Made by a program: the position numbers and the translations under genes. A stretch of DNA of 64,000 nucleotides, taken from the IMG/VR virus record IMGVR_UViG_3300031566_000016, positions 1-64,000 of that record; one strand, 5' to 3'. Numbering within the stretch: position 1 is the first letter of the stretch; every line of letters begins with the position of its first letter. This document shows, piece by piece, positions 1 to 64,000 of this stretch. The notes below the pieces were generated by a model. It was not told the DNA's origin. It searched no databases and saw only the letters and a list, made by a program, of their open reading frames with translations. The stretch comes from a virus.

Positions 1-210
1 GTGGCTGCAGTACGCCCCATTCGCCGGGCAGTCGCACGTCCACTTCTGCTTCTTCACCCACCAGCGCACCGTGTACTCGCCGGTCGCGCCCTGCACCTTC
101 CAGGTGGGCCAGTCGCCGTGATACTTGCGGACGCCACAGGCCGCCACGATCTCGGCGGCCTTGGATTCGACGGCGGGGGAGAATGTGGTCTCTGCTGCCA
201 CGCTAATCAC
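1..210 (-). CDS. SWIM-type zinc finger protein, partial (N-terminal end)
   Basis: The frame is open from a GTG at 210 to the window edge, so only the first 70 residues are present. Near residues 60-70 it has the spacing C-x-C-x6-C-x-H (WTCDCPANGAYCSH), the signature of SWIM zinc fingers, which bind DNA or protein partners in recombination-associated and phage proteins. The GTG overlaps the TGA of the upstream 71-codon gene (GTGA), which points to translational coupling and fixes the start. The function beyond metal binding is unknown and the C-terminus is missing. Confidence 0.55.
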   Translation of the reverse strand, partial: MISVAAETTFSPAVESKAAEIVAACGVRKYHGDWPTWKVQGATGEYTVRWWVKKQKWTCDCPANGAYCSH

Positions 211-422
211 CCATCCCCGTGTCTACTTGCTAAGGCACCGACCTCGGATAAATCCCCGGGCCCCGACTCTTGTCCGTACTCCACATATTCCATGGATTTG
301 TGCTTTGGTTTGCCGCAGATACTGCAACGACCAACGCCCGGACGGATTGAGAACGACTTGCACTCCAGGCAGAATGCCCGCGTTTGCGTGCGAGTGCTCG
401 GTTTCGCGCCCATTGCATCCAC
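207..422 (-). CDS. small zinc-ribbon protein (71 aa)
   Basis: The protein has two CxxC knuckles (FCLECKSF and RCSICGKP) about 14 residues apart, typical of a zinc ribbon. It starts with GTG directly after the TAG of the upstream 37-residue gene, and its TGA overlaps the GTG of the SWIM gene, so it sits inside a tightly packed small-gene operon. The role is unknown; zinc ribbons of this size in phages are usually nucleic-acid or host-protein binders. It is one of roughly eleven small cysteine-knuckle proteins in the window. Confidence 0.6.
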   Translation of the reverse strand: MDAMGAKPSTRTQTRAFCLECKSFSIRPGVGRCSICGKPKHKSMEYVEYGQESGPGDLSEVGALASRHGDG

Positions 423-536
423 CTATGCCTTCTTCGGGATCAATGCTGCCAGCAGAAACAGCACCCCGGCGCCGCTCAGAACACCCATGATGTAGCCGGC
501 CCAGAAGGGCACGACGTGCCAGCCTTGCTCGATCAT
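423..536 (-). CDS. single-span membrane mini-protein (37 aa)
   Basis: The reading frame runs from an ATG preceded by AAGGAGACTGAG, a strong SD at good spacing, to a TAG that abuts the next GTG. After about ten polar residues the rest is hydrophobic (PFWAGYIMGVLSGAGVLFLLAALI) and it ends in PKKA, so one membrane span with a basic tail is predicted. It lies between two zinc-ribbon genes. No family is recognised. Confidence 0.55.
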   Translation of the reverse strand: MIEQGWHVVPFWAGYIMGVLSGAGVLFLLAALIPKKA

Positions 537-549
537 CTCAGTCTCCTTG

Positions 550-729
550 TCATCTCTTCTCCCCCATGCCCGTGCATACCCGCTGCCCTCGCAGCATCGC
601 CCAGTGGCAGACCCCGCAGCCGGCGCACGTGGCCCGCGTCAGCCCGTTGCCGGGGTACGGCACCTGCACGTCCTTCCCGCAGGTGCACCGCAGGGTCAGC
701 TTCGCATTCGACGGCGGCGGCGTCCGCAT
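550..729 (-). CDS. small zinc-ribbon protein (59 aa)
   Basis: The ATG at 729 follows GAGGTGAGCC. The protein contains RCTCGKDVQVPYPG and TCAGCGVCHWAM, an apparent four- to five-cysteine ribbon beginning with CxC and continuing with CxxC. Much of the same DNA is open in a second minus-strand frame, but that product is arginine-rich and lacks any conserved pattern, so I prefer this one. Function is unknown. Confidence 0.55.
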   Translation of the reverse strand: MRTPPPSNAKLTLRCTCGKDVQVPYPGNGLTRATCAGCGVCHWAMLRGQRVCTGMGEKR

Positions 730-1201
730 GGCTCACCTCTGTTGGCTTTCTGGAGGGGCCGGGCGTCTCCTTGTCCGGCACCCGGCCCCTCGTGGGATGG
801 TGCTGCGCACGACAACTTCATTGCCCTGCCCCTGGGGTAAGCGTTCAATGTTCCGCCTCCGGCGTCTGCGGTTTGGTGGTCTTCCTGCGTTTGCCCAAGG
901 GGCAGGGCTGTCATTGCGGAGAGCCGAGGCCTGCTTGATACCCAGTCCAACTTACTCAGGGGAGCGACCCCGTCCTAGAGGTTCCCATAGGGCGTAAAGT
1001 TGCTGCGGTGCCTTGGTACGCTCTCTACTCTGAGCGCCTGTACTCCCCAGCGGGCGGTCTGCCAAACCGCTCTCCGCAATCATCATGCCGCCGGGTAACC
1101 GTCCAGTCCACTCTGACGGGAATGCTGTCGTGGCCCCGGCGGCAAACCTGTCGTCTCAAGCTGCGCTACTCATCGCCCCCGGCACGTCGCGCACTCGACA
1201 A
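730..1201. other. non-coding or weakly coding stretch
   Basis: Nothing in these 470 bases is convincingly coding. They contain the 753-791 hairpin and a tRNA-like anticodon stem-loop without the other tRNA arms. A possible 44-codon minus-strand frame (1086 to 952) starts with two ATGs but has no SD and a low-complexity product. I see no promoter of the TTGACA type found elsewhere in the window. Confidence 0.4.
753..791. other. 11-bp inverted repeat upstream of the 59-aa zinc-ribbon gene
   Basis: GAGGGGCCGGG at 753-763 is exactly complementary to CCCGGCCCCTC at 781-791, with a 17-base loop. It lies 24 bases upstream of the zinc-ribbon start on the minus strand. No T-run follows on either strand, so it is not a classic intrinsic terminator. 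It could be a leader hairpin or a processing site. Confidence 0.5.
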
Positions 1202-1885
1202 CTACGCCTTCTCCGCGCCGGTCTCCGCCATGATCTTCGCCAGTTGCTCCCGCGCCGTCAGCGTGGCATTGTCAGCATCCAACTTCAATGCGATGGCCTC
1301 CTTGATCTGCAGCGCCACCGACCATGCATTGTCAGCCGTCTGCATCGCCGCGGCCAGTTCGGCCGCGTCAACTCCGGTGATCGGCTCGGCCACCACCTCG
1401 ACCACACGGTTCGCGATCAACAGGTTTCGGCACATGGCCGCCACGGACTTCTCCAGGAACTCCAGCGCGGCGGCGAAGTCAGCGATGTTCGGCTTGAGCT
1501 GGACCGCCACGATCAGGGCGATTTCCAGCTTCGCGATGCTGTGCCACTTCTCGTTCGACCGGTACTGGTCCGGGACCAGTAGCTCGGTGATCTCCAGTTT
1601 GAAGTTGTACTTCTGCTCGGTCAGTTCCGGCTGGCCTTCCTCGTGGTCGCAGACGGGTACCAGCCCATTGGGGAACCCGGCTTTCGTCAACGTGTCTTGG
1701 GCCACCATCGCGGCCCCCAACATGAGCCGGGAGAGCGGCCCCGCCAATCCCTCCAGCGTCAGGTCAATGCGCGTCTGCACGTCCTTGTCGCCGTCCTCTT
1801 TGACGCGCCCCAGCACCAGTTCCGTCGCGAAGTCCGCTGTCTGGTAGCTGGGGTTCACGGCCATCTTCAGATACATCGTTCCCAT
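1202..1885 (-). CDS. hypothetical protein (227 aa)
   Basis: I chose the ATG at 1885 because GAGAGGTGAG lies just upstream, inside the end of the preceding gene; the frame itself is open 11 codons further. The N-terminal half (MGTMYLKMAVNP..., a 'TELVLGRVKE' segment) looks beta-rich. The C-terminal half, from about residue 120, is alanine-rich and strongly helical. No catalytic motif or family is recognised. It lies in the left small-gene operon downstream of the lysis-like region. Confidence 0.7.
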   Translation of the reverse strand: MGTMYLKMAVNPSYQTADFATELVLGRVKEDGDKDVQTRIDLTLEGLAGPLSRLMLGAAMVAQDTLTKAGFPNGLVPVCDHEEGQPELTEQKYNFKLEITELLVPDQYRSNEKWHSIAKLEIALIVAVQLKPNIADFAAALEFLEKSVAAMCRNLLIANRVVEVVAEPITGVDAAELAAAMQTADNAWSVALQIKEAIALKLDADNATLTAREQLAKIMAETGAEKA

Positions 1886-1889
1886 GTCG

Positions 1890-2348
1890 TCACTCACCTC
1901 TCTGGTTGCACTGCTCACACTCGCAGAGCGGGTCGTCCGGGATGTGCCTCGGCGACATCATCGCCCAGCACTGCCGCCCCAACTCCGTCGTCTCGTCGCG
2001 CACCACCTGCGGCTTCACGTCCGCCCCCACCGTGCCGATCTTGCGGATGCTCATTGGGTCCTTGAACTCGATCATGAAGTCTGTGTCGGCTGCGACGAAC
2101 AGGGCACGAGCTTGTCCCCTGGTGTGCGCGATCACAACGTCACAGACCCGAGCGTACTCAGGGGGATCATAGGAGCCCGACCCGCGCCATGCTTCGCCAT
2201 CACCAGCGTCGCAGTAGTACACGTTCATGGTCTGGCCCCCGTCCCAGCCCTCGGCGTGGGCGCGCTCCGTCCGCGCCGCCCGCGCCTCCTCCCGCGCCGC
2301 CACCTCCCGCGCCTCCGCCTGTATCGGCAAGCCCCAGTTGGTGCTCAT
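1890..2348 (-). CDS. hypothetical protein with C-terminal cysteine cluster (152 aa)
   Basis: The ATG overlaps the upstream stop (ATGA), so the start is well supported. The first 40 residues form a charged, alanine/arginine/glutamate-rich helix, followed by a mixed alpha/beta region. The last 15 residues hold CECEQC, a possible metal-binding cluster. No family is recognised. Confidence 0.65.
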   Translation of the reverse strand: MSTNWGLPIQAEAREVAAREEARAARTERAHAEGWDGGQTMNVYYCDAGDGEAWRGSGSYDPPEYARVCDVVIAHTRGQARALFVAADTDFMIEFKDPMSIRKIGTVGADVKPQVVRDETTELGRQCWAMMSPRHIPDDPLCECEQCNQRGE

Positions 2349-2737
2349 ATCCTTGGCTCCCGACTTCCCAGCCCGGCCAGGATGTGTTCGAGGTCTGCCG
2401 CGAGGCGCGTGAACGCATAGGTCGTCTCATAGAGAAGCTCCCCCAGTTCTACATCGTCCTGCACATCAGACCAGTCCATTGTCAGCGTCTCTACAATTTC
2501 GCGCTCATCGTCCCGCAGGACGCACTTCACCGTGTAGACCCGCTGCTGCGTTGGCTTCGCTCGATAGGTCAACTTAGCATACGGAAAGCGCCCTCGCACG
2601 ACGACGAGACACATTTTGATGATGGCCGAGGGCGTCTTGTCCACCACCGCCTGCAAGTCTTCGCGGGAGCAGTGGCCGGCGATGTCAGCAAGCATCTGGT
2701 CGCCGCGCTCTTTCGTGAACTCCGGGTGGTCGCTCAC
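2345..2737 (-). CDS. hypothetical protein (130 aa)
   Basis: The GTG at 2737 overlaps the upstream TGA (GTGA). The frame is open upstream to 2944, but that part duplicates the neighbouring zinc-knuckle gene in another frame, so the shorter start is preferred. The protein has a central beta segment (IIKMCLVVVRGRFPYAKLTYR) and a C-terminal amphipathic helix. Its stop overlaps the next ATG. No function can be assigned. Confidence 0.6.
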   Translation of the reverse strand: MSDHPEFTKERGDQMLADIAGHCSREDLQAVVDKTPSAIIKMCLVVVRGRFPYAKLTYRAKPTQQRVYTVKCVLRDDEREIVETLTMDWSDVQDDVELGELLYETTYAFTRLAADLEHILAGLGSREPRI

Positions 2738-2970
2738 GGCTCCACGCTTCCTCCAACGATCTTCAGGCAGCGACGGCATACGGGCAGCGCGGCGATCTTC
2801 TCCATCGGCATCGTCGCGGTATCCACGACCACCTGCATCATCCCACAAGCCGTGTGCCCCATATACCGCGTTCCCTCTGGTAGAAGGTGGCGCTTTGCCA
2901 TGGTGCGCTTCTGCCCAGACGACCGGATCACGTAGATCATCCATCCAGCCACAGTTCCTCTGTCGCTCAC
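2734..2970 (-). CDS. small zinc-knuckle protein (78 aa)
   Basis: The GTG at 2970 overlaps the preceding TGA, and GGAAGGAGCGGGAG just upstream serves as SD. The sequence contains HTACGMM followed about 20 residues later by VCRRCLKI, giving an H-x2-C ... C-x2-C arrangement suited to one zinc ion. The gene is coupled on both sides to neighbours by four-base overlaps. Family and target are unknown. Confidence 0.6.
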   Translation of the reverse strand: MSDRGTVAGWMIYVIRSSGQKRTMAKRHLLPEGTRYMGHTACGMMQVVVDTATMPMEKIAALPVCRRCLKIVGGSVEP

Positions 2971-3116
2971 GGCTCCCGCTCCTTCCACTGGCGCAGCCAG
3001 CGCCGCTCCCGCCGGATGTCCCGCACCAGCAGCACCGCGCAGACCACGATCACCAGCGCGAAGAAGCCGAGCACGATGTCATTGACCAGCGCCACCGGCG
3101 TCATGCTCTCGGCCAT
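2967..3116 (-). CDS. small single-span membrane protein (49 aa)
   Basis: The ATG at 3116 is preceded by GGAGGACTGAG, which decides the start within a longer open frame. A hydrophobic stretch of about 20 residues (IVLGFFALVIVVCAVLLV) is followed by a basic tail (RDIRRERRWLRQWKEREP), predicting N-out/C-in topology. It is the first gene after a 430-base gap. A regulatory or lysis-accessory role is possible but unproven. Confidence 0.6.
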   Translation of the reverse strand: MAESMTPVALVNDIVLGFFALVIVVCAVLLVRDIRRERRWLRQWKEREP

Positions 3117-3545
3117 CTCAGTCCTCCGTTTGGATGTAGGGGGCCGCCGGGCCGATCTCGGCGCAGAAGGAGGGCACCCCTGCGCTACGACCCGGCGGCT
3201 GCGACTTGAGAGACGCGGACTCTGCGGGACGCGCCTCCCAAAAAGTAGCGGAGGGGGCTGCTTAGTGTTCCCCTGCACGCTTCGCAGGGCGGGTAGCACA
3301 GCCACAATCTCCGGCCTGTCCTCTCCCGGCGTCCCGGTCAAGCAAGGCCCTCCGCAAAACTACTGGTGTGCCGGCCCTCCTATCCCAGGGAGCGACTTGT
3401 CGGAGGCCCTTTCTCTCAGGTCTGCTCTGAGGGAGCCCTTGTGGGTCCGTCACGCGCTGGCGCTTCCTTCGGTGCGGCCGCTCAGACCACGGCCCGCCCT
3501 TCCAGATACCCGGCGCGCTTCTCCACCGACACACCAAATCTCAAG
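3117..3545. other. 430-base intergenic stretch without a credible gene
   Basis: The open frames here give arginine/proline-rich shadow-like products without an SD. On the minus strand the segment shows short potential stems (for example CTCAG...CTGAG near 3415-3430) and two copies of GGAGGGCC. I see no TTGACA-type promoter and no hairpin followed by a T-run. It may be a structured leader for the small genes to its left. Confidence 0.4.
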
Positions 3546-3989
3546 CTACGCTTCGTCCTTCTCGGTCGCCAACCGCAGCCCTGGCACATCCACCTCAGTC
3601 CGTATCTCCACCAGCACCCCATCCTCGAACACCGCCAGCGTCTCCCGCAATCGCTGCTCCACGTTGTCCCCAATCCGGCCCACGAAGAGCGCTTGTTGCA
3701 CCCCCGCCGCCACCTCCTGGCCCATCTCCAACCCCGCCAGCGCCTCCAGTTGCGCGTTGATGCCCCGCCGCTCCTCATTCACTGCGCGGAGCTGCTCGTC
3801 GATCTGCGCGATGGCGTTGCCGGGGACATTGGGCTGTAGGATGGCCTGCCCGCGCAGTTTCGTCAGCCGATCGCGTTCCTGTAGGAGTTGAGTCTGGGCC
3901 TGCTCCAGCTTCGCCCGCTGGTCGTCCTTGAACTGCTTCGTCACGATCACGCGGATGCCCACTTGCCCGATGAAGGTCAGTTCGTCCAT
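3546..3989 (-). CDS. YlqD-like coiled-coil protein (147 aa)
   Basis: The architecture matches the YlqD family: a short beta start (ELTFIGQVGIRVIVTKQFKDD), a long central coiled coil (about residues 20-85), and a C-terminal beta hairpin with the 'VGRIGDNVEQRL...VFEDGVLVEIR' pattern that closes YlqD proteins. The family's role is not established. The ATG overlaps the upstream TGA by one base, and GGAGGATGCT provides the SD. The match is from memory of the pattern, so moderate confidence. Confidence 0.5.
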   Translation of the reverse strand: MDELTFIGQVGIRVIVTKQFKDDQRAKLEQAQTQLLQERDRLTKLRGQAILQPNVPGNAIAQIDEQLRAVNEERRGINAQLEALAGLEMGQEVAAGVQQALFVGRIGDNVEQRLRETLAVFEDGVLVEIRTEVDVPGLRLATEKDEA

Positions 3990-4624
3990 CAAGCATCCTC
4001 CTTCTCGGCGGCGGCCAGCTCCGCCAGTCGCTCCGCGTATTCGTCTATCTCGCCGACCTCCGGGGCCACGGCGTCAGCCGCCGGCGCAGCAGCCGGCGCC
4101 ACCAGATCCTCCACCAGCCGGTCGCTTGCCGCATCCGACCACGGGGCCGGGTACAGGTCAGGGAACAGGACCCTGTGCGCCGCCAGCCACCCGCGACATG
4201 CCTCCAGGGTATGCACAGACCGCGCCTCGCCCCGGTCGCATTTGTCCACAAAGTCCTGCATGATGAGTTGAGCACCGCGGAGCGCAGACATGCCAACGGC
4301 CGCGGGGTCGAGGATGCCGCGTTCCTTTCCGAACGGGTACACGTCCGCCCCCTCGTGGACCGCCATCGCCGGGCACGGCCCCACCGGCCGCGCCCCCTCC
4401 GCGTCCGCCAACACCGCCGCCAACTCCTCCCGCCGCCCCGCCGCCCGAGGCTCGCCGCGCTCCCGCGCCAGCGCCGCCTGCGCGTCCTCTAAGCCCCGCC
4501 GCCATGCGTCGGCCTCCGTCTGGGCATCGGCCACCTTCGAGGCCGCCAGCAGCGCAGCGATCACGATGCCCACCCCGCCCCCCAGGATGAACGCCACGAC
4601 TACCCACGCTGCTGCTACGTGCAT
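3989..4624 (-). CDS. N-terminally membrane-anchored helical protein (211 aa)
   Basis: One membrane span near the N-terminus (WVVVAFILGGGVGIVIAALLA, residues 7-27) is followed by a charged coiled-coil stretch to about residue 75. The rest is a soluble domain with little recognisable character and an alanine/glutamate-rich tail. SD GGAGGACAAG precedes the ATG, and the stop is coupled to the YlqD-like gene. The span followed by a coiled coil resembles spanin or holin-partner layouts, but no lysis motif proves that. Confidence 0.6.
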   Translation of the reverse strand: MHVAAAWVVVAFILGGGVGIVIAALLAASKVADAQTEADAWRRGLEDAQAALARERGEPRAAGRREELAAVLADAEGARPVGPCPAMAVHEGADVYPFGKERGILDPAAVGMSALRGAQLIMQDFVDKCDRGEARSVHTLEACRGWLAAHRVLFPDLYPAPWSDAASDRLVEDLVAPAAAPAADAVAPEVGEIDEYAERLAELAAAEKEDA

Positions 4625-4625
4625 G

Positions 4626-4841
4626 TCACTTGTCCTCCTGGGTGGATGATGCGGCCAGCGCCTGCGCCCGCTCGTCGTCCAGTCTCGCTTGTTCGAGGAT
4701 CAGGTTCAGGAGGTTATTCGCCGAGCGACCCTGGCTGGACGCATTGGACTCCAGCCACTCCATGCTGGCGCGGGGGATACGAAAGCTGCGTAGTTTGGTG
4801 CGAGGCTCGGGTGGTGTAGGAGTATCGGCGCGCTTTGTCAT
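4626..4841 (-). CDS. ribbon-helix-helix (Arc/CopG-like) DNA-binding protein (71 aa)
   Basis: Residues 16-52 fit the RHH fold: a short strand (KLRSFRIP) followed by two helices (ASMEWLESNASSQG and SANNLLNLILEQ). Such proteins dimerise and bind short inverted repeats, usually as repressors. The gene is the first downstream of a near-consensus sigma70 promoter and an inverted repeat, so autoregulation is likely. The start has SD ACAGGAGGGC. A second RHH protein of similar pattern is encoded at 45807-46046. Confidence 0.65.
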   Translation of the reverse strand: MTKRADTPTPPEPRTKLRSFRIPRASMEWLESNASSQGRSANNLLNLILEQARLDDERAQALAASSTQEDK

Positions 4842-4868
4842 CTGGGGTCTGCCCTCCTGTGATGACAA

Positions 4869-4897
4869 AGTATAGCGAGTGTTTCGACGTGTGTCAA
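4869..4897 (-). promoter_or_regulatory. sigma70-like promoter for the RHH gene and the left operon
   Basis: Read leftward, TTGACA (4897-4892) and TATACT (4874-4869) are separated by 17 bases. This is a perfect -35, a 5/6 -10 and ideal spacing. The ATG of the RHH gene lies 28 bases downstream of the -10. Confidence 0.75.
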
Positions 4898-4906
4898 CGT
4901 AATTCT

Positions 4907-4921
4907 TTGTGTACAACACAA
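4907..4921. promoter_or_regulatory. candidate operator, inverted repeat TTGTG-N5-CACAA
   Basis: A perfect 5-bp inverted repeat lies 10 bases upstream of the -35 box. Its size and position suit binding by a dimeric RHH repressor or activator. Assigning it to the adjacent RHH protein is inference. Confidence 0.4.
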
Positions 4922-5042
4922 GGAAGCTCCCGCAGACGCCTGAAAGCTCCCCGGCACCCCGAGTGGAGGGGGGTAGCCCCACTTTTCTCCAGCGCAGGCC
5001 ACAGGCACGTCTGTACCCATGCAGGAGAGGCAGAACAGAGAA

Positions 5043-5070
5043 CGCCGCCCCGGCATAGGCCAGGGCGGCG
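5043..5070 (-). terminator. intrinsic terminator downstream of the small-membrane-protein cluster
   Basis: On the minus strand CGCCGCCCTGGC and GCCGGGGCGGCG form a 12-bp stem (one G-T pair) with a CTAT loop, followed by TTCTCTGTTCT. It separates the gene ending at 5098 from the promoter at 4897-4869, so a transcription unit ends here. Confidence 0.7.
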
Positions 5071-5097
5071 CAGATACATCATTCCGTGCGGCAAGCC

Positions 5098-5301
5098 TCA
5101 GAGCTTGAGGTCTTCCTTCACCTGCGCGGCGGTCGGCGTCTGGTGTTGGCACACGAAGCGCAGTGCCTTCCACACGAGGTCGAACGCCTTCTGGAAGGGC
5201 GTGATCTTGTACCCGGCACTGAGGGCCAGAGTGCAGTACAGCAGGGCGTCCTTCTTCTGGCGGTTGAGGTAGGACAGCATCATCGTTGTGGCCAGGCTCA
5301 T
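5098..5301 (-). CDS. small hypothetical protein (67 aa)
   Basis: This lysine-containing, helical protein (LSYLNRQKKDALLYCTLALSAGYKITPFQKAFDLVWKALRFV) begins six bases after the stop of the upstream membrane protein, with AGGGTGACC as SD. It is the last gene before the intrinsic terminator at 5043-5070. No family is recognised. Confidence 0.55.
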   Translation of the reverse strand: MSLATTMMLSYLNRQKKDALLYCTLALSAGYKITPFQKAFDLVWKALRFVCQHQTPTAAQVKEDLKL

Positions 5302-5307
5302 TTCAGG

Positions 5308-5625
5308 TCACCCTTCCTCTGGGTCGAGTGGAACGGATGGTGCGACTGCATAGGTCTTGCTCAGGATCTCCCACGGGCCGACAGCGAAGACCATCGCCAC
5401 TGCCCATTGCATCCAGAACTGCGGCGTGGTGCCGGTCACCACGATCGTCGTCGCGGCGGTAGCAGCGGCGACGGCCAGCAGCTTCGTGACCTTCGCGGCG
5501 GCGGTGTCGCTCAGCGGCCTGCCGGACCAATGGCATATCGCCTTGATGAGCGCGAACACAGCCATGACCACGAGTCCCTGAAGTGCGGCCTGCTGATCGG
5601 GCGGCAGTTGCGTATACCAGTCCAT
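5308..5625 (-). CDS. membrane protein, holin candidate (105 aa)
   Basis: Three hydrophobic segments are visible: about residues 17-33 (GLVVMAVFALIKAICHW), 49-64 (LLAVAAATAATTIVV) and 71-88 (WMQWAVAMVFAVGPWEIL), with a short acidic tail. Size, three spans and position among other tiny membrane proteins fit a class I holin, but holins are too diverse to assign by sequence alone. The start is supported by AAGGAGAACGCAC upstream. Confidence 0.55.
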   Translation of the reverse strand: MDWYTQLPPDQQAALQGLVVMAVFALIKAICHWSGRPLSDTAAAKVTKLLAVAAATAATTIVVTGTTPQFWMQWAVAMVFAVGPWEILSKTYAVAPSVPLDPEEG

Positions 5626-5659
5626 GTGCGTTCTCCTTTGCTCCAGAGTGTCCCGGCGG

Positions 5660-5764
5660 TCAATGCCGGGCTACGCTTACGATCACGTCCAGCACCGCGA
5701 CGAACACGGCGGCGGCAACGATGAACCCCACCAACTGCAACGCGTACCTCTGCAGCGTCGTCAT
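5660..5764 (-). CDS. single-span membrane mini-protein (34 aa)
   Basis: The ATG overlaps the upstream TGA (CCATGACG) and GAGGTGGGGG serves as SD. The product is almost entirely one hydrophobic helix (LQLVGFIVAAAVFVAVLDVIVSVA) flanked by short polar ends. It belongs to the cluster of four small membrane proteins at 5308-6397. Confidence 0.55.
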   Translation of the reverse strand: MTTLQRYALQLVGFIVAAAVFVAVLDVIVSVARH

Positions 5765-5919
5765 GGCCCCCACCTCGTAAAGCAGTAGTACCCGGCCAGC
5801 AGCGCCGCCAACCCCACCACGATCACACACCACAGTATCCGCAGCGCCACCCGCGCCATCGGGTCCTCGCGCTCAGGAGGCTCATCCGCGTCGGGCAGCA
5901 GCAGCGCCGGGGCGGTCAT
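5761..5919 (-). CDS. single-span membrane protein (52 aa)
   Basis: A polar, acidic and proline-rich N-terminus (about 25 residues) is followed by one span (LRILWCVIVVGLAALLAGYYCF) and a short TRWGP tail. It is coupled by ATGA to the 34-residue gene downstream and starts two bases beyond the end of the XhlA-like gene. A lysis-accessory role is likely from context only. Confidence 0.55.
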   Translation of the reverse strand: MTAPALLLPDADEPPEREDPMARVALRILWCVIVVGLAALLAGYYCFTRWGP

Positions 5920-5920
5920 G

Positions 5921-6397
5921 TCATTGCCCCGCTATCGTCTTCGCCGCCTCCGCTACCGTCGGTGAGAACCGGATGAACACGGTGCCTAGAAGCATAATGA
6001 GCGCCACGATGATTGGCCCCAGGAACGCCCGCCAGCTCTTGCCGTACTTCACGTCTTCAATCAACTTCGGCAGCGGCTTCGTGACCTGCTCGATGTCATG
6101 CAGCCGCTGCCCGTGGCCGTCCATGTCCCCGCGCAATGACTTCAGGGTCTCCACCTGCTCCGCCTGCACCCGGTCGCACCCGGCCATGCGCTGCAACATC
6201 AGCGGATGCCCATCGGACGCGCTATGCTTGTCAATGCGATCCAGCAACTCCCGGATGATGGCGCGGGCCTCGGTCTTGAACTCCTTCAAGATGGCGGTCT
6301 GCGCTTCCGTCTGCGCCACAATAGTGGCGACATCGGCTTTGATGTCCCCGTGTTGGCTACAGAAGGTGTACGCCCGAACCGGCGGCTGCTCTGCCAT
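5921..6397 (-). CDS. XhlA-like coiled-coil protein with C-terminal membrane span (158 aa)
   Basis: A long helical region (about residues 20-120) with heptad-like hydrophobics is followed by one span (FLGPIIVALIMLLGTVFIRF, about 125-145). XhlA-type hemolysin/holin partners of Gram-positive phages share this coiled coil plus C-terminal anchor, but are shorter. I placed the start at MAEQPPV; the frame is open 19 codons upstream and the SD is weak. It lies beside other small membrane proteins, so lysis is the best guess. Confidence 0.5.
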   Translation of the reverse strand: MAEQPPVRAYTFCSQHGDIKADVATIVAQTEAQTAILKEFKTEARAIIRELLDRIDKHSASDGHPLMLQRMAGCDRVQAEQVETLKSLRGDMDGHGQRLHDIEQVTKPLPKLIEDVKYGKSWRAFLGPIIVALIMLLGTVFIRFSPTVAEAAKTIAGQ

Positions 6398-6459
6398 GAT
6401 CCCGTACCCATGCCATGTATTGTGGGCAGTGCGTCGTCTCGCGGCTCGGCTCAACCCGG

Positions 6460-6630
6460 CTACTCCGGGCGCGGTCCGGCTTCAGCCTCCGCGCTCTCGT
6501 CGCCATCCCTCAGTATCTCGGCCAGCACCACCTCGGCCGGCTCCCGCGCCACGTCCCCCAGCGCGTTCACCCTCCGGCGCATCGCCCGCCCCAGCGCCAC
6601 AATCTCAGCTACCGCCGCCTCACGAGACAC
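6460..6630 (-). CDS. small helical protein (56 aa)
   Basis: The GTG at 6630 follows GGACGGAGGCCGCAG and overlaps the end of the glycosyltransferase gene by 11 bases. The product is an amphipathic helix rich in Ala, Arg and Glu (AVAEIVALGRAMRRRVNALGD...), ending in an acidic tail. No family is recognised. Confidence 0.45.
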   Translation of the reverse strand: MSREAAVAEIVALGRAMRRRVNALGDVAREPAEVVLAEILRDGDESAEAEAGPRPE

Positions 6631-7519
6631 CTGCGGCCTCCGTCCAACCTGCGGCCTCCCGCAACTCCCACACCCTCTCATCTCCGTTGACGACGTGCCC
6701 CATATACTCCGACAACCACTCCCGGTGCTTCAACACAATCCACTGTCGCATCAGGGGCCAGTCACCCTTCGTCCGCAGGCTGTCGTCGCGATCCCGCCTC
6801 CAACAGTACACTTTCGGCGAACAGTGTACCTTCAAGCCCCGAGAAAGGCAAGCCACAAGTAGCTCCGCATCCTCCGCCACAACCATGCTTTCGTCCAGCC
6901 AGAGGCCGCGCTCGATGCAGGCATTGCGGCGCAACGTCACCGCACAGGTGCCGCAACCAGTCGCTCCCACGACGTTGTGCGGCGTCACCGGCACCGCCAG
7001 GCTATCCTTCTCCCACTCCTGCGGGTGTCGGCGCCACTTGCGCTTCTGGCCGTAGATCAGCGACGCCCCGGTCGCCCGGAACTCCTCCAGCGTGTCCGCG
7101 ATCCGGTACTCCGGCATCATGTCGTCGGCATCCATGAAGATCAGGAACTCGCCGGACGCCTGCCGTATGGCATGGTTGCGCGCCGCAGATGCTCCCCGGT
7201 TGACCTTGTGCTGCAGGCACCTGGTCGAGATCCCCAGCCCGGACAAGTCCGCGAGGCAGTCCCAGGTATCGTCCGTGCTGGCGTCATCCACGATCACGAT
7301 TTCATTCGGCCGGCGCGTTTGCCACTCACAGGAACGCAGGGCCTCATACAGCGTCGTGGCGGCGTTGTAGACGGGGACGATGACAGAGACGGTGCCAGGG
7401 CTGGTGCGGCGGGTGTGGAGTTCCCACGGGTGCCAGGGAATGTAGGGAAGAAAGCCGCAGCGCGGGCGCATGGCGGTGAGGGGCGGCGTCAGCGAGCGGG
7501 GGATGCGTAGCCTACTCAT
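6620..7519 (-). CDS. family 2 (GT-A) glycosyltransferase (299 aa)
   Basis: Classic GT2 signatures are present: VSVIVPVYN near residues 45-52, IVDDAST near 76-82, NRGASAARNHAI near 108-118 and the DxD-like FMDADD near 128-133 that binds the metal-nucleotide-sugar. A 40-residue N-terminal leader carries IPRSLTPPLT, shared with the bifunctional glycosyltransferase at 14347-16455. The start is set by GGGAGGAC upstream of the second of two ATGs. It is the last glycosyltransferase of the 16.5-6.5 kb cluster. Substrate unknown; a phage or host-surface glycan is inferred. Confidence 0.85.
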   Translation of the reverse strand: MSRLRIPRSLTPPLTAMRPRCGFLPYIPWHPWELHTRRTSPGTVSVIVPVYNAATTLYEALRSCEWQTRRPNEIVIVDDASTDDTWDCLADLSGLGISTRCLQHKVNRGASAARNHAIRQASGEFLIFMDADDMMPEYRIADTLEEFRATGASLIYGQKRKWRRHPQEWEKDSLAVPVTPHNVVGATGCGTCAVTLRRNACIERGLWLDESMVVAEDAELLVACLSRGLKVHCSPKVYCWRRDRDDSLRTKGDWPLMRQWIVLKHREWLSEYMGHVVNGDERVWELREAAGWTEAAGVS

Positions 7520-7679
7520 CATCGTCCTCCCATGAGGCGATCCCCGCGCGCAGTTGCCGTACAAGGTCGTGGTCGCGGTCCCGCTCGCGGCGTCGGCCCT
7601 TCACCTTCGTCGCGGACTTCGCATAGCGCCGCCCGTTCTCCTGGCCATGCAGGCGTTCCGCCCTGTCTCGTGTCGGCAC
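7512..7679 (-). CDS. small, highly basic protein (55 aa)
   Basis: The GTG at 7679 follows CGGGAGGTGG. The product is rich in Arg and Lys (KVKGRRRERDRDHDLVRQLR) with an acidic end (WEDDDE). It may bind nucleic acid or another protein. Its stop lies within the start region of the GT2 gene. Confidence 0.45.
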   Translation of the reverse strand: MPTRDRAERLHGQENGRRYAKSATKVKGRRRERDRDHDLVRQLRAGIASWEDDDE

Positions 7680-7698
7680 TGCTACACCACCTCCCGAG

Positions 7699-7893
7699 TT
7701 ATCGCCCGCTGAGCCAATTACTGAACCTCGAACCAACGATCATCAGAAGCAGAACAGGGAACAGGACTACGATGAAAACCCTGTAGTCTGATACCGTGAA
7801 CTCGACCATTGGTGTCTGAAATGGATTGCGGAATCTGTCGTGCAGAAAACCAGCGAAGACACATGCCACGACACCTACCAGAATGTATAGCAC
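7699..7893 (-). CDS. two-span membrane protein (64 aa)
   Basis: The GTG at 7893 follows GGAGGTGGCATGAG. Two hydrophobic helices are clear, residues 1-16 (LYILVGVVACVFAGFL) and 39-57 (VFIVVLFPVLLLMIVGS), with a polar connector. It is embedded among glycosyltransferase genes, as is the similar two-span protein at 12552-12776. A role in membrane glycan handling is possible but unsupported. Confidence 0.55.
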   Translation of the reverse strand: MLYILVGVVACVFAGFLHDRFRNPFQTPMVEFTVSDYRVFIVVLFPVLLLMIVGSRFSNWLSGR

Positions 7894-7894
7894 C

Positions 7895-8860
7895 TCATGC
7901 CACCTCCGTCAGGAAATCTGCCCACTGTCCCGCGATCACGTCCAGGCGGTACGCTCCCGCCGCCTTCTTCCCCGCCTTCCCCATGTCCTTCCGCTTCGTG
8001 GCGTTCCCCATCAGTTCGTCCAGCGCCACCTCCCACTCTTCCGGCCCGTAGCACAGCCGCCCCGTCACCCCGTCCTCGATGGCCGCCCGGTAGCTGGGCA
8101 CATCGCTCACCACTACCGCCAGCCCCGCGGCCATCATGTTGACCGCCTTGTTGGCGCACTTGCACCAGCACCACTCGTTCTGGAACAGCGGTGCGATGCC
8201 GAGGTCGCACGTCGCCATGACCTCCAGTGCGCCCTCCACGCTCCACTCGTGGAACTCGGTCGGGTACGGCTTCGTGGCGACCCGCTTCTCGTTGCTCTTC
8301 ACGCACCCATCCCCGTGGTCCAGGTTCGACTTGCGCGAGGTGCAGAAGTGGACGGTGAACTCGTGGCGCTTCGCCAGCGCCTCCAGCACCGGGTCCAGGT
8401 CGCGAAAATATGTGATATTGTCGTGCATCCCCATCCAGAACAGGTGCAGGCCCTCGTGCTTCCTCGGCTTCACCGACCAGTACTGCGGCCCGACCGCCTG
8501 CTCGATCATGCGCACCGTCGGGTGCAGGCGTTCCAGGTGCTGCCCGAGGCGCGGCGACCCGGCGACGATGGCCGAGACGCGCGCCATGCCGGCGATGATC
8601 GTCTCCTTGGGCCCCGGCCAGGCGTCCGCGAAGGTCATGTCGTTGCAGTCGTAGACCACGACCGGCGCGGCCGCCAGGGCCTCCTCCAGCGCCCGCATGT
8701 TGTACTGCACCACGATGATGTCGGCGCGCTCCTTGCCGTCCCACTTGTCGGCGTCCCAGCCCTGGCGCCGCAGTTCCTCGTAGACGCGCATCCCGCGTTC
8801 CCTCGTTGTGGGCTCGCCCTCATCCTGAAACAGTCGCCAACGCACCTTCGGATTGCTCAT
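7895..8860 (-). CDS. GT-B fold glycosyltransferase, family 1/4-like (321 aa)
   Basis: The C-terminal half shows the nucleotide-sugar-binding pattern of GT1/GT4 enzymes: a 'CDLGIAPLFQ' segment, then NKAVNMMAAGLAVVVSDVPSY and GRLCYGPEEWEVAL with the final conserved helix. The N-terminal Rossmann-like half holds IIVVQYNMRALEEALAAAPVVVYD. ATGA overlap with the upstream KpsC/S-like gene fixes the start. It is a cytoplasmic sugar transferase, part of the 16.5-6.5 kb glycan cluster. Acceptor and donor cannot be read from sequence. Confidence 0.8.
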   Translation of the reverse strand: MSNPKVRWRLFQDEGEPTTRERGMRVYEELRRQGWDADKWDGKERADIIVVQYNMRALEEALAAAPVVVYDCNDMTFADAWPGPKETIIAGMARVSAIVAGSPRLGQHLERLHPTVRMIEQAVGPQYWSVKPRKHEGLHLFWMGMHDNITYFRDLDPVLEALAKRHEFTVHFCTSRKSNLDHGDGCVKSNEKRVATKPYPTEFHEWSVEGALEVMATCDLGIAPLFQNEWCWCKCANKAVNMMAAGLAVVVSDVPSYRAAIEDGVTGRLCYGPEEWEVALDELMGNATKRKDMGKAGKKAAGAYRLDVIAGQWADFLTEVA

Positions 8861-9945
8861 GCCGCGCCACCCTTCTGTCGTGCGATGATCTCCCGCGCCC
8901 GCTGCGTGAACTGCGCCGGCGCAATGTAGTACGCCAGCAGCGCCTCGATGTTCCGCTGCGGCGTCAGGCCCGCCAGCCGGAAACTCGGCTGCCCCAGGAA
9001 CGTCACCGGCACCCCGTGCATCCACGCCTCGATGCCCACCTGCGAGTTGATGGTCGCTACGTGGTCCACTTGCTCGAGCAGCGGATGCACCGCGAAGTCC
9101 ACCAGCCTGAAGTCCAGCGCCGCGCATTTCGCTTCCAACGCTGCGGGGCTCGTGAACCAGTCCGCCGGGTGCTTCTTGACGATGATCTGCTCATCGGCCT
9201 TGCGATGGATGTCCACCCAGTCCAGCAGCCCGTCGTTCGTGCAGATCGCGCCCGCCCGGAAGACCATGTTGGTGTCATAGGGCATCTGCAGCGGCACGAA
9301 GGTCGTGCGCCGGCCCTTAAGCGCCTGCCGCACCTGCCCTGGTGTCGTCAGCCGCTGCGGCTCGATGGCCTGGCTGGTCGCCAACGATAGCCAGTTCCGG
9401 TAGTCCTCATCACCCACAGTCATGCCCGCGTACAGCTCCAGGTCGCTGTGTCCCTCCGCCAGCCCCGTGCCGTCCACGATCAACATGCCGGGAAAGCTCG
9501 CCCGCTCCACGTAGATGATCGGAATGCCCCGTTCCCGCGCCCAACCCTTCGCGACCTCGTTGTACCAGCACCACTGGCTCCACAGCACCAGGGCATCATA
9601 GTGTTGTTGCTCCCATGCGCTCAGGGCCTGCCGCAGTGCCGACACCATCTCCAGCAGCGCCGGGGCGTACCACAGGAACTTTTCATTGAGCGGGAGGGCC
9701 AGCGCCCCGCAGGCCCGCTCGTATGACAGCGCGAGGATGTCCGGCAGCACCTCGCCCTGCGGTGTCGCCTCCACCCAGCGGTCGCGCAGGGCCAAGTGGT
9801 GCGCGCGTTTCGTCCAGTCATACAGCTCGCCCACCGCATCCTCGCGCACGGTCACGCAGTCCCAGGTCATGCCGGGGTTGCAGCGGGCGATCTGCCGGAA
9901 GCGCACCGCGGCGTTGCTATCAGCGGCGATGGCGAGTAGTCTCAT
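8857..9945 (-). CDS. KpsC/KpsS-like capsule polysaccharide transferase (362 aa)
   Basis: The C-terminal third has the pattern of capsule-biosynthesis KpsC/KpsS and LpsZ proteins (beta-Kdo transferases): IIVKKHPADW, a 'VDHVATINSQVGIEA' segment and GVPVTFLGQPSF. These known enzymes add linker sugars to lipid acceptors; whether this one uses Kdo is unknown. The start overlaps the stop of the upstream DNA methyltransferase (ATGA). Encoded on a phage between other glycosyltransferases, it may alter the host capsule or build a virion glycan. Confidence 0.65.
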   Translation of the reverse strand: MRLLAIAADSNAAVRFRQIARCNPGMTWDCVTVREDAVGELYDWTKRAHHLALRDRWVEATPQGEVLPDILALSYERACGALALPLNEKFLWYAPALLEMVSALRQALSAWEQQHYDALVLWSQWCWYNEVAKGWARERGIPIIYVERASFPGMLIVDGTGLAEGHSDLELYAGMTVGDEDYRNWLSLATSQAIEPQRLTTPGQVRQALKGRRTTFVPLQMPYDTNMVFRAGAICTNDGLLDWVDIHRKADEQIIVKKHPADWFTSPAALEAKCAALDFRLVDFAVHPLLEQVDHVATINSQVGIEAWMHGVPVTFLGQPSFRLAGLTPQRNIEALLAYYIAPAQFTQRAREIIARQKGGAA

Positions 9946-10712
9946 GCGAATGCTTCCTCCAGGGTCAGTTGCGCTTCGGTGGCCTCGCGCTTCTTCACGG
10001 CTTCCTCCACGCGGCGGCAGGCGATGTCGAAATACTCCTCGCTGATCTCGATGCCGATACCGCGCCTGCCGAGGAGTTCGGCGGCTACGAGGGTCGTGCC
10101 GCTGCCCATGAACGGGTCAAAGACCGTCTCATCTTCATACGTCACTGCTGACACGAGCAGAGAGAGCAGTTCCACGGGCTTCTCTGTTGGGTGGAGGTCC
10201 GTTCCCTGTCGAGTGACGTTGAGCACGTTGCCCAAGTCGCGCCGCACCATCGGCCTGCTCTTTCCATAGGTGAAGTGCAGAATGAGTTCGTGCTGGTTGC
10301 GGAAGTAGTTGCCCATGCCGAAGTGCTGCTTGTCCCACACCACGAGGCCCACTTGCCGCAGGTCCGCGCTCTCAATCGCCGCTGACAGTTGCGGGTACAT
10401 GCGCCAGTCAATGAAGCTCAGGAAGTGCGCCCCCTTGCTCATGGTGCGCTTCGTCAATAGGGCGAGTGACCGCATAAGCCAGACGAACCCCGTTGTAGTC
10501 AGGCAGTCGGATGCAAACCATGCGCTGTCTGCGGTCTCGCGGTTCATGGACTTGCGGACACCCTTCGACGCTTCGCGCCGAGTTCCGCTGCTGTACGGCG
10601 GGTCAGTAATCACCGCATCCACGCTGCCCGCCGCCAACGTCGGCAGGTATTCCAGACAGTCGCCGAGGATGAGCCGCTGCCCGCCGATCACCTCCTCCCG
10701 CAGCCCGTTCAT
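9942..10712 (-). CDS. DNA methyltransferase, beta-class layout, DPPY motif (256 aa)
   Basis: Motif IV DPPY lies at residues 37-40 and motif I DPFMGSGTT at about 210-218, with the target-recognition region between them, the beta-class order. DPPY suggests adenine-N6 methylation, though N4-cytosine is possible. HPTEKP before motif I is typical. Unexpectedly it sits inside the glycan cluster, coupled by ATGA overlaps to the radical SAM gene upstream and the KpsC/S-like gene downstream. No restriction enzyme is nearby, so an orphan or anti-restriction role is likely. Confidence 0.85.
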   Translation of the reverse strand: MNGLREEVIGGQRLILGDCLEYLPTLAAGSVDAVITDPPYSSGTRREASKGVRKSMNRETADSAWFASDCLTTTGFVWLMRSLALLTKRTMSKGAHFLSFIDWRMYPQLSAAIESADLRQVGLVVWDKQHFGMGNYFRNQHELILHFTYGKSRPMVRRDLGNVLNVTRQGTDLHPTEKPVELLSLLVSAVTYEDETVFDPFMGSGTTLVAAELLGRRGIGIEISEEYFDIACRRVEEAVKKREATEAQLTLEEAFA

Positions 10713-11965
10713 ATCTGCCGGGCCTCCTCGATGACTCTGTCCCACTCGCGTCTCGTGCAGTCCCCCAGCATCACCCTCCCGCTCTGGTGCAGGAACCCCG
10801 CCCACGACTGCGGCCGCTGCCCCGCCGGGATCATCTCCCACAGCTTCGTCCCCGGGTACGGCGTCAGCAGGCTCAGGCAGATCTCCGCGCCCTCGCCCTT
10901 GAGCCGCCGCGCCCACGCCAGCGTTGCCCGCATCTCCGCCACCGTCTCGCCCGGGAAGCCGAGTATCATGTAGAAGGCGACCGCCGCCACGCCCTTGCCC
11001 TTCAGTAGCGCCAACGCCGCCTCGGGGTCGCCCTCCTCCAGGTGCTTGCCGCTCAACTCCCGCCACCGCGGACTCGCGCTCTCCACACCCATGCACGCCT
11101 TCTCGCAGCCCCCGGCCGCCAACGCCTCCGCCAGTTCCTCGTCCACGTTCTGCAGCGCCATGTCCCCGATCCACTGGTAACCGCTGCCCGCCAGCGCCGC
11201 GCACACTGCGAGGCCATGCGCGCGGTTCACGCCGAAGCTATCGTCAATGATGCGCCCATGGGCGACGCCGAGGGCGTCCACCTCCGCGCGCACCCTCAGC
11301 GGGTCGCGCGTCCGCACTTTCGTCCCGAAGACCGCCGGCGCCGCGCAGTACGCGCAGGCATAGGGACACCCCCGCTGGGTGGCGATCATGCCACGCAGGA
11401 AGTCGGGGTACTTCTCGTGGCCGATCACGGCGTCGCGCGCGGGGAGGTAGCGGTCGAGGTCGTCATGTCCCAGTGAGAATAGCGGGTCTGTTTCCTGCGT
11501 CTCGAACGCGCTGGCTGCAAACTCCCAATCTCCTTCCCCCGCTACCACACAGTCAAAACAGCCCGACTCTGCCTCCTCGTCCGGCATCAGCGACGGGTGT
11601 ATCCCTCCCGCCACCGTCCTGATCCCCCGCCTCTTCGCCATCTTCGCGAATTGGTGCGCCGCCGCCCAGTCCGCCGTCGTGTAGCTGATCCCCACCACAT
11701 CCGGTTGCCACGAGTCGAGCAGGTCCCCGAACGGCGCGCAGATGTCGGCCGTCAGCGGCGCTACGTTCATCTCGCCCAGCACCACCGGCCCGTTGGGCAA
11801 CGGTTCTGGATTGGATACGTCTCCGTGGTAGATCAGGACCTCGTGCCCGCGCTCCTGCAGCATCGCGGCCACGTACATCGCGCCAAGGGGGTACGTCTGA
11901 TAGACCCGGCTACCGAGCAGGCTGGCAAAGTCAGGTTTGGCCAAAAGAACGCGGAGCTGCTTCAC
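10709..11965 (-). CDS. B12-binding-type radical SAM protein (418 aa)
   Basis: Residues 1-150 resemble the cobalamin-binding Rossmann domain (VVGISYTTADW, TVAGGIHPSLMPDE), though the base-off DxHxxG motif is not evident. The radical SAM core follows with C200-x3-C204-x2-C207 (RGCPYACAYC) for a 4Fe-4S cluster, a 'MGVESASPRWRELSGK' segment and GFPGET. Class B radical SAM enzymes of this layout methylate unactivated carbons or rearrange carbon skeletons. The GTG start overlaps the upstream methyltransferase stop (GTGA). Glycan or peptide tailoring is inferred from neighbours. Confidence 0.85.
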   Translation of the reverse strand: MKQLRVLLAKPDFASLLGSRVYQTYPLGAMYVAAMLQERGHEVLIYHGDVSNPEPLPNGPVVLGEMNVAPLTADICAPFGDLLDSWQPDVVGISYTTADWAAAHQFAKMAKRRGIRTVAGGIHPSLMPDEEAESGCFDCVVAGEGDWEFAASAFETQETDPLFSLGHDDLDRYLPARDAVIGHEKYPDFLRGMIATQRGCPYACAYCAAPAVFGTKVRTRDPLRVRAEVDALGVAHGRIIDDSFGVNRAHGLAVCAALAGSGYQWIGDMALQNVDEELAEALAAGGCEKACMGVESASPRWRELSGKHLEEGDPEAALALLKGKGVAAVAFYMILGFPGETVAEMRATLAWARRLKGEGAEICLSLLTPYPGTKLWEMIPAGQRPQSWAGFLHQSGRVMLGDCTRREWDRVIEEARQI

Positions 11966-12555
11966 GATAGTCCTTTCTTCACGATGTACAGGCTGTTTCC
12001 GTCCGCTGCCTCCGTGGAATGGGTGCGGTACTGAATCTCACAGTTGCTGAAGGACCCCAACTCGTCCCCGCGCGGCTGGTAGAAGCGTATCTGCGAGGCC
12101 CCGCGCCCCGCCATGAGCGCATCCCAGTCCGCCACGCTGTAGTCGCGCCCGTGGTGCCACTCGTTGAGCCCCTGGTGGACCGGCACAGACAGAAGCAGGG
12201 TCCCTCCTGGCGCCGTCAACTCCATGAGCTTGGCCAGTCCCGACTCCATGTCGTCGAGATGTTCCAGCGTCTCCAGGCAGACCACCGTGTCGAATGGGTC
12301 CTGTGCGCTCAGATCCTCGATGCGACTCTCGCGGAAGTGTACCGTCGGCCCGTGCCACTGGTAGGCCTCGCCAGACACGTCTACCGCCCACACCTCGCTG
12401 GCCACCTTTGCCAGCATGGCGCTGCCGTATCCGATCCCGCACCCCGCGTCGAGCACCCGCTTTCCCACGCACCACTTGAGCGCCCACACGTAGCGCACGA
12501 GGTGCTGCTGGATCGTCACGATGGAACTGCTGAAGGTCATCCGCTCGCCGGTCAT
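11962..12555 (-). CDS. class I SAM-dependent methyltransferase (197 aa)
   Basis: Motif I RVLDAGCGIGYGSAML lies at residues 33-48, followed by EVWAVDVSG (motif II), FDTVVCLETLEHL (motif IV/post) and APGGTLLLSVP (motif V). This UbiE/Methyltransf_11 pattern belongs to small-molecule or sugar O/N-methyltransferases, not DNA enzymes. SD GAGGTGAATC supports the start. It is one of three such genes between the tail proteins and the glycosyltransferases, suggesting methylated sugars. Confidence 0.85.
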   Translation of the reverse strand: MTGERMTFSSSIVTIQQHLVRYVWALKWCVGKRVLDAGCGIGYGSAMLAKVASEVWAVDVSGEAYQWHGPTVHFRESRIEDLSAQDPFDTVVCLETLEHLDDMESGLAKLMELTAPGGTLLLSVPVHQGLNEWHHGRDYSVADWDALMAGRGASQIRFYQPRGDELGSFSNCEIQYRTHSTEAADGNSLYIVKKGLS

Positions 12556-12776
12556 GATTCACCTCGCCCGGTATGCCACTGATCTCCCACCACGAACCAC
12601 CATAGGCCACAAATCATTGCCAACATGCTGACATCTCCCATGATAACAACTCCCCAAGCCTGCCAGCCATGACCTCTGGCTACATTTACTCCTACCCATA
12701 AGAGAATCATGGCGCAGATGGTGATAACCAGGATGGCCACCAGACTGACAACTCTTTCCGCATTAGGTGTTGCCAT
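12552..12776 (-). CDS. two-span membrane protein (74 aa)
   Basis: Two hydrophobic helices are visible: residues 10-30 (VSLVAILVITICAMILLWVG) and 43-62 (VVIMGDVSMLAMICGLWWFV). The ATG overlaps the upstream TAA (TAATG), and the stop overlaps the next ATG. Base composition is noticeably lower in GC than its neighbours, consistent with separate acquisition. No family is recognised. Confidence 0.6.
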   Translation of the reverse strand: MATPNAERVVSLVAILVITICAMILLWVGVNVARGHGWQAWGVVIMGDVSMLAMICGLWWFVVGDQWHTGRGES

Positions 12777-13339
12777 TATATCCGCGTCACCCTCTCTATT
12801 GGCAATACCCGCCCCACGTCATCCAGGAACTCCTCCACTGTCGGCCAGAAATGGAGGTGCCAGGGATTGCCCTCATCTTTGCCAGCAATCGGTGTCGTCA
12901 GGATGTACCGCGTGTGATCATGGCTGACGCCCAGGAATGCTTGCAGGAGCACGTCCATCTCGCGAATGTGCTCCAACACGTCAAGGCACACGACCACATC
13001 GAACGGCCCTATCCCAGCAGTCCATTCCGGCAGATTGAAGTCCCCCGCCACGAAGGTCACGCCCGGTGTCGGGTACAGCACCCGCGCCCACTGCACCGCA
13101 TAGTCCTGATCCACGGCTACCACCGGCCGCCGACTCTTCAGCGAGTAGATGCGCGCTGGCAGCCCGCACCCGCACCCAGCCTCCAAGACTCGGTCGCCCT
13201 CGTTGATGAGTTCCGCCGCCCGCTGCCAATGGATGAAGTGCGAGTTGACGTTGCTCACCCCACCCGTGAACGCCTCCGGCACCATGCGCTCCCCGTCGGC
13301 CCACTGCTTCATGCCCTCCAGGTACTCTTCCTGTGTCAT
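12776..13339 (-). CDS. class I SAM-dependent methyltransferase (187 aa)
   Basis: Motif I RVLEAGCGCGLPARIY begins near residue 50, followed by PVVAVDQDYA, FDVVVCLDVLEHI and a terminal beta hairpin. Of three consecutive ATGs I take the third, spaced 7 bases from AAAGGAG. The pattern is that of small-molecule methyltransferases. Paralogues lie on both sides in the operon, but the proteins differ outside the motifs, so distinct targets are likely. Confidence 0.8.
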   Translation of the reverse strand: MTQEEYLEGMKQWADGERMVPEAFTGGVSNVNSHFIHWQRAAELINEGDRVLEAGCGCGLPARIYSLKSRRPVVAVDQDYAVQWARVLYPTPGVTFVAGDFNLPEWTAGIGPFDVVVCLDVLEHIREMDVLLQAFLGVSHDHTRYILTTPIAGKDEGNPWHLHFWPTVEEFLDDVGRVLPIERVTRI

Positions 13340-13341
13340 CA

Positions 13342-14115
13342 TCATCTCCTTTCCCAGATATCCCAACCCGTGTGCGGCTGTTGTTCCGGCTTCCACTCAT
13401 ACCGATACGCCAAGTCCAGGGCGCACGTCACGGCCTCCGGCGCAAAGTTCTTGTTCTCCTGGTGCCCATCAAACTCCGGCCGGGTCCAGTCCAGCCGCGT
13501 GTAGTTCGTCAGGAACAGCCCACCCGAGGGCAACGCCTCCATCATCTTCGGAAAGAGCCATCGGATGCCCGCGACGTGCTCGAAGGCCGTGACCTCGATG
13601 ATGAGTGCGGTGTCGCTCGTCACCTGCAGGGAAGCATCGTCGCCCTGGGCCGCGAGCACGATCTCATGCTTGACGCCCGCCTGCTGTAACTGCCAGGCCG
13701 CGAAGTACAGCGGCAGCGGGTTGATGTCCACCAGCCGCACTGTGGGGCACGTCAGGCGGCTGGCGAAGTACAGCGACGCATCCACCCAGGGCCCACAGCC
13801 AAAGTCCATGATCTCGGCGTCCTCCCGACTCCCACACAGCAGATCCCCGATGCTCTTGGCATAGAGGCCCAGGCGCAGGGCGCTATCCGGGCGCATCCGC
13901 TCCAGCCCGGGGTCCACCATGCTGAGTACGTGTGTCATCTGTAGCCCATAGGAGGCAGTTGCCCGGTCGCCCGCCTCCCACTGGGCGATCAGGGCCTCGG
14001 GGATGCCGAACTCCCGCAACTGCTGGCGCTTGCGGTCGTGGTAATTCGCGCCCCCCAGGTGATTGTTGAAGAACTCCCATCCCGCGGCCTCGTCCCCGAC
14101 GATGACCCGTCTCAT
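13342..14115 (-). CDS. class I SAM-dependent methyltransferase (257 aa)
   Basis: Motif I is IMDFGCGPWVDASLYFA near residues 102-118, followed by VRLVDINPLPLYFA and the later TALIIEVTAFEHVAG and LPSGGLFLTNY. A helical N-terminal domain of about 95 residues precedes the fold. ATGA overlap with the upstream zinc-ribbon gene sets the start. It is the first of the three SAM methyltransferases in transcription order. Confidence 0.75.
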   Translation of the reverse strand: MRRVIVGDEAAGWEFFNNHLGGANYHDRKRQQLREFGIPEALIAQWEAGDRATASYGLQMTHVLSMVDPGLERMRPDSALRLGLYAKSIGDLLCGSREDAEIMDFGCGPWVDASLYFASRLTCPTVRLVDINPLPLYFAAWQLQQAGVKHEIVLAAQGDDASLQVTSDTALIIEVTAFEHVAGIRWLFPKMMEALPSGGLFLTNYTRLDWTRPEFDGHQENKNFAPEAVTCALDLAYRYEWKPEQQPHTGWDIWERR

Positions 14116-14354
14116 GCGGTCCCCTCCGACACCAGGTGGTTGCCCGGGCCCGGCCCGGTGTCGCCACGCTCTGTCCACCGTTCAACAGTGCCGTCTGCCC
14201 GCAGAAGATCACCGCATTCATCGCAATGACGATTGGTGTCTGTCTTGAAGATTGTTGGGCGAAAAGGCCTCTGCCTGCGCCAATGCCCTCCTACGCCAGG
14301 ATGCTCTGTCCAGACGAAGGGGCGTCTCTTGCAGCTACAAATCATCTCAGCCAT
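14112..14354 (-). CDS. small zinc-ribbon protein (80 aa)
   Basis: It has CSC near residue 5 and CDECGDLL near residue 45, with a basic, aromatic connector (RRPFVWTEHPG, RRQRPFRPT), consistent with a split zinc ribbon. I place the start at MAEMICSC, after GGAGGTGCGATGGCAG, within the last codons of the bifunctional glycosyltransferase. The stop overlaps the next ATG. Function unknown. Confidence 0.5.
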   Translation of the reverse strand: MAEMICSCKRRPFVWTEHPGVGGHWRRQRPFRPTIFKTDTNRHCDECGDLLRADGTVERWTERGDTGPGPGNHLVSEGTA

Positions 14355-16455
14355 CTGCCATCGCACCTCCTGCCATTACTCGGTCCACAATGGCCATCCA
14401 CTGTCGCTGCTCCCGCTCCCACGTCCGCTCCCGCGTCAGCCGCACCCCGTTGCGTGCCAGCTTCTCCCGCAGCGTCGGTTCCTCGAACACGCGCGTCACC
14501 GCCGCCACGATCCCTGCCGTGATCTCCTGCCCCAGCGCCGGCCTCGTCTTCGTGTCCATCCCGCGCGCGATGAACTCCGCGGTCGGGATGTTCGGCACCA
14601 GCAGCAAGTCCTCATCGTCCACCGCCACGTCGCTCACGCCGATCGGCGTCGCCACCAGCGGCGTCCCGCACGCCATGGCCTCCAGATCGGTCAGACTGAA
14701 GCCCTCGATCAGCGACGGCCGCACGAAGCACGAGACGCTGTTAAGCAACCTTCGCAGTTCGTTCGGATCGTAGGTCTTCACGTGCCGCACCTTGCACGGC
14801 CACCTCGGCGCCGTCTGCCCCACCACCACGACCTCCAGGTCTGCATACCGTCGCGCCAACTCCAGCACCGCCGCCTCCGCATAGTCCTGCCCCGTGAACC
14901 ATACCGGGGCGTTTTTGCGAATCATCATCAACGAGTGCGGCCACTTGCGCTCTAGAAACCAGTCGGGGTAGAAGATCAGATTGTCCACCGCGTTGTCAAT
15001 CTGCCCCGCGATCTCCATGCCGTATTCCTCGGCGAAGCCGCGCATGTGGTTGGCGATGATGACATGCTGGTAGCCGGGGGTGCGGAAGTTGGCCTCCACC
15101 GTTTTCGTAGCCTCGATGTCCCACTTCGGCTCGTCGCTCTGGATCAACGCCAGCCGGTGCGAGGCCTTGATCTTCGCCCCGATGGGCAGCGTCGCATGGT
15201 AGTTCGCCACTACCATGTCGTAGGGCGGTTCGATCGTGTTCTGCGTCAGCCGCCGCACGAAACTCCAATCGGTCCATTCGCCCCGCTTCCACTCGTTGAA
15301 CGAGTTCACCGACACTTCCCATCCCGCCTCGTACATCGCGTGCATCATGTGGTAGCACACCTTCACACCACCATGACACCCGAGCGAAGCCATCATCCAC
15401 AGTACCCGTCGCGGCTTCTCAGGCCCGCGTGGAGCGACTTTCAGCACCGAGTAGGGCACAGGGGCCATCGGAAAGGTACTTAGGTTCGCGTGCCCGTAGT
15501 CCGGTATCGCCGCATAGCCTCGCCGGTCCTCCCCATAGTGGCAGCACATCACCTGCGGGTCCAGGTAGAGCTGGTGCCCCAGCGCCGCCGCCTCCGCGCA
15601 AAGATGGTCGTCCTCGCCGCCGCCCCCGTCCACGATCCCCGTCAGTTCCTCCGGCTGCCAGTGTACCTGCTCCAGCATCTCGCGCTTCATCAGCAGACAC
15701 CCGAACCCGGACATGGCGATCTTACGCAACCCCTCGGTCGCGATCTGCTGCGGTCGCAGTAGCGGTTGCCCGAAGCCATCTCGGGCAATCACGCTGTCCG
15801 GCTTGCGGCTCGGCACCACGCCGCTCACCAGAGGCTGCCCATGCGCCGCCATGGCCTCTGCGGCGTCCTCAGGCACCACCACGTCGCAGTCCACCCACAA
15901 GGTGAACTCTCCCCCCACCTTGAGGTCCAGCAGCGCCCTGCGCGTCTCCTCGCGAAGCAGGGCGACGATCCCGCTGTGCCACTGGTTGTCGCGGCTGACG
16001 CTCAGGTCCACCTCGATGCTGCTCAGGGGCCCGTCCCAGTGGCGCGCCACCAGCCGTCGGCTCAGCTTGCTCGGGCCGTTGTAGGTGACGTGGAGCACCT
16101 TGTCGCCCTCCCAACGCAGGCGCCGAAAGGCCACGAGCACCTCGGGCAAGACGTAGGCCTTGGCGTCGGTCACGATGGTTGTGATGATGAGGGGATTGGT
16201 GAGGTCGGCAGGAAGGCTGACCTGCGGAACCCCGGTGCGCACGACGGCTACGATGCTGGGGCCGCTGCCCGGCTTGCCGCCAGGAGTGCGCGGGGGCGAT
16301 GACGATGTCAGCGGTGGCGTCAGCGAGAGCATACGCGGTATGCTCATCTTCGACTCCTTGGTCTCGGGCTGTGGCGGTGGTGCGGCGGGTGTGCCTACGA
16401 CGGACCTGGTGTGGCGGCGCGGCGGGGGCCTGCTACTGCGGCTGTTGCGGCGCAT
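14347..16455 (-). CDS. bifunctional glycosyltransferase, GT-A domain plus GT4-like GT-B domain (702 aa)
   Basis: The N-terminal domain (about residues 75-320) is GT-A: FTLWVDCDVVVPEDAAEA holds the DxD, and GGGEDDHLCAEAAALGHQLYLDP is a typical GT2/Anp1-like acceptor loop. The C-terminal domain (about 345-700) is GT4: GCHGGVKVCYHMMHAMYEAG at its start and EGFSLTDLEAMACGTPLVA with the E-x7-E loop. The start at 16455 has AAAGGAGA upstream; an internal ATG at 16347 with AAGGAGTCG is an equally good alternative. From there the leader reads MSIPRMLSLTPPLT, a motif shared with the GT2 at 6620-7519. Confidence 0.85.
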   Translation of the reverse strand: MRRNSRSSRPPPRRHTRSVVGTPAAPPPQPETKESKMSIPRMLSLTPPLTSSSPPRTPGGKPGSGPSIVAVVRTGVPQVSLPADLTNPLIITTIVTDAKAYVLPEVLVAFRRLRWEGDKVLHVTYNGPSKLSRRLVARHWDGPLSSIEVDLSVSRDNQWHSGIVALLREETRRALLDLKVGGEFTLWVDCDVVVPEDAAEAMAAHGQPLVSGVVPSRKPDSVIARDGFGQPLLRPQQIATEGLRKIAMSGFGCLLMKREMLEQVHWQPEELTGIVDGGGGEDDHLCAEAAALGHQLYLDPQVMCCHYGEDRRGYAAIPDYGHANLSTFPMAPVPYSVLKVAPRGPEKPRRVLWMMASLGCHGGVKVCYHMMHAMYEAGWEVSVNSFNEWKRGEWTDWSFVRRLTQNTIEPPYDMVVANYHATLPIGAKIKASHRLALIQSDEPKWDIEATKTVEANFRTPGYQHVIIANHMRGFAEEYGMEIAGQIDNAVDNLIFYPDWFLERKWPHSLMMIRKNAPVWFTGQDYAEAAVLELARRYADLEVVVVGQTAPRWPCKVRHVKTYDPNELRRLLNSVSCFVRPSLIEGFSLTDLEAMACGTPLVATPIGVSDVAVDDEDLLLVPNIPTAEFIARGMDTKTRPALGQEITAGIVAAVTRVFEEPTLREKLARNGVRLTRERTWEREQRQWMAIVDRVMAGGAMADG

Positions 16456-16485
16456 GGGGGCAAGGTCTCCTTTTCAGTAGAGCGG

Positions 16486-18027
16486 CTATGAGACGGGCGC
16501 GTCAGTGACAGGTAAGAAGCTTCCGCGAAAGCCATACGGGATGGCGAACATGGGGTTGGTGGCCACGTCCGCCGCGGTGGCAGCGTAGCCAAACAAGAAC
16601 CCTGCCTCGCAGATCGTTCCTTTGTATGGCGTATAACCAAATCCCAGTACGCCCGACCCCACGCCTACATGCAAGTTACCTGTGCCTCCGGTTGGGACAC
16701 CCGTAGTCGGCACGAAGTTGCCAAGTACCAGACCATCCATGTAGCAAGCCCCGCTACCCGCTTCCAGGTCGGCCGACAGAACGAAGCGATGGCCCATTCC
16801 ATCCTCCACGTTGGACAAAAGGTCGAACAATACCTGGAACGATATTTCGTTGGCTGAGAACACTATCCACACAGTCTCAATCGGCGGGTCTCCGTGTGGT
16901 GGGCCTTCCAACAACGACAGGTTGACCAATCTACCGAGGCCATCGGAACCAGTATAGTGCATGATCGTTTCGTTGCCCCACTGCATAGAACCCTTCTTGA
17001 CATCGACGAGAAATGTCATCTTTCGCAGGTCCCAAGGCGCTGGTCCAGGCGGAACATCGCAGTATTGTGCCAATACAGACTCGCCCTGCGGGAATGAGAG
17101 ACCACTTGATGTCCATCCCGATGTCCACCAATTCAACAATGTACCATTCAACGACGGGTCGGAGGCGTTCGCAACCAATGTTGGGTCTGACGTGTCCTCC
17201 GCGCACCAGCTCCAGAACGCCGCGTACTGCGCCAGCGGGTTCCCCGTGTCAATCGGCGTCCACCACGGTGGCCGCGCGCTCCCGATATCCCCCCCGTACC
17301 GCCGGTTGTTCATCCGGTCGAACGTCTTCGGCACTGCCACCGACCGCGCCGCCCCCGGCCACGCCCCCGGCGTCAACTCCAGTTCCACCAGGCCGCCCAA
17401 CCCCTCTGGGTACACCGCCACCACCAGCCCGCCCGACACCAACTCCCCCGCCGTCACCACCGACCCGGGATCCCCTGGCTGAAGTTGCCCCGCCACCGTC
17501 AGCCGCCCCTCCCCCGCCGTCACGACCACGCCGCCATCTGGGACGATCTCCACCGGCGTATGCGAGACCAACTCCGCATCGCCGGCCGCCACGACGGACC
17601 CTGGGCCATCCGGCGCGACCACCACCGGCGTGTGCGACACCAACTCGCCTTCCCCCGCCGTCACCACCACTCCGCCATCCGGCACCACCCGCGTCACCGG
17701 CATCTCGATCACGAACGGCGCCGGCTCAGTCACGCCCTCATCCGTCCAGCCCACCAGCAATAGGTCCGGGCCCGTCCCCTCCAGATACCAGCGCCTCTTC
17801 GCTGGCGCCGTCGCGAGCACCACGCCCGGCGTCGCATTGTTGCCGGGATCCCACTGTACCGCCGTCGCCTCAAAGTTGGTAGGGTTCACGTAGCCGAAGA
17901 AGCCGACATCGGCTACCACCGCGCCTATCGCCGGCCAGTAGCCGAAGGTCTGGTAGTCGCCCTGAACTCCCGACTCGGGAGCCGGGAGTTCTATGACATC
18001 GGTAAGGGCGGTCAGCGTCAGGGCCAT
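16486..18027 (-). CDS. tail appendage/receptor-binding-type protein with internal repeats (513 aa)
   Basis: Residues about 110-180 contain three degenerate copies of a 27-residue unit (VPDGGVVVTAGEGELVSHTP and relatives). The C-terminal 270 residues look like a concanavalin/LamG-type jelly roll (WTSSGLSFPQGESVL, GRLVNLSLLEG, GHRFVLSADLEAGSGACYMDG), a common carbohydrate-binding module on phage fibres. It is the last virion gene before the glycan cluster. Likely a surface-exposed fibre or appendage, by position. Confidence 0.65.
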   Translation of the reverse strand: MALTLTALTDVIELPAPESGVQGDYQTFGYWPAIGAVVADVGFFGYVNPTNFEATAVQWDPGNNATPGVVLATAPAKRRWYLEGTGPDLLLVGWTDEGVTEPAPFVIEMPVTRVVPDGGVVVTAGEGELVSHTPVVVAPDGPGSVVAAGDAELVSHTPVEIVPDGGVVVTAGEGRLTVAGQLQPGDPGSVVTAGELVSGGLVVAVYPEGLGGLVELELTPGAWPGAARSVAVPKTFDRMNNRRYGGDIGSARPPWWTPIDTGNPLAQYAAFWSWCAEDTSDPTLVANASDPSLNGTLLNWWTSGWTSSGLSFPQGESVLAQYCDVPPGPAPWDLRKMTFLVDVKKGSMQWGNETIMHYTGSDGLGRLVNLSLLEGPPHGDPPIETVWIVFSANEISFQVLFDLLSNVEDGMGHRFVLSADLEAGSGACYMDGLVLGNFVPTTGVPTGGTGNLHVGVGSGVLGFGYTPYKGTICEAGFLFGYAATAADVATNPMFAIPYGFRGSFLPVTDAPVS

Positions 18028-18033
18028 GGCGTC

Positions 18034-19122
18034 TTACTCTTCAGCCACGAGATTCTGCACGTAGGCTTCGGCGGTCTCTGGAATGACCACGCGGGTCCAT
18101 GTCTTCTGCTTGCCCGGCGTCGCCAACACGAAGCTCACGACGGCACCCTGGCGCACCTGCCGATACGCCGCACCATCCACGAGCGCCATGCTGGTCCCGC
18201 CGCGGACGATCTCCACCGGCGTCCCATCCGGGTCGTAGACCTCGGGCGAGAAAACCTCGGAGACGTAGAAGGTCCCCGTCGTATCATCCGGCCCCTCAGT
18301 GCCGGCGAGGCACCAGACAGTGCAGTAGCCGTCCGGGGTGGGTTCCGGCGTAGCCGCCTTGGGCACCACGAAGGCCCCGTCGGTCGGCGTCGTCACGCTG
18401 CCATCGGCCGCCACTACGAGCGTGTACGGGTTGGCGGGCGTGTATCCAGCCGGCGCCATGATCGTGACCGCATAGGTGCCTGGGTCGAGACCCCAGGCGC
18501 TCGCGAAGGTCCCATCGGTCTCGCTGCTCTGGACCGAGAGACCCGGGATGGTCAGCCGGGCGGCGGGCACCGGATCTCCGCTGTCGTCTTCCACGGTCAA
18601 CGGCACCGGGAACTCGCCGTCCCCGAAGGCGGCAGCCACGACCGCGGCGGCATTCGCGGCAGCGGTCGGCACCGCGTCCACAGCGGCCTGTAGCGTCACC
18701 TGTGCTGCCCGCAGGGCCACGAGCGTCTCATCGGTCCACCCGTCGCCCATGAGCGCCACGACGAGATTGCCGATGGCAGTCACCGCGAGGCTCGTAGCCA
18801 GTCCGCTCACCGGCGCGTCGAGGAACTCCGCCCGCGCCTTCGTGTAGTCCGCGTCCGGCACCACCGTCAGCGGCAGAATCACCACGTCGGGAGTCGCGCT
18901 CACGCCCTGAATCGTCACGCACTCCGCCGTCATCTCCGCTGCCGTCAGCAGCAGCGAGCAGACGCCGTTCTCCACGTCAACAGGAGCATTGGTAGCCGCC
19001 GCCGCCGCGCCGTCGCGCACGAGCCGGATGGTATGGTTCGCGGCATCAGCAAGTGCTGGCGCATTGTTGTCCACGTCCCACGCGACGTAGTGCGCAATGA
19101 AGGCCTGTCCGTAGAGGGCCAT
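18034..19122 (-). CDS. virion structural/fibre protein with an Ig-like domain (362 aa)
   Basis: The N-terminus (ALYGQAFIAHYVAWDVDNN) reads like a Pro/Thr-light beta domain. An alanine-rich helix follows at about residues 130-165. Then comes a carboxypeptidase-regulatory-like beta sandwich (PLTVEDDSGDPVPAARLTIPG...DGTFASAWGLDPGTYAVTI) and a beta C-terminus. SD GGAGCGTGAGGACGC precedes the ATG. Its position between fibre genes supports a tail-appendage role. Confidence 0.55.
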   Translation of the reverse strand: MALYGQAFIAHYVAWDVDNNAPALADAANHTIRLVRDGAAAAATNAPVDVENGVCSLLLTAAEMTAECVTIQGVSATPDVVILPLTVVPDADYTKARAEFLDAPVSGLATSLAVTAIGNLVVALMGDGWTDETLVALRAAQVTLQAAVDAVPTAAANAAAVVAAAFGDGEFPVPLTVEDDSGDPVPAARLTIPGLSVQSSETDGTFASAWGLDPGTYAVTIMAPAGYTPANPYTLVVAADGSVTTPTDGAFVVPKAATPEPTPDGYCTVWCLAGTEGPDDTTGTFYVSEVFSPEVYDPDGTPVEIVRGGTSMALVDGAAYRQVRQGAVVSFVLATPGKQKTWTRVVIPETAEAYVQNLVAEE

Positions 19123-19137
19123 GCGTCCTCACGCTCC

Positions 19138-19947
19138 TTAGGTCGCGACCGCGCTGATGGCGGGCTGCCACTGCGTGTCCTGATCCGGCGTGAGACCTGC
19201 CGCCAGAGTCAGCTTGATCCATACGCCCTGCCACTCATCGGCGGCGAGGTTGCCGTCCTCGGCGTCCCCGGCGACATGGGCTGCGCCCTCAGAGGCGTGT
19301 TCACCCCAGGAGTAGGTGCCGCCCGTGGTCGGTTCCGTGACGCGATTCGCCGTCGTCTCAGACCCACCCGTGAGCGTCACGTCGCCGCTCATCTCGCAGT
19401 CCATCGTGAGGTAGGCCCCGGCATCCTGTGCCAGCCACACCTTCGCCTCGATGGCGGCATCACTGGCGTGGTCATTGCCCACGAAGACCTTCTCGTACAG
19501 GTCCTTGCTGGCGCCACCGACCGCGTTGGCCTTCGCCAGGATGAACATGCGGGCCGCGCCGCGCTCCCCGATGGGAATGGTGTGGATCGCCGCTGCCGTC
19601 GTGTTGCCTGTGACCGCAATCGTCCCGTTGGCATCCGAGGCCAGCACGAGGCTCACGAGGTGCAGGTACGTGTTAGTCGAGACCTTGGGCGTCACGCCGG
19701 TCAGGGCGAACGTCTCGGTCGCCCAGGTGCCGTCCGGGGCATAGCCCATGAGTGTGCAGTTCTGAGTGTCCGCAGCGGAGTCCGAGGTCAACTTCACCTG
19801 CTCGCCGCTGCCGGTGTTCATGGCGTCGGCATAGGTGCGGTCAATCAGTTGCATCTTCGGATCGAGCGCCCCTCCGCTGGTGCCGGTGTCCGCAACGGGC
19901 CGGCTGGCGGCGAGGTAGAACTTGAGGTCGGCGTCGGCGACTGGCAT
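19138..19947 (-). CDS. virion structural/appendage protein (269 aa)
   Basis: The protein starts MPVADADLKFYLAAS and is beta-rich throughout, alternating Thr/Val/Gly stretches with segments such as GTIAVTGNTTAAAIHTIPIG. SD GGAGGTTAGTCCC precedes the ATG. No named family. Its location and composition match minor virion proteins of tail-fibre modules. Confidence 0.55.
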   Translation of the reverse strand: MPVADADLKFYLAASRPVADTGTSGGALDPKMQLIDRTYADAMNTGSGEQVKLTSDSAADTQNCTLMGYAPDGTWATETFALTGVTPKVSTNTYLHLVSLVLASDANGTIAVTGNTTAAAIHTIPIGERGAARMFILAKANAVGGASKDLYEKVFVGNDHASDAAIEAKVWLAQDAGAYLTMDCEMSGDVTLTGGSETTANRVTEPTTGGTYSWGEHASEGAAHVAGDAEDGNLAADEWQGVWIKLTLAAGLTPDQDTQWQPAISAVAT

Positions 19948-19959
19948 GGGACTAACCTC

Positions 19960-20889
19960 CTAGTGCCTGGGGGTCCAGGGCGTATTCTGAAATAGGGCCA
20001 TGATGAACTGCCGGGCGCTGCGAATGTCTGTACCGAGCGAGGCCGCGAGACTGGCCAAAATCACTTCCAAGGTGCCGAGGCTCGCCTGCCCGGTCTTTAC
20101 CAGCACCAGCAGGTGCCCGAGGCTGGCGAGTTGTGCCTGTGAGACGCTGAGACCCGCGCCGACACTGGCGTTGCGCGAGGCCGTGAGGCCATCCAGCAAG
20201 GTGCCGATGCTGGCGGGCGCTTCGGCGGCCAGGGTCAGCAGCGTCCCCATGCTCGCGTCATGGGCGTTACTGGCGCTGAGGCCGGCCCCGAGGCTCCCGT
20301 CACCCGCGCCGCTCACGTTCATCCCCGTACCCACGCTGCCATCGAGATCTGCGCTGGCGTCTCGCCCATGCGCGCTGCTGGCAGGTTGCGCTCCGGTGAC
20401 ATCGAGGCCGGTGCCGAGGCTGCCGTCACCCGCCGCGTTCACATCGCGCAGGGTGCCCAGGCTGCCATCGCCGACACCGGCTACGTCCAACCCGGCCCCC
20501 AGCGAACCGTCGCGGCTGCCTGTGACCTCCAGCCCCGCCGCCACCGCGGCCGTGAGGGCCTGTGTGATCTGTAGCAGCGTGCCGAGACTGACGAGGCGCT
20601 CCTGCGACAGCACGAGGCCGCTGCTGAGGCTGCCACCGAGAGCTTGCGCGACGGTGAGTCCTGCGCTCAGGCTGGAGGCGAGGGCTCGGGAAACGGCCAT
20701 GCCGGTGCCGAGGCTGGCGAGGCGGCTGTTGCTGATCGCCGCGCCCCCCGTTACGACCACCAGCACCAGCCCCAACCCCGAGTGGTCCAGCGTCGTCGTG
20801 TCAATGGCCGTCGTGCCGTCGTGCAGAGGCACGGAGGTCATGCCGCCGTAGCCGAGACCGCTGTAGTCGAGGGTGCGGGTGTCTCCCAT
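19960..20889 (-). CDS. 14-residue tandem-repeat protein (309 aa), probable fibre
   Basis: From about residue 58 to 290 the sequence is 16 tandem units of 14 residues with consensus SLGxGLxVxxAxxA (one unit has 15). Examples are SLGTGMAVSRALAS, SLGAGLDVAGVGDG and SLGTLLTL-like variants. It is neither collagen-like nor a pentapeptide repeat. Regular Leu/Val at positions 2, 6 and 8 suggests a solenoid or trimeric fibre shaft. The C-terminus (FIMALFQNTPWTPRH) is distinct. It is coupled closely to the beta-helix spike gene upstream. Confidence 0.65.
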   Translation of the reverse strand: MGDTRTLDYSGLGYGGMTSVPLHDGTTAIDTTTLDHSGLGLVLVVVTGGAAISNSRLASLGTGMAVSRALASSLSAGLTVAQALGGSLSSGLVLSQERLVSLGTLLQITQALTAAVAAGLEVTGSRDGSLGAGLDVAGVGDGSLGTLRDVNAAGDGSLGTGLDVTGAQPASSAHGRDASADLDGSVGTGMNVSGAGDGSLGAGLSASNAHDASMGTLLTLAAEAPASIGTLLDGLTASRNASVGAGLSVSQAQLASLGHLLVLVKTGQASLGTLEVILASLAASLGTDIRSARQFIMALFQNTPWTPRH

Positions 20890-20891
20890 AG

Positions 20892-22409
20892 TTATGCCAG
20901 CGCCGGATCGTCAAAGTAGAACAGCGCATCGCCGTCGGTGTTGTCCGTGACGCGCAGGCCGAACTGCACCACGCCGTCATAGGCCACGGTGCCGGTGAGG
21001 TCCACGGTGTGCTGCGTCTCGTTGCCATCCCAGGCCGTCGCCACATCCGTCACGGTCACGGCAGCATGGTCGGCGATAGTCAACCCGTTCGGCTGGAAGA
21101 GGAAGACCTCCACGGTGGGCACGGTTGCCCCCGCTAACGAGGTGCTGCACTGGTAGAAAGTGAACGCGGTCGGCGTGTCGTCCTTGTCCACCAAGAACGG
21201 TGGCAGCAGGTAGGTGCCCGGCACCGACTTGTCGCCGGGGTCCATCCGCAGACAGTGGCCGGTGCCGCCACGACCTTCTACCTTGTCCACCACGATGTTC
21301 GGCGCGACGAACCACTCATTGCCCGTCGTCAGGTCCACGTTGCAGGCGAGGAGAGTGCCACTCATGCCAGTCGTCTGAGATTGCCCCCCCGTGTCCGCCT
21401 CCCCGATCATCAGCCATCCGTTAACCACGATGAGATACACGGACGTAGCTGCCGAGCGGGCATACAGCTTACCAATCACCAGGGCATATGGAGTGCTAAT
21501 GTTTACGGCGCATGCGCCGCCGCGCAAGTCAGCAAAGTCCACGCGGGTTAGAGATACGTTGGTCAGCCGAAGGCATCCTACTGTTGACCGAGTACCGTAC
21601 ACATATAGAGTCCCCACCGAATCTGGAGCAGCCACAGTGCAATATAAACCGTAGTTGCCCGGCCCAGCAATGTAGCACAAGTCAAGCCCGGTGCCTGTGC
21701 AGGCGTTGGTGAGGAAAAGCACACCGTATGTGTTCGTCCCCGACGAGTAGAGGTCACTCACCAGGCAGGCGAGCGCCCCGTTGAAGATCCATCCTGTCGA
21801 GTAATCGCACACCCCGATTTTGCAGTTGCGCATGTCGAGATAGTCGGCGGTGATGGCCAGGCCGTTGCCGGTCAGCGTCGTGCCGCTCTGCTTGATCCAC
21901 GTCTCCCCGTCTACTAATCCTGTCGTCGGGTTCCACCCACCCGAGACCTTTATCATGCTGCCGGCAGAACCCGATTTGTTGCCTAGCGTCTCCCCCGCGC
22001 TGGCGTGAGGGGCGAGTTTGCTGGCCGCACCCGTACCACCAGGACCGTAGTAGGACATATTGCCGGCAGTGCCGAGGGTGATGGTGGTAGTCGGCGCGCC
22101 ATAGCTGATCGCCCTTACCCGCCACCACATTTTGCTATTCGGGAGGGCGTTGTCGCTGTTCAGTTTGATGAAGTCGCCGACCGCGATCTCGCCCGTGAAG
22201 TCGCCCGTACCCGTCACTGTCGCGGAGTCGTTGGTGAAGGTCAGGTTGCCGGTGGCTATCGCTGTCGTGCTGGACTTGGCGATGCGCACCTCATCGCCCG
22301 CAGAGCAGAGGTTCAGCGCCGCGTCGAACGTCTTCTTCGCCAGCGCCCAGGTGCTTCCGTTGTCGCCATCGTCGCCCGTCGTCGGGTCGCAGAAGTAGGT
22401 CGTGCCCAC
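20892..22409 (-). CDS. right-handed beta-helix (pectate-lyase-like) tail spike (505 aa)
   Basis: The start YFCDPTTGDDGDNGSTWALA followed by KKTFDAAL is the hallmark N-terminus of phage and bacterial parallel beta-helix proteins (DP-x-x-GDD-x-x-GTSWATAKKT). Repeating beta-coil strands follow to about residue 390 (for example GNGLAITADYLDMRNCKIGV, NTYGVLFLTNACTGTGLDL), then a separate beta C-terminal domain. Such spikes bind or cleave polysaccharide. No catalytic residues can be assigned. Confidence 0.7.
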   Translation of the reverse strand: MGTTYFCDPTTGDDGDNGSTWALAKKTFDAALNLCSAGDEVRIAKSSTTAIATGNLTFTNDSATVTGTGDFTGEIAVGDFIKLNSDNALPNSKMWWRVRAISYGAPTTTITLGTAGNMSYYGPGGTGAASKLAPHASAGETLGNKSGSAGSMIKVSGGWNPTTGLVDGETWIKQSGTTLTGNGLAITADYLDMRNCKIGVCDYSTGWIFNGALACLVSDLYSSGTNTYGVLFLTNACTGTGLDLCYIAGPGNYGLYCTVAAPDSVGTLYVYGTRSTVGCLRLTNVSLTRVDFADLRGGACAVNISTPYALVIGKLYARSAATSVYLIVVNGWLMIGEADTGGQSQTTGMSGTLLACNVDLTTGNEWFVAPNIVVDKVEGRGGTGHCLRMDPGDKSVPGTYLLPPFLVDKDDTPTAFTFYQCSTSLAGATVPTVEVFLFQPNGLTIADHAAVTVTDVATAWDGNETQHTVDLTGTVAYDGVVQFGLRVTDNTDGDALFYFDDPALA

Positions 22410-22410
22410 G

Positions 22411-22596
22411 CTACCTCACCTCCTCCCATTTGCGGATCGCGGCCAACCTCGCTGCCAGCGGCTTCGGCTTGCGGCGCTTCCCGGTCGGGTTATCATCCAG
22501 GTCCACCAGCGGCCCACGCACCCGGTAGCCGACCGTCACCACAACCTCGTCACCGTCGCACTCCACGTCCAGTATGCGCAGCTTCGGTGCGGGCAT
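22411..22596 (-). CDS. small hypothetical protein (61 aa)
   Basis: A short beta N-terminus (APKLRILDVECDGDEVVVTVGYRVRG) precedes a basic linker (GKRRKPKP) and a C-terminal helix. Its ATG overlaps the upstream stop by one base. It lies between the spike gene and an 88-residue gene; both neighbours are virion-type, so a chaperone or adaptor role is possible. Confidence 0.6.
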   Translation of the reverse strand: MPAPKLRILDVECDGDEVVVTVGYRVRGPLVDLDDNPTGKRRKPKPLAARLAAIRKWEEVR

Positions 22597-22862
22597 CAGA
22601 ACTCGCCTCCCTCAAGCCCCGCCAGAAGTTGCTCCTCGGCGTGGGCGATGGACGCGGCCTCGCAGGCCTCGCGCAGCTTCGTCATCGCCTCGGCGTCCGT
22701 GGCGTTGCGGTCCACCGGCACCACCAGGTACTGCAGGTCCTCGGGCGCGAACTCCAGGTGGCCGCGCACCTGCTGCCGGTCAGGGTTGGCGTCGTCAATG
22801 CGCCAGTGCTCGACGCGGATGCTGTACCCGTCGCCGATCTCCTCGGTGTAGCCGCTGTACAT
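22596..22862 (-). CDS. small hypothetical protein (88 aa)
   Basis: It begins MYSGYTEEIGDGYSIRVEHW with beta character and ends in a helix (AMTKLREACEAASIAHAEEQLLAGLE). SD TAGGAGCGAGACC precedes the ATG. The two halves resemble small tail-module accessory proteins, but no family is recognised. Confidence 0.6.
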   Translation of the reverse strand: MYSGYTEEIGDGYSIRVEHWRIDDANPDRQQVRGHLEFAPEDLQYLVVPVDRNATDAEAMTKLREACEAASIAHAEEQLLAGLEGGEF

Positions 22863-22888
22863 GGTCTCGCTCCTATGTGATCGTTACG

Positions 22889-22996
22889 CTACCCCGCCCC
22901 GCCGCACAGCCACCCGACCGCCAGCCCCGCCAGGATGATCGCCACTTGTGCCAGCCGCCACCGCCACGACCTGCCGATCGCTTTCCTCGTCATCAT
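22889..22996 (-). CDS. single-span membrane mini-protein (35 aa)
   Basis: The ATG overlaps the TGA of the upstream 388-residue gene (ATGA). After a basic N-terminus (MMTRKAIGRSWRWRLA) comes one span (QVAIILAGLAVGWLCGGAG). The length and layout are those of the other tiny membrane proteins in the window. Confidence 0.5.
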   Translation of the reverse strand: MMTRKAIGRSWRWRLAQVAIILAGLAVGWLCGGAG

Positions 22997-29848: not shown

Positions 29849-32608
29849 CTACGTCAGTCCTGTCGCGGGGCCACCGACATTCTGGTAGCGCACCATGTTC
29901 TTGATCTCGCCCCGCAGCACCACGCGGATGGTCTCCTTGTCCGTGCGAGCGTCAATCTGCACCGTCTGGGTGCCACCCTGCGGGTTGTAGCCCACCGGCT
30001 CCAGCCCGGGCGGCGGAGTCAACATCGCCTGCCTGCCATCTGGCGGGGCTGGCGTGTTGTTGTTGAGGTCCTGCTTTATCCGAAGCAACTTGACCCCGCT
30101 CTGGAAAGAAAGCTGTTCGGCCATTTTCCATGCCTTTTCCAGCAGATCCATCTGCTTGTTCCACAAATCCAGTTGTCCCGCAAGCGCGTAGCCGATCCAC
30201 TTGAAGTACATCCCCGCCATGGCCTGAAAGATCTCCCACTTGATCTTCATCTCCAGCAAGCCAAGCAGTTGCACCAGGAGATCGATGATGTCGATCAGCA
30301 CTTGCTTCGGATGTCCCCCGAGATACTCAATCCAACCAGCCACCGCCTGCAATACCGACGTGACGCCGGTATCCATGACATCCGCGATCGTGTTCACCAC
30401 AGCGGCCACCGTCTCCAGTACCTTCGTGATCTGCGGCCACTGGGTGATGATGAAGTTCAGCACCCGCATGATCGTCCCGAGGAACCTCATCACCGTCGGG
30501 ATCATGTGGCTGCTTAGGTGTGTGCGGAAGTACTCCATGAAGAGCAGCAATACCGCAACCCCACGGTACGCCAGCGCGATCAGCCACGGCAGCAACGCCT
30601 GCGCCGCCGCGATTAGCACCGGGATCGCATTGACGGCCGCTTGTGCGATTTCTAGGGCAATGTCCGCGAACGCATCCACCATGTCCTTCAGGAGCGGCAG
30701 CAGTTGCGGTAGACACTCAATCACGCGAAGCACGCCAGTTGTAAAAGTCACGAACCAGCGGACGATGCTGTCCTTGTTCTGCGAGAGGAAGTCCGTCAGG
30801 AAGTTGCCCACGCCCGTCAACGCCGCCACGAGGAACGGTAGCACAACGCCCGCCACCCGCAGCAGCAACGGTATGAAGGCCTGCCCGAAGCGAACAAGCA
30901 TCGGCACGATCTCCGCGAAGGCGTAGGAGAACAGCCGGGGGAGCCACTGCAGAAAGCCGATGATCGACGGCAGCACCTTCACCGCGCCCTGGAACATCTG
31001 CCAGATGGCCTGCCCGAGCGACAAGAGGATGTCTCGGATAGCCCCGATGGCCGTCGGTCCCAGATACCTCAGCAGCGCCCCGAAGCCCGCCACCAGGTTG
31101 ATGAGTACGCCCTGCAGCGCCCCGATGGCCCCTGACTGCCGCGCCGTCTCGATGAGTTCACGCAGGATGCCAACAAACCACATGAACCACTGCGCCACCG
31201 GTCCCTTGATGACCAGCGTCTCCAGGTTCTGCAGGTTGTTCTTCAGGAGTTGCCACGCCCCTGCCAGCGTGTTCAACTGGTCCGCCGCGGCCGCCGCCGC
31301 TACGCCCTGCTCGTCCAACTGTGACCGAAACAACTTTATCTGTTGGACTGAGGCTGCCATCGCCGCCATGATGCCATAGGCGCCGCGCGTGCCAAAGGCG
31401 TTGATAATCATCTGCGTGAACGCCTTCTGACCGATGCGTTGGCGTAGGGCGTCCAACTTCTCCAGCGAGGCAATCAGACTACCCGTGCGAATGACCGAAA
31501 ACTCCTTGAGGTCCGCGCCAAAGGCCGCAAAGGCCTTCCTGGCATTGGGGATCTCCCGCGAGAGCGAGATCAGCGTCTGCCGGAAGTACACCCCGGCCAT
31601 GCTGCCCTTCAACCCCACTTGGTAGAAGCCCTCCAGGACCGCCACAGTGTCCTTGAGCGACATGCCGAACATCGCCGCTGCCGGCCCAGCGTACTTCATA
31701 GCTTCGACGAGCTTGCTCATCTCCGCAGCCGAGTAACGCACAGCATTGAAGAGAATGTCTGAGACCTGCGCCGCATACTGCGCCGGGATCTTGAAGGCCG
31801 TCATCACTGCGGCCATCATCATCGTGGTGTTCTCGATGCCGTACAGCGTCGCACTGGCGAGGTTGAGCGCCGCCTCGGTCAATGACTCGACTTCCTGGCG
31901 CGTGGTGTACCCGTAGGAATAGATCTGGTACATCGCATCGGCGACTTCCGACGCCATGTACCGCATCCGTGAGGACATCTCGATCGCGAACCGTTCGACC
32001 TCAGTGCGCGACGCCATCGCTGCTGCGCCGAACTGCCCAAGCACCGTCGCCGTGTTCGCCGCCGACTGCTGCAACTCCGCATAGGCGGCCACACCAGTCC
32101 GCACCATCCCCGCCAGCGCCTCGGCCCCGCGCCTCGCCCAGTAGACGGTCTGCTCCCCCAGCCACTGCACGGCCTTCCCCGTGTAGCTGAAGATGGTTTG
32201 CCCCAGGCGCACATACAACCCCATGAGCCACAGCGCGCCGCGCACTCCCGCCTGTGCCATGGCGAGCAGCGCATCCTGCACCCGCTGGGCGATGGCCCAC
32301 AAGTCCTTCAACGCGCCTTCCACGGACTTGTAGCCGACATACAAGAGGGCCACGGCCCCCACGATGCCCATGATCCCCGGAACACTCATCCCCGCCGGCA
32401 GCAGATTCCCCAAAGACAAAAGCGAGCGCCGCAGTGCAAACATCCCTGCGATGCCCGCTACGTTGCCCAAGCCCGGGATGACGTTCTCCCCACCGCCACC
32501 CGTGGAACCACCAGCCGTGGCCCCGCCTCCGCCCCCAGTTCCCCCAGCGGGCAGGCCGGTGATGCTTCCGACATTGATGTCGATGTCTAGCTGTGCCCGG
32601 CGTGCCAC
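29849..32608 (-). CDS. tail tape measure protein (919 aa)
   Basis: The central region (about residues 170-400) has the TP901-type tape measure pattern: a long alanine/methionine-rich helix with 'VADAMYQIYSYGYTTRQEVE', 'MAAVMTAFKIPAQYA' and a conserved 'GPAAAMFGMSLKDTVAVLEG' block. Several hydrophobic stretches follow (about 540-720), as usual for the part that crosses host membranes. A Gly-rich linker lies at residues 20-45. The GTG follows GGAGGAAGCAGCAGC and overlaps the chaperone gene. Length predicts a tail near 135-140 nm. Confidence 0.9.
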   Translation of the reverse strand: MARRAQLDIDINVGSITGLPAGGTGGGGGATAGGSTGGGGENVIPGLGNVAGIAGMFALRRSLLSLGNLLPAGMSVPGIMGIVGAVALLYVGYKSVEGALKDLWAIAQRVQDALLAMAQAGVRGALWLMGLYVRLGQTIFSYTGKAVQWLGEQTVYWARRGAEALAGMVRTGVAAYAELQQSAANTATVLGQFGAAAMASRTEVERFAIEMSSRMRYMASEVADAMYQIYSYGYTTRQEVESLTEAALNLASATLYGIENTTMMMAAVMTAFKIPAQYAAQVSDILFNAVRYSAAEMSKLVEAMKYAGPAAAMFGMSLKDTVAVLEGFYQVGLKGSMAGVYFRQTLISLSREIPNARKAFAAFGADLKEFSVIRTGSLIASLEKLDALRQRIGQKAFTQMIINAFGTRGAYGIMAAMAASVQQIKLFRSQLDEQGVAAAAAADQLNTLAGAWQLLKNNLQNLETLVIKGPVAQWFMWFVGILRELIETARQSGAIGALQGVLINLVAGFGALLRYLGPTAIGAIRDILLSLGQAIWQMFQGAVKVLPSIIGFLQWLPRLFSYAFAEIVPMLVRFGQAFIPLLLRVAGVVLPFLVAALTGVGNFLTDFLSQNKDSIVRWFVTFTTGVLRVIECLPQLLPLLKDMVDAFADIALEIAQAAVNAIPVLIAAAQALLPWLIALAYRGVAVLLLFMEYFRTHLSSHMIPTVMRFLGTIMRVLNFIITQWPQITKVLETVAAVVNTIADVMDTGVTSVLQAVAGWIEYLGGHPKQVLIDIIDLLVQLLGLLEMKIKWEIFQAMAGMYFKWIGYALAGQLDLWNKQMDLLEKAWKMAEQLSFQSGVKLLRIKQDLNNNTPAPPDGRQAMLTPPPGLEPVGYNPQGGTQTVQIDARTDKETIRVVLRGEIKNMVRYQNVGGPATGLT

Positions 32609-33099
32609 GCTGCTGCTTCCTCCTCCGTCAGGTCCCGCGCCTCCCCCTCGTCCGACTTCACCCCGCCGCCGTTCTGCACCACCATCTCCCGCATCCGCAC
32701 GGCCTCACACGCCAACAACAGCAGGGAAGCCCGATACTGGTTCTGCTCCCGCAGCGGCCGGCCGTCCGCGAACTGCCCCATCACCACCTGCCACCGCGCC
32801 TCGTAGAAGAGTTCGTCGAGCACCCGCGCCACCCAACTCTCCCACGCGCCCGCCGCCTCCTGCTCGACGATCTCGGCGGTCTCTTCCCGCCACTGCTTCT
32901 CCCGCTGCTTTGATCCAACCCGGAACGCCGCGATCTCTTCCTTGGTGCTCTTGTAGGTCAGCGGCTTCGGCGGTACGGCTACTCCGGCCTGCCGCACCAC
33001 CTCGCCGGCCTCATCCCCGGCTGCTTTCCAGACCTGCGCCCACGGGTCCCACTTGCCGGTTCGGATGAACCGTTCGGCGCAGGCCCTCAGCCGTTTCCC
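32587..33099 (-). CDS. tail assembly chaperone, -1 frameshift extension (T-like part)
   Basis: The -1 frame remains open from the slippery heptamer at 33099-33093 through to the stop at 32587, so shifted ribosomes would add about 168 residues. The end (EEAAAWHAGHS) precedes the tape measure, as in lambda G/GT and many siphoviruses. An ATG or GTG near 33000 (MVRQAGVAV) could also start it independently, but no strong SD is seen there. Chaperones of this type coat the tape measure while the tail tube polymerises. Confidence 0.7.
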   Translation of the reverse strand, partial: GKRLRACAERFIRTGKWDPWAQVWKAAGDEAGEVVRQAGVAVPPKPLTYKSTKEEIAAFRVGSKQREKQWREETAEIVEQEAAGAWESWVARVLDELFYEARWQVVMGQFADGRPLREQNQYRASLLLLACEAVRMREMVVQNGGGVKSDEGEARDLTEEEAAAWHAGHS

Positions 33100-33626
33100 A
33101 ATGCCTTGAACTGCTTGTCGAACTGCTCATCCCGGCCGTCGCGCGCCGCCACGTAGTCCATGAAGGCAGTCCACAGGATGCGCAGCCCCTTGCTCTTGGG
33201 CAGCATCAGCTTGTCCAGCACGGCCTCGTTCGCCTTGTTGTGACCATCCTTCGATGGATCATACGAGACGGGTTCGTTCGTGGGTCCCATGGGCAGGCAG
33301 AACCCCGTCGTCTGGGCCCACCAACGCAGTCGGAAAAGCTGGTCGGCGTTCAGGTTCGCCTGCGGAACGAACTGCTGGCCACCCTTGCCCCGCACGGCGC
33401 CGCCCATCCGCTGCCACTTGTCAGTGATCGCCCCGTCGCTCTTGGGCGCTTGCGTTTCGATGTAGAACTGCCCGCTGTACTCCTCGTTGACCACATTCAG
33501 CGGCAGTCGCACCGGGCCATCGTCCCCCATCGCCAGCGTCAGCGACAGCGCCGGCTCCTCCGGCTCCTGCTCATCTGCGGCTTCCTCGATCTCGTCCACC
33601 AATGCCATCTCGTCCAACTCGCTCAT
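33087..33626 (-). CDS. tail assembly chaperone, zero-frame product (G-like, 179 aa)
   Basis: The gene lies between the tail tube and the tape measure, where G-like chaperones lie. The acidic N-terminus (DEIEEAADEQEPEEP) precedes a beta/alpha domain (LPLNVVNEEYSGQFYIETQ). I place the start at MSELDEM after AAGGAG; an ATG 33 bases upstream overlapping the previous stop (33659) is an alternative. The last codons contain the slippery sequence GGGAAAC, giving a second, longer product. Confidence 0.75.
   Translation of the reverse strand: MSELDEMALVDEIEEAADEQEPEEPALSLTLAMGDDGPVRLPLNVVNEEYSGQFYIETQAPKSDGAITDKWQRMGGAVRGKGGQQFVPQANLNADQLFRLRWWAQTTGFCLPMGPTNEPVSYDPSKDGHNKANEAVLDKLMLPKSKGLRILWTAFMDYVAARDGRDEQFDKQFKALGNG
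33093..33099 (-). promoter_or_regulatory. programmed -1 frameshift site GGGAAAC
   Basis: In the zero frame the codons are TTG GGA AAC GGC TGA, so the heptamer G-GGA-AAC ends six bases before the stop. It has the X-XXY-YYZ form and is related to lambda's GGGAAAG. The -1 frame continues open into the next 160 codons. Confidence 0.75.
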
Positions 33627-33655
33627 CGTCACCATCTCCTTGTCTATGTCCGGGC

Positions 33656-33949
33656 TCATGCCCGTGGTCGCACCAGATCCATCATGCCCTTCACAATGCG
33701 GAACCCGTCCTGATAGTCGCCATAGTCGCCCTCAATCCCATGCAGCCCCAACCCCACGCGCGCGACCCATGCCTCCACCTCGTCCTGCACCTCCGGCTCG
33801 CACTCCACATAGAACGTGACGTGCCGCCGAGCATCCACCTCCGCCCGCAACCCCTCCCGCCGCACAAGCCCCTTCGCCAACAATACCGCCACGGCGGTCA
33901 CCTGATGGACCTCTACCGTGGCGGCGGAAACAGCGTTTTCAGTTGACAT
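33656..33949 (-). CDS. hypothetical tail-module protein (97 aa)
   Basis: It lies between the tail tube and the chaperone, where many siphoviruses encode a small accessory protein. The start MSTENAVS has GGAG directly upstream; the frame is open further but the extension is Arg-rich and unlikely. The sequence is alpha/beta with 'VTAVAVLLAKGLVRREGLRAE' and 'RRHVTFYVECEPEVQDEVEAW'. No family. Confidence 0.6.
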   Translation of the reverse strand: MSTENAVSAATVEVHQVTAVAVLLAKGLVRREGLRAEVDARRHVTFYVECEPEVQDEVEAWVARVGLGLHGIEGDYGDYQDGFRIVKGMMDLVRPRA

Positions 33950-33989
33950 CTCCTGTTCGCTCCCTCGGGGAGTGATACACACCGACTTC

Positions 33990-34967
33990 CTAGCTGGCCG
34001 CCGCCTCCGACGGCAGGCACGCCGGGAGTGTGATGTCATCCAGCGGACACAACGCCTGGAAGGCAATGCCCTCCTGCTTCACGAACCCGCCAGTCCCCGG
34101 CTTCAGCGGCGCAGCGGTGTACTTGATCCGCGGCATGTCGAAGGTCGCCGCGTCACCCGCCGGTCGCGTCAGCACCACCCGATACGCGCCCTCTGTCCCG
34201 AGCAGAAACGCTGACCGCAGCGCCGAAGACGTGAACCACTGATCGAATGTCACCGTCCAGTTGCTCCACTCGCGGTTCGGGTTGTCGTAGATCGTCGTGA
34301 CCCCGGCCAGCGAGGGCACTTCCTCCAGCATGTTGTCGAAGTTGAGCGTGTGGTTCTTCGTCACCAGCGTTGCCGCCAGAACCCCACCCACCGTCGGGGC
34401 GATGCTGAAGGCCGCTTCGGCGAAGCCATACGGCGTCAGACTGCCGTCTACGAAGGTCAGGTCCAGGTCCCCGCCCGTCGGCCACGCCCCATCCGTCGTC
34501 GGCAGCGCCGACCCCTGCAGGTCCAATTCCGCCTGCACATAGTCGATCCCCGCATCCAACTTGATCGACCCGGACTTCACCTTCACGTCCATGTACTGCT
34601 CGACCCACTCGTTGCTCTGCCCAAGGTTGATGACCTTGATGATCGTGGCGTAGTACCCCTGGTAGTTGCCGGTACCGTCATACCGGCCCCACAGCCAGTT
34701 GTACAGGTCGCCCGCGCCCACCCACCCGGGCGACAGTGGCAGCACGATCTTCCCTTCGATCTTGTTTCCCCGGTTCGCGTACAACGAGAGCCCGCGATAC
34801 CCGCCGCCAGACTGGAAGAAGTTGTAGTCGGGCGACACGTCAATGTCGCAGTCTTCCTTCGTCGGGATCTCGACAAACGACGTGGCCACGGCGCCCTTAT
34901 TGGTCTGGAGGCCGAAACAGATGCGGGCTTCCTTGTGGGAAGCCCAGATGGGTCCGTTGTATGCCAT
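33990..34967 (-). CDS. major tail tube protein (325 aa)
   Basis: The start MAYNGPIWASHKEARICFGL is followed by a beta-rich protein with the features of siphovirus tube proteins, including 'CDIDVSPDYNFFQSGGGYRG', paired repeats of NFDNMLEEVPSL-type segments and a long C-terminal beta region. SD GGGAGGTCGAAGTCCC fixes the ATG at 34967. It is the first gene of the tail block, before the chaperone and tape measure, the canonical order. Confidence 0.75.
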   Translation of the reverse strand: MAYNGPIWASHKEARICFGLQTNKGAVATSFVEIPTKEDCDIDVSPDYNFFQSGGGYRGLSLYANRGNKIEGKIVLPLSPGWVGAGDLYNWLWGRYDGTGNYQGYYATIIKVINLGQSNEWVEQYMDVKVKSGSIKLDAGIDYVQAELDLQGSALPTTDGAWPTGGDLDLTFVDGSLTPYGFAEAAFSIAPTVGGVLAATLVTKNHTLNFDNMLEEVPSLAGVTTIYDNPNREWSNWTVTFDQWFTSSALRSAFLLGTEGAYRVVLTRPAGDAATFDMPRIKYTAAPLKPGTGGFVKQEGIAFQALCPLDDITLPACLPSEAAAS

Positions 34968-35002
34968 GGGACTTCGACCTCCCGTGATTGCTGTCTGGTC
35001 TG

Positions 35003-35557
35003 CTACACGACTGCCGGGTCGAGCGTCGCCGAACCTATCACAGCCTGCGCCGTCACCGTCGCCGCCACCGTCCCCGCCCAATACGTCGCCGACGCTTCGC
35101 CGTACATGTCCGTCGCCGGCTGCCCTGTCTCGGGCGCGCAACTCATCCGCCGACCTGCATCATCCAGGTGCCAGTATGTTCGTAGACATGCTTGAACCCC
35201 ATCGCGCCAGACGTTCATCGCCTCGCGCATGTCCTCGGCCTTCCGCCCCTTCAGCCAGATCCAGATGTCAAAGTTGTAGACATCCTGCGTGTACCCGGCG
35301 AGGATCGTGCCATCCACCTGTATCCCGCCCCCACAGTCCTCATCGTTGTTCTCGGTGCTGCGGCTCTCGTCGATCCAGATGCCGGGGCACTGCGCCGGCA
35401 TCGCCAACAGTCCGTTCTCCAGGTGATACTGCTCATCCAGCAGCGCCGTTTCATCGGGCAGGAAGCGCCGGTCGCCCTCGTCATCGTTCTCGAACAGGTG
35501 GGCCAGGAGGGTGTCGCGGATCGCCTCGGCCACGGCGTTGCTCTTCGAGCTGCTCAT
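35003..35557 (-). CDS. tail terminator-like protein (184 aa)
   Basis: It lies between the virion-morphogenesis protein and the tail tube, where tail terminators/completion proteins lie. It starts with a helix (AVAEAIRDTLLAHLFEND) and continues with alpha/beta segments such as DVYNFDIWIWLKGRKAEDMREAMN typical of the gpU fold. The ATG overlaps the upstream stop. Assigned by order and secondary-structure impression. Confidence 0.5.
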   Translation of the reverse strand: MSSSKSNAVAEAIRDTLLAHLFENDDEGDRRFLPDETALLDEQYHLENGLLAMPAQCPGIWIDESRSTENNDEDCGGGIQVDGTILAGYTQDVYNFDIWIWLKGRKAEDMREAMNVWRDGVQACLRTYWHLDDAGRRMSCAPETGQPATDMYGEASATYWAGTVAATVTAQAVIGSATLDPAVV

Positions 35558-36264
35558 GGCTCCACCGTGCCCGTGATGTGATCGAGGGCGATGTCTTCGA
35601 TCCGCTCAAGGTTCGCTTCGGTCACACGGAAAATCTCGCGCGGCTCCATCGGGTAGTAGTTCTCGCGGCCATCGTTGAGGACGCCGCCGAGGTCCGCGCC
35701 GCGCGTCCGGTCCCGCCCCGACCGCGGGCGCCCCGGAACACCAAAGAAGTCGTTGTAGTTGGTGCCGAAACTCAGGGTGCGTCGAGTCCGACGCTGGTAG
35801 GCCGTATCGCTCACGCCGGTCAACTGCCGCCTGAGTTTTCCGGTCAACTCCATGATCTTGCGGCCGGGGTAGTTGATGGCCTTCCATTGCGCGTAGCTCG
35901 GGAAGTAGGTCATCCACACCCTGCGCCCTCCGCTCAAACGCAATTGACGAGTGATATTCCACCCTGCGAATGAAGGATTGGCCGCCTGCATCGGACTCGG
36001 ACCAGATACGGCAAAGCCCCGCGTCACCTTGCCGTGGAACCTGATTGGACGCCGCGAGTTATCTTTCCATCGCGGCTCCCCGTCCACAGCGCCTTCCTTC
36101 TCGAACACCTCAGCCATGTTGTCGTATAGAATGGGTAGCACTCTCGGCCAGATCGGCCGGAAGTCCCGCGCGCGCCGCTTGCACTCCCGCAGGTACTCAC
36201 GCAGGGCCAGCCGCGCCCACGTCGCGGGGTTCCGGCTGATCGTGTTGATGCTGTAGTGGGGCAC
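35554..36264 (-). CDS. phage virion morphogenesis protein (Mu gpG/P2 gpS-type tail completion, 236 aa)
   Basis: The segment 'EKEGAVDGEPRWKDNS' and the later 'YPGRKIMELTGKLRRQLTG' match the tail-completion family in which W-x-x-L-S precedes an 'IL-x-x-TGxL' signature. A basic patch (RRTRRTLSFG) follows. The GTG start after CAGGAGACGTGGTAGCC is preferred over one three codons upstream. It is the connector between head and tail. Confidence 0.65.
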   Translation of the reverse strand: MPHYSINTISRNPATWARLALREYLRECKRRARDFRPIWPRVLPILYDNMAEVFEKEGAVDGEPRWKDNSRRPIRFHGKVTRGFAVSGPSPMQAANPSFAGWNITRQLRLSGGRRVWMTYFPSYAQWKAINYPGRKIMELTGKLRRQLTGVSDTAYQRRTRRTLSFGTNYNDFFGVPGRPRSGRDRTRGADLGGVLNDGRENYYPMEPREIFRVTEANLERIEDIALDHITGTVEP

Positions 36265-36266
36265 GG

Positions 36267-36731
36267 CTACCACGTCTCCTGTGTCGCGGGGTCCGCTCCG
36301 ACCGCGACCACCGTTAGCCCCGCGAACTGTGGGATCGTCACCACGGGGTTCGTCGGCGTCTCCGCGTCCGGCGCCTTGTGGGCTGTCTTCATCATCTGTG
36401 CCATGATCTTGTCGGCCCGAGACTCCAGGTAGTCGTCATACCACTTGGTGCGCTCGTCGCGCTGTACCTGGTTGCGGCTCTTGAGCAGGAGCGCCGCCGC
36501 CCGCATCGCGCACACATCGGTCGCCTGCGCGTACAACTCCGGGCTGACATCATTGTCGATCGGGACCTTCACGTACCCACGAACATCGTTCTCGAAGTCC
36601 TTCTCGGCCAGACCCTCGAAGGTCTGCAACACCTTCGGGTCCGTCGGGCCCACGTCAAAGGTCTCGCCGGGGTTGAGTACCGCCGCCTGGTCGAGCCAGT
36701 ACTTCACATCCTGCCAGGTCGCATACGCCAC
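36267..36731 (-). CDS. head-tail connector / gp6-like protein (154 aa)
   Basis: It starts MAYATWQDVKYWLDQAA and is helical with the 'ATDVCAMRAAALLLKSRNQ' pattern of small connector proteins. It sits between an unknown head-adjacent gene and the morphogenesis protein. The start is at 36731, and the stop is followed directly by the next gene. Assigned by order and fold impression. Confidence 0.5.
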   Translation of the reverse strand: MAYATWQDVKYWLDQAAVLNPGETFDVGPTDPKVLQTFEGLAEKDFENDVRGYVKVPIDNDVSPELYAQATDVCAMRAAALLLKSRNQVQRDERTKWYDDYLESRADKIMAQMMKTAHKAPDAETPTNPVVTIPQFAGLTVVAVGADPATQETW

Positions 36732-36737
36732 GGGCGG

Positions 36738-37286
36738 CTACTCCTCTCCGAGTTCCTCTTCCGCTGGCAACGCCGCCACAGGTTCCGCAACCGGCGTCTC
36801 TTCCTGTGCAGCCGGGCGCCGCCGCTGCGGTTCCGGCTGGGGTTCCAGGATGCTCAGGTCCGGCGGCTCGACGTTCCGGCCACCCTTGGGCACCGGCTCC
36901 CGATCCAGCACATCTGGTGTCCGCCGCACATGCTCCTTCTGGTACGCTGCCAGCATCGCCGCGAGGTTCAGCGGCTTCTCCGTCAGCGCCGCGCAACTCT
37001 TCAGCTTGCGCACGTAGGCCAGCAACTTGTTGAAGAAGTCAATCGCGTGCTGCGTATGCTCGCGCTTGAAGGCCTGCCGCGTGAACGACAACTTCTCCTC
37101 GCTCCGGTCGCGGTGGCTCTCAGCCCAGTGGATCAGTTCCTCTTTGGTGCGCAACTTCACCAGGTGAGGCTGACCCCGCAGGCCATTCACCATGTCTTCC
37201 CAGAACGCGATGAAGGGCCGAGTGTCCTCGGCCTCATCAACCTGCTGCTGTACTTGCTTGTTTCGCACGTCCGCGGCCGTCATCAT
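36738..37286 (-). CDS. hypothetical head-neck module protein (182 aa)
   Basis: Helical N-terminal two-thirds (VQQQVDEAEDTRPFIAFWED...) is followed by a proline/glutamate-rich, probably disordered C-terminal tail (EPQPEPQRRRPAAQEETP). SD GGAGCAGGAAC precedes the ATG pair. It lies between the jelly-roll protein and the connector. No family. Confidence 0.6.
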   Translation of the reverse strand: MMTAADVRNKQVQQQVDEAEDTRPFIAFWEDMVNGLRGQPHLVKLRTKEELIHWAESHRDRSEEKLSFTRQAFKREHTQHAIDFFNKLLAYVRKLKSCAALTEKPLNLAAMLAAYQKEHVRRTPDVLDREPVPKGGRNVEPPDLSILEPQPEPQRRRPAAQEETPVAEPVAALPAEEELGEE

Positions 37287-37303
37287 GTTCCTGCTCCGTG
37301 TCG

Positions 37304-37687
37304 TTAGAGTTTGGCTACGCCAGTCAGCGACACCACGGCGGTTCCGGCCCCTCCGCCGGCCATGGTGATGCGGACATAGGGCGCCTCGGCTGCGAGCTGC
37401 ATGATCGCCTTGCGAACGGTGACGCCATTGGCGGCCACGCTCACACTGGCGACCAATGCGCCTGTGGAAGCACCGGTGAGGTCAACTACCGGCACGGTGA
37501 ACCACGTATCGCCATCCTCCGACACCTCGGCAGAGAAGACGACCGCGGCGTTGGCCTGGCCCACGATCTCGGCAAAGAGTGTGAACCGCTCATAGCCGAC
37601 AATGTGGCCCAGGCCAACTACGGTACTGGCGCCGCCGACGGCGGCGACTGCTTGGTCAAGGGACTGTTGGATGTCGAATGGTTCCAC
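37304..37687 (-). CDS. beta-rich head protein, decoration candidate (127 aa)
   Basis: After a short helix (IQQSLDQAVAAVGG) the sequence is beta-sandwich-like, with FTLFAEIVGQANAAVVFSAEV and APYVRITMAGGGAGTAVVSLT. It lies directly after the major capsid gene. Such beta-sandwich proteins often decorate capsids, but a second decoration candidate lies upstream of the capsid gene. Confidence 0.55.
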   Translation of the reverse strand: MEPFDIQQSLDQAVAAVGGASTVVGLGHIVGYERFTLFAEIVGQANAAVVFSAEVSEDGDTWFTVPVVDLTGASTGALVASVSVAANGVTVRKAIMQLAAEAPYVRITMAGGGAGTAVVSLTGVAKL

Positions 37688-37702
37688 GAGTCAGGCCCCT
37701 TC

Positions 37703-38743
37703 TTAGACGCTGATGTCGAGGATGCCGCTCGGCGCCGTATAGGCGTCGCCATCCACGGCCCCGTCCAACTGCACAGCCACGCCCTGCCCGGGACTCTGGA
37801 TCGTCGGCGCGCCGTAGCGCGTCGCCGTGCCCCACCACTTGTACTGGCTGTTGGGGATGGGCACTTCCTGCGTGAAGAGCAGGTCCACGGTCTCGGGCCG
37901 GTTCTCGGGCTTCCAGACCATCGGCTTCTCTTCGCCCAGGGCCATGTAGAGGGCATACCCGATGGGCACCCAGTCGGTCAGCAGCGTCGGCACGCCCGAC
38001 AGCGGCATACCAGGCTGGAAGCCGTACTTGATGAGGGCCTCGATGAACGGCATGGTCTGGTAGTAGTTCGTGGCCGAGATGGTCCCGAACTCCTGCTCGA
38101 AGAGCGTGCCCGTCGCGCTGTTGGTGAAGCACACCACGCTGCCGCCGGCATAGCCGTGGTGAGCGATGTGCCACTTGGCGAAGGACGACACCTCGGGCGT
38201 CAGGTTGCCGCTGTTGGCGAAGACCACGTAGTGATCGTGGGCCGAGGTGAACGTGTTGGCCCCCTCCGGCGGGGGCGTCAGGTCGGCATCATAGAAGCCG
38301 GCCGGCGTGAGGGCCGTGCCCATGATGAACTGCTCACACCAGATCTGGTCCGCCACCAGCGGCGCCATGGTCTGCTGCTGCAGCTTCGCGGCGCTCATCC
38401 CATGGTAGAAGGCGTCCTGCGTGACCGCAGTGCCCGCCTGGAACTTGCGCGGTGGGTTGATGTCCAGCATGTAGCGCGGCGTGTGCTGCGGGTTGGGCGC
38501 GGCCATGTCGCGGCCGACTTCCTGCATCCGCACGCCGGAGGTCGCTACCTCGATCTGCGAGTCGAACGTGATCTCACAGAACATCTGCAGAAACTGCCGT
38601 GTCCAGGCCTTCCGCAGTTCAATCGACTCCTTGAACTTGATGATCTGCGGGTAGTCTGGCACATACTCGGACGTGAACGCCCCGTAGTTCGGCGCAACGC
38701 CGTAACTCGTGACATCCATCGGGGGCACCACTGCATCGGGCAT
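37703..38743 (-). CDS. major capsid protein, HK97 fold (346 aa)
   Basis: The position (after protease/scaffold and decoration genes, before connectors) and length fit an HK97-type capsid. Recognisable features are an N-arm (VPPMDVTSYGVAPNYGAFTS), 'MQEVGRDMAAPNPQ', 'HGMSAAKLQQQTMAPLVADQIW' and the beta-strand 'GFQPGMPLSGVPTLLTDWVP'. It resembles Mu-like capsid proteins only distantly. Start with AGGAGGAAGATC. Confidence 0.75.
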   Translation of the reverse strand: MPDAVVPPMDVTSYGVAPNYGAFTSEYVPDYPQIIKFKESIELRKAWTRQFLQMFCEITFDSQIEVATSGVRMQEVGRDMAAPNPQHTPRYMLDINPPRKFQAGTAVTQDAFYHGMSAAKLQQQTMAPLVADQIWCEQFIMGTALTPAGFYDADLTPPPEGANTFTSAHDHYVVFANSGNLTPEVSSFAKWHIAHHGYAGGSVVCFTNSATGTLFEQEFGTISATNYYQTMPFIEALIKYGFQPGMPLSGVPTLLTDWVPIGYALYMALGEEKPMVWKPENRPETVDLLFTQEVPIPNSQYKWWGTATRYGAPTIQSPGQGVAVQLDGAVDGDAYTAPSGILDISV

Positions 38744-38780
38744 GATCTTCCTCCTTCAAAGGCTGCCGAGTTGACGGCTG

Positions 38781-39209
38781 CTACGAGTTGGTCACGTGGG
38801 CGTCAGCCACACTCAGGTCCGGGTCGAAGTAGATCTCGTCGTCGGCAACGTAGGACCGGCCCACGAGTTGAGTCGTGTCACCGGCGGTGTTGCCGAAGGT
38901 GCCAGGCGTGTTGCTGATGTAGACCCTGCTAGGCGCGGTCAGGTCGGTCAGGCCGCGGATCGTCCCGCGGTTGACGAACGTGCCCATGTCGCCATTGGCC
39001 AGCCGGCGCGTCGCGACGCCGACACAGGGCAACTGTTCGCTGCCACTGGCCGCGCAGGCCAGTACCATGTGCCCTTCCGTGTTGATCGCGATGGCCTGGC
39101 CCTTCTCGATGGCGAAGGTCTCGCCGGTGCCGCCGGCGTCGCTATCCGTCTGGTCGTCCCCCTCCGCCACTTCCGCCGAGAAGACATTGTTGTCATCCGT
39201 GTATGCCAT
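38781..39209 (-). CDS. capsid decoration protein, DUF2190-like (142 aa)
   Basis: The gene lies between protease/scaffold and capsid, as do lambda D-type decorators. It has the alternating pattern of the family: 'GQAIAINTEGHMVLACA', 'CVGVATRRLANGDMGTFVNRG', a Gly-rich beta core and a final 'GRSYVADDEIYFDP'. Such proteins cap trimers on the expanded head. Confidence 0.65.
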   Translation of the reverse strand: MAYTDDNNVFSAEVAEGDDQTDSDAGGTGETFAIEKGQAIAINTEGHMVLACAASGSEQLPCVGVATRRLANGDMGTFVNRGTIRGLTDLTAPSRVYISNTPGTFGNTAGDTTQLVGRSYVADDEIYFDPDLSVADAHVTNS

Positions 39210-39252
39210 GTCTGTAAACTCCTCTCCGGGCCCATGGCCCGCGGTCGTTGGG

Positions 39253-39906
39253 TTAGCCCGGCAGACCGGCAGTGGCGAGTGCCAGCTTGCGCCGCGCGCT
39301 ACTGAAGGGCAGACCAGCTTCCATGTACCCGATGATCGCAGCGTGGTCTTCGGTGCCGGGGATGACTTCTCCGGCCGCCACGGCCGCCGCCAGCTTCTGC
39401 TCCTCGCTCATCCCGGCAAGGTCGGCCGGTGCGGAAGCCGCGACGTGCAATGCGGGCTTGTCGCCGCCCGGCGCCGGCACCGTCGGCAGGCTGCCGTTGT
39501 TGGCCTGCACCAGCGCCCAGTAGGCGGTCGCGTTCTCCTGGTTGGCCGGGTCCACCTTGAAGGACGCCGCCACCTGGATCGCCTCGGGGGCGATGGCCCG
39601 CAAGTCCGTCTGGATCGTGCCATCCGGCAGCTTCGTCCCGACCGGGATGCGCACGGACTCGAACTCGCGTATGGCTTCATCCAGCCGCGCCTGCGCCTTG
39701 GCCTGCTCGGACTCGGCCAGCAGCACCTCGACCTGCTTCTGCAGCTTGTCGTAGTCTCCGGCCTTCTCGGTCAGTTCGGCGATCTGCGCCAGGAGATCAG
39801 TCTTCTCGGTCTCCGCGGCTGCCAACACATCGGCCTGTTCCTGCTCCCAGGTGGCCTTTGCCGCCGCGATGGCTTCGTCAATCTGCGCCTGAATGTCGTC
39901 GGGCAT
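39253..39906 (-). CDS. possible internal in-frame scaffold product
   Basis: Inside the protease gene, AAGGAG is followed by GTGATGGCGACC and ATG CCC GAC GAC (39906); the earlier ATG at 39915 is too close to the SD. Starting there would make a 217-residue protein equal to the coiled-coil scaffold. Nested scaffolds are known in Mu (Z in I) and lambda (Nu3 in C). This is inference from sequence position. Confidence 0.4.
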   Translation of the reverse strand: MPDDIQAQIDEAIAAAKATWEQEQADVLAAAETEKTDLLAQIAELTEKAGDYDKLQKQVEVLLAESEQAKAQARLDEAIREFESVRIPVGTKLPDGTIQTDLRAIAPEAIQVAASFKVDPANQENATAYWALVQANNGSLPTVPAPGGDKPALHVAASAPADLAGMSEEQKLAAAVAAGEVIPGTEDHAAIIGYMEAGLPFSSARRKLALATAGLPG

Positions 39907-40485
39907 GGTCGCCATCACTCCTTCGTCTGAAGTATCGGTAGCGGCAACAGCCGCCGTTGCTTCCTCGAATTGCGCGGACGCCAGGATCATGTGCGGCTGA
40001 CCGCCATGCTGCGGCAAAGGCGTCAGGGCCGCCGCAATCAGGATGTTCCTGCGCCCCCAGTCGGGATCAGGCAAATCCCCAACCGTGTAACGCGGGGAGG
40101 TATAGGGCATGTTGCCAGCAGCGATCACCGGCTTGCCATACTCCGTCGGGGTGAATAACCCGTAGATACCCGGCCCATACTCACCACTCTCGTCAAACTT
40201 CAGATCGCTGTAGTAGGCATAAGCTCCGTCTGGATTCGTGCTGTGGTCAGCTCGCTCGTTGGCCGGGACGCCCAGGGATGTGGGGAAGCCATCCTTGAAG
40301 TTCGCAACCATCTCATCGAGCCACTCTCGGAGAATGTCAACCTCGACCGTCTCGAACTTTCCGGTCTTGGAGTTCCTCACCTGCAGGTGGTACTTGCCGA
40401 GGGGGACGACAGGAAGCCAAGTGGGCGTTCCGTCCTTGGGGATCGCGACTGCACCGCTGGAGTTCCACGCCTGGGGGTAGGCCAC
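39253..40485 (-). CDS. Mu gpI-like prohead protease with C-terminal scaffold (410 aa)
   Basis: The first 180 residues resemble the phage Mu I protease family: 'TWLPVVPLGKYHLQVRNSKTG', 'HSTNPDGAYAYYSDLKF' and 'YTSPRYTVGDLPDPDWGRRN'. The rest is a coiled coil (about 195-275) plus an acidic/alanine-rich end, the scaffold part. The family is serine-protease-like, but the nucleophile cannot be named with certainty here. The GTG start follows GGAGTGACAA. It is the first gene after the leader and terminator-like hairpin at 40505-40536. Confidence 0.75.
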   Translation of the reverse strand: MAYPQAWNSSGAVAIPKDGTPTWLPVVPLGKYHLQVRNSKTGKFETVEVDILREWLDEMVANFKDGFPTSLGVPANERADHSTNPDGAYAYYSDLKFDESGEYGPGIYGLFTPTEYGKPVIAAGNMPYTSPRYTVGDLPDPDWGRRNILIAAALTPLPQHGGQPHMILASAQFEEATAAVAATDTSDEGVMATMPDDIQAQIDEAIAAAKATWEQEQADVLAAAETEKTDLLAQIAELTEKAGDYDKLQKQVEVLLAESEQAKAQARLDEAIREFESVRIPVGTKLPDGTIQTDLRAIAPEAIQVAASFKVDPANQENATAYWALVQANNGSLPTVPAPGGDKPALHVAASAPADLAGMSEEQKLAAAVAAGEVIPGTEDHAAIIGYMEAGLPFSSARRKLALATAGLPG

Positions 40486-40504
40486 TTGTCACTCCAAACG
40501 AAAA

Positions 40505-40536
40505 GGCGCAAGCGCCTCGGGTGAGGCCCTTGCGCC
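40505..40536 (-). terminator. terminator/attenuator hairpin before the capsid operon
   Basis: The minus-strand reading is GGCGCAAG-G-GCCTC-ACCC-GAGGC-G-CTTGCGCC followed by TTTTCGTTT. This is a 13-bp stem with one internal mismatch and a T-run. It lies 20 bases upstream of the protease GTG and downstream of the promoter at 40757, so it can act only on transcripts from that promoter or from upstream read-through. Confidence 0.65.
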
Positions 40537-40589
40537 ATCAGGGCTACCAGCGCGTTGCTCGTGGCTTGCGCCTCGTTCGCTTGCTACCG

Positions 40590-40622
40590 CGGGAGGGGCC
40601 TTCTCTCGAAGCACCCCTCCCG
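40590..40622. other. 9-bp inverted repeat in the capsid-operon leader
   Basis: CGGGAGGGG (40590-40598) is exactly complementary to CCCCTCCCG (40614-40622), with a 15-base loop. It lies midway between the promoter and the terminator-like hairpin. A third stem is possible near 40683-40702. These could alternate with the terminator hairpin, as in attenuators. Confidence 0.45.
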
Positions 40623-40727
40623 TTCCGCAAAGGAGGCGCATCGGGGCGAGTGAAGCGGCGCTGTGAGCTTCGTTCAGCAGGCTCTTCCCCTGCGCAGAGG
40701 AAGAAGATGCCTATCGCCTTGGCATGT

Positions 40728-40757
40728 AGTCTAGGCACGATGGTATCGCTTTGTCAA
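40728..40757 (-). promoter_or_regulatory. sigma70-like promoter for the capsid operon
   Basis: Read leftward, TTGACA (40757-40752) and TAGACT (40733-40728) are separated by 18 bases. It lies in the gap between portal and protease genes. Its -10 resembles that of the 24.3 kb promoter (TAGAAC). Confidence 0.6.
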
Positions 40758-40788
40758 GCCCCTGTTCGAGAAAGTTGCACCACTCCGG

Positions 40789-42297
40789 TCACTGACCCGA
40801 GGTCTCCGCGAGGGGTAGTTGCATGTTCCCGGCCGTTCCTGCAGCCGCTTCTGGCACCGGCGGCGCGGGAGCTACGGATGCTTCTGACTGCGGCCCCACG
40901 GCCTCGCCCGGGCGCACCCCCACAGTCTCCTGCCACTCGGCCTGCAGGTCCGGCGGCACCCCACCCGGCTGGTCCTTGTACCAGACCTTCAGCGCCCGCG
41001 TGTACCGCTCCAGGTCGCGCACCGCCACCTTGCCGTGCTCCAGCGATGGAAGACGCTTCGCCGTCGAGCCGTTCATCCGGGCAAAGTCCGGGATGGCCTC
41101 TGCGTTGAAGCGATGGCAGATCCAATCGGCGATGCCCTCCAGCAGGACCTCTCCGAACCACTGCGATGCCACCTGCGACAGCGCATTGCTGCCGCCAGAC
41201 CCGCCCTGCGAGAGCACCACAAAGCCGGTGCCGAACACGTCATGAATCGCCTCGGTCTGTCGCTGAATGTGCATCTCGAACGGCACCGAGGCGTCGCCCA
41301 TGTCGAAGGTCTTGAGTTCCCAGCCGTAGGGAATGTAGCCGCCGCTGTCCTGGGCCGTTGCGATGCTCCGCATGAAAGCGACCACCGCGTCGGCCTGATC
41401 CTGGACGATCTCCTCGCCCTCCGGTGCCACGGCGTAGGGCACACCACAAGCCTGCCGCTTGATGCGCACCCCGGCGTACCGCTGGTAGTCGTCCTTCTGG
41501 CAGTAGGCCCGGTAAGCCCGACGCAGACCGCCGAGACCCTCGGGGTCCCCGCCGTCGTCACACCACGACCACAGCAGGATCTCGTCACGGGCGTAGTAGA
41601 CGTAGCGCGGCTCCATCGTGCGCGGGTCCATGCCGTAGGCGACAAGCCCGATCGCATGGCCTTCGGCGTCGAAGTCCCACTGCCAGACCGTGCTCGGTAG
41701 ACGCGGCGCCAGCTCGTGCCAGCCGGTGAACGACTTGCCGCCGGTCTCCATAGAGCCGGTCTTCTGGTACTGCCAGGCGAAACCCTCGAAGAATGCCAGT
41801 GATCCCTCCCGGATCGCGGATGCGAAGGGTCGCGGCGGGACGTTGCTGCCGACCTGATACTGGCCGAGGCCGTCATGGATGTTCCACTCCAGCAACTCGG
41901 CAAGTTCACCGTCTTCGCCGGGCAATACGTGGAAGTCCGTCATGGAGAGCGGGAGGGTGATGAGCAACTCGGAGATGCCAACGGCCGGCTCGCTGCGGCG
42001 CATCTCATTGAACTTGGTCATGCGCGATTGGATGTCGGAGAGTTCGGAGTTGTACTCCTCGGTGACGCGGCCCACGCTGACGCCGAGGCCGGTGTTGCCA
42101 GCGGCCGAGGACTCGGCCGGGATGAGCATGGGGTTCGGGTTGGCGTTGTAGGCGTTGGCGAGGAGTTCCCGGCCGGACTCGGTCTGACGGAGTCCGGGGA
42201 TGCTCTCGGGCATGACGACGTAGCGGGGTCCGGGGGCGGACTGGAGCTGGCGGATGCCGAGGCCGCGCTTGATCTGCTGGAGGAAGGAGTCGGCCAT
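40789..42297 (-). CDS. portal protein, DUF935/Mu gp29-like (502 aa)
   Basis: Size and position directly after the terminase/DNA-methyltransferase block identify the portal. Visible features are the N-terminal 'IPGLRQTESGRELLANAYN', a helical 'DIQSRMTKFNEMRRSEPAVG', the central 'IREGSLAFFEGFAWQYQK' and 'ETEAIHDVFGTGFVVLSQGG'-type stem region. The last 80 residues are proline/alanine-rich. The protein forms the dodecameric channel at one capsid vertex, bound by terminase. Confidence 0.75.
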   Translation of the reverse strand: MADSFLQQIKRGLGIRQLQSAPGPRYVVMPESIPGLRQTESGRELLANAYNANPNPMLIPAESSAAGNTGLGVSVGRVTEEYNSELSDIQSRMTKFNEMRRSEPAVGISELLITLPLSMTDFHVLPGEDGELAELLEWNIHDGLGQYQVGSNVPPRPFASAIREGSLAFFEGFAWQYQKTGSMETGGKSFTGWHELAPRLPSTVWQWDFDAEGHAIGLVAYGMDPRTMEPRYVYYARDEILLWSWCDDGGDPEGLGGLRRAYRAYCQKDDYQRYAGVRIKRQACGVPYAVAPEGEEIVQDQADAVVAFMRSIATAQDSGGYIPYGWELKTFDMGDASVPFEMHIQRQTEAIHDVFGTGFVVLSQGGSGGSNALSQVASQWFGEVLLEGIADWICHRFNAEAIPDFARMNGSTAKRLPSLEHGKVAVRDLERYTRALKVWYKDQPGGVPPDLQAEWQETVGVRPGEAVGPQSEASVAPAPPVPEAAAGTAGNMQLPLAETSGQ

Positions 42298-42359
42298 GAG
42301 GGGTCGCCTCGCCGTCGGGTTAGTGGCTTTGGCGGGGAATGGTAGTCCGTGGTGGGAGG

Positions 42360-42794
42360 TTAGTCAAGAGGGCGTGCGTGGAACACGACGACCGCCGATG
42401 CGAACGGGGCACGCCTTCCCACCCCATCCTGCTCAAAGTACAAACGGTTGCGGATGAAGCGGATCTCGCCCTGCATCGCGATGTCGTGCCACCATGCCAT
42501 GTCCGTCCGGCTAACCACGAGGCAGACGACGGTGGCCCCGCGCCGCGACGCATCCAACGCCTTCTGCATCCACTTCGCGGTGTCCCGCCCATATGGCGGA
42601 TTCATGAAGACAACTTCGTCTGACCAGTCCTGCGCGAGCCCGTCCTGCTCGGGTGTGAAGAAGCGGCGGCACTTAGCCGTCTCAGGCAGCGCACATGGAT
42701 CCAGCGTGAAGTGAAACTCCGCGTCGAGTTCATCGAAGAACTTCTGCGGCGTCGCCCAGTCCTGTTTGCGCGGACCAGCATACTGCCCTATCAT
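42360..42794 (-). CDS. phage DNA N6-adenine methyltransferase, Dam family (144 aa)
   Basis: The family pattern is clear: DWATPQKFFDELDAEFHFTLD at residues 12-32, CALPETAKCRRFF, a 'QDGLAQDWSDEVVFMNPPYG' block with NPPYG at 65-69, and 'VCLVVSRTDMAWWHD'. It methylates adenine in phage DNA, possibly at GATC or similar. It is encoded between portal and large terminase, with ATG at 42794 overlapping the terminase stop. Confidence 0.85.
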   Translation of the reverse strand: MIGQYAGPRKQDWATPQKFFDELDAEFHFTLDPCALPETAKCRRFFTPEQDGLAQDWSDEVVFMNPPYGRDTAKWMQKALDASRRGATVVCLVVSRTDMAWWHDIAMQGEIRFIRNRLYFEQDGVGRRAPFASAVVVFHARPLD

Positions 42795-44380
42795 CAGTAC
42801 ACCCTCCGTTCCGGCTCCACCTTGCCCAGGCTCACCACGCCGCTCCCCGTCGTCTTCTCCCCCACCAGCGCCCGCCGCGGCATGATCGGCAGGATCGTCA
42901 TCATGTACGCATCCAGCACATCAGGGTGCTTCCCTCTTCGCTTCGCCGCCGCCGGCGACTCGATGTTGCCCTTCGCCGTCACCTTCGGGTTTGGCGCCGT
43001 CCGTAGTGCCACATGGATCATCGGCGTCTGCTGCTTCAGACACACCGCCCGCCCCTTGTCCATGACGCCCTTCGCCCCGCGGATGAGTCTGTCCCTCGGC
43101 ACGCACTTCCAGTGCAGCTTCTCCACCGGGTCATACTTGTCCCGGTAGAAGTCGCCCCCGGTGAAGTTGATCGCCACGATGTCGTTGGGGTTCATGCCCT
43201 GGCGCTTGAACTCCTCCTTCAGGTAGGCGATGAACGTGGCGTCGTTCGTCCCGTCGATCCGCAGCTTACCCGGCCACTGCTTGTGCAGCGCGATCACGCG
43301 GGCCTCTTTCTCGGCTGACCCCCGCGGCAGTTCTTCCTCGTATACCGGCTGGGCCGGCCGCACGGTCAGGTCTGTCGCCACGAAGGCAGCCACGTCCTGA
43401 CCGGGCCCGCTGTTGTCCACGGCGGTGCTGTACCGTCGCCCCGCCTGCGGCAACGACCCGACCGCGACGGCCCCGGCTTCGTGCCTTCCCAGTGCCTCCG
43501 CGTCGAAGATCGGCGTCCCGACGCCGGCCGGTCGCAAGCCCTGTTCCTCCTCAAACAGTTCGTCGCCCAACCGCGCCCGCTCCGCCGCCTCCCAATCCTC
43601 GTCATGCCCCGGCACGAGGCCCTTCGAGACATACGGCAGGTACGTCGCGCCCCAGGCTCCCGGGTCCTCGCACATTGCCGTGAAGAAGTGCCCGGCATGG
43701 CCCGGCGTCGAGACCACGAAGGCCGGCGCATGGGGCACGTCGGTAATCATCGAGTAGGCGGCCTTCCAGATCGTCTCCAGGATGGCGATCTCGGCGGCCT
43801 CCTCGATCAGGAAGCCATTGCCGTCGAACGACCGCACCGAGGCCCCGGTGGTCGGATGCGCCAGCGCCGAGTTGAAGGCCATGATGTCGCTGGTGCCGCC
43901 GGCGCGCGGGTTGTACTGGACCTCCTCGTTGCCCGACTCGGGATTGATACCCCGTAGCCAGCGACGTTCGGATGAAGACAGCCGCGCCGTGCTGAGGGCG
44001 ATCTTCACCTTGCGCAGCAGCGCGAGCGTCTTCGATCCCTTGTCGGCGATGAGGTGGAAGTGCAGGGAGCGACCGTACACGTCCATGTAGTGCATCAGGG
44101 CCCACGGCACGGCACCCGCGAGGAGGAGCGTCGTCCAACCCATCTGCCGCGACTTGCGGACGAAGTAGGTGCCGCCCTCGGCAAAGTAGCGCATCCCGTC
44201 TTCCTGGTACTCCCAGGGATCGAAGACGATCATGCTCTGTGTCTTGGTCTCGATCATGGGGCGCTTGTCGCGGACCCAGGCCACGGGGTCGGTCTTGTAT
44301 GAGGGGGGGCCGGTGTCGGGGACGCCGGAGGGGAAGGCGCGCTTCACGATGTCGGCGAGGCTCTCGGCGCTACTCATCAT
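42794..44380 (-). CDS. terL: terminase large subunit, Mu gp28-like (528 aa)
   Basis: The ATPase domain has the Walker A variant RKSRQMGWTT (about residues 75-84) and Walker B FLIEEAAEI (about 190-198). The C-terminal nuclease has TAVDNSGPGQDVAAF, LRIDGTNDATF and KHPDVLDAYMM supplying acidic residues of the RNase H-like site. The motor cuts concatemers and pumps DNA into the prohead. The frame is open four codons upstream to 44392; I take the ATG after ACGAGGGCG. It overlaps the small subunit gene. Confidence 0.88.
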   Translation of the reverse strand: MMSSAESLADIVKRAFPSGVPDTGPPSYKTDPVAWVRDKRPMIETKTQSMIVFDPWEYQEDGMRYFAEGGTYFVRKSRQMGWTTLLLAGAVPWALMHYMDVYGRSLHFHLIADKGSKTLALLRKVKIALSTARLSSSERRWLRGINPESGNEEVQYNPRAGGTSDIMAFNSALAHPTTGASVRSFDGNGFLIEEAAEIAILETIWKAAYSMITDVPHAPAFVVSTPGHAGHFFTAMCEDPGAWGATYLPYVSKGLVPGHDEDWEAAERARLGDELFEEEQGLRPAGVGTPIFDAEALGRHEAGAVAVGSLPQAGRRYSTAVDNSGPGQDVAAFVATDLTVRPAQPVYEEELPRGSAEKEARVIALHKQWPGKLRIDGTNDATFIAYLKEEFKRQGMNPNDIVAINFTGGDFYRDKYDPVEKLHWKCVPRDRLIRGAKGVMDKGRAVCLKQQTPMIHVALRTAPNPKVTAKGNIESPAAAKRRGKHPDVLDAYMMTILPIMPRRALVGEKTTGSGVVSLGKVEPERRVY

Positions 44381-45092
44381 CGCCCTCGTCATCTTCCGTC
44401 ACCACCGACTGCCCCTCCACCCGTACCCCCTCAGCCTCCACGAAGTCCCCCAGCAGGTCCTTCGCCATCTCCTCGCCCCACTTCTCCGTCACATGGGCGA
44501 AGAAGCGCCGTGTCACCGCCGCCTCGACCTCCCGGCGCTCGTTGTCCGATACGCCGCCGAACTCCCGCAGTTCCCGGATCTTCTCGTACCCCCGCTCCAG
44601 GATGCCCTCCAACATCGCCAGCGCCTTCACCGCCTCCGCCGTGCTCTTGGGACGCAGGGCCCCGAGACGCACCTCGTTGCCGGCGCGATCGTACAGGACC
44701 CCGACGGGTTCCCGTGTGTCCTCGCCCTCCGCCGGAAGCGGCTTCATGAACAGGTCGGCCCCGGAGATCGCCGTCAGTACCCCGCCCAGTTGCGCCTCCG
44801 CCGCCTTCACGATCTCGACATGCAACCGCAGCTCGCGATCCGAGCCGGCCGCGGCCTGTTGCGCCATGGCCAGGCCCTCGGCGTCCTCGAGTCGCACCTG
44901 CTCCCAGTCGCGGCCGTCGGGAAGGCCCTGTTCCTTCCAGTACGTGACGGTCGCGAGGGAGAGACCGCAAGTCTTGGCGACCTCGGCGAGAGGGTCTTCG
45001 CAGCGGCCATGGCGGGCGATCCAGAGGCGGCGGACGACGCCGGGCATGTCGGCGCCGGGCTGGCGGCCGGCAGTGCGGGCAAGCGCGCTCAT
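44370..45092 (-). CDS. terminase small subunit-like protein with HTH (240 aa)
   Basis: The N-terminal 60 residues form a helix-turn-helix (DPLAEVAKTCGLSLATVTYWKEQG), followed by a helical middle (LHVEIVKAAEAQLGGVL) and an acidic end (TEDDEGDDE). This matches Mu gp27/DUF1804-type small terminases that recognise DNA. The position directly upstream of the large subunit agrees. Confidence 0.65.
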   Translation of the reverse strand: MSALARTAGRQPGADMPGVVRRLWIARHGRCEDPLAEVAKTCGLSLATVTYWKEQGLPDGRDWEQVRLEDAEGLAMAQQAAAGSDRELRLHVEIVKAAEAQLGGVLTAISGADLFMKPLPAEGEDTREPVGVLYDRAGNEVRLGALRPKSTAEAVKALAMLEGILERGYEKIRELREFGGVSDNERREVEAAVTRRFFAHVTEKWGEEMAKDLLGDFVEAEGVRVEGQSVVTEDDEGDDE

Positions 45093-45634
45093 GGTTGATC
45101 CTTTGCTGCCAGAATGTCACCGTCGGCGATCAGTTGCTCGTGCAAGTCCTCTGGCATCTCCCAACCCCACACGCCCTGCTTGCCCTTTGCTGGCACCGGC
45201 TCGTCGAATAGCCGGATCGGGTTCATTACCCAGGCGTACCGGCCCGGCGAGAAGTCCCCCAACTCGCGGTCATGCGTGTCCGCGAAGACCGTCGGCTCCA
45301 ATACCGGGATGTCCGGCCGGCGCATGTCCATGTAGCTCGTGCGGTAGCACCAGATGAAGGAGCAGATGCCAACCACGGCCCCGAGGGGCAGGCCCGTCAG
45401 GAACTGCCGTAGATCGGTGATCCCGAGACAACGCATCATCAGCGCCACAGTCTCTTCCCCGACATCGTACTCATCGAGTGTGTTGGCCACCGGCGTCAAG
45501 CCCGCATGGATGGCGATGATCTGCCCCATGCGACAGGCCTTCGGCGCTGGCCACGAACGGGTCTCAGAGGGCTTGTGGGGCGTCATCTTCAAGTTGGCGT
45601 ACGGCTGGCGCAGCGTGAGGGTCGGATAGATCAT
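45089..45634 (-). CDS. ASCH/PUA-like domain protein (181 aa)
   Basis: It begins MIYPTLTLRQPYANLKM and continues with the ASCH pattern QP-x-A...SETRSW and 'GQIIAIHAG', then 'LPLGAVVGICSFIW' and 'YAWVMNPIRLFDEPV'. ASCH domains bind RNA or modified bases. The ATG at 45634 follows ACGGAGACGGTG and overlaps the previous stop by one base. The function in this phage is unknown. Confidence 0.65.
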   Translation of the reverse strand: MIYPTLTLRQPYANLKMTPHKPSETRSWPAPKACRMGQIIAIHAGLTPVANTLDEYDVGEETVALMMRCLGITDLRQFLTGLPLGAVVGICSFIWCYRTSYMDMRRPDIPVLEPTVFADTHDRELGDFSPGRYAWVMNPIRLFDEPVPAKGKQGVWGWEMPEDLHEQLIADGDILAAKDQP

Positions 45635-45801
45635 CACCGTCTCCGTTTCCGTGTCGTCTTGCGCCGTCGGCCCACCCGCTCCGGCAGCGCCCTCAGTCTC
45701 CGCGTGTGCCGCTTCCACTTCGCGTAGGTGCCCTTCGGCAGCCGCCCGGCATGTTCGAGCATGGCGATCTTCCGCGCCTGGCTCCGGCTCTTGAATGGCA
45801 T
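45634..45801 (-). CDS. small basic protein (55 aa)
   Basis: Starts MPFKSRSQARKIAMLEHAGRL, a motif seen at the start of small phage proteins, followed by PKGTYAKWKRHTRRLRALPE and a basic tail (RRRKTTRKRRR). Probably DNA- or RNA-binding. The stop overlaps the ASCH gene's ATG by one base. No strong SD is seen, only GGATGATCCCT. Confidence 0.6.
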   Translation of the reverse strand: MPFKSRSQARKIAMLEHAGRLPKGTYAKWKRHTRRLRALPERVGRRRKTTRKRRR

Positions 45802-45806
45802 AGGGA

Positions 45807-46046
45807 TCATCCTCCGTCCTGGTGCGCCTCGATGATCTGCCGCAGCAGCACACTCGCCGTCAGCCCCTTCTCCTCGGCCTCCCGGTCCAGTTCGTCACTC
45901 CGCCACTCCTCCAGCGCGAATGACCGCACCTTCGTGTACTTCGCCTCCTTGACGATCCGCGGCTTGCCCTTGTGGCCGCCCTTCTTCGGTCGCTTCGGCT
46001 CGCCGGGCAGCACGTCCGTCGTCTCCATCGTGTCCGTCACCGACAT
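45807..46046 (-). CDS. ribbon-helix-helix-like DNA-binding protein (79 aa)
   Basis: The C-terminal half (TKVRSFALEEWRSDELD...LTASVLLRQIIEAHQ) fits strand-helix-helix and resembles the RHH protein at 4626-4841. The N-terminal half is Lys/Pro-rich (EPKRPKKGGHKGKPRIVKE), probably a flexible DNA-contacting arm. SD GGTGGAGTAGA decides the start at 46046. It may regulate the packaging/head genes. Confidence 0.6.
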   Translation of the reverse strand: MSVTDTMETTDVLPGEPKRPKKGGHKGKPRIVKEAKYTKVRSFALEEWRSDELDREAEEKGLTASVLLRQIIEAHQDGG

Positions 46047-46063
46047 TCTACTCCACCTGCCTC

Positions 46064-46468
46064 TCATGTAAAAGACTCGTCGCTGTCTGGAGGAAATGGC
46101 AGCGGGCCAGCCAGGGCCGTTGCTACCCGCGACGCCAGCCGCTCCTCGGCCTCGCCCAGCACGTCATCCGCCAACTCCGCCGCCTTGGCGTCCAACCGCC
46201 TCAGGATGCTCTGCTGCAGTTCGTTCATCTCCAGAAACGCCTGGTGCATAACCTCGTGGATGATCCGCCAATCTGTGCCCGCTTCATCGTATCCGTTCGG
46301 GATATAGATGCGTACCTGGTTGCGATGGTTGTGCCACTTGATCCGACCCTCCCCCATCTCGCCATTCCCCAGCGTCTTCCCCGGGCAGACAACGACCTCA
46401 ACGGACGGAGCGAGTTGAAATCGATCCAGCCAATACGCCACGCGCTTCCTGATCCAGGCTGGCCTCAC
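46064..46468 (-). CDS. zincin-like HExxH protein (134 aa)
   Basis: HEVMH at residues 71-75 lies in a helix (DWRIIHEVMHQAFLEMNELQ), preceded by beta strands (IKWHNHRNQVRIYIPN). This matches small phage zincin-like proteins that may be proteases or DNA-associated scaffolds. A third ligand is not clear. GTG start after AAGGATGATGACGA. It shares only the HExxH with the tail protein at 28509-28967. Confidence 0.55.
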   Translation of the reverse strand: MRPAWIRKRVAYWLDRFQLAPSVEVVVCPGKTLGNGEMGEGRIKWHNHRNQVRIYIPNGYDEAGTDWRIIHEVMHQAFLEMNELQQSILRRLDAKAAELADDVLGEAEERLASRVATALAGPLPFPPDSDESFT

Positions 46469-46515
46469 TCGTCATCATCCTTCGTCGTCACCGGCTCGTG
46501 TAAAGACTCGTCGCC

Positions 46516-46773
46516 CTACTGCTCGTCCGTTGGCACTGCCCGCCCCCAGCGCACGCCGGCCCAGAAAGCCATCCTCGCCAGCGACAGCGCCGTCGGCACG
46601 ATCCCGAACAACTGCAGCCCCGGCACCATGCGCGCCAGCGCCGCAGTGAGCGCCTCCTGGATCAGCTCGGGAGGCATCCCCTTGAGCGAGTTGCCGGAGT
46701 CGAACTCGTCCAGCATCTCCCGCACAATGTCGCGCATCTCCGTGTCCAGCAGCGCCTGCAGATCAGCCTTCAT
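46516..46773 (-). CDS. small hypothetical protein (85 aa)
   Basis: Helical, beginning MKADLQALLDTEMRDIVREML, with an amphipathic middle and a hydrophobic end (LFGIVPTALSLARMAFWAGVRWG). SD GGAGACGAAGACCG decides the start; the longer frame is Arg/Trp-rich and unlikely. No family. Confidence 0.55.
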   Translation of the reverse strand: MKADLQALLDTEMRDIVREMLDEFDSGNSLKGMPPELIQEALTAALARMVPGLQLFGIVPTALSLARMAFWAGVRWGRAVPTDEQ

Positions 46774-47122
46774 CGGTCTTCGTCTCCTCCATCGCCGGCT
46801 CGTCATACGCCAACGCCACGACACTTTTCCCATTCATCTGCACCACGGCCATGGGGCACACGATGGTCGCTACGGCGTACCTGTCACTTGGCCCCTGCTC
46901 TATCCTGATCTCTCGCCACAGTAGCTCGTGTCCGTTGACCATCACGTGAGAGTTCATGCTGTGCCCCGATAACACGATCTGCACAGGGTGGACGGTGCCC
47001 TTGCCCAGGATCAACTCTTCACGCTCCTCGATGGCGCGCACCCGTTCCTCGTAGCGCCGTTGCTGCTCCTCGGCGGACACTCCGGGGATGCGAATATCAA
47101 TGGCTACATCATCACGTCGCAT
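46763..47122 (-). CDS. hypothetical protein (119 aa)
   Basis: The ATG at 47122 follows GAAGGAGGACTGAA. A helical segment (SAEEQQRRYEERVRAIEERE) is followed by a beta-rich domain (VQIVLSGHSMNSHVMVNGHEL, YAVATIVCPMAVVQMNGKSV). The C-terminus is acidic and overlaps the next gene by 11 bases. Unknown function. Confidence 0.6.
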   Translation of the reverse strand: MRRDDVAIDIRIPGVSAEEQQRRYEERVRAIEEREELILGKGTVHPVQIVLSGHSMNSHVMVNGHELLWREIRIEQGPSDRYAVATIVCPMAVVQMNGKSVVALAYDEPAMEETKTDEG

Positions 47123-47123
47123 T

Positions 47124-47336
47124 TCAGTCCTCCTTCGCAGTTGCCGTCTCCGGCTCGTGATACCAGCAGTTGCCCGCCATCGGGCAGCGCCAGTGGTTCT
47201 CCCGCTTCGGGTGGCCGCACAACACCGCCCGGCGGCCATTGTAGAGCCGCCCGAGCCGCACATGCGCGCAGTCGGCGCAGCCGGAGACCCCGACCGGGCC
47301 AGGCACCGTCTCAGTTGTGGTGGTCTGCGTTGCCAT
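47124..47336 (-). CDS. small cysteine-rich zinc-binding protein (70 aa)
   Basis: The pattern C-x2-C-x-H ... LCGHP ... C-x5-CWYHEP (GCADCAHVRLGR, LCGHPKRENHWRC, GNCWYHEP) suggests two zinc sites. It resembles the protein at 58953-59159, which also starts MAT(K/Q)TTT and has CxxC, LC(R/G)HP and CP/CW-H motifs. I choose MATQTTTTE, inside the end of the upstream gene; the SD is weak. Confidence 0.6.
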   Translation of the reverse strand: MATQTTTTETVPGPVGVSGCADCAHVRLGRLYNGRRAVLCGHPKRENHWRCPMAGNCWYHEPETATAKED

Positions 47337-48129
47337 CGCCATTCGCTCGCTCATCAAGGGCCTGCGCCCGCTCCTCGTAGCCGCACTCGTAGCAGTCGAA
47401 GATCAGGCAGGGGCCGATGCCACCTTCCCACTCCTCGAAGGCTGTAAGCCACAATGGATGTCGTTCGCCGCCACACTTGGGGCACCGCCCCGCGTCCAGC
47501 ACCGTATCCGCCAGCGGCACTGCGGTCTCTGACACCGGTTCCTCGCGGGCAATCACCAGCGGCCCGAAGTCTGGGATCTCCCGCGTCTTCATCACCGACA
47601 CCACCATGTTGCCCGCCTCGTCCTGTTTGAAGCGCAGGATCAGCGACGCGCGTTCCCTCCAATCCGAGCAGGCGATGTCCACGACGGCGGCTTGACGCCA
47701 GTTGCAGACGATGGAGGACAAGGCCGCGGACAGACCACACTCCACCTGTGCCGCCACGACAACCTCGTGGCCCTCAAAGCCGACACACTCGACCACACTG
47801 CCATCTGTGAGGCGGGCTGCCTGTAGCATGAGTTCCTTCAACACCTCGCCGAACGGCTGCGGCTTCGGCTTCGGTGTGGTGCCCCGCGCCTCATCTAACA
47901 GCCGCTTCGCCAAGACGAAGTTGTCGCTTATCCCATCATGGTCAGCTTGTTCGGCTTCCACCCGATAGTCGTAGTGATCGATCAGGTACTGGCCCAACTC
48001 CTCCGCTGCCTCCTTGCAGGCGAACAGCGCGTCGTGCTCGCTCTGCGGCAGCACCACCAGCGCCTCGCCCTCCGGCCCCATGTTCCTCAGCATCATCTCC
48101 ACCTGCTCACGGCTGAACTGCACGGCCAT
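47311..48129 (-). CDS. hypothetical protein with C-terminal zinc ribbon (272 aa)
   Basis: A helical N-terminus (FSREQVEMMLRNMGP) and a middle alpha/beta part lead to a C-terminal ribbon: RCPKCGGERHP about residue 225, CYECGYEERAQ about 255. SD AACGGAGGTGTCGAG precedes the ATG at 48129. It may be a DNA-metabolism accessory, as it lies beside SSB. Confidence 0.55.
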   Translation of the reverse strand: MAVQFSREQVEMMLRNMGPEGEALVVLPQSEHDALFACKEAAEELGQYLIDHYDYRVEAEQADHDGISDNFVLAKRLLDEARGTTPKPKPQPFGEVLKELMLQAARLTDGSVVECVGFEGHEVVVAAQVECGLSAALSSIVCNWRQAAVVDIACSDWRERASLILRFKQDEAGNMVVSVMKTREIPDFGPLVIAREEPVSETAVPLADTVLDAGRCPKCGGERHPLWLTAFEEWEGGIGPCLIFDCYECGYEERAQALDERANGDGNADHHN

Positions 48130-48160
48130 CTCGACACCTCCGTTTCGCTTGCCCAGCGCC

Positions 48161-48589
48161 CTACTTGCCTTCGTTCCCGAAGGGGTCTTCACTATCCCCC
48201 TCCGGGCCGTGGCCCTCCTCCGGAGCCACCTGCGTCGAACCCTTGGCCGCCCGCCGCCGCTCCGTCTCCGCCTTGCTCTCCAGGAAACGCACGTCGCGCG
48301 CGATGACCTCCACCGCGTACTGCCGCTTCCCGCCCTGCCCCTCCCACGACCGCGACTGCACCCGCCCCTCGATCCCCACCAACATCCCCTTGTCGCAGTA
48401 CTCGTCCACCAACTCTGCCGTCTTCTGGAAACACACGATGTTCAGCCAGTCGGTCTGTCGTTCCCCGCCCTCCGACTTCATCCCGCGGTCCACCCCCAGC
48501 CGGAACTTCGTGACCGGCATCCCCGACGGCGAGTACTTCATCTCCGGCTCGTTCGCGAGCCGGCCGACCAGCACCACACTGTTCACCAT
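48161..48589 (-). CDS. ssb: single-stranded DNA-binding protein (142 aa)
   Basis: The OB-fold pattern is clear: MVNSVVLVGRLANEPEMKYS, 'GMPVTKFRLGVDR', TDWLNIVCFQKTAELVDEY, 'KGMLVGIEGRVQSRSWE' and 'YAVEVIARDVRFLES'. It ends in the acidic, Gly-rich tail typical of bacterial-type SSB (DSEDPFGNEGK). It coats single-stranded DNA in replication and recombination. SD AGAAGGAGTGAGGCGCAG decides the start. Confidence 0.92.
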   Translation of the reverse strand: MVNSVVLVGRLANEPEMKYSPSGMPVTKFRLGVDRGMKSEGGERQTDWLNIVCFQKTAELVDEYCDKGMLVGIEGRVQSRSWEGQGGKRQYAVEVIARDVRFLESKAETERRRAAKGSTQVAPEEGHGPEGDSEDPFGNEGK

Positions 48590-48596
48590 CTGCGCC

Positions 48597-48800
48597 TCAC
48601 TCCTTCTCCAGTAGTTGCCCGCGGCAGTACGCTCCCCAGTCGGACTCCAATATCCACCCCTGTAGCAAGACCACGCCCGATCCCTCTCGGAACGCCTGAT
48701 CCAAACCAGCCATCCACGCCTCATCGGCCGGCGGGCCATGGGCGACCATCGCTCGCCCCTCGCCATCATGTACCACCACGTATACGTGCCGCTTGCCCAT
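48597..48800 (-). CDS. small hypothetical protein (67 aa)
   Basis: The sequence is beta-alpha-beta-like (MGKRHVYVVVHDGEGRAMVA...LLQGWILESDWGAYCRGQLLE) and could be a minimal stand-alone domain. SD GGGAGGCGATGGCAG. It lies seven bases upstream of ssb, and may be co-transcribed. Unknown. Confidence 0.6.
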   Translation of the reverse strand: MGKRHVYVVVHDGEGRAMVAHGPPADEAWMAGLDQAFREGSGVVLLQGWILESDWGAYCRGQLLEKE

Positions 48801-48818
48801 CTGCCATCGCCTCCCGTA

Positions 48819-49277
48819 TCAGTCTAATTGCCTGATTCTGCGGCGGCCCGGAAACTTCCGCGACGAACCTCCATCCGGCACCATCTCCAGCGGCCCCGCC
48901 GTGATGATCTTTCGCACCGCGTCCTCAAACCGAAGCCACTGCTCCGTCTTCTCCTCCGGCCGAAACAGCAGCCGCTTGCGCGCCAACCTCACGATCTCCG
49001 CCTCACCCCGCTTCATCGCCGCCCGCCGGCTGGGCAGGTGCTCATCGCCCTCGCACACGTCGTCCCCGCTCTCGATGTCAATGACGAACAGGTGCCAGCC
49101 CCGGTCCTTGTCCCAACTCACGATGGCCTGCAGCCCCTCGTCATTGTCACCCTCTGGCTTCGGCCCGAGCACCACGTGCCCCAGCGGGTCCTCGTCGAAG
49201 CCCTCGTCCAGCCACTCCCACTCGCTGTCCCCGGCTACGAAGCGCCGGATGGCCTCCGCCCACTGCGCTGGAGTCAT
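48819..49277 (-). CDS. hypothetical protein (152 aa)
   Basis: It begins MTPAQWAEAIRRFVAGDSEW, contains beta segments (LQAIVSWDKDRGWHLFVIDIE), and ends with a basic stretch (SRKFPGRRRIRQLD). Its ATG overlaps the stop of the upstream methyltransferase. Unknown. Confidence 0.6.
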   Translation of the reverse strand: MTPAQWAEAIRRFVAGDSEWEWLDEGFDEDPLGHVVLGPKPEGDNDEGLQAIVSWDKDRGWHLFVIDIESGDDVCEGDEHLPSRRAAMKRGEAEIVRLARKRLLFRPEEKTEQWLRFEDAVRKIITAGPLEMVPDGGSSRKFPGRRRIRQLD

Positions 49278-50788
49278 ACCTCGTCGCCCTCCTCGATCGT
49301 GAACTCCATCTGCCCCTCGGGGTCACTCCGTTCCAGGGTCCCGAACAGGTCGCCTACCATCTTCTCGGGCGGCGACGGGATGGACCGCGGCCGCTTGACG
49401 TGCCAGCGTTCAATGCCGCGCCGGGCCATCGCCGCGTACTCTTCGTTGATCTCACAGCCGATGAAGCGGCGGCCGTGGCGCAGGGCGACGCGCCCAGTGG
49501 TGCCGCTGCCCACGAACGGATCGAGAACGATGCTGGGCACGGTGTCCGCGGTCGAATTACAGTTGCAGGTTGGGGCGAAGCCGATGGTGGTGACCTTCAC
49601 GCACGGTCCGTTGCGAATGTCACCAGTCCCCCCGCCACCCTGCAGGCTCTCTCCCCACTTGCCGACGGGAGCGTTGCCAGACTTGCCGCTGCCGCTTTCG
49701 TGGCTGCGTTCCTTCTCCACCATCCGCTGCCACGGGGCCCCGCACTTCGCGCATGACTTCTCCGCGCTGGCGGCCAGTATCCCGATCTCCGGCAGCCGCT
49801 CCGGGAACGCCGCGAAGTGTCCCTCGCCCAGTGGCTCTGTCTGCACGGCCCACACGCTGCGCGGAGCGCGGGTTCCGGTGGATCGCTTCAGTTCGGTGCC
49901 GCCCCCACGGTCGTGACCGTCGCCCCGGTCGTCAACCTGTCCAGGCGCATAGGGCTTGCGGTTGTCGTCGGGAAATGCTTTTCCCTCAGATACCGCCACC
50001 TGGTCGAAGAAGTACGTCGGCTGCTTCGTCAGGAACCACACCGGCTCCTCGCTCACCGTGAACCTGTCCGCCGCGCTCGACGGCATGACCGACCCTGACC
50101 ACTCCGGCAGGTACGAGCAGCCCTTCATCCACGAGCAGCGGTTGCGGATGATCCAGCCGTCGTCAGCCAGCGCGAGTGCGAGGCGCTCCGGCACGAGGCA
50201 GAGGGACTTGGGCCGCAGACCGTCCACGCTCTTGGCGCTTCTGCGCCCGCCACCGCGGCTCGCCGTCTGCGCCGGATCCCACGTCGCACTGAAGCTCTCG
50301 GCGGACTTGGTACGGGTGGGACTGTCACCAAAGTGGTTGTCCGCAATGTTCAGGAACACGCAGCCGTCGTCCCTCAGCACCCGCCACACCTCACGCATCA
50401 CCTCCACCAGGTGCGCCACGAACAACTGCGGCGTCGGCTCCGCCCCCAGGCACCCGAACCAGGCCCCGCACCGCTGACAGACCTGGCCCTTCTCGGCTCC
50501 CCTCGCGTACTGCTCGCCACGCCCGTTCCTGCCCGTGGGCGTCCCGCTGCCGCCGCGGCTGCTTCCCGGGATGGTGTCGCCCCACTCGTGCTCACACCCC
50601 CCCGTCCCATCCCCGCCCCACACCGACGCCGGAGCCTGGTAGTCCCTCAACCCAAAGTACGGGGGACTCGTGAAGCACACCTGAACGCACCCCACCGGCA
50701 GACCGCGCATCGTCTCGCGGCAGTCGCCGACAAGCACCGTGTACCGATCTCCACCCAGCACGTCTCTCCCAACTTCTCTCTCTTCCAT
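49274..50788 (-). CDS. DNA (cytosine-N4-type) methyltransferase with zinc-finger insert (504 aa)
   Basis: Motif IV SPPYFGLRDY at residues 41-50 and C-terminal DPFVGSGTTGRVALRHGRRFIGCEI identify a type II DNA methyltransferase; SPPY is typical of N4-cytosine enzymes. A Cys/His-rich insert follows motif IV (CEHEW, then CQRCGAWFGCLG) and a second CAKCGAPW/CNCN lies near residue 350. The ATG at 50788 lacks an SD, and the -10 is only about 8 bases upstream, so a leaderless mRNA or the GTG at 50761 (SD TTGGGAGAGAC) is possible. Confidence 0.85.
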   Translation of the reverse strand: MEEREVGRDVLGGDRYTVLVGDCRETMRGLPVGCVQVCFTSPPYFGLRDYQAPASVWGGDGTGGCEHEWGDTIPGSSRGGSGTPTGRNGRGEQYARGAEKGQVCQRCGAWFGCLGAEPTPQLFVAHLVEVMREVWRVLRDDGCVFLNIADNHFGDSPTRTKSAESFSATWDPAQTASRGGGRRSAKSVDGLRPKSLCLVPERLALALADDGWIIRNRCSWMKGCSYLPEWSGSVMPSSAADRFTVSEEPVWFLTKQPTYFFDQVAVSEGKAFPDDNRKPYAPGQVDDRGDGHDRGGGTELKRSTGTRAPRSVWAVQTEPLGEGHFAAFPERLPEIGILAASAEKSCAKCGAPWQRMVEKERSHESGSGKSGNAPVGKWGESLQGGGGTGDIRNGPCVKVTTIGFAPTCNCNSTADTVPSIVLDPFVGSGTTGRVALRHGRRFIGCEINEEYAAMARRGIERWHVKRPRSIPSPPEKMVGDLFGTLERSDPEGQMEFTIEEGDEV

Positions 50789-50795
50789 GGCTATA

Positions 50796-50825
50796 TCTTT
50801 ACCACCAACCCACCCACCCTGTCAA
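50796..50825 (-). promoter_or_regulatory. leftward promoter for the DNA-methyltransferase/packaging operon
   Basis: TTGACA (50825-50820) is followed after 18 bases by the weak -10 TAAAGA (50801-50796), leaving about 8 bases to the ATG at 50788. The G-rich spacer (repeated GGGT) is unusual. The downstream genes to the terminase are closely packed, so this may drive them all. Confidence 0.5.
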
Positions 50826-51006
50826 CCCTCCATCCCTCCCACCAACCTTCCATTTCCCTAAATCTATATCACCACCATGGAGAAAAACGACATGCTGGGT
50901 TTTTTGAGAGTATAAGTCATTGTGCGCGCGACCCCCCAGAGAAAAAGAATGCTTTCGCGGGCCTGGTGGGGCCTGCCGGCGGCCCTATCCCGCCGATCGG
51001 GCACCC

Positions 51007-51036
51007 GGCCTTCCGAAATGGCGATAACGGAAGGCC
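51007..51036. other. 9-bp inverted repeat
   Basis: GGCCTTCCG (51007-51015) is exactly complementary to CGGAAGGCC (51028-51036), with a 12-base loop. It lies in the divergent region. No T-run follows, so terminator function is not clear. Confidence 0.45.
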
Positions 51037-51419
51037 CACGACGCACCAGACGGCCATCCGCCCCACCTGCGCCACCAAAGGCGCCCTGATCTCCACCTGG
51101 CGCACCTGTCAAGCACCTGCAACGGCCGGCCCAGCGCCACCAAAGGCGGTTTCAACTACCCCCGCGCGCGCGTACGCGCGTAAGGTATCTAGAACACCCT
51201 AGGGGACGGAGGCCGTAAGGCCGTAAGAGTCTGGGAGGAGGTTACTAAGTATCATATACTCAAGTCAACAGTCGTTCAGCCGTATAAGTTGGAGCGAGTT
51301 CAGGGCAGCATCAGGCGAAGGATCATAGGAGAAACGGCAACGTCAACGCTAGGCATGGAGGTGTTAGATACATACGGGCGCGCGTGCGCGAGAGGATAGA
51401 AGGGGGAGTTTGCTACGAG

Positions 51420-51466
51420 TATACGTAGTTAAATATACGTAGAAGTACGTACATAAATATACGTAG
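51420..51466. repeat. TATACGTAG direct repeats (iteron-like)
   Basis: TATACGTAG occurs at 51420-51428, 51434-51442 and 51458-51466. The longer unit AAATATACGTAG is exact at 51431-51442 and 51455-51466, a 24-base period. A related TACGTAC lies between. They end nine bases before the -35 of the rightward promoter, suggesting regulator- or initiator-binding sites. Confidence 0.6.
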
Positions 51467-51474
51467 TTTTGGCA

Positions 51475-51503
51475 TTGACACAGGTTTTATGGGGAAGTAT
51501 AGT
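51475..51503 (+). promoter_or_regulatory. strong rightward sigma70-like promoter
   Basis: TTGACA (51475-51480) and TATAGT (51498-51503) are separated by 17 bases. The spacer includes GTTTTATGGG, shared with the leftward promoter at 24360-24332. The first gene of the rightward arm starts 40 bases downstream. Confidence 0.8.
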
Positions 51504-51542
51504 GGGCAAGTCGGGCGGGATAAAAGAGACAGAGAAGGTGGC

Positions 51543-51728
51543 ATGATGATACGGAACCTGCTGAACCTGCTTGAGGACCTGAAGTACCGCGTCTTGTGCG
51601 TAGTGTTCCCGTTGGGCGACCTTGGTGTGCACGAGGTTGACTTGAGGCTGTGCGCGCCCCATGGCACGCCCTGCTGTGAGAATGAGGAGGAGGTGCTGGC
51701 AGAGGTGCTGACGAGCTGGAATGTGTGA
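51543..51728 (+). CDS. small hypothetical protein, first gene of rightward operon (61 aa)
   Basis: The ATG at 51543 follows AGAGAAGGTGGC. The product is MMIRNLLNLLEDLKYRVLCVVF..., mixed alpha/beta, with four cysteines (VLCVV, LCAPHG, CCENEEE). As the first gene behind the strongest promoter it may be an early host-takeover or regulatory protein. No family. Confidence 0.55.
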   Translation: MMIRNLLNLLEDLKYRVLCVVFPLGDLGVHEVDLRLCAPHGTPCCENEEEVLAEVLTSWNV

Positions 51729-51802
51729 ACCCAGACTCGGCCGCGGGGAGGCGGCCGCGATGTGGGCTCACCAAACAGACGGGAAGCGAAAGGGCGAACA
51801 TC

Positions 51803-52069
51803 ATGGCGATTGCGCCGAGCAACTATGACATCCTCGTTGACCGCAGAACGAAGCTGTTCCGCAAGGCGAAGCGGAATCCCCAGACGGCGCCGAGCATGTT
51901 GCGCGAGTGGCAGCTCTACCTGCAGGCATTGATGCTCTTCCGCCGCGGTCAACGGGGCTGTGAGTTTCGGGTTCCGCAGATGACGGCAAGCGGCAAGCCG
52001 GCGGGTTGCGGTTCGTGTGGGGGAAGTTGTGCGAAGTGCCTGGCATTCATGGCGCGCATTCCAGGTTAG
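51803..52069 (+). CDS. small zinc-knuckle protein (88 aa)
   Basis: The basic helical N-terminus (ILVDRRTKLFRKAKRNPQT) precedes a C-terminal cysteine cluster, GCGSCGGSCAKCLAF. The ATG at 51803 lies after a GGCCGCGGGGAGGCGGCCGC-type hairpin in the preceding spacer, and GAAAGGGCG gives a weak SD. Function unknown. Confidence 0.5.
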   Translation: MAIAPSNYDILVDRRTKLFRKAKRNPQTAPSMLREWQLYLQALMLFRRGQRGCEFRVPQMTASGKPAGCGSCGGSCAKCLAFMARIPG

Positions 52070-52150
52070 TGACGACCACCGCTCTTCCCTTGGCGCTCGC
52101 CCAAGGGAGGTGTGACGGCCGCACCAAACAGACGGAGGACGGTGGCAGCT

Positions 52151-52396
52151 ATGGCGAAGGCAATCACGAAGGGCGCAAGGGACCTGAATTCGCAGGCGTT
52201 GCTTTGGTGGGGTTTCCGTTGGGTCGGCAAGCTGGCGCGCTATGATGTTTGGGAGGGTTCCGGCCTTATCATCTACACTTCTCCCGCGCGCACCATGAGA
52301 GCGTTGAATAGCGCCCACGACCACGCCTGCGAGAATATCACGAGTGACTTCCGTAAGTGCGTTGCCGACGCGCATGAGCTCATGGCGGAAGCGTGA
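52151..52396 (+). CDS. small hypothetical protein (81 aa)
   Basis: MAKAITKGARDLNSQALLWWG starts after GGAGGACGGTGGCAGCT. It contains a beta stretch (ARYDVWEGSGLIIYTS) and a helical end (TSDFRKCVADAHELMAEA). The preceding spacer has a CCCTTGGCG/CGCCCAAGGG hairpin. No family. Confidence 0.55.
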   Translation: MAKAITKGARDLNSQALLWWGFRWVGKLARYDVWEGSGLIIYTSPARTMRALNSAHDHACENITSDFRKCVADAHELMAEA

Positions 52397-52491
52397 CCTG
52401 CGACTTCTGCGGGCCCGGCCCGGCCTGACGGCCAGAGGCCCGGTTCGTAGAGGTGGCCGGTTCCCCAAACGAAGGGCAGGAGGCGTTGACC

Positions 52492-52689
52492 GTGACGACA
52501 GACCAGAAGGCGATAGCACGAAGTTACAGTCCAGCGACGAGGAACTGCGGCGGAGGGGCGAGGGCGGCCGCGGCATTCTACATCGGGGAGGCGCAGGAGT
52601 GCCGGGCGCAGGGCTTCCCGAGTGACGCGCGGCGGCTACTCAGAAGCGCGAGTCACGCGAGCCACCGGGCACTGCCGTTGCCGGGTTAG
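52492..52689 (+). CDS. small hypothetical protein (65 aa)
   Basis: I place the start at GTG 52492 after GGCAGGAGGCG. Middle part AAAAFYIGEAQECRAQGFPSD and the Arg/Ser-rich end suggest a helical protein, but coding evidence is thin; a short gene in the packed rightward operon is the likeliest reading. Confidence 0.4.
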   Translation: MTTDQKAIARSYSPATRNCGGGARAAAAFYIGEAQECRAQGFPSDARRLLRSASHASHRALPLPG

Positions 52690-52732
52690 GCGAACACGGC
52701 CAGACGGCCCATAGCCGAGGAGGCTTGAGCAG

Positions 52733-52852
52733 ATGAGACAGGCACTCGATTCGTTCCTCGTGCTCCTCGGCGTTATGGCGGCGGAGGTCGTGGTGGTGGC
52801 CGGCAGCTTCGGCCTGATATGGGCGGCGGCGCGGTTGTTCGGCGGGCACTAG
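52733..52852 (+). CDS. single-span membrane mini-protein (39 aa)
   Basis: SD GAGGAGGCTTGAGCAG precedes the ATG. The sequence is a near-continuous hydrophobic helix (FLVLLGVMAAEVVVVAGSFG, LIWAAARLF). It lies among other small early genes. Confidence 0.5.
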   Translation: MRQALDSFLVLLGVMAAEVVVVAGSFGLIWAAARLFGGH

Positions 52853-52899
52853 GCGGACCCCGAGGCTTCGGCCCGGCACAATGGCAGGAGGCTTAGATC

Positions 52900-53055
52900 A
52901 TGGCGAGAGAGACACAATGGGCGGCAGTTTCCCCGGAGGAATTGGCCGAGGCGGAAGCCCGTTCCGAGGCAAAGAGGAAAGCGGCAGTGGCAGAGGCGGC
53001 AGAGAAGCGCCGGAAGCTCGTGGAGCGGTATTGGAAGGCCGGGGCGTCATTGTAG
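52900..53055 (+). CDS. small charged helical protein (51 aa)
   Basis: The ATG follows GGAGGCTTAGATC, the shared ribosome-binding segment of this arm. The product (PEELAEAEARSEAKRKAAVA, EAAEKRRKLVERYWKAGAS) is an alanine/lysine/glutamate helix that may be a coiled coil. The spacer before it contains CACAAT. Confidence 0.5.
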   Translation: MARETQWAAVSPEELAEAEARSEAKRKAAVAEAAEKRRKLVERYWKAGASL

Positions 53056-53122
53056 GCCCCGAGGTGAGGGGAAGTCCCACAATGGGGCGCGACGGGCCTT
53101 AGATCAACGTACAGGCCCGGCA

Positions 53123-53159
53123 GCGGGCACAATAGCGGGGCGCGGCCCCGAGGAGGCAG
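53123..53159 (+). repeat. 37-base intergenic module, copy 1
   Basis: The segment (GCGGGCACAATAGCGGGGCG... then GGCCCCGAGGAGGCAG) recurs at 53953-53989 with two differences. It contains CACAAT, a CGGGGC/GGCCCCG hairpin and AGGAGG. Both copies lie directly upstream of a gene start. Confidence 0.6.
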
Positions 53160-53165
53160 GACAGA

Positions 53166-53384
53166 ATGGCGAACACAGTAGATTTGGAGAAGCTGGCCGC
53201 AGAGCTTGAGCATTGCGCGTGGCAGAGCGAAGCGACCGCGACGGTGGGCAGGACGAACAAGGAGAAGCGGGCACACTGGCGAGGCCGGGCGGACGCATTC
53301 CGTCAGACCGCGCGGGAGATTCGAAGCATAGCGGACGGAACGGCCCCTCCCGCGCTCTTTCCCTCGGTTGCCCGCAAGACCTGA
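53166..53384 (+). CDS. small hypothetical protein (72 aa)
   Basis: MANTVDLEKLAAELEHCAWQS is followed by 'EKRAHWRGRADAFRQTAREIRSIA', a helical, charged product. SD GAGGAGGCAGGACAGA precedes the ATG. No motif. Confidence 0.55.
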   Translation: MANTVDLEKLAAELEHCAWQSEATATVGRTNKEKRAHWRGRADAFRQTAREIRSIADGTAPPALFPSVARKT

Positions 53385-53478
53385 GCACGGGCGCAGATCG
53401 GCAGGCGCACCGAGCCGGGCGGACCCCGGCAACGACGGCAGCGAGCTGCGGCCGTACAGCTAAGAGGAGGCGAGGCAG

Positions 53479-53679
53479 ATGCAACAGGGCGACAAAGTGA
53501 AGGTTTCGGCGAAGTTCATGCGGGAGGCGGGGCTCCCCCGATGGGAGGGAGCGATCGACACCGTGGAGGAGGTCGGCGAGGGCGAGCGCAAAGGGCTTGT
53601 GCGCGTAAAGTGGGACCGTGGCGAAGACGCCTTCGCATGGTGGCGGCGAAGCAGCCTGCAGAAGGTGGCGGCACCGTAG
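53479..53679 (+). CDS. SH3-like small protein (66 aa)
   Basis: The sequence MQQGDKVKVSAKFMREAGLP...GAIDTVEEVGEG...LVRVKWDRG resembles small SH3/KOW beta-barrels found in phage early regions. SD AAGAGGAGGCGAGGCAG precedes the ATG. Probably RNA- or protein-binding; specific role unknown. Confidence 0.55.
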   Translation: MQQGDKVKVSAKFMREAGLPRWEGAIDTVEEVGEGERKGLVRVKWDRGEDAFAWWRRSSLQKVAAP

Positions 53680-53714
53680 GCGCACCAGGGGGACAACCTG
53701 AAAGGCGGCAGATC

Positions 53715-53792
53715 ATGGACAAGCAGACGGCCCGGCAGCGGGCACAATCAGGAGGCGGTTACGGTGACACAGGCGCAGAAGGCGGACCTTGA
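53715..53792 (+). CDS. possible 25-codon leader peptide (low confidence)
   Basis: The shared segment GGCGGCAGATC precedes an ATG that opens a 25-codon frame (MDKQTARQRAQSGG...) overlapping the next gene. It may be a leader peptide, a degenerated gene or an intergenic-module copy. No conservation can be judged. Confidence 0.2.
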   Translation: MDKQTARQRAQSGGGYGDTGAEGGP

Positions 53793-53952
53793 GTTTTACC
53801 AAGGGGAGGCGCGGCGGCACTTGGCGGAGGGCAATCAGCGGGAGGCCCTGGGGTGCTACATCCTGGGGCGGGACCTGGCCGGGCTTCCGGTGGCGGACCA
53901 GACCCGGCGGGACTATGGGAACAAGCTGCAGGCGGAACTGGCGCGCAAGTAG
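53764..53952 (+). CDS. small hypothetical helical protein (62 aa)
   Basis: The GTG follows CAGGAGGCGGTTACG. The product, TQAQKADLEFYQGEARRHLA..., has a TPR-like single helix pair (EGNQREALGCYILGRDLAG). No family. Confidence 0.5.
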   Translation: MTQAQKADLEFYQGEARRHLAEGNQREALGCYILGRDLAGLPVADQTRRDYGNKLQAELARK

Positions 53953-53989
53953 GCGGGCATAATAGCGGGGCACGGCCCCGAGGAGGCAG
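53953..53989 (+). repeat. 37-base intergenic module, copy 2
   Basis: It matches 53123-53159 except CATAAT for CACAAT and one base in the hairpin loop. It ends in AGGAGGCAG, directly before GATC-ATG of the next gene. Confidence 0.6.
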
Positions 53990-53992
53990 ATC

Positions 53993-54211
53993 ATGCAAGA
54001 CACCAAGATCATCCTGACTGACGAGAATCTGGCGCTCGTGCTGGCGGCCCTGCGCGCCTATCAGATTCACCTGACCGGCAAGCTGGCGGACACGGGACAG
54101 GTGGAGGGCATCGCAAGCATCGCCACAATGGACGGCCACTACCCGGCGCCCACACCCGAGGACGTGGACGAGTTCGCGGAGAGGCTGAACACAGGGTACT
54201 ACGACGTTTGA
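53993..54211 (+). CDS. small hypothetical protein (72 aa)
   Basis: MQDTKIILTDENLALVLAALRAYQIHL... is mainly helical and ends EDVDEFAERLNTGYYDV. SD GAGGAGGCAGATC abuts the ATG. No family. Confidence 0.6.
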   Translation: MQDTKIILTDENLALVLAALRAYQIHLTGKLADTGQVEGIASIATMDGHYPAPTPEDVDEFAERLNTGYYDV

Positions 54212-54272
54212 CCGGCCCCACCACAGGCGGACCCGGGCGGCAGGCCCGGCACACGACGGCAGGAGGCAGATC

Positions 54273-55202
54273 ATGGTACAGACAGCGCAAAGCGAGCACG
54301 TAATATCGCGGCTGGCGCAGGTTCTCGGTGAGGGTTGGACGGCGGTTCCCTTCAGCGGTTCCGGCGATGGGCAGTTGACCGGGCCGGGCGGGGAAAAGGT
54401 CTGGGTCAAGCTGTACCTCGGGGAGGCGTCATTGCACATTGACCTGCAGGACGGCGCGGAGGCCCCGACCATTCGGCAGCGCGTCACGAACGGCGAGGCC
54501 CTTGACTTCATGGCGCAGGCTATCGCGGAGGCCTTCCCGGTTTGGGCGGAGGCCCACAAGCAGGACCTCCGGCGGCAGAAGGAACTGCCGGGGGCGCAGG
54601 AGGCTTTCGCCCGTGCGGTCGCGGATCACCTGGGCGAGGGTTGGAGCGGGGGCGTAGAAGGCTACTGGAATAGCCTCAAGGTGTACGTGACGAAGGGGGA
54701 CCTGCGGATTCAGTGGCAGCCGGTGGGGTTCGCGCCGAAGGGGGCTGACAAGCTGGCCGAGAGGCTTAACCTGTCGGCCTTCGGCGGCCCGTCTATCACG
54801 GTTTCCAGCAAGCGCACGGCGAAGGCAGTGGCGAGCGAAATCACGCGGCGCCTGTTGCCCGGCTACCTCGCGGACCTGCAGGCGGCAGATGAGGAGAAGG
54901 CCCGGCACAAGCAGGCCGTGGCGGACGTAGTAAAGATCGTGGCCCTCGTGGAGAAACACGGGGCGGCATTCAAGCCCTTTGTTCGCGGCTACAACCAGGA
55001 CCACACCGGCGAGACGGTAGATGTAGACCTGAGCGCATTCGACCTCGGCGGGGCTACACTCCACGGGGAGGCGCAGTGCCGCGCGGGCGGAGCGTACCTG
55101 AAGATCGAGGTGGGCAAGTTGGACGCGGCGGGGCTCAAGATCATGTTGGGGGCGCTGGCCAAGGCCGCGGCGAAGCTGGCCCCCGCGGAAGGTGATGAGT
55201 AG
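54273..55202 (+). CDS. hypothetical protein with internal duplication (309 aa)
   Basis: Two related halves are visible: ISRLAQVLGEGWTAVPF...VKLYLGEASLHIDLQ (residues about 10-55) and FARAVADHLGEGWSGGVEGY...VYVTKGDLRIQWQ (about 110-150), each followed by a helical part. A third, beta/alpha part follows (DVVKIVALVEKHGAAFKPFV). SD AGGAGGCAGATC. It is the longest unknown gene of the early arm apart from those at 57535 and 59156. Confidence 0.6.
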   Translation: MVQTAQSEHVISRLAQVLGEGWTAVPFSGSGDGQLTGPGGEKVWVKLYLGEASLHIDLQDGAEAPTIRQRVTNGEALDFMAQAIAEAFPVWAEAHKQDLRRQKELPGAQEAFARAVADHLGEGWSGGVEGYWNSLKVYVTKGDLRIQWQPVGFAPKGADKLAERLNLSAFGGPSITVSSKRTAKAVASEITRRLLPGYLADLQAADEEKARHKQAVADVVKIVALVEKHGAAFKPFVRGYNQDHTGETVDVDLSAFDLGGATLHGEAQCRAGGAYLKIEVGKLDAAGLKIMLGALAKAAAKLAPAEGDE

Positions 55203-55312
55203 CGGCCCGGTGCCTTCGTCCTGTGCCGGGCCGCGCGCTGGCGGCTGCGGCGCAGGAGGGCGGCACACGCCCGGCAGGCGCACCAATCGGCGCACCAGGA
55301 GGCAGGCAGATC

Positions 55313-55570
55313 ATGGGTTACTTGAGAGTACAGATCATCACGAACGGTACGCCCTGCGACGTGAAGGACTTGACGGCAGAGGGCTTGCACGAAGCGGCGC
55401 ACCAGGCGCGGAGGCTGGCCGATGAGTGCGAGGAACGGGAGGCGGAACTAGCCGACGAGGAGGCGGCAGGGGACAACCTGAACGCCGCGGAGAAGGCGCA
55501 CTGCCCGTCCTGTGGGCACCCGGTTCCCCTCTGCACCTGCGAGCCGGTGACGGACCCGCAGGAGGCCTGA
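55313..55570 (+). CDS. small protein with C-terminal zinc knuckle (85 aa)
   Basis: The ATG follows CAGGAGGCAGGCAGATC. An N-terminal beta/alpha part (MGYLRVQIITNGTPCDVKDL) and a helical middle lead to CPSCGHPVPLCTCEP at the end, a likely zinc knuckle. No family. Confidence 0.55.
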   Translation: MGYLRVQIITNGTPCDVKDLTAEGLHEAAHQARRLADECEEREAELADEEAAGDNLNAAEKAHCPSCGHPVPLCTCEPVTDPQEA

Positions 55571-55654
55571 CCCCTGCGCTGTGGCGGGCCTGTGACGGGC
55601 TGCGCCACACCGGAGGGGCTTGTGCCCCCACAATCGCTCAGGAGGCGAGAGATC

Positions 55655-55822
55655 ATGTCACAGAAGGCGCTGCAGGTGAAGTTCAAGGTACAGCATTTCG
55701 ACCGGAAGCGGTCGGCGGCGGCGAAGGCGCAGGACTGCGAGCTGCGGCAGGCGCGGCGGGCCGTGGGGCGCGGGGTGCTCCCGGCGGTCCCGGCGGACGA
55801 CGCGGGGGAGGTGGCCATGTGA
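55655..55822 (+). CDS. small basic protein (55 aa)
   Basis: MSQKALQVKFKVQHFDRKRSAAAKAQDC... is Lys/Arg/Gln-rich. SD AGGAGGCGAGAGATC. The stop overlaps the next GTG (GTGA). Possible nucleic-acid binder. Confidence 0.5.
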   Translation: MSQKALQVKFKVQHFDRKRSAAAKAQDCELRQARRAVGRGVLPAVPADDAGEVAM

Positions 55823-55992
55823 CGACCTCCCCCACAATCCGGCACCTGCAGGCCCGGTGCCTGCGGAACGCGGCGCAACTCGCGGGGGACCGGCGGGAGC
55901 GGCGGCGGCTGCGGGCAGAGGCGGCGCGGGTATCGGCAGGGCAGGGCGTGCTCGTCACGCCACAATGCGACGCACAGGAGGCAGGACGATGA
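55819..55992 (+). CDS. small arginine-rich helical protein (57 aa)
   Basis: The GTG overlaps the upstream stop (ATGTGA), and GGGGGAGGTGGCC is the SD. The product (IRHLQARCLRNAAQLAGDRR...) is a charged helix. Its stop overlaps the next ATG. No family. Confidence 0.45.
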   Translation: MTTSPTIRHLQARCLRNAAQLAGDRRERRRLRAEAARVSAGQGVLVTPQCDAQEAGR

Positions 55993-56246
55993 GACTGGCA
56001 ACCGTAAATGCGAAGTTACTTGATGTGCAGATCGTGAAGGCCGGGCGGCGATACGCCGTTGCCTACAAAGAGCGGGGGAGTTGGAACGTGTACTGCAACG
56101 GCGGCGGATGGGGGACGGGCATCACGCCTGAGCAGGCACTCGTGGGGGCATACTACGACAAGTCAAAGCCGGTGCTGTTTGACACCATCGGGGACGCGCT
56201 AATAGCGGCCAAGTATGATGCGCCAGAGGAGGCCCCGAATGTCTGA
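55989..56246 (+). CDS. small hypothetical protein (85 aa)
   Basis: The ATG overlaps the preceding stop, with CACAGGAGGCAGGACG as SD. It is beta-rich (MRLATVNAKLLDVQIVKAGRRY, SWNVYCNGGGWGTGITPEQAL) and ends helical. No family. Confidence 0.6.
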   Translation: MRLATVNAKLLDVQIVKAGRRYAVAYKERGSWNVYCNGGGWGTGITPEQALVGAYYDKSKPVLFDTIGDALIAAKYDAPEEAPNV

Positions 56247-56448
56247 GCAGATCATCATTTCCAGGAAGGGCTGGACAAGCAAGACGTACCTGATACCACG
56301 GGTGCCCGGATACTTCTCCGACTCGTTCTCAAACTGGAGATCCCAGGCGCGCGTCTTCTCCACAATGCCCGAGGCGGAGGCTGCACTTGACCGGCTGATG
56401 CGCGCCGGTATCACAGACGCCAGAATCGAGGTGGAGTCCCATGACTGA
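56239..56448 (+). CDS. small hypothetical protein (69 aa)
   Basis: MSEQIIISRKGWTSKTYLIPR begins after CAGAGGAGGCCCCGA. The coding start contains GAGCAGATCAT, like the next two genes. Mixed alpha/beta protein. No family. Confidence 0.6.
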   Translation: MSEQIIISRKGWTSKTYLIPRVPGYFSDSFSNWRSQARVFSTMPEAEAALDRLMRAGITDARIEVESHD

Positions 56449-56662
56449 GCAGATCACACAACAGCAGCGCGTGGCCGGCGCGGCCGCCCTGGCCGACTCC
56501 GCAGAGAGACAACTGCGCGAGCGCAAGGACTGGCGCAAGCACCCCACAATGCTCAAGTTTATGGAGTCGCAGGCGGCGCGGCTCCGCCACCGGGCAACCG
56601 GAATCGCTGAGGGCTGGTGGAACTCGGATATGGAGGCGGCTTCCCATGTCAGCTTCGCCTGA
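56441..56662 (+). CDS. small helical protein (73 aa)
   Basis: MTEQITQQQRVAGAAALADS... is helical, with 'DWRKHPTMLKFMESQAARLRHRA'. The ATG overlaps the previous gene's end by eight bases. Its coding start carries GAGCAGATCA. Confidence 0.55.
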   Translation: MTEQITQQQRVAGAAALADSAERQLRERKDWRKHPTMLKFMESQAARLRHRATGIAEGWWNSDMEAASHVSFA

Positions 56663-56930
56663 GCAGATCACAGAACTTCCGACGACCGCTGAAGAGTGCG
56701 AGCGGTACAACAACCCGACGAATGACGAACTGCGGCAGATCGCCCGCTCCTACATCGGCGACGACCCCGACCGCATCGAACGCATGGTGGAGTCCTACCG
56801 GGCCGGGGGACGCCTGCGGCAAACGCTGGACAGCTACGCGGCGGCGGGGATCAAGGGCGGGCTACCAGGGCTTGAGGCAAAGATCAAGGCGTCATGCGAC
56901 GCCCGGGCGAGAGGCAGGCGATCCCGATGA
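56646..56930 (+). CDS. small helical protein (94 aa)
   Basis: MSASPEQITELPTTAEECERY is followed by 'NDELRQIARSYIGDDPDRIERMVESYR'. The start contains GAGCAGATCA like its two upstream neighbours. It overlaps both neighbours and lies in their shared operon. Unknown. Confidence 0.55.
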   Translation: MSASPEQITELPTTAEECERYNNPTNDELRQIARSYIGDDPDRIERMVESYRAGGRLRQTLDSYAAAGIKGGLPGLEAKIKASCDARARGRRSR

Positions 56931-57148
56931 CCTGGACCTGCACCACCTGCGGCGCCGTCCTGGCGAACCCGGCCGAGGTACAGGATCACTACTACACCGT
57001 TGACCTGGACGACGAGGGGCACGACCACTTCCGCAGTCCCGGCGGCGTGGTCTACAAGGAGACCGCGGACGGGCTCAATCCGCTGGAGCCACAACCGGCC
57101 CCCGAGGCCGTGACGGTGGACCTGCGGCAGCTCGCGCTGGCAATCTGA
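56927..57148 (+). CDS. small C2H2-like zinc protein (73 aa)
   Basis: WTCTTCGAVLANPAEVQDHY... and GHDHFRSPGG give C-x2-C followed by His residues, a zinc-finger-like arrangement. The ATG overlaps the previous stop (ATGA). No family. Confidence 0.55.
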   Translation: MTWTCTTCGAVLANPAEVQDHYYTVDLDDEGHDHFRSPGGVVYKETADGLNPLEPQPAPEAVTVDLRQLALAI

Positions 57149-57159
57149 GGAGGTAGATC

Positions 57160-57525
57160 ATGGCAGTTACGGACAACCATCTGCACATGGCGATCATGTT
57201 TGACGCAGCGGCCTGCTATGAGGTATTCGACCGCATTGGGGACGTAGCGGCAGCCGAGGCGGCACAAGCAGCCAACGAGCACAACCTGCAATTCCCCTGT
57301 TGGATGCCCGGCACCAATGGACGGTTCAGGGAGTTCGACATCCCGCATTTCGGGAGGAGATCGTCCGTCTTCGTCCTGGCGATCATCGCGGGATACCTTG
57401 TCTGGATCTCCCGAAGAGGGAATCAACCCATTCCTGATGACAACGGCTTTCTGACCGCTGCGGCTGCTGGTTACGACACTCTCTACGCACCGGGACGAGA
57501 ACATGCCCTGACCTTGGAATTGTGA
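57160..57525 (+). CDS. hypothetical protein with one possible membrane span (121 aa)
   Basis: MAVTDNHLHMAIMFDAAACYE begins after GAGGAGGTAGATC. A hydrophobic segment (SSVFVLAIIAGYLVWIS) lies near residue 70-86. The region is lower in GC than its neighbours, which may mean recent acquisition. No family. Confidence 0.6.
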   Translation: MAVTDNHLHMAIMFDAAACYEVFDRIGDVAAAEAAQAANEHNLQFPCWMPGTNGRFREFDIPHFGRRSSVFVLAIIAGYLVWISRRGNQPIPDDNGFLTAAAAGYDTLYAPGREHALTLEL

Positions 57526-57534
57526 GGTGACACC

Positions 57535-58536
57535 ATGACACGACTCAAGCTCAAAGATGGCGCGGTAGCCTTCTCCCCCGACCGGCGCGGCGTCTGGGTG
57601 GAGGACGCAGGCGGGGAAGCGGGGTGGGCAGAGGTGGCGGCGCTCCCTGCCGACCTCCCCCCGAAGGACCGGGCGCTGGTCGCACAGGCCATCGCCACAA
57701 GCGCGCCACAAGCGCCTGTAACGCCCGTTTCGGAGAAATGTGGACCTACGCCACCCGGACCGCCTGTAGCGCGCTCAGAGACAAGCCCTGCGCCTGCGCC
57801 GCCCGTCGAAGTGCCCGTGGCCGCAGCAGAGCTGGCGGAAGCCCTCCGGCAGGCCGACGGCCGCCGCGCCGGCGGCAGGCCCCCGAAGCCCGGCCCCTCC
57901 CCCGAGGCCGAAGCCGCCGCCGTGGAGCTGGTGCGCGCGAAGGCCGAGGTCGAACGCGCCAAGGCCGATTCCCTCCGGGGCGAAGCCGCCGCCCGCATCG
58001 AACGGGAACGCGAGCTGCACGAGGCCCGCCTGCGCCGCGAGGAGGACGCCGCCGACCGGGAAGCCGACCGGCGCCGCGACCGGCCGCAGGCTGAGCTCTC
58101 CCCCTCCGACTTGGCACAACAGGCCCGGGACCAACGCCTGCGGGCGCAGATCGAGCGCGACCGCCTCGAAGCCGACGTGGCCCGGACAACCCGCAAGGAC
58201 TACAAGGTCCAGCGGAAGCGGGAGATGGAAGCCCAACCGCCCTCGGGGACGAACACAATGATCCTGGGGTGTAGCGGCTGGGTCATCGGCGCGGGGGCCG
58301 GCGCATTTCTTGCCTGCATCAGCGGCGCAGGGCTGGATGGCAGCGCGGCTGTCGGCATCGGACTGCTGCTGGTCATGCCGTGGGTGGGGGCGTTCTTGTT
58401 GCCGCAGGTGGAGTGGATACCGTACCGGGCGAAGTTGCGGCAGGAGCGGGAGCGCGAGGAGACGCAGGCGCGGGCGAGACGACGAGAAGAGTACCTGGCC
58501 ATGAGAGCGGCCACAACTACAGAGGAGGCGAGATAG
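57535..58536 (+). CDS. coiled-coil membrane protein (333 aa)
   Basis: A proline/alanine linker (about residues 60-95) and a long, highly charged coiled coil (about 95-235) precede two hydrophobic segments (ILGCSGWVIGAGAGAFLACI, about 245-270; AAVGIGLLLVMPWVGAFLL, about 272-290) and a charged helical end. SD GAGGTGACACC. Could be an envelope-associated early protein (for example superinfection exclusion), inferred from layout only. Confidence 0.55.
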   Translation: MTRLKLKDGAVAFSPDRRGVWVEDAGGEAGWAEVAALPADLPPKDRALVAQAIATSAPQAPVTPVSEKCGPTPPGPPVARSETSPAPAPPVEVPVAAAELAEALRQADGRRAGGRPPKPGPSPEAEAAAVELVRAKAEVERAKADSLRGEAAARIERERELHEARLRREEDAADREADRRRDRPQAELSPSDLAQQARDQRLRAQIERDRLEADVARTTRKDYKVQRKREMEAQPPSGTNTMILGCSGWVIGAGAGAFLACISGAGLDGSAAVGIGLLLVMPWVGAFLLPQVEWIPYRAKLRQEREREETQARARRREEYLAMRAATTTEEAR

Positions 58537-58538
58537 AC

Positions 58539-58784
58539 ATGCGAGGACTCATCGGCACAATCAAGCACCTGCGGCCCGGGCTCTACAAGGTGGCGCGCGG
58601 CCTCGGGGACGTGCAGGCCCTGGCCAGCGGCAAACCCCGCGTCGTGGGGCGCAGACTCATTCGCAAGACGGCAGGCCACGCTTACTCACAATTGGCGGGA
58701 GGCCGTGGCGGGTTCGTTTCGGTGCTGCTGGACATCGCGCTGATGCTGCTGGGGCGCGGCGTCGGCGGACGGGGGCGGTGGTAG
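58539..58784 (+). CDS. small hypothetical protein (81 aa)
   Basis: MRGLIGTIKHLRPGLYKVARG is followed by basic sequence, and the end is hydrophobic (GFVSVLLDIALMLLGRGVGG), so a C-terminal membrane anchor is possible. SD GAGGAGGCGAGATAGAC. Confidence 0.5.
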   Translation: MRGLIGTIKHLRPGLYKVARGLGDVQALASGKPRVVGRRLIRKTAGHAYSQLAGGRGGFVSVLLDIALMLLGRGVGGRGRW

Positions 58785-58787
58785 GAG

Positions 58788-58949
58788 ATGGACGACTTCA
58801 AGATCGTCAACATTCACGAGTTGGTCGAGAAGTTGCGAGAGATCGCGACGTTCCCCTACTACAGCGAGGAACAAAGAGACCTGATGCTGGTAGAGGAGCT
58901 GCTCGCGGTTCTGGGCGAAGATGTCAAAGAGGCCTTCGACGAAAGGTAG
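58788..58949 (+). CDS. small acidic helical protein (53 aa)
   Basis: MDDFKIVNIHELVEKLREIAT is followed by 'QRDLMLVEELLAVLGEDVKEAF'. SD GTAGGAG directly precedes the ATG. It ends with TAG, and the frame reopens immediately into the zinc protein at 58953, so read-through is possible. Confidence 0.55.
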   Translation: MDDFKIVNIHELVEKLREIATFPYYSEEQRDLMLVEELLAVLGEDVKEAFDER

Positions 58950-58952
58950 CGG

Positions 58953-59159
58953 ATAGCCACGAAGACGACGACCTGCCGCACCTGCCGACACCACGAGAAG
59001 GGACCCCGCGGCTCCTTGTGCCGGCACCCCAAGCACATCATCACCGTCCCCGACATCATCCGGGGCGGAGAGGTCCAGTTCCCGCAGAGCTGCGTCGTGC
59101 TGGCGGCGCGCATGGTGGGCGACTGCCCACATCACGAAGAGGAGAGTGAGAAGCTATGA
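58953..59159 (+). CDS. cysteine-rich zinc protein with unusual (ATA) start (68 aa)
   Basis: No ATG, GTG or TTG begins this frame in the right place, yet the product is protein-like: CRTCRHHEKGP, LCRHPKH and CPHHEEE. GAAAGG lies seven bases upstream of an ATA at 58953, and the frame would then read MATKTTT..., matching the start of the related zinc protein at 47124-47336. The ATA may be a real weak start, an ATG changed by mutation, or reached by read-through of the TAG at 58947. The stop overlaps the next ATG. Confidence 0.5.
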   Translation: MATKTTTCRTCRHHEKGPRGSLCRHPKHIITVPDIIRGGEVQFPQSCVVLAARMVGDCPHHEEESEKL

Positions 59160-60211
59160 GCACCGAGACCGCGCCGAAGACGATCACCCTGGGGGACTGG
59201 CTCAAGGGCATGACCCGCATGGTGGCGGGACTAGGCGCAAATGGATTCTATGCAGCGGCAGAGGTCGGGCCGACCACATACATCGGCGAGGGCCCGACCC
59301 CCGAGGACGCGCTGCAGGAGCTCGCCGAGACCGTCTGCGGCCCCGGCACGCTGCTGGACCTCGGGCGCTCCGCCAAGTGGGCGGCGGCCCACGGCCCCGA
59401 CGGAGTGGCCGGCCTATCCGAGGGGGAATGCGGAGTGGTCGAGGTGAAGGATGGGGCGCTGCGACTCATGGAGACGCTGGGGACGCCCGAGTATCACACG
59501 GAGGGCGACCAGCTCATCGTGGAATACCGCAAGGCACCAAACGACACCGCCGGCCTGGCCGAGGGGGAATGGGGTGTCGTCGTCTGCCGCGAGGGGAAGC
59601 TACTCCTAGATGACAAGATCACGCCGGAGATCATGGAGCGCATCGGGCCATTCTTCTCCCGGAGAGTGCGGGACAACGACACCCCTACCGCGCGCGCCCC
59701 CAACACCTGCGAGACCGGCCTGCCCGTCGTCTACCCGGACCCGCCCGCCGAGACCCGAACGGAGAACCTCCAGCGCCGCGTGGATGAGCATATCGCAGCG
59801 CACCCCGAGGTACTGGGCAACGCCCACGATGGCAAGGTGACGATCTCACTGCCCTCCGAGGGCCCGGCCGACCGCCTCGCCGAGGCCATCATCGGACTCG
59901 CCGAACGCTGCCACGCCACCAAGACGGCACCCAGCCTCGACACCGATGTGGAACGGGGCGGCATCCGGGATACCCTGAACCGCGTCAGCGCCTGGGCTGC
60001 CGAACACATGGGAGAAGGGACCGTGCTGCAGCACCATACCGCTAACGGCATTCTCCTGCAACTGCAGCATGGCGGCAGGACGTTTCCCGATGCACAGATA
60101 TACTACGATCTGAAGCGCCTCACGCCCGGCGACTTCTCCCGCCAAGTGGACGAGATGCTGGCGGCCTGGGAGAAACTGCTGAAAGGGATGAAGGAGGAAG
60201 ACCATGAGTGA
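59156..60211 (+). CDS. hypothetical protein with repeated GLxEGExGVV modules (351 aa)
   Basis: Two related stretches lie at about residues 85-110 (GLSEGECGVVEVKDGALRLME) and 130-155 (GLAEGEWGVVVCREGKLLLD), each beta-like. A helical C-terminus follows. The ATG overlaps the zinc-protein stop (ATGA). No family. Confidence 0.6.
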   Translation: MSTETAPKTITLGDWLKGMTRMVAGLGANGFYAAAEVGPTTYIGEGPTPEDALQELAETVCGPGTLLDLGRSAKWAAAHGPDGVAGLSEGECGVVEVKDGALRLMETLGTPEYHTEGDQLIVEYRKAPNDTAGLAEGEWGVVVCREGKLLLDDKITPEIMERIGPFFSRRVRDNDTPTARAPNTCETGLPVVYPDPPAETRTENLQRRVDEHIAAHPEVLGNAHDGKVTISLPSEGPADRLAEAIIGLAERCHATKTAPSLDTDVERGGIRDTLNRVSAWAAEHMGEGTVLQHHTANGILLQLQHGGRTFPDAQIYYDLKRLTPGDFSRQVDEMLAAWEKLLKGMKEEDHE

Positions 60212-60479
60212 CCTGCTCGAACGCTTCAAGGTCGGCTGCTGCCTCGCCAAACGCGCCGGCACCGCCGTCACGCTCACCTACGATCAGGCGGAGGAGATTC
60301 TCGCCACCTGGTCCGCCGCCGAAGAACTCGCCGGGCTCGACCCGCTGACTATCGGACCCGACGGCCCGGACCATGTTGTCGTCGGCGTCCGCAAGATCGA
60401 GTGGACCGCCGAACGCCTCACCAACGAGGAGGCCCGTGCCGCCGCCGTGCGCCTGGGCGCCCTCTCCGAACGCACCTGA
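60204..60479 (+). CDS. small hypothetical protein (91 aa)
   Basis: MSDLLERFKVGCCLAKRAGTAVTLTYDQAEEIL is followed by a beta-alpha segment with 'DHVVVGVRKIEWTAERLTNE'. SD GAAGGAGGAAGACC. It overlaps the previous gene by eight bases. No family. Confidence 0.6.
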   Translation: MSDLLERFKVGCCLAKRAGTAVTLTYDQAEEILATWSAAEELAGLDPLTIGPDGPDHVVVGVRKIEWTAERLTNEEARAAAVRLGALSERT

Positions 60480-60563
60480 CCGCCACAACACGCCCGGCGC
60501 CGGACTGCCTCGCCCCGCGCCGCGGCCCCCACCTCACCCGCGAGAGCCACCGAAAAGGAGACG

Positions 60564-60917
60564 ATGACGATGACACAATGGGAGTACAGCATCGAGGTGG
60601 GGGGCAACAGCGACTCGTATCAGCACACCACACAACGCTTGATTCAATTCGGTTCCGAAGGGTGGGAACTGTGCGGAGTTCACGACGGGGACCAGCCCGG
60701 ATGCATTTTCTACTACTTCAAGCGCCCGAAGGCCGAAGCCACCGCCCCCGTGCCGACCGACACCGAACTGCTCGACGCCCTGGAACGCAACTTCCACGGC
60801 TGCCATGTCGGCCCCGAGCGCGTCCTCGCCGAGATCGTCGTGCCCCATGACTGCGACAGCGCCCGTGACGCGGCCCATGCCATCCTCAACACGAGGGGGG
60901 GCGCCACCCATGTCTGA
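60564..60917 (+). CDS. DUF4177-like protein (117 aa)
   Basis: TQWEYSIEVGGNSDSY...RLIQFGSEGWELCGV...GCIFYYFKRPKAE matches the DUF4177 pattern (WEY...LN-x-LGxEGWELV...FKR). The C-terminal 60 residues are an additional helical part. SD AAAAGGAGACG precedes the ATG. The family's function is unknown. Confidence 0.65.
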   Translation: MTMTQWEYSIEVGGNSDSYQHTTQRLIQFGSEGWELCGVHDGDQPGCIFYYFKRPKAEATAPVPTDTELLDALERNFHGCHVGPERVLAEIVVPHDCDSARDAAHAILNTRGGATHV

Positions 60918-61542
60918 CGCCTGGGCCGAACCCGCACCACGCAAGCAACGACAGCTTCCCGACGTGCTCACCGACGACGAGGTAGACCGCCTCCTCGCCG
61001 CGCCCAACATCCGCACCCACACCGGCCTCCGCGACCGCGCCATCATGGAAGTCGCCCTCCGCGCCGGCCTGCGTGTCTCGGAAATATGCGACCTGCGCGC
61101 CGACGCCGTGGACCTCGACACCGGCTGGTTGCACGTCCGCCACGGCAAGCGCGACAAGTCCCGCGACCTCGCCATCGGCCCGCGCCTCGCCCCCTGGCTG
61201 CAACGCTGGGTCGAGATCCGCCCCGAGAGTCCCTACTTCTTCTGCTCCGTCTGGTCCGGCCACGCCACTGGCAACCCGCCCGGCCAGCGCCTCTCCCGAC
61301 AAGCGATCGGAGAGACCTTTCGCCGCTACGCGGGGAAGGCCGGGGTCGCCCCGCGGGAGGAGGGGATGCACCCGGCGCGACCCCATGGCTTCCGGCACAA
61401 GTTTGCGACTGAGGCGGTGCGGGCGGGAGTATCGGTCTTCGTGCTGCAGAAGCTGATGGGTCACGCGGATTCGTCTACGACAAGTTTGTATCTGCACATG
61501 GAGAGCCGGGACGTAGCCGACGCCATGGCGCAGATCGGATGA
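60910..61542 (+). CDS. minimal tyrosine recombinase, catalytic domain with little N-terminal arm (210 aa)
   Basis: The catalytic set is present: R55 (GLRVSE), K80 (RHGKRDKSR), H159/R162 (HGFRHKFAT), H185 (LMGHADSSTT) and Y194 (LYLH). The typical N-terminal core-binding domain of phage integrases (about 100 residues) is reduced to a short segment. It might be an integrase or a XerC/D-like dimer resolver. The ATG overlaps the DUF4177-like gene. Confidence 0.8.
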   Translation: MSDAWAEPAPRKQRQLPDVLTDDEVDRLLAAPNIRTHTGLRDRAIMEVALRAGLRVSEICDLRADAVDLDTGWLHVRHGKRDKSRDLAIGPRLAPWLQRWVEIRPESPYFFCSVWSGHATGNPPGQRLSRQAIGETFRRYAGKAGVAPREEGMHPARPHGFRHKFATEAVRAGVSVFVLQKLMGHADSSTTSLYLHMESRDVADAMAQIG

Positions 61543-61557
61543 AAGGAGACACACGGG

Positions 61558-62175
61558 TTGGAACCCATTTGGCTCACTGAAGAAGAAGCAACAACCGCGG
61601 TCGCCAAGTGCGCCGCATTCGTCCATGCCCGCCTTGCCGAGACTTCGTCCATAGGCTTCCGAATAAGTCCAATGTTGGAGCCCCAGAATGACCGAGGTCT
61701 GCTCGTCTCAACGAGCATCGGCATCTTGCACAAGCACGACCATCCCTGCCTCAACTTCCACGACATGCAGGACGACAACAGCATGGGATTGTACTGGCTG
61801 GTCTCGTCGCGACCATCAGACGATGTCATGCGCTATTACGAAGACGAACCTCCACCCGACATGTGGGAAGGCATCATCGAGGTCGCGCCGTTCGGGTTTG
61901 ACTCACGCTTCTATGATGGCTTCATCGTGGGGCCACCATACGAAAGAGCCCCTAGTGAAGCGGTGTTTTCGCGGTGGACAAGGCTGCTATATCGGTCCAT
62001 GATGCGAGAGTACATCAAGTGGGCAGAAGAGGAAGAAAAGATCGTGACGCCAGGGGAACTCACACTCGGAGACGAGTTGGGTATCTTCAATCTGTACACG
62101 AAGAGCATACATATGTCAGGGCCTTGGCAAGCGGTTGACCGCGTGCTGGGCGGCAACTTCTGGTACGAGGACTAA
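61558..62175 (+). CDS. hypothetical protein, last gene of the rightward operon (205 aa)
   Basis: It begins with TTG (61558) after AAAGGAGACACACGGG. The sequence is low in GC relative to the window and has no recognised motif; segments such as 'GIIEVAPFGFDSRFYDGFIVGPPYERAP' and 'TRLLYRSMMREYIKWAEEEE' suggest an alpha/beta enzyme or exclusion protein. A lower GC content and end-of-operon position suggest a moron-type gene. Confidence 0.55.
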   Translation: MEPIWLTEEEATTAVAKCAAFVHARLAETSSIGFRISPMLEPQNDRGLLVSTSIGILHKHDHPCLNFHDMQDDNSMGLYWLVSSRPSDDVMRYYEDEPPPDMWEGIIEVAPFGFDSRFYDGFIVGPPYERAPSEAVFSRWTRLLYRSMMREYIKWAEEEEKIVTPGELTLGDELGIFNLYTKSIHMSGPWQAVDRVLGGNFWYED

Positions 62176-62199
62176 CCGCACCGCCGCCATACACCAACA

Positions 62200-62235
62200 A
62201 AGAAGCCGCCTCAGGTGATCCTGGGGCGGCTTCTT
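62200..62235. terminator. bidirectional intrinsic terminator
   Basis: AAGAAGCCGCC-TCAGG-TGAT-CCTGG-GGCGGCTTCTT forms a 16-bp stem with one G-T pair. On the + strand TTCTT ends the stem, and on the - strand the complementary TT run does so. It lies between the convergent ends of the rightward operon (62175) and RusA (62312), so it can serve both. Confidence 0.8.
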
Positions 62236-62311
62236 CATGTCGAGTAATGGGTCAGGTCTACTTGGTGCGCGTTTGTCGGTCTGGTGCCGCTGGTGACGCC
62301 ACGGTGAAGCC

Positions 62312-62755
62312 CTACGGCATGGCCTTCCACACCGTCACGATCAGGCACTCCTCCAGCCCGAACTCCTTGCGCTGCGTGTTCTCCACAATAAGCCGATCGT
62401 CCACCCACAAGACGCCATTTCCAGCATCGCCACAAATCTTGCCAAAATTGTCACAATCAGGCGTTGCCGTGTCGAAGCGCAGATCGGGCACCGTCGCCGA
62501 TGGCTTCTTTGGCACCGGGCGTCGGCGCGTGATGAGCACCCGCAGAGGGAAGTCGAATGGCGCTGTATGGCCGGCCTTCCTCATGGCTTGCCGCATGAAC
62601 GGAACCGCCCCCTCCTTCCAAGCCTTCTGCCGTGGCTCATCCGTGCGGGGGCCTTGCATCGTCTTCCCCGTCTCGCGGTCCTGGTACGGCCGCTGGCGCT
62701 TGCGCTCCGGCACCGCCCGGAAAGGGATCACAACCTCAACCAGCACTGTCGCCAC
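62312..62755 (-). CDS. rusA: RusA-family Holliday junction resolvase (147 aa)
   Basis: The family signature PDCDNFGKICGDAGNGVLWVDD supplies D100, D102, K106 and D119/D120. RusA cuts Holliday junctions symmetrically, here acting on recombination or packaging intermediates. The GTG at 62755 follows GAAGAAGGAGGCCCATT; the frame is open further but the extension is Arg/Pro-rich. It faces the rightward operon and lies in a leftward run with the 63-64 kb genes. Confidence 0.85.
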   Translation of the reverse strand: MATVLVEVVIPFRAVPERKRQRPYQDRETGKTMQGPRTDEPRQKAWKEGAVPFMRQAMRKAGHTAPFDFPLRVLITRRRPVPKKPSATVPDLRFDTATPDCDNFGKICGDAGNGVLWVDDRLIVENTQRKEFGLEECLIVTVWKAMP

Positions 62756-62786
62756 AATGGGCCTCCTTCTTCTTCCGCGGTGTGGT

Positions 62787-63476
62787 TCATGTCGCGCTCC
62801 CTTTCGTCTTCTCCCTGGCCACCCGCTCCGGCAGCTCCGCCACGGTGACGCCGATGGCCTGGGCACGGATGGCGTCGGCGAGGCCCGGCACCGTCTCGAT
62901 GTCGTAGAACTCGTGGCAATTTATGCGCACATGCCCGGCCCGCCAGTCCGCCGCCTCATCCAGCACGGCGAGCCGGGCCTCAGCCAGTTCGGCGCGGGCC
63001 TCCAGGACTCTGTTCTCCGCCAGCAACGTCTCGACCGCGCACTGCTGCTCGTCCAGCGATGGGCAGCCGGGGCAGTTTGCCCACGCCGCCGGGACCTTGC
63101 CGGATGACATGAACGCGATGCTGGCGGCGAGTTCGTCGCGCTCCTTCTGTAGCCGCGCCACCGTGAGGCCGGACGCCCGGTTGCAGACCATGTTCAGGGC
63201 GCACTTCTCCTCCTCCGACAGGCTCGGCAGATCGGCGCGGAGGTCGTCAATGATGCGAATGGCCTCGGCGATCTCCGGGTCGGGTTCGGTGGCGGCACAC
63301 TTCTCGGCCGCGGCCAGGCGCTGCTCCAACGCGGCGGCGCGGGCAGAGAGTATCTGCGCTTTCTCGGCGCTGATGATTTCACATTGGTCGCCATCCGGCG
63401 CGAGGATTTGTGATAGTGGTGCGGTCTGTAGATACTCCCTGGCGATTGCAGTCAACTGCTCCATTAGGTCACTCAC
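62787..63476 (-). CDS. coiled-coil protein (229 aa)
   Basis: GTG 63476 lies within the overlapping stop of the upstream gene (GTGAGTGA). The product is largely helical (EKAQILSARAAALEQRLAAAEK, ...EERCALNMVCNR..., LLAENRVLEARAELAEARLAVL), so a coiled coil is likely. Cysteines at CPGCP and elsewhere do not make a clear zinc motif. The stop is just before RusA. Confidence 0.55.
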   Translation of the reverse strand: MSDLMEQLTAIAREYLQTAPLSQILAPDGDQCEIISAEKAQILSARAAALEQRLAAAEKCAATEPDPEIAEAIRIIDDLRADLPSLSEEEKCALNMVCNRASGLTVARLQKERDELAASIAFMSSGKVPAAWANCPGCPSLDEQQCAVETLLAENRVLEARAELAEARLAVLDEAADWRAGHVRINCHEFYDIETVPGLADAIRAQAIGVTVAELPERVAREKTKGSAT

Positions 63477-63834
63477 GGTCGGCCTCCAATCCGAGGGTGG
63501 TGCGGGCAATGATGTCATCGGCCAGCGCGTCGAGTTCTCGGTTCCCCTTAGTCTGCAGGAAGACCGGAACTTCGTGCAGCACCGCGACAACCCCCGCCGG
63601 GCCATCGTCCTCCCTCGGTTCGCAGTGCAGGATTCCGATGGCCTCGTATCGCAACCCCTGCCGGGCCAGGGCCACCAGCGCCCGCACCACGTCGGGCGAA
63701 GCGGCGTCACGGAAGACGGTGCGCGGGCAGATGTGACAATCGGCGATATCACAACGGGCGCAGACAACCTCCGCCTTCTCCGCCAGCGCGTCGAGTTCGG
63801 CCAGCAGCGCCTCGGTGATCTCGGGGGCGGTCAT
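63469..63834 (-). CDS. small protein with cysteine knuckle (121 aa)
   Basis: After a helical N-terminus (TEALLAELDALAEKAEVV) the sequence has CARCDIADCHICP, a CxxC pair plus a further CxxC, suggesting a zinc knuckle. The ATG overlaps the upstream gene's stop and AAAGGACGTG is the SD. Its tail overlaps the coiled-coil gene. No family. Confidence 0.55.
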   Translation of the reverse strand: MTAPEITEALLAELDALAEKAEVVCARCDIADCHICPRTVFRDAASPDVVRALVALARQGLRYEAIGILHCEPREDDGPAGVVAVLHEVPVFLQTKGNRELDALADDIIARTTLGLEADRE

Positions 63835-64000
63835 GGCGTCACGTCCTTTGGCCACCAGCTCGCCGGCCCCACGAACACCTTCCCCGTCGCCGCGTCGATC
63901 TTCACCACGTCGCCCTGCGCGTCCGCCACGGCCCGCAACTTGAGGAAGTGCGCCCCGTCCACCAGCACCACGTCAGCCGGGTCCAGGTACTGCCCGTGCC
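63831..64000 (-). CDS. partial gene at the right edge (last 55 aa)
   Basis: The frame is open from the window edge to TGA at 63831, ending 'VFVGPASWWPKDVTP'. It has beta-alpha character with 'LKLRAVADAQGDVVKIDAATG'. The ATG of the next gene overlaps its stop. Its start and function lie outside the window. Confidence 0.45.
   Translation of the reverse strand, partial: HGQYLDPADVVLVDGAHFLKLRAVADAQGDVVKIDAATGKVFVGPASWWPKDVTP

What the first reader, a model, noticed from the sequence alone, without database searches (positions are those of the whole stretch)
6460..16455. A ten-kilobase phage glycan-building and methylating operon
Between virion fibre genes and lysis-like genes, one leftward run encodes a GT-A/GT4 fusion, three class I SAM methyltransferases, a B12-type radical SAM enzyme, a DNA methyltransferase, a KpsC/S-like transferase, a GT-B enzyme, a GT2 and two small membrane proteins. 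Most genes overlap by four bases, so they are made together. Established knowledge: phages use glycosyltransferases to modify DNA, O-antigen or virions. A set with four transferases plus four SAM-dependent carbon/heteroatom methylators is more than any single such role needs. I infer a dedicated, methylated glycan, on the virion or on the host surface. It is the best candidate here for an undescribed system.
Basis: partly seen in the sequence, partly recalled or inferred. Interest (0 to 1): 0.75.

Follow-up and report, generated by a model that had tools for sequence, protein, structure and literature searches.

The report
Phage virion-glycan cassette with radical enzyme
An uncultured tailed phage carries, among its late virion genes, a tightly packed set of sugar-adding, methylating and vitamin-B12-type radical enzymes that most likely builds an elaborately modified sugar coat on the phage particle; a core of this set recurs in the same gene order in a second phage whose capsid and packaging genes show no detectable similarity.

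Summary
From 16455 down to 6620 one leftward unit encodes a GT-A/GT4 fusion, three class I methyltransferases, a B12-binding radical SAM enzyme, an N6/N4 DNA methyltransferase, a Capsule_synth-family transferase, a GT-B enzyme, a GT2 and small membrane proteins, joined by seven 4-bp overlaps. A second viral contig (L008, 43.6 kb, own portal and terminase-like gene) carries GT4–MT–MT–rSAM–GT-B in the same order, plus a sugar epimerase; its rSAM is 53% identical. The two phages share little else detectable. More distant viral B12-rSAM genes sit with GTs in 45 of 79 loci, against 0 of 80 random viral loci, and in those checked they lie inside head or tail gene modules. There is no flippase-like membrane protein, C5-cytosine methyltransferase or thymidylate synthase, which disfavours O-antigen export and DNA hypermodification. 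Best reading: a late-expressed cytoplasmic pathway that decorates virion proteins, a more elaborate variant of known virus self-glycosylation. One correction: the rSAM's nearest solved relative is AprD4, a sugar dehydratase, so "carbon methylator" is unproven. No product has been shown experimentally.

The parts
14347..16455 (-). GT-A/GT4 fusion glycosyltransferase (702 aa; possible start 16347)
   Evidence: PF13692/PF00534 at residues 521-631; GT-A half matches phage GT-A family; L008 has a GT4 in the same place
   Evidence: ORF overlaps the start of the next gene by 4 bp; no test of function
13342..14115 (-). class I SAM methyltransferase-like protein (MT3)
   Evidence: no family hit; hhalign 91% to MT profile, controls <1%; single-sequence model poor, pLDDT 40
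12776..13345 (-). class I SAM methyltransferase (MT2)
   Evidence: PF13489 8e-11; 36% identical to L008 MT directly upstream of its rSAM
12552..12776 (-). small membrane protein (74 aa)
   Evidence: two hydrophobic stretches by inspection; no family hit
11962..12555 (-). class I SAM methyltransferase (MT1)
   Evidence: PF13489 3e-16
10709..11965 (-). B12-binding radical SAM enzyme (GTG start, CX3CX2C motif)
   Evidence: PF02310, PF04055; 53% identical to L008; model pLDDT 84.6, best PDB match AprD4
9942..10712 (-). N6/N4 DNA methyltransferase, probably not part of glycan synthesis
   Evidence: PF01555 1e-32; phrog_67 1e-57
8857..9945 (-). Capsule_synth (KpsC/KpsS-like) glycosyltransferase
   Evidence: PF05159 1e-17
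7895..8860 (-). GT-B glycosyltransferase
   Evidence: PF13692 2e-9; homologue directly after rSAM in L008, 26% over 337 aa, E 3e-27
7699..7893 (-). small membrane protein (64 aa), two predicted TM segments
   Evidence: hydropathy
6620..7522 (-). GT2 glycosyltransferase
   Evidence: PF00535 2e-31; phrog_841 GtrB-like 3e-14
5042..5071 (-). terminator-like hairpin (13 pairs, 11 GC) that may close the late unit
   Evidence: the number of terminator-like sites in the region is at chance level, this one is the strongest

Best explanation
The unit is a late-expressed cytoplasmic glycan pathway that decorates the phage's own virion proteins (capsid, tail or fibre). Inferred mechanism: one transferase (the GT-A/GT4 fusion or GT2) primes a virion protein using host nucleotide sugars. 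The other GT domains extend the chain. The class I methyltransferases cap hydroxyl or amino groups with O/N-methyl groups. The B12-type radical SAM enzyme alters a sugar carbon, either by C-methylation or by AprD4-like deoxygenation. Shown here: enzyme families, tight gene linkage, a core conserved in order in a second phage, recurrence of rSAM with GT/MT genes inside phage structural modules, and absence of membrane export machinery. Not shown: acceptor, sugars and the reaction of any enzyme. The DNA methyltransferase probably acts on DNA and merely shares the transcript.
For: Same-order core GT4-MT-MT-rSAM-GT-B plus NAD-epimerase in L008, between fibre-like and portal genes. The two phages share only this cassette, a tape-measure fragment and one small protein. 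Window and L008 rSAM form a two-member clade (100% SH-aLRT). 45/79 viral rSAM loci hold a GT and 26 a class I MT, against 0/80 random viral loci; single-sequence searches agree. rSAM/GT islands lie among head and tail genes in L043 (terminase, portal, MCP), L022 (MCP, tape measure) and L014 (tape measure, baseplate). A related GT-A lies two genes after the MCP in MW202711. No polytopic membrane protein other than the tape measure in either genome. Gap of 30 bp to the preceding structural gene, no minus-strand promoter-like site within 5000-19500. Precedents: mycobacteriophage capsid/tail glycosylation (PMC12363180); PBCV-1 GT + methyltransferase capsid glycan (PMC9614988).
Against: No virion protein is known to be glycosylated here. 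There is no sugar-nucleotide synthesis gene in the window cassette, so host sugars must be used. GT2 has a GtrB-like PHROG match, a family that acts on host O-antigen. Two small membrane proteins of unknown role could point to a membrane-bound acceptor. The promoter scan covers sigma-70 consensus only. The random control is not matched for contig length or genome region.
Confidence: 0.55

Rival explanations
1. The enzymes remodel the host cell surface (O-antigen, capsule or teichoic acid), blocking superinfection or hiding the infected host, as Gtr seroconversion systems do.
For: GT2 has a GtrB-like PHROG hit and the Capsule_synth transferase family makes capsule linkers in bacteria; two small membrane proteins.
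Against: No GtrA/GtrC-like, flippase, polymerase or ligase-like polytopic protein; the genes lie in the late unit beside virion genes, here and in L008, L014, L022, L043.
Confidence: 0.22
2. DNA hypermodification: the GTs and tailoring enzymes build sugars on modified bases of the phage genome.
For: Virus-encoded GTs are reported to hypermodify DNA with diverse glycans (cited in PMC12619734); a DNA methyltransferase lies in the same operon.
Against: No C5-cytosine methyltransferase (PF00145) and no thymidylate-synthase homologue (PF00303) in the record, with working controls; no TET/JBP hit, though the control was silent. The operon's DNA methyltransferase is of the N6/N4 type, which gives no sugar acceptor.
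Confidence: 0.08
3. The cassette makes a diffusible or lipid-linked glycoside (natural-product-like), for example a host-modifying or competitor-directed metabolite.
For: The rSAM's closest named families belong to antibiotic/RiPP/lipid pathways (AprD4, ApyD, PhpK, HpnR); Capsule_synth-type transferases can act on lipid acceptors.
Against: No carrier, synthase or transporter genes seen among the window's annotated genes; repeated placement with virion genes.
Confidence: 0.1
4. A loose pile-up of unrelated accessory genes without joint function.
For: Accessory members differ: DNA MTase, Capsule_synth, GT2, MT3 and the membrane proteins are missing in L008.
Against: Core order conserved, seven 4-bp overlaps, strong enrichment of GT/MT genes beside viral rSAM genes.
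Confidence: 0.05

Closest known systems
Mycobacteriophage virion glycosylation (Che8, Corndog, Myrna)
   Same: Phage-encoded GTs glycosylate capsid and tail proteins (PMC12363180; primary paper not held); window MCP has its closest isolate matches among Mycobacterium phages
   Different: No B12-rSAM relative in 50,697 phage records at E<=1e-3; far more tailoring enzymes here; glycosylation not shown here
Chlorovirus PBCV-1 capsid N-glycan pathway (A064R, A061L)
   Same: Virus GT domains plus class I methyltransferases build an O-methylated capsid glycan (PMC9614988)
   Different: Eukaryotic algal virus; no radical SAM step described in the passages read; no homology tested
GtrAB(C) O-antigen seroconversion
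   Same: GT2 enzyme with similarity to the GtrB PHROG
   Different: No GtrA/GtrC-like polytopic membrane proteins
AprD4 radical SAM 1,2-diol dehydratase (apramycin)
   Same: Best PDB match by sequence and by fold (1.4e-20; TM 0.77) and acts on an aminosugar (PMC5461906)
   Different: AprD4 shows CX3CX3C in the alignment, the window CX3CX2C; NCBIfam AprD4 score 87 against cut-off 500
Class B radical SAM sugar methylases (GenK, GenD1)
   Same: B12-binding + radical SAM architecture, carbon methylation of sugars (PMC5461906)
   Different: No direct comparison made; solved class B methylases (TsrM, CysS, TokK) and OxsB match less well than AprD4

Membership tests
Phage virion self-glycosylation systems | phage-encoded glycosyltransferases | tested here: met
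   GT2, GT-B, GT-A/GT4, Capsule_synth
Phage virion self-glycosylation systems | covalent glycan on capsid or tail protein | not testable with these tools
   needs virion mass spectrometry
Phage virion self-glycosylation systems | GT genes tied to virion genes (supportive, not strictly defining) | tested here: met
Gtr O-antigen conversion | polytopic GtrA flippase and GtrC membrane transferase | tested here: not met
   no such membrane protein in the record
GT-based DNA hypermodification | enzyme producing a hydroxymethylated or otherwise primed base | tested here: not met
   no PF00145 or PF00303 with ringing controls; TET search uninformative
B12-binding radical SAM superfamily | PF02310 + PF04055 with CX3CX2C | tested here: met
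AprD4 family diol dehydratase | AprD4 equivalog score and CX3CX3C motif | tested here: not met
   87 bits against cut-off 500; CX3CX2C
Class B radical SAM methyltransferase | methylcobalamin-dependent C-methylation | not testable with these tools
   fold shared with several such enzymes, activity unknown
Class I SAM methyltransferase | Rossmann SAM-binding domain | tested here: met
   MT1 and MT2 by Pfam; MT3 by hhalign only, its model was uninformative

The most novel reading that the evidence does not exclude
Tailed phages have repeatedly built virion-glycan pathways that include a B12-type radical SAM step, giving C-methylated or deoxygenated sugars on phage particles: a chemistry not so far reported, to my knowledge, for any viral glycan.
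Probability: 0.4. Interest if true: 0.75.

Novelty: new variant of a known kind. Interest (0 to 1): 0.5.

Why it matters
Phage particles are usually treated as bare protein. If this reading is right, several lineages of uncultured phages coat their virions with sugars tailored by chemistry best known from antibiotic biosynthesis, which would affect adsorption, stability and recognition. It also gives a small set of genes whose product can be tested directly in a laboratory host.

Tried and rejected
Single-protein viral scans with the rSAM and terminase found nothing; an rSAM alignment with plasmid homologues was needed to reach L008. Re-scans with the window/L008 rSAM and GT-B pairs found only L008 again. 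Bacterial genome scans found no close rSAM relative: nothing with A3, and at most 34% identity over most of the 121-aa core with A7, against 68% between window and L008 (shorter segments reach 42%, and one 18-residue stretch 67%). MT3 structure prediction failed for lack of relatives. The TET/JBP searches cannot be read as absence, as no control rang. I considered that the GT/MT neighbours of viral rSAM genes might be background; random viral loci rejected this, with the caveat that some IMG/VR contigs may be cellular.

Full report
What is there. The window lies in a 75,153-base virus record with terminase, portal, major capsid and tape measure genes. Pfam confirms GT2, GT-B, Capsule_synth, GT4, N6/N4 DNA methyltransferase, two class I methyltransferases and a B12-binding radical SAM enzyme. 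The third methyltransferase is below all family thresholds but matches a methyltransferase profile at 91% probability while four control profiles give under 1%. Inspection of starts gives seven 4-bp overlaps and one 1-bp overlap, and adds a small Cys-rich ORF at 14112-14345. The gap to the preceding structural gene is 30 bp; no minus-strand promoter-like site was seen between 5000 and 19500, and a 13-pair terminator-like hairpin lies at 5071-5042. The number of terminator-like sites is at chance level, so this is only suggestive.

Is the association real? Yes. A viral scan with an rSAM alignment returned L008 (IMGVR_UViG_3300044996_000126, 43.6 kb) with 53% identity over the full length. Its genes run GT4, MT, MT, rSAM, GT-B, NAD-epimerase, then a terminase-like gene and a T4-type portal. 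This is the window's order, with homologues for MT2 (36%), rSAM (53%), GT-B (26%, E 3e-27) and, more weakly, GT4 (25%). One L008 methyltransferase has an in-frame stop. Comparing all ORFs of the two records, the only other shared sequences are a tape-measure stretch and a small protein at 5101-5307. So the cassette core is conserved while terminase, portal and capsid are not detectably alike. In a tree of 90 rSAM proteins the window and L008 form a fully supported pair far from the rest (quick method; the careful search did not finish).

How general is it? Among 79 viral loci with a B12-rSAM gene, 45 also hold a GT2/GT4, 26 a class I methyltransferase and 25 an SDR; in 80 random viral loci (757 kb) the same profiles found none. 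Searches with single window proteins agree (GT2 6 against 0, MT1 13 against 0). The profiles were trained on the rSAM loci, and the loci differ in length, so the ratio is not exact. Islands in L043, L022 and L014 lie among head and tail genes identified by PHROGs, and L008's lies beside a portal gene. The tree places these rSAMs in different clades, which suggests repeated recruitment. In isolates the feature is rare: no match to the window rSAM at E<=1e-3 in 50,697 phage records.

What does it do? Two features point to virion decoration: position within late structural modules, and the lack of any polytopic membrane protein other than the tape measure in both phages, so no flippase, polymerase or GtrA/GtrC-like protein. 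DNA hypermodification is disfavoured by the absence of C5-cytosine methyltransferase and thymidylate synthase homologues with working controls; the TET search is uninformative. Host-surface modification remains the main rival.

The radical SAM enzyme. Its model is confident (pLDDT 84.6). The best solved match is AprD4, a 1,2-diol dehydratase of the aminosugar paromamine (TM 0.77; sequence 1.4e-20), ahead of the methylases MgmA, TsrM, CysS and TokK, and of OxsB. It is not an AprD4 orthologue (motif CX3CX2C against CX3CX3C). Both C-methylation and deoxygenation of a sugar are therefore open.

Relation to known systems. Capsid and tail glycosylation by phage GTs is known in mycobacteriophages (PMC12363180), and one Rhodococcus phage study infers the same from a GT plus a methyltransferase (PMC13313380). 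PBCV-1 shows virus GTs with methyltransferases making an O-methylated capsid glycan (PMC9614988). I found no paper in the library describing B12-rSAM genes as part of a phage glycan cassette; that is a limited search. I therefore file it as a new variant of a known kind.

Noticed in passing
window 42360-42794 and 49274-50788: Two further DNA methyltransferases (Dam-type PF05869 beside the terminase, and an N6/N4 type), so the phage carries three in all.
   Followed up: partly
window 5101-5307: Small protein just before the terminator-like hairpin that has a homologue (39% over 57 aa) in the otherwise dissimilar L008 phage.
   Followed up: no
L005 9818-10447 (MW202711): A GT-A related to the N-terminal half of the window fusion lies two genes after the major capsid gene of a Manatee Spring phage.
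   Followed up: partly
L011 1874-3988 and L022 3783-5855: Related phages carry ~700-aa glycosyltransferase fusions upstream of their rSAM; in L022 the second half looks like GT9.
   Followed up: partly
L043 7467-13701: GT-A, rSAM, MT, GT2, second rSAM and SDR follow directly on terminase, portal and capsid genes.
   Followed up: partly
L004 2076-11039: A Citrobacter plasmid locus with five radical SAM genes beside GH3-like, N-acetyltransferase and desaturase genes, unrelated to this finding.
   Followed up: no
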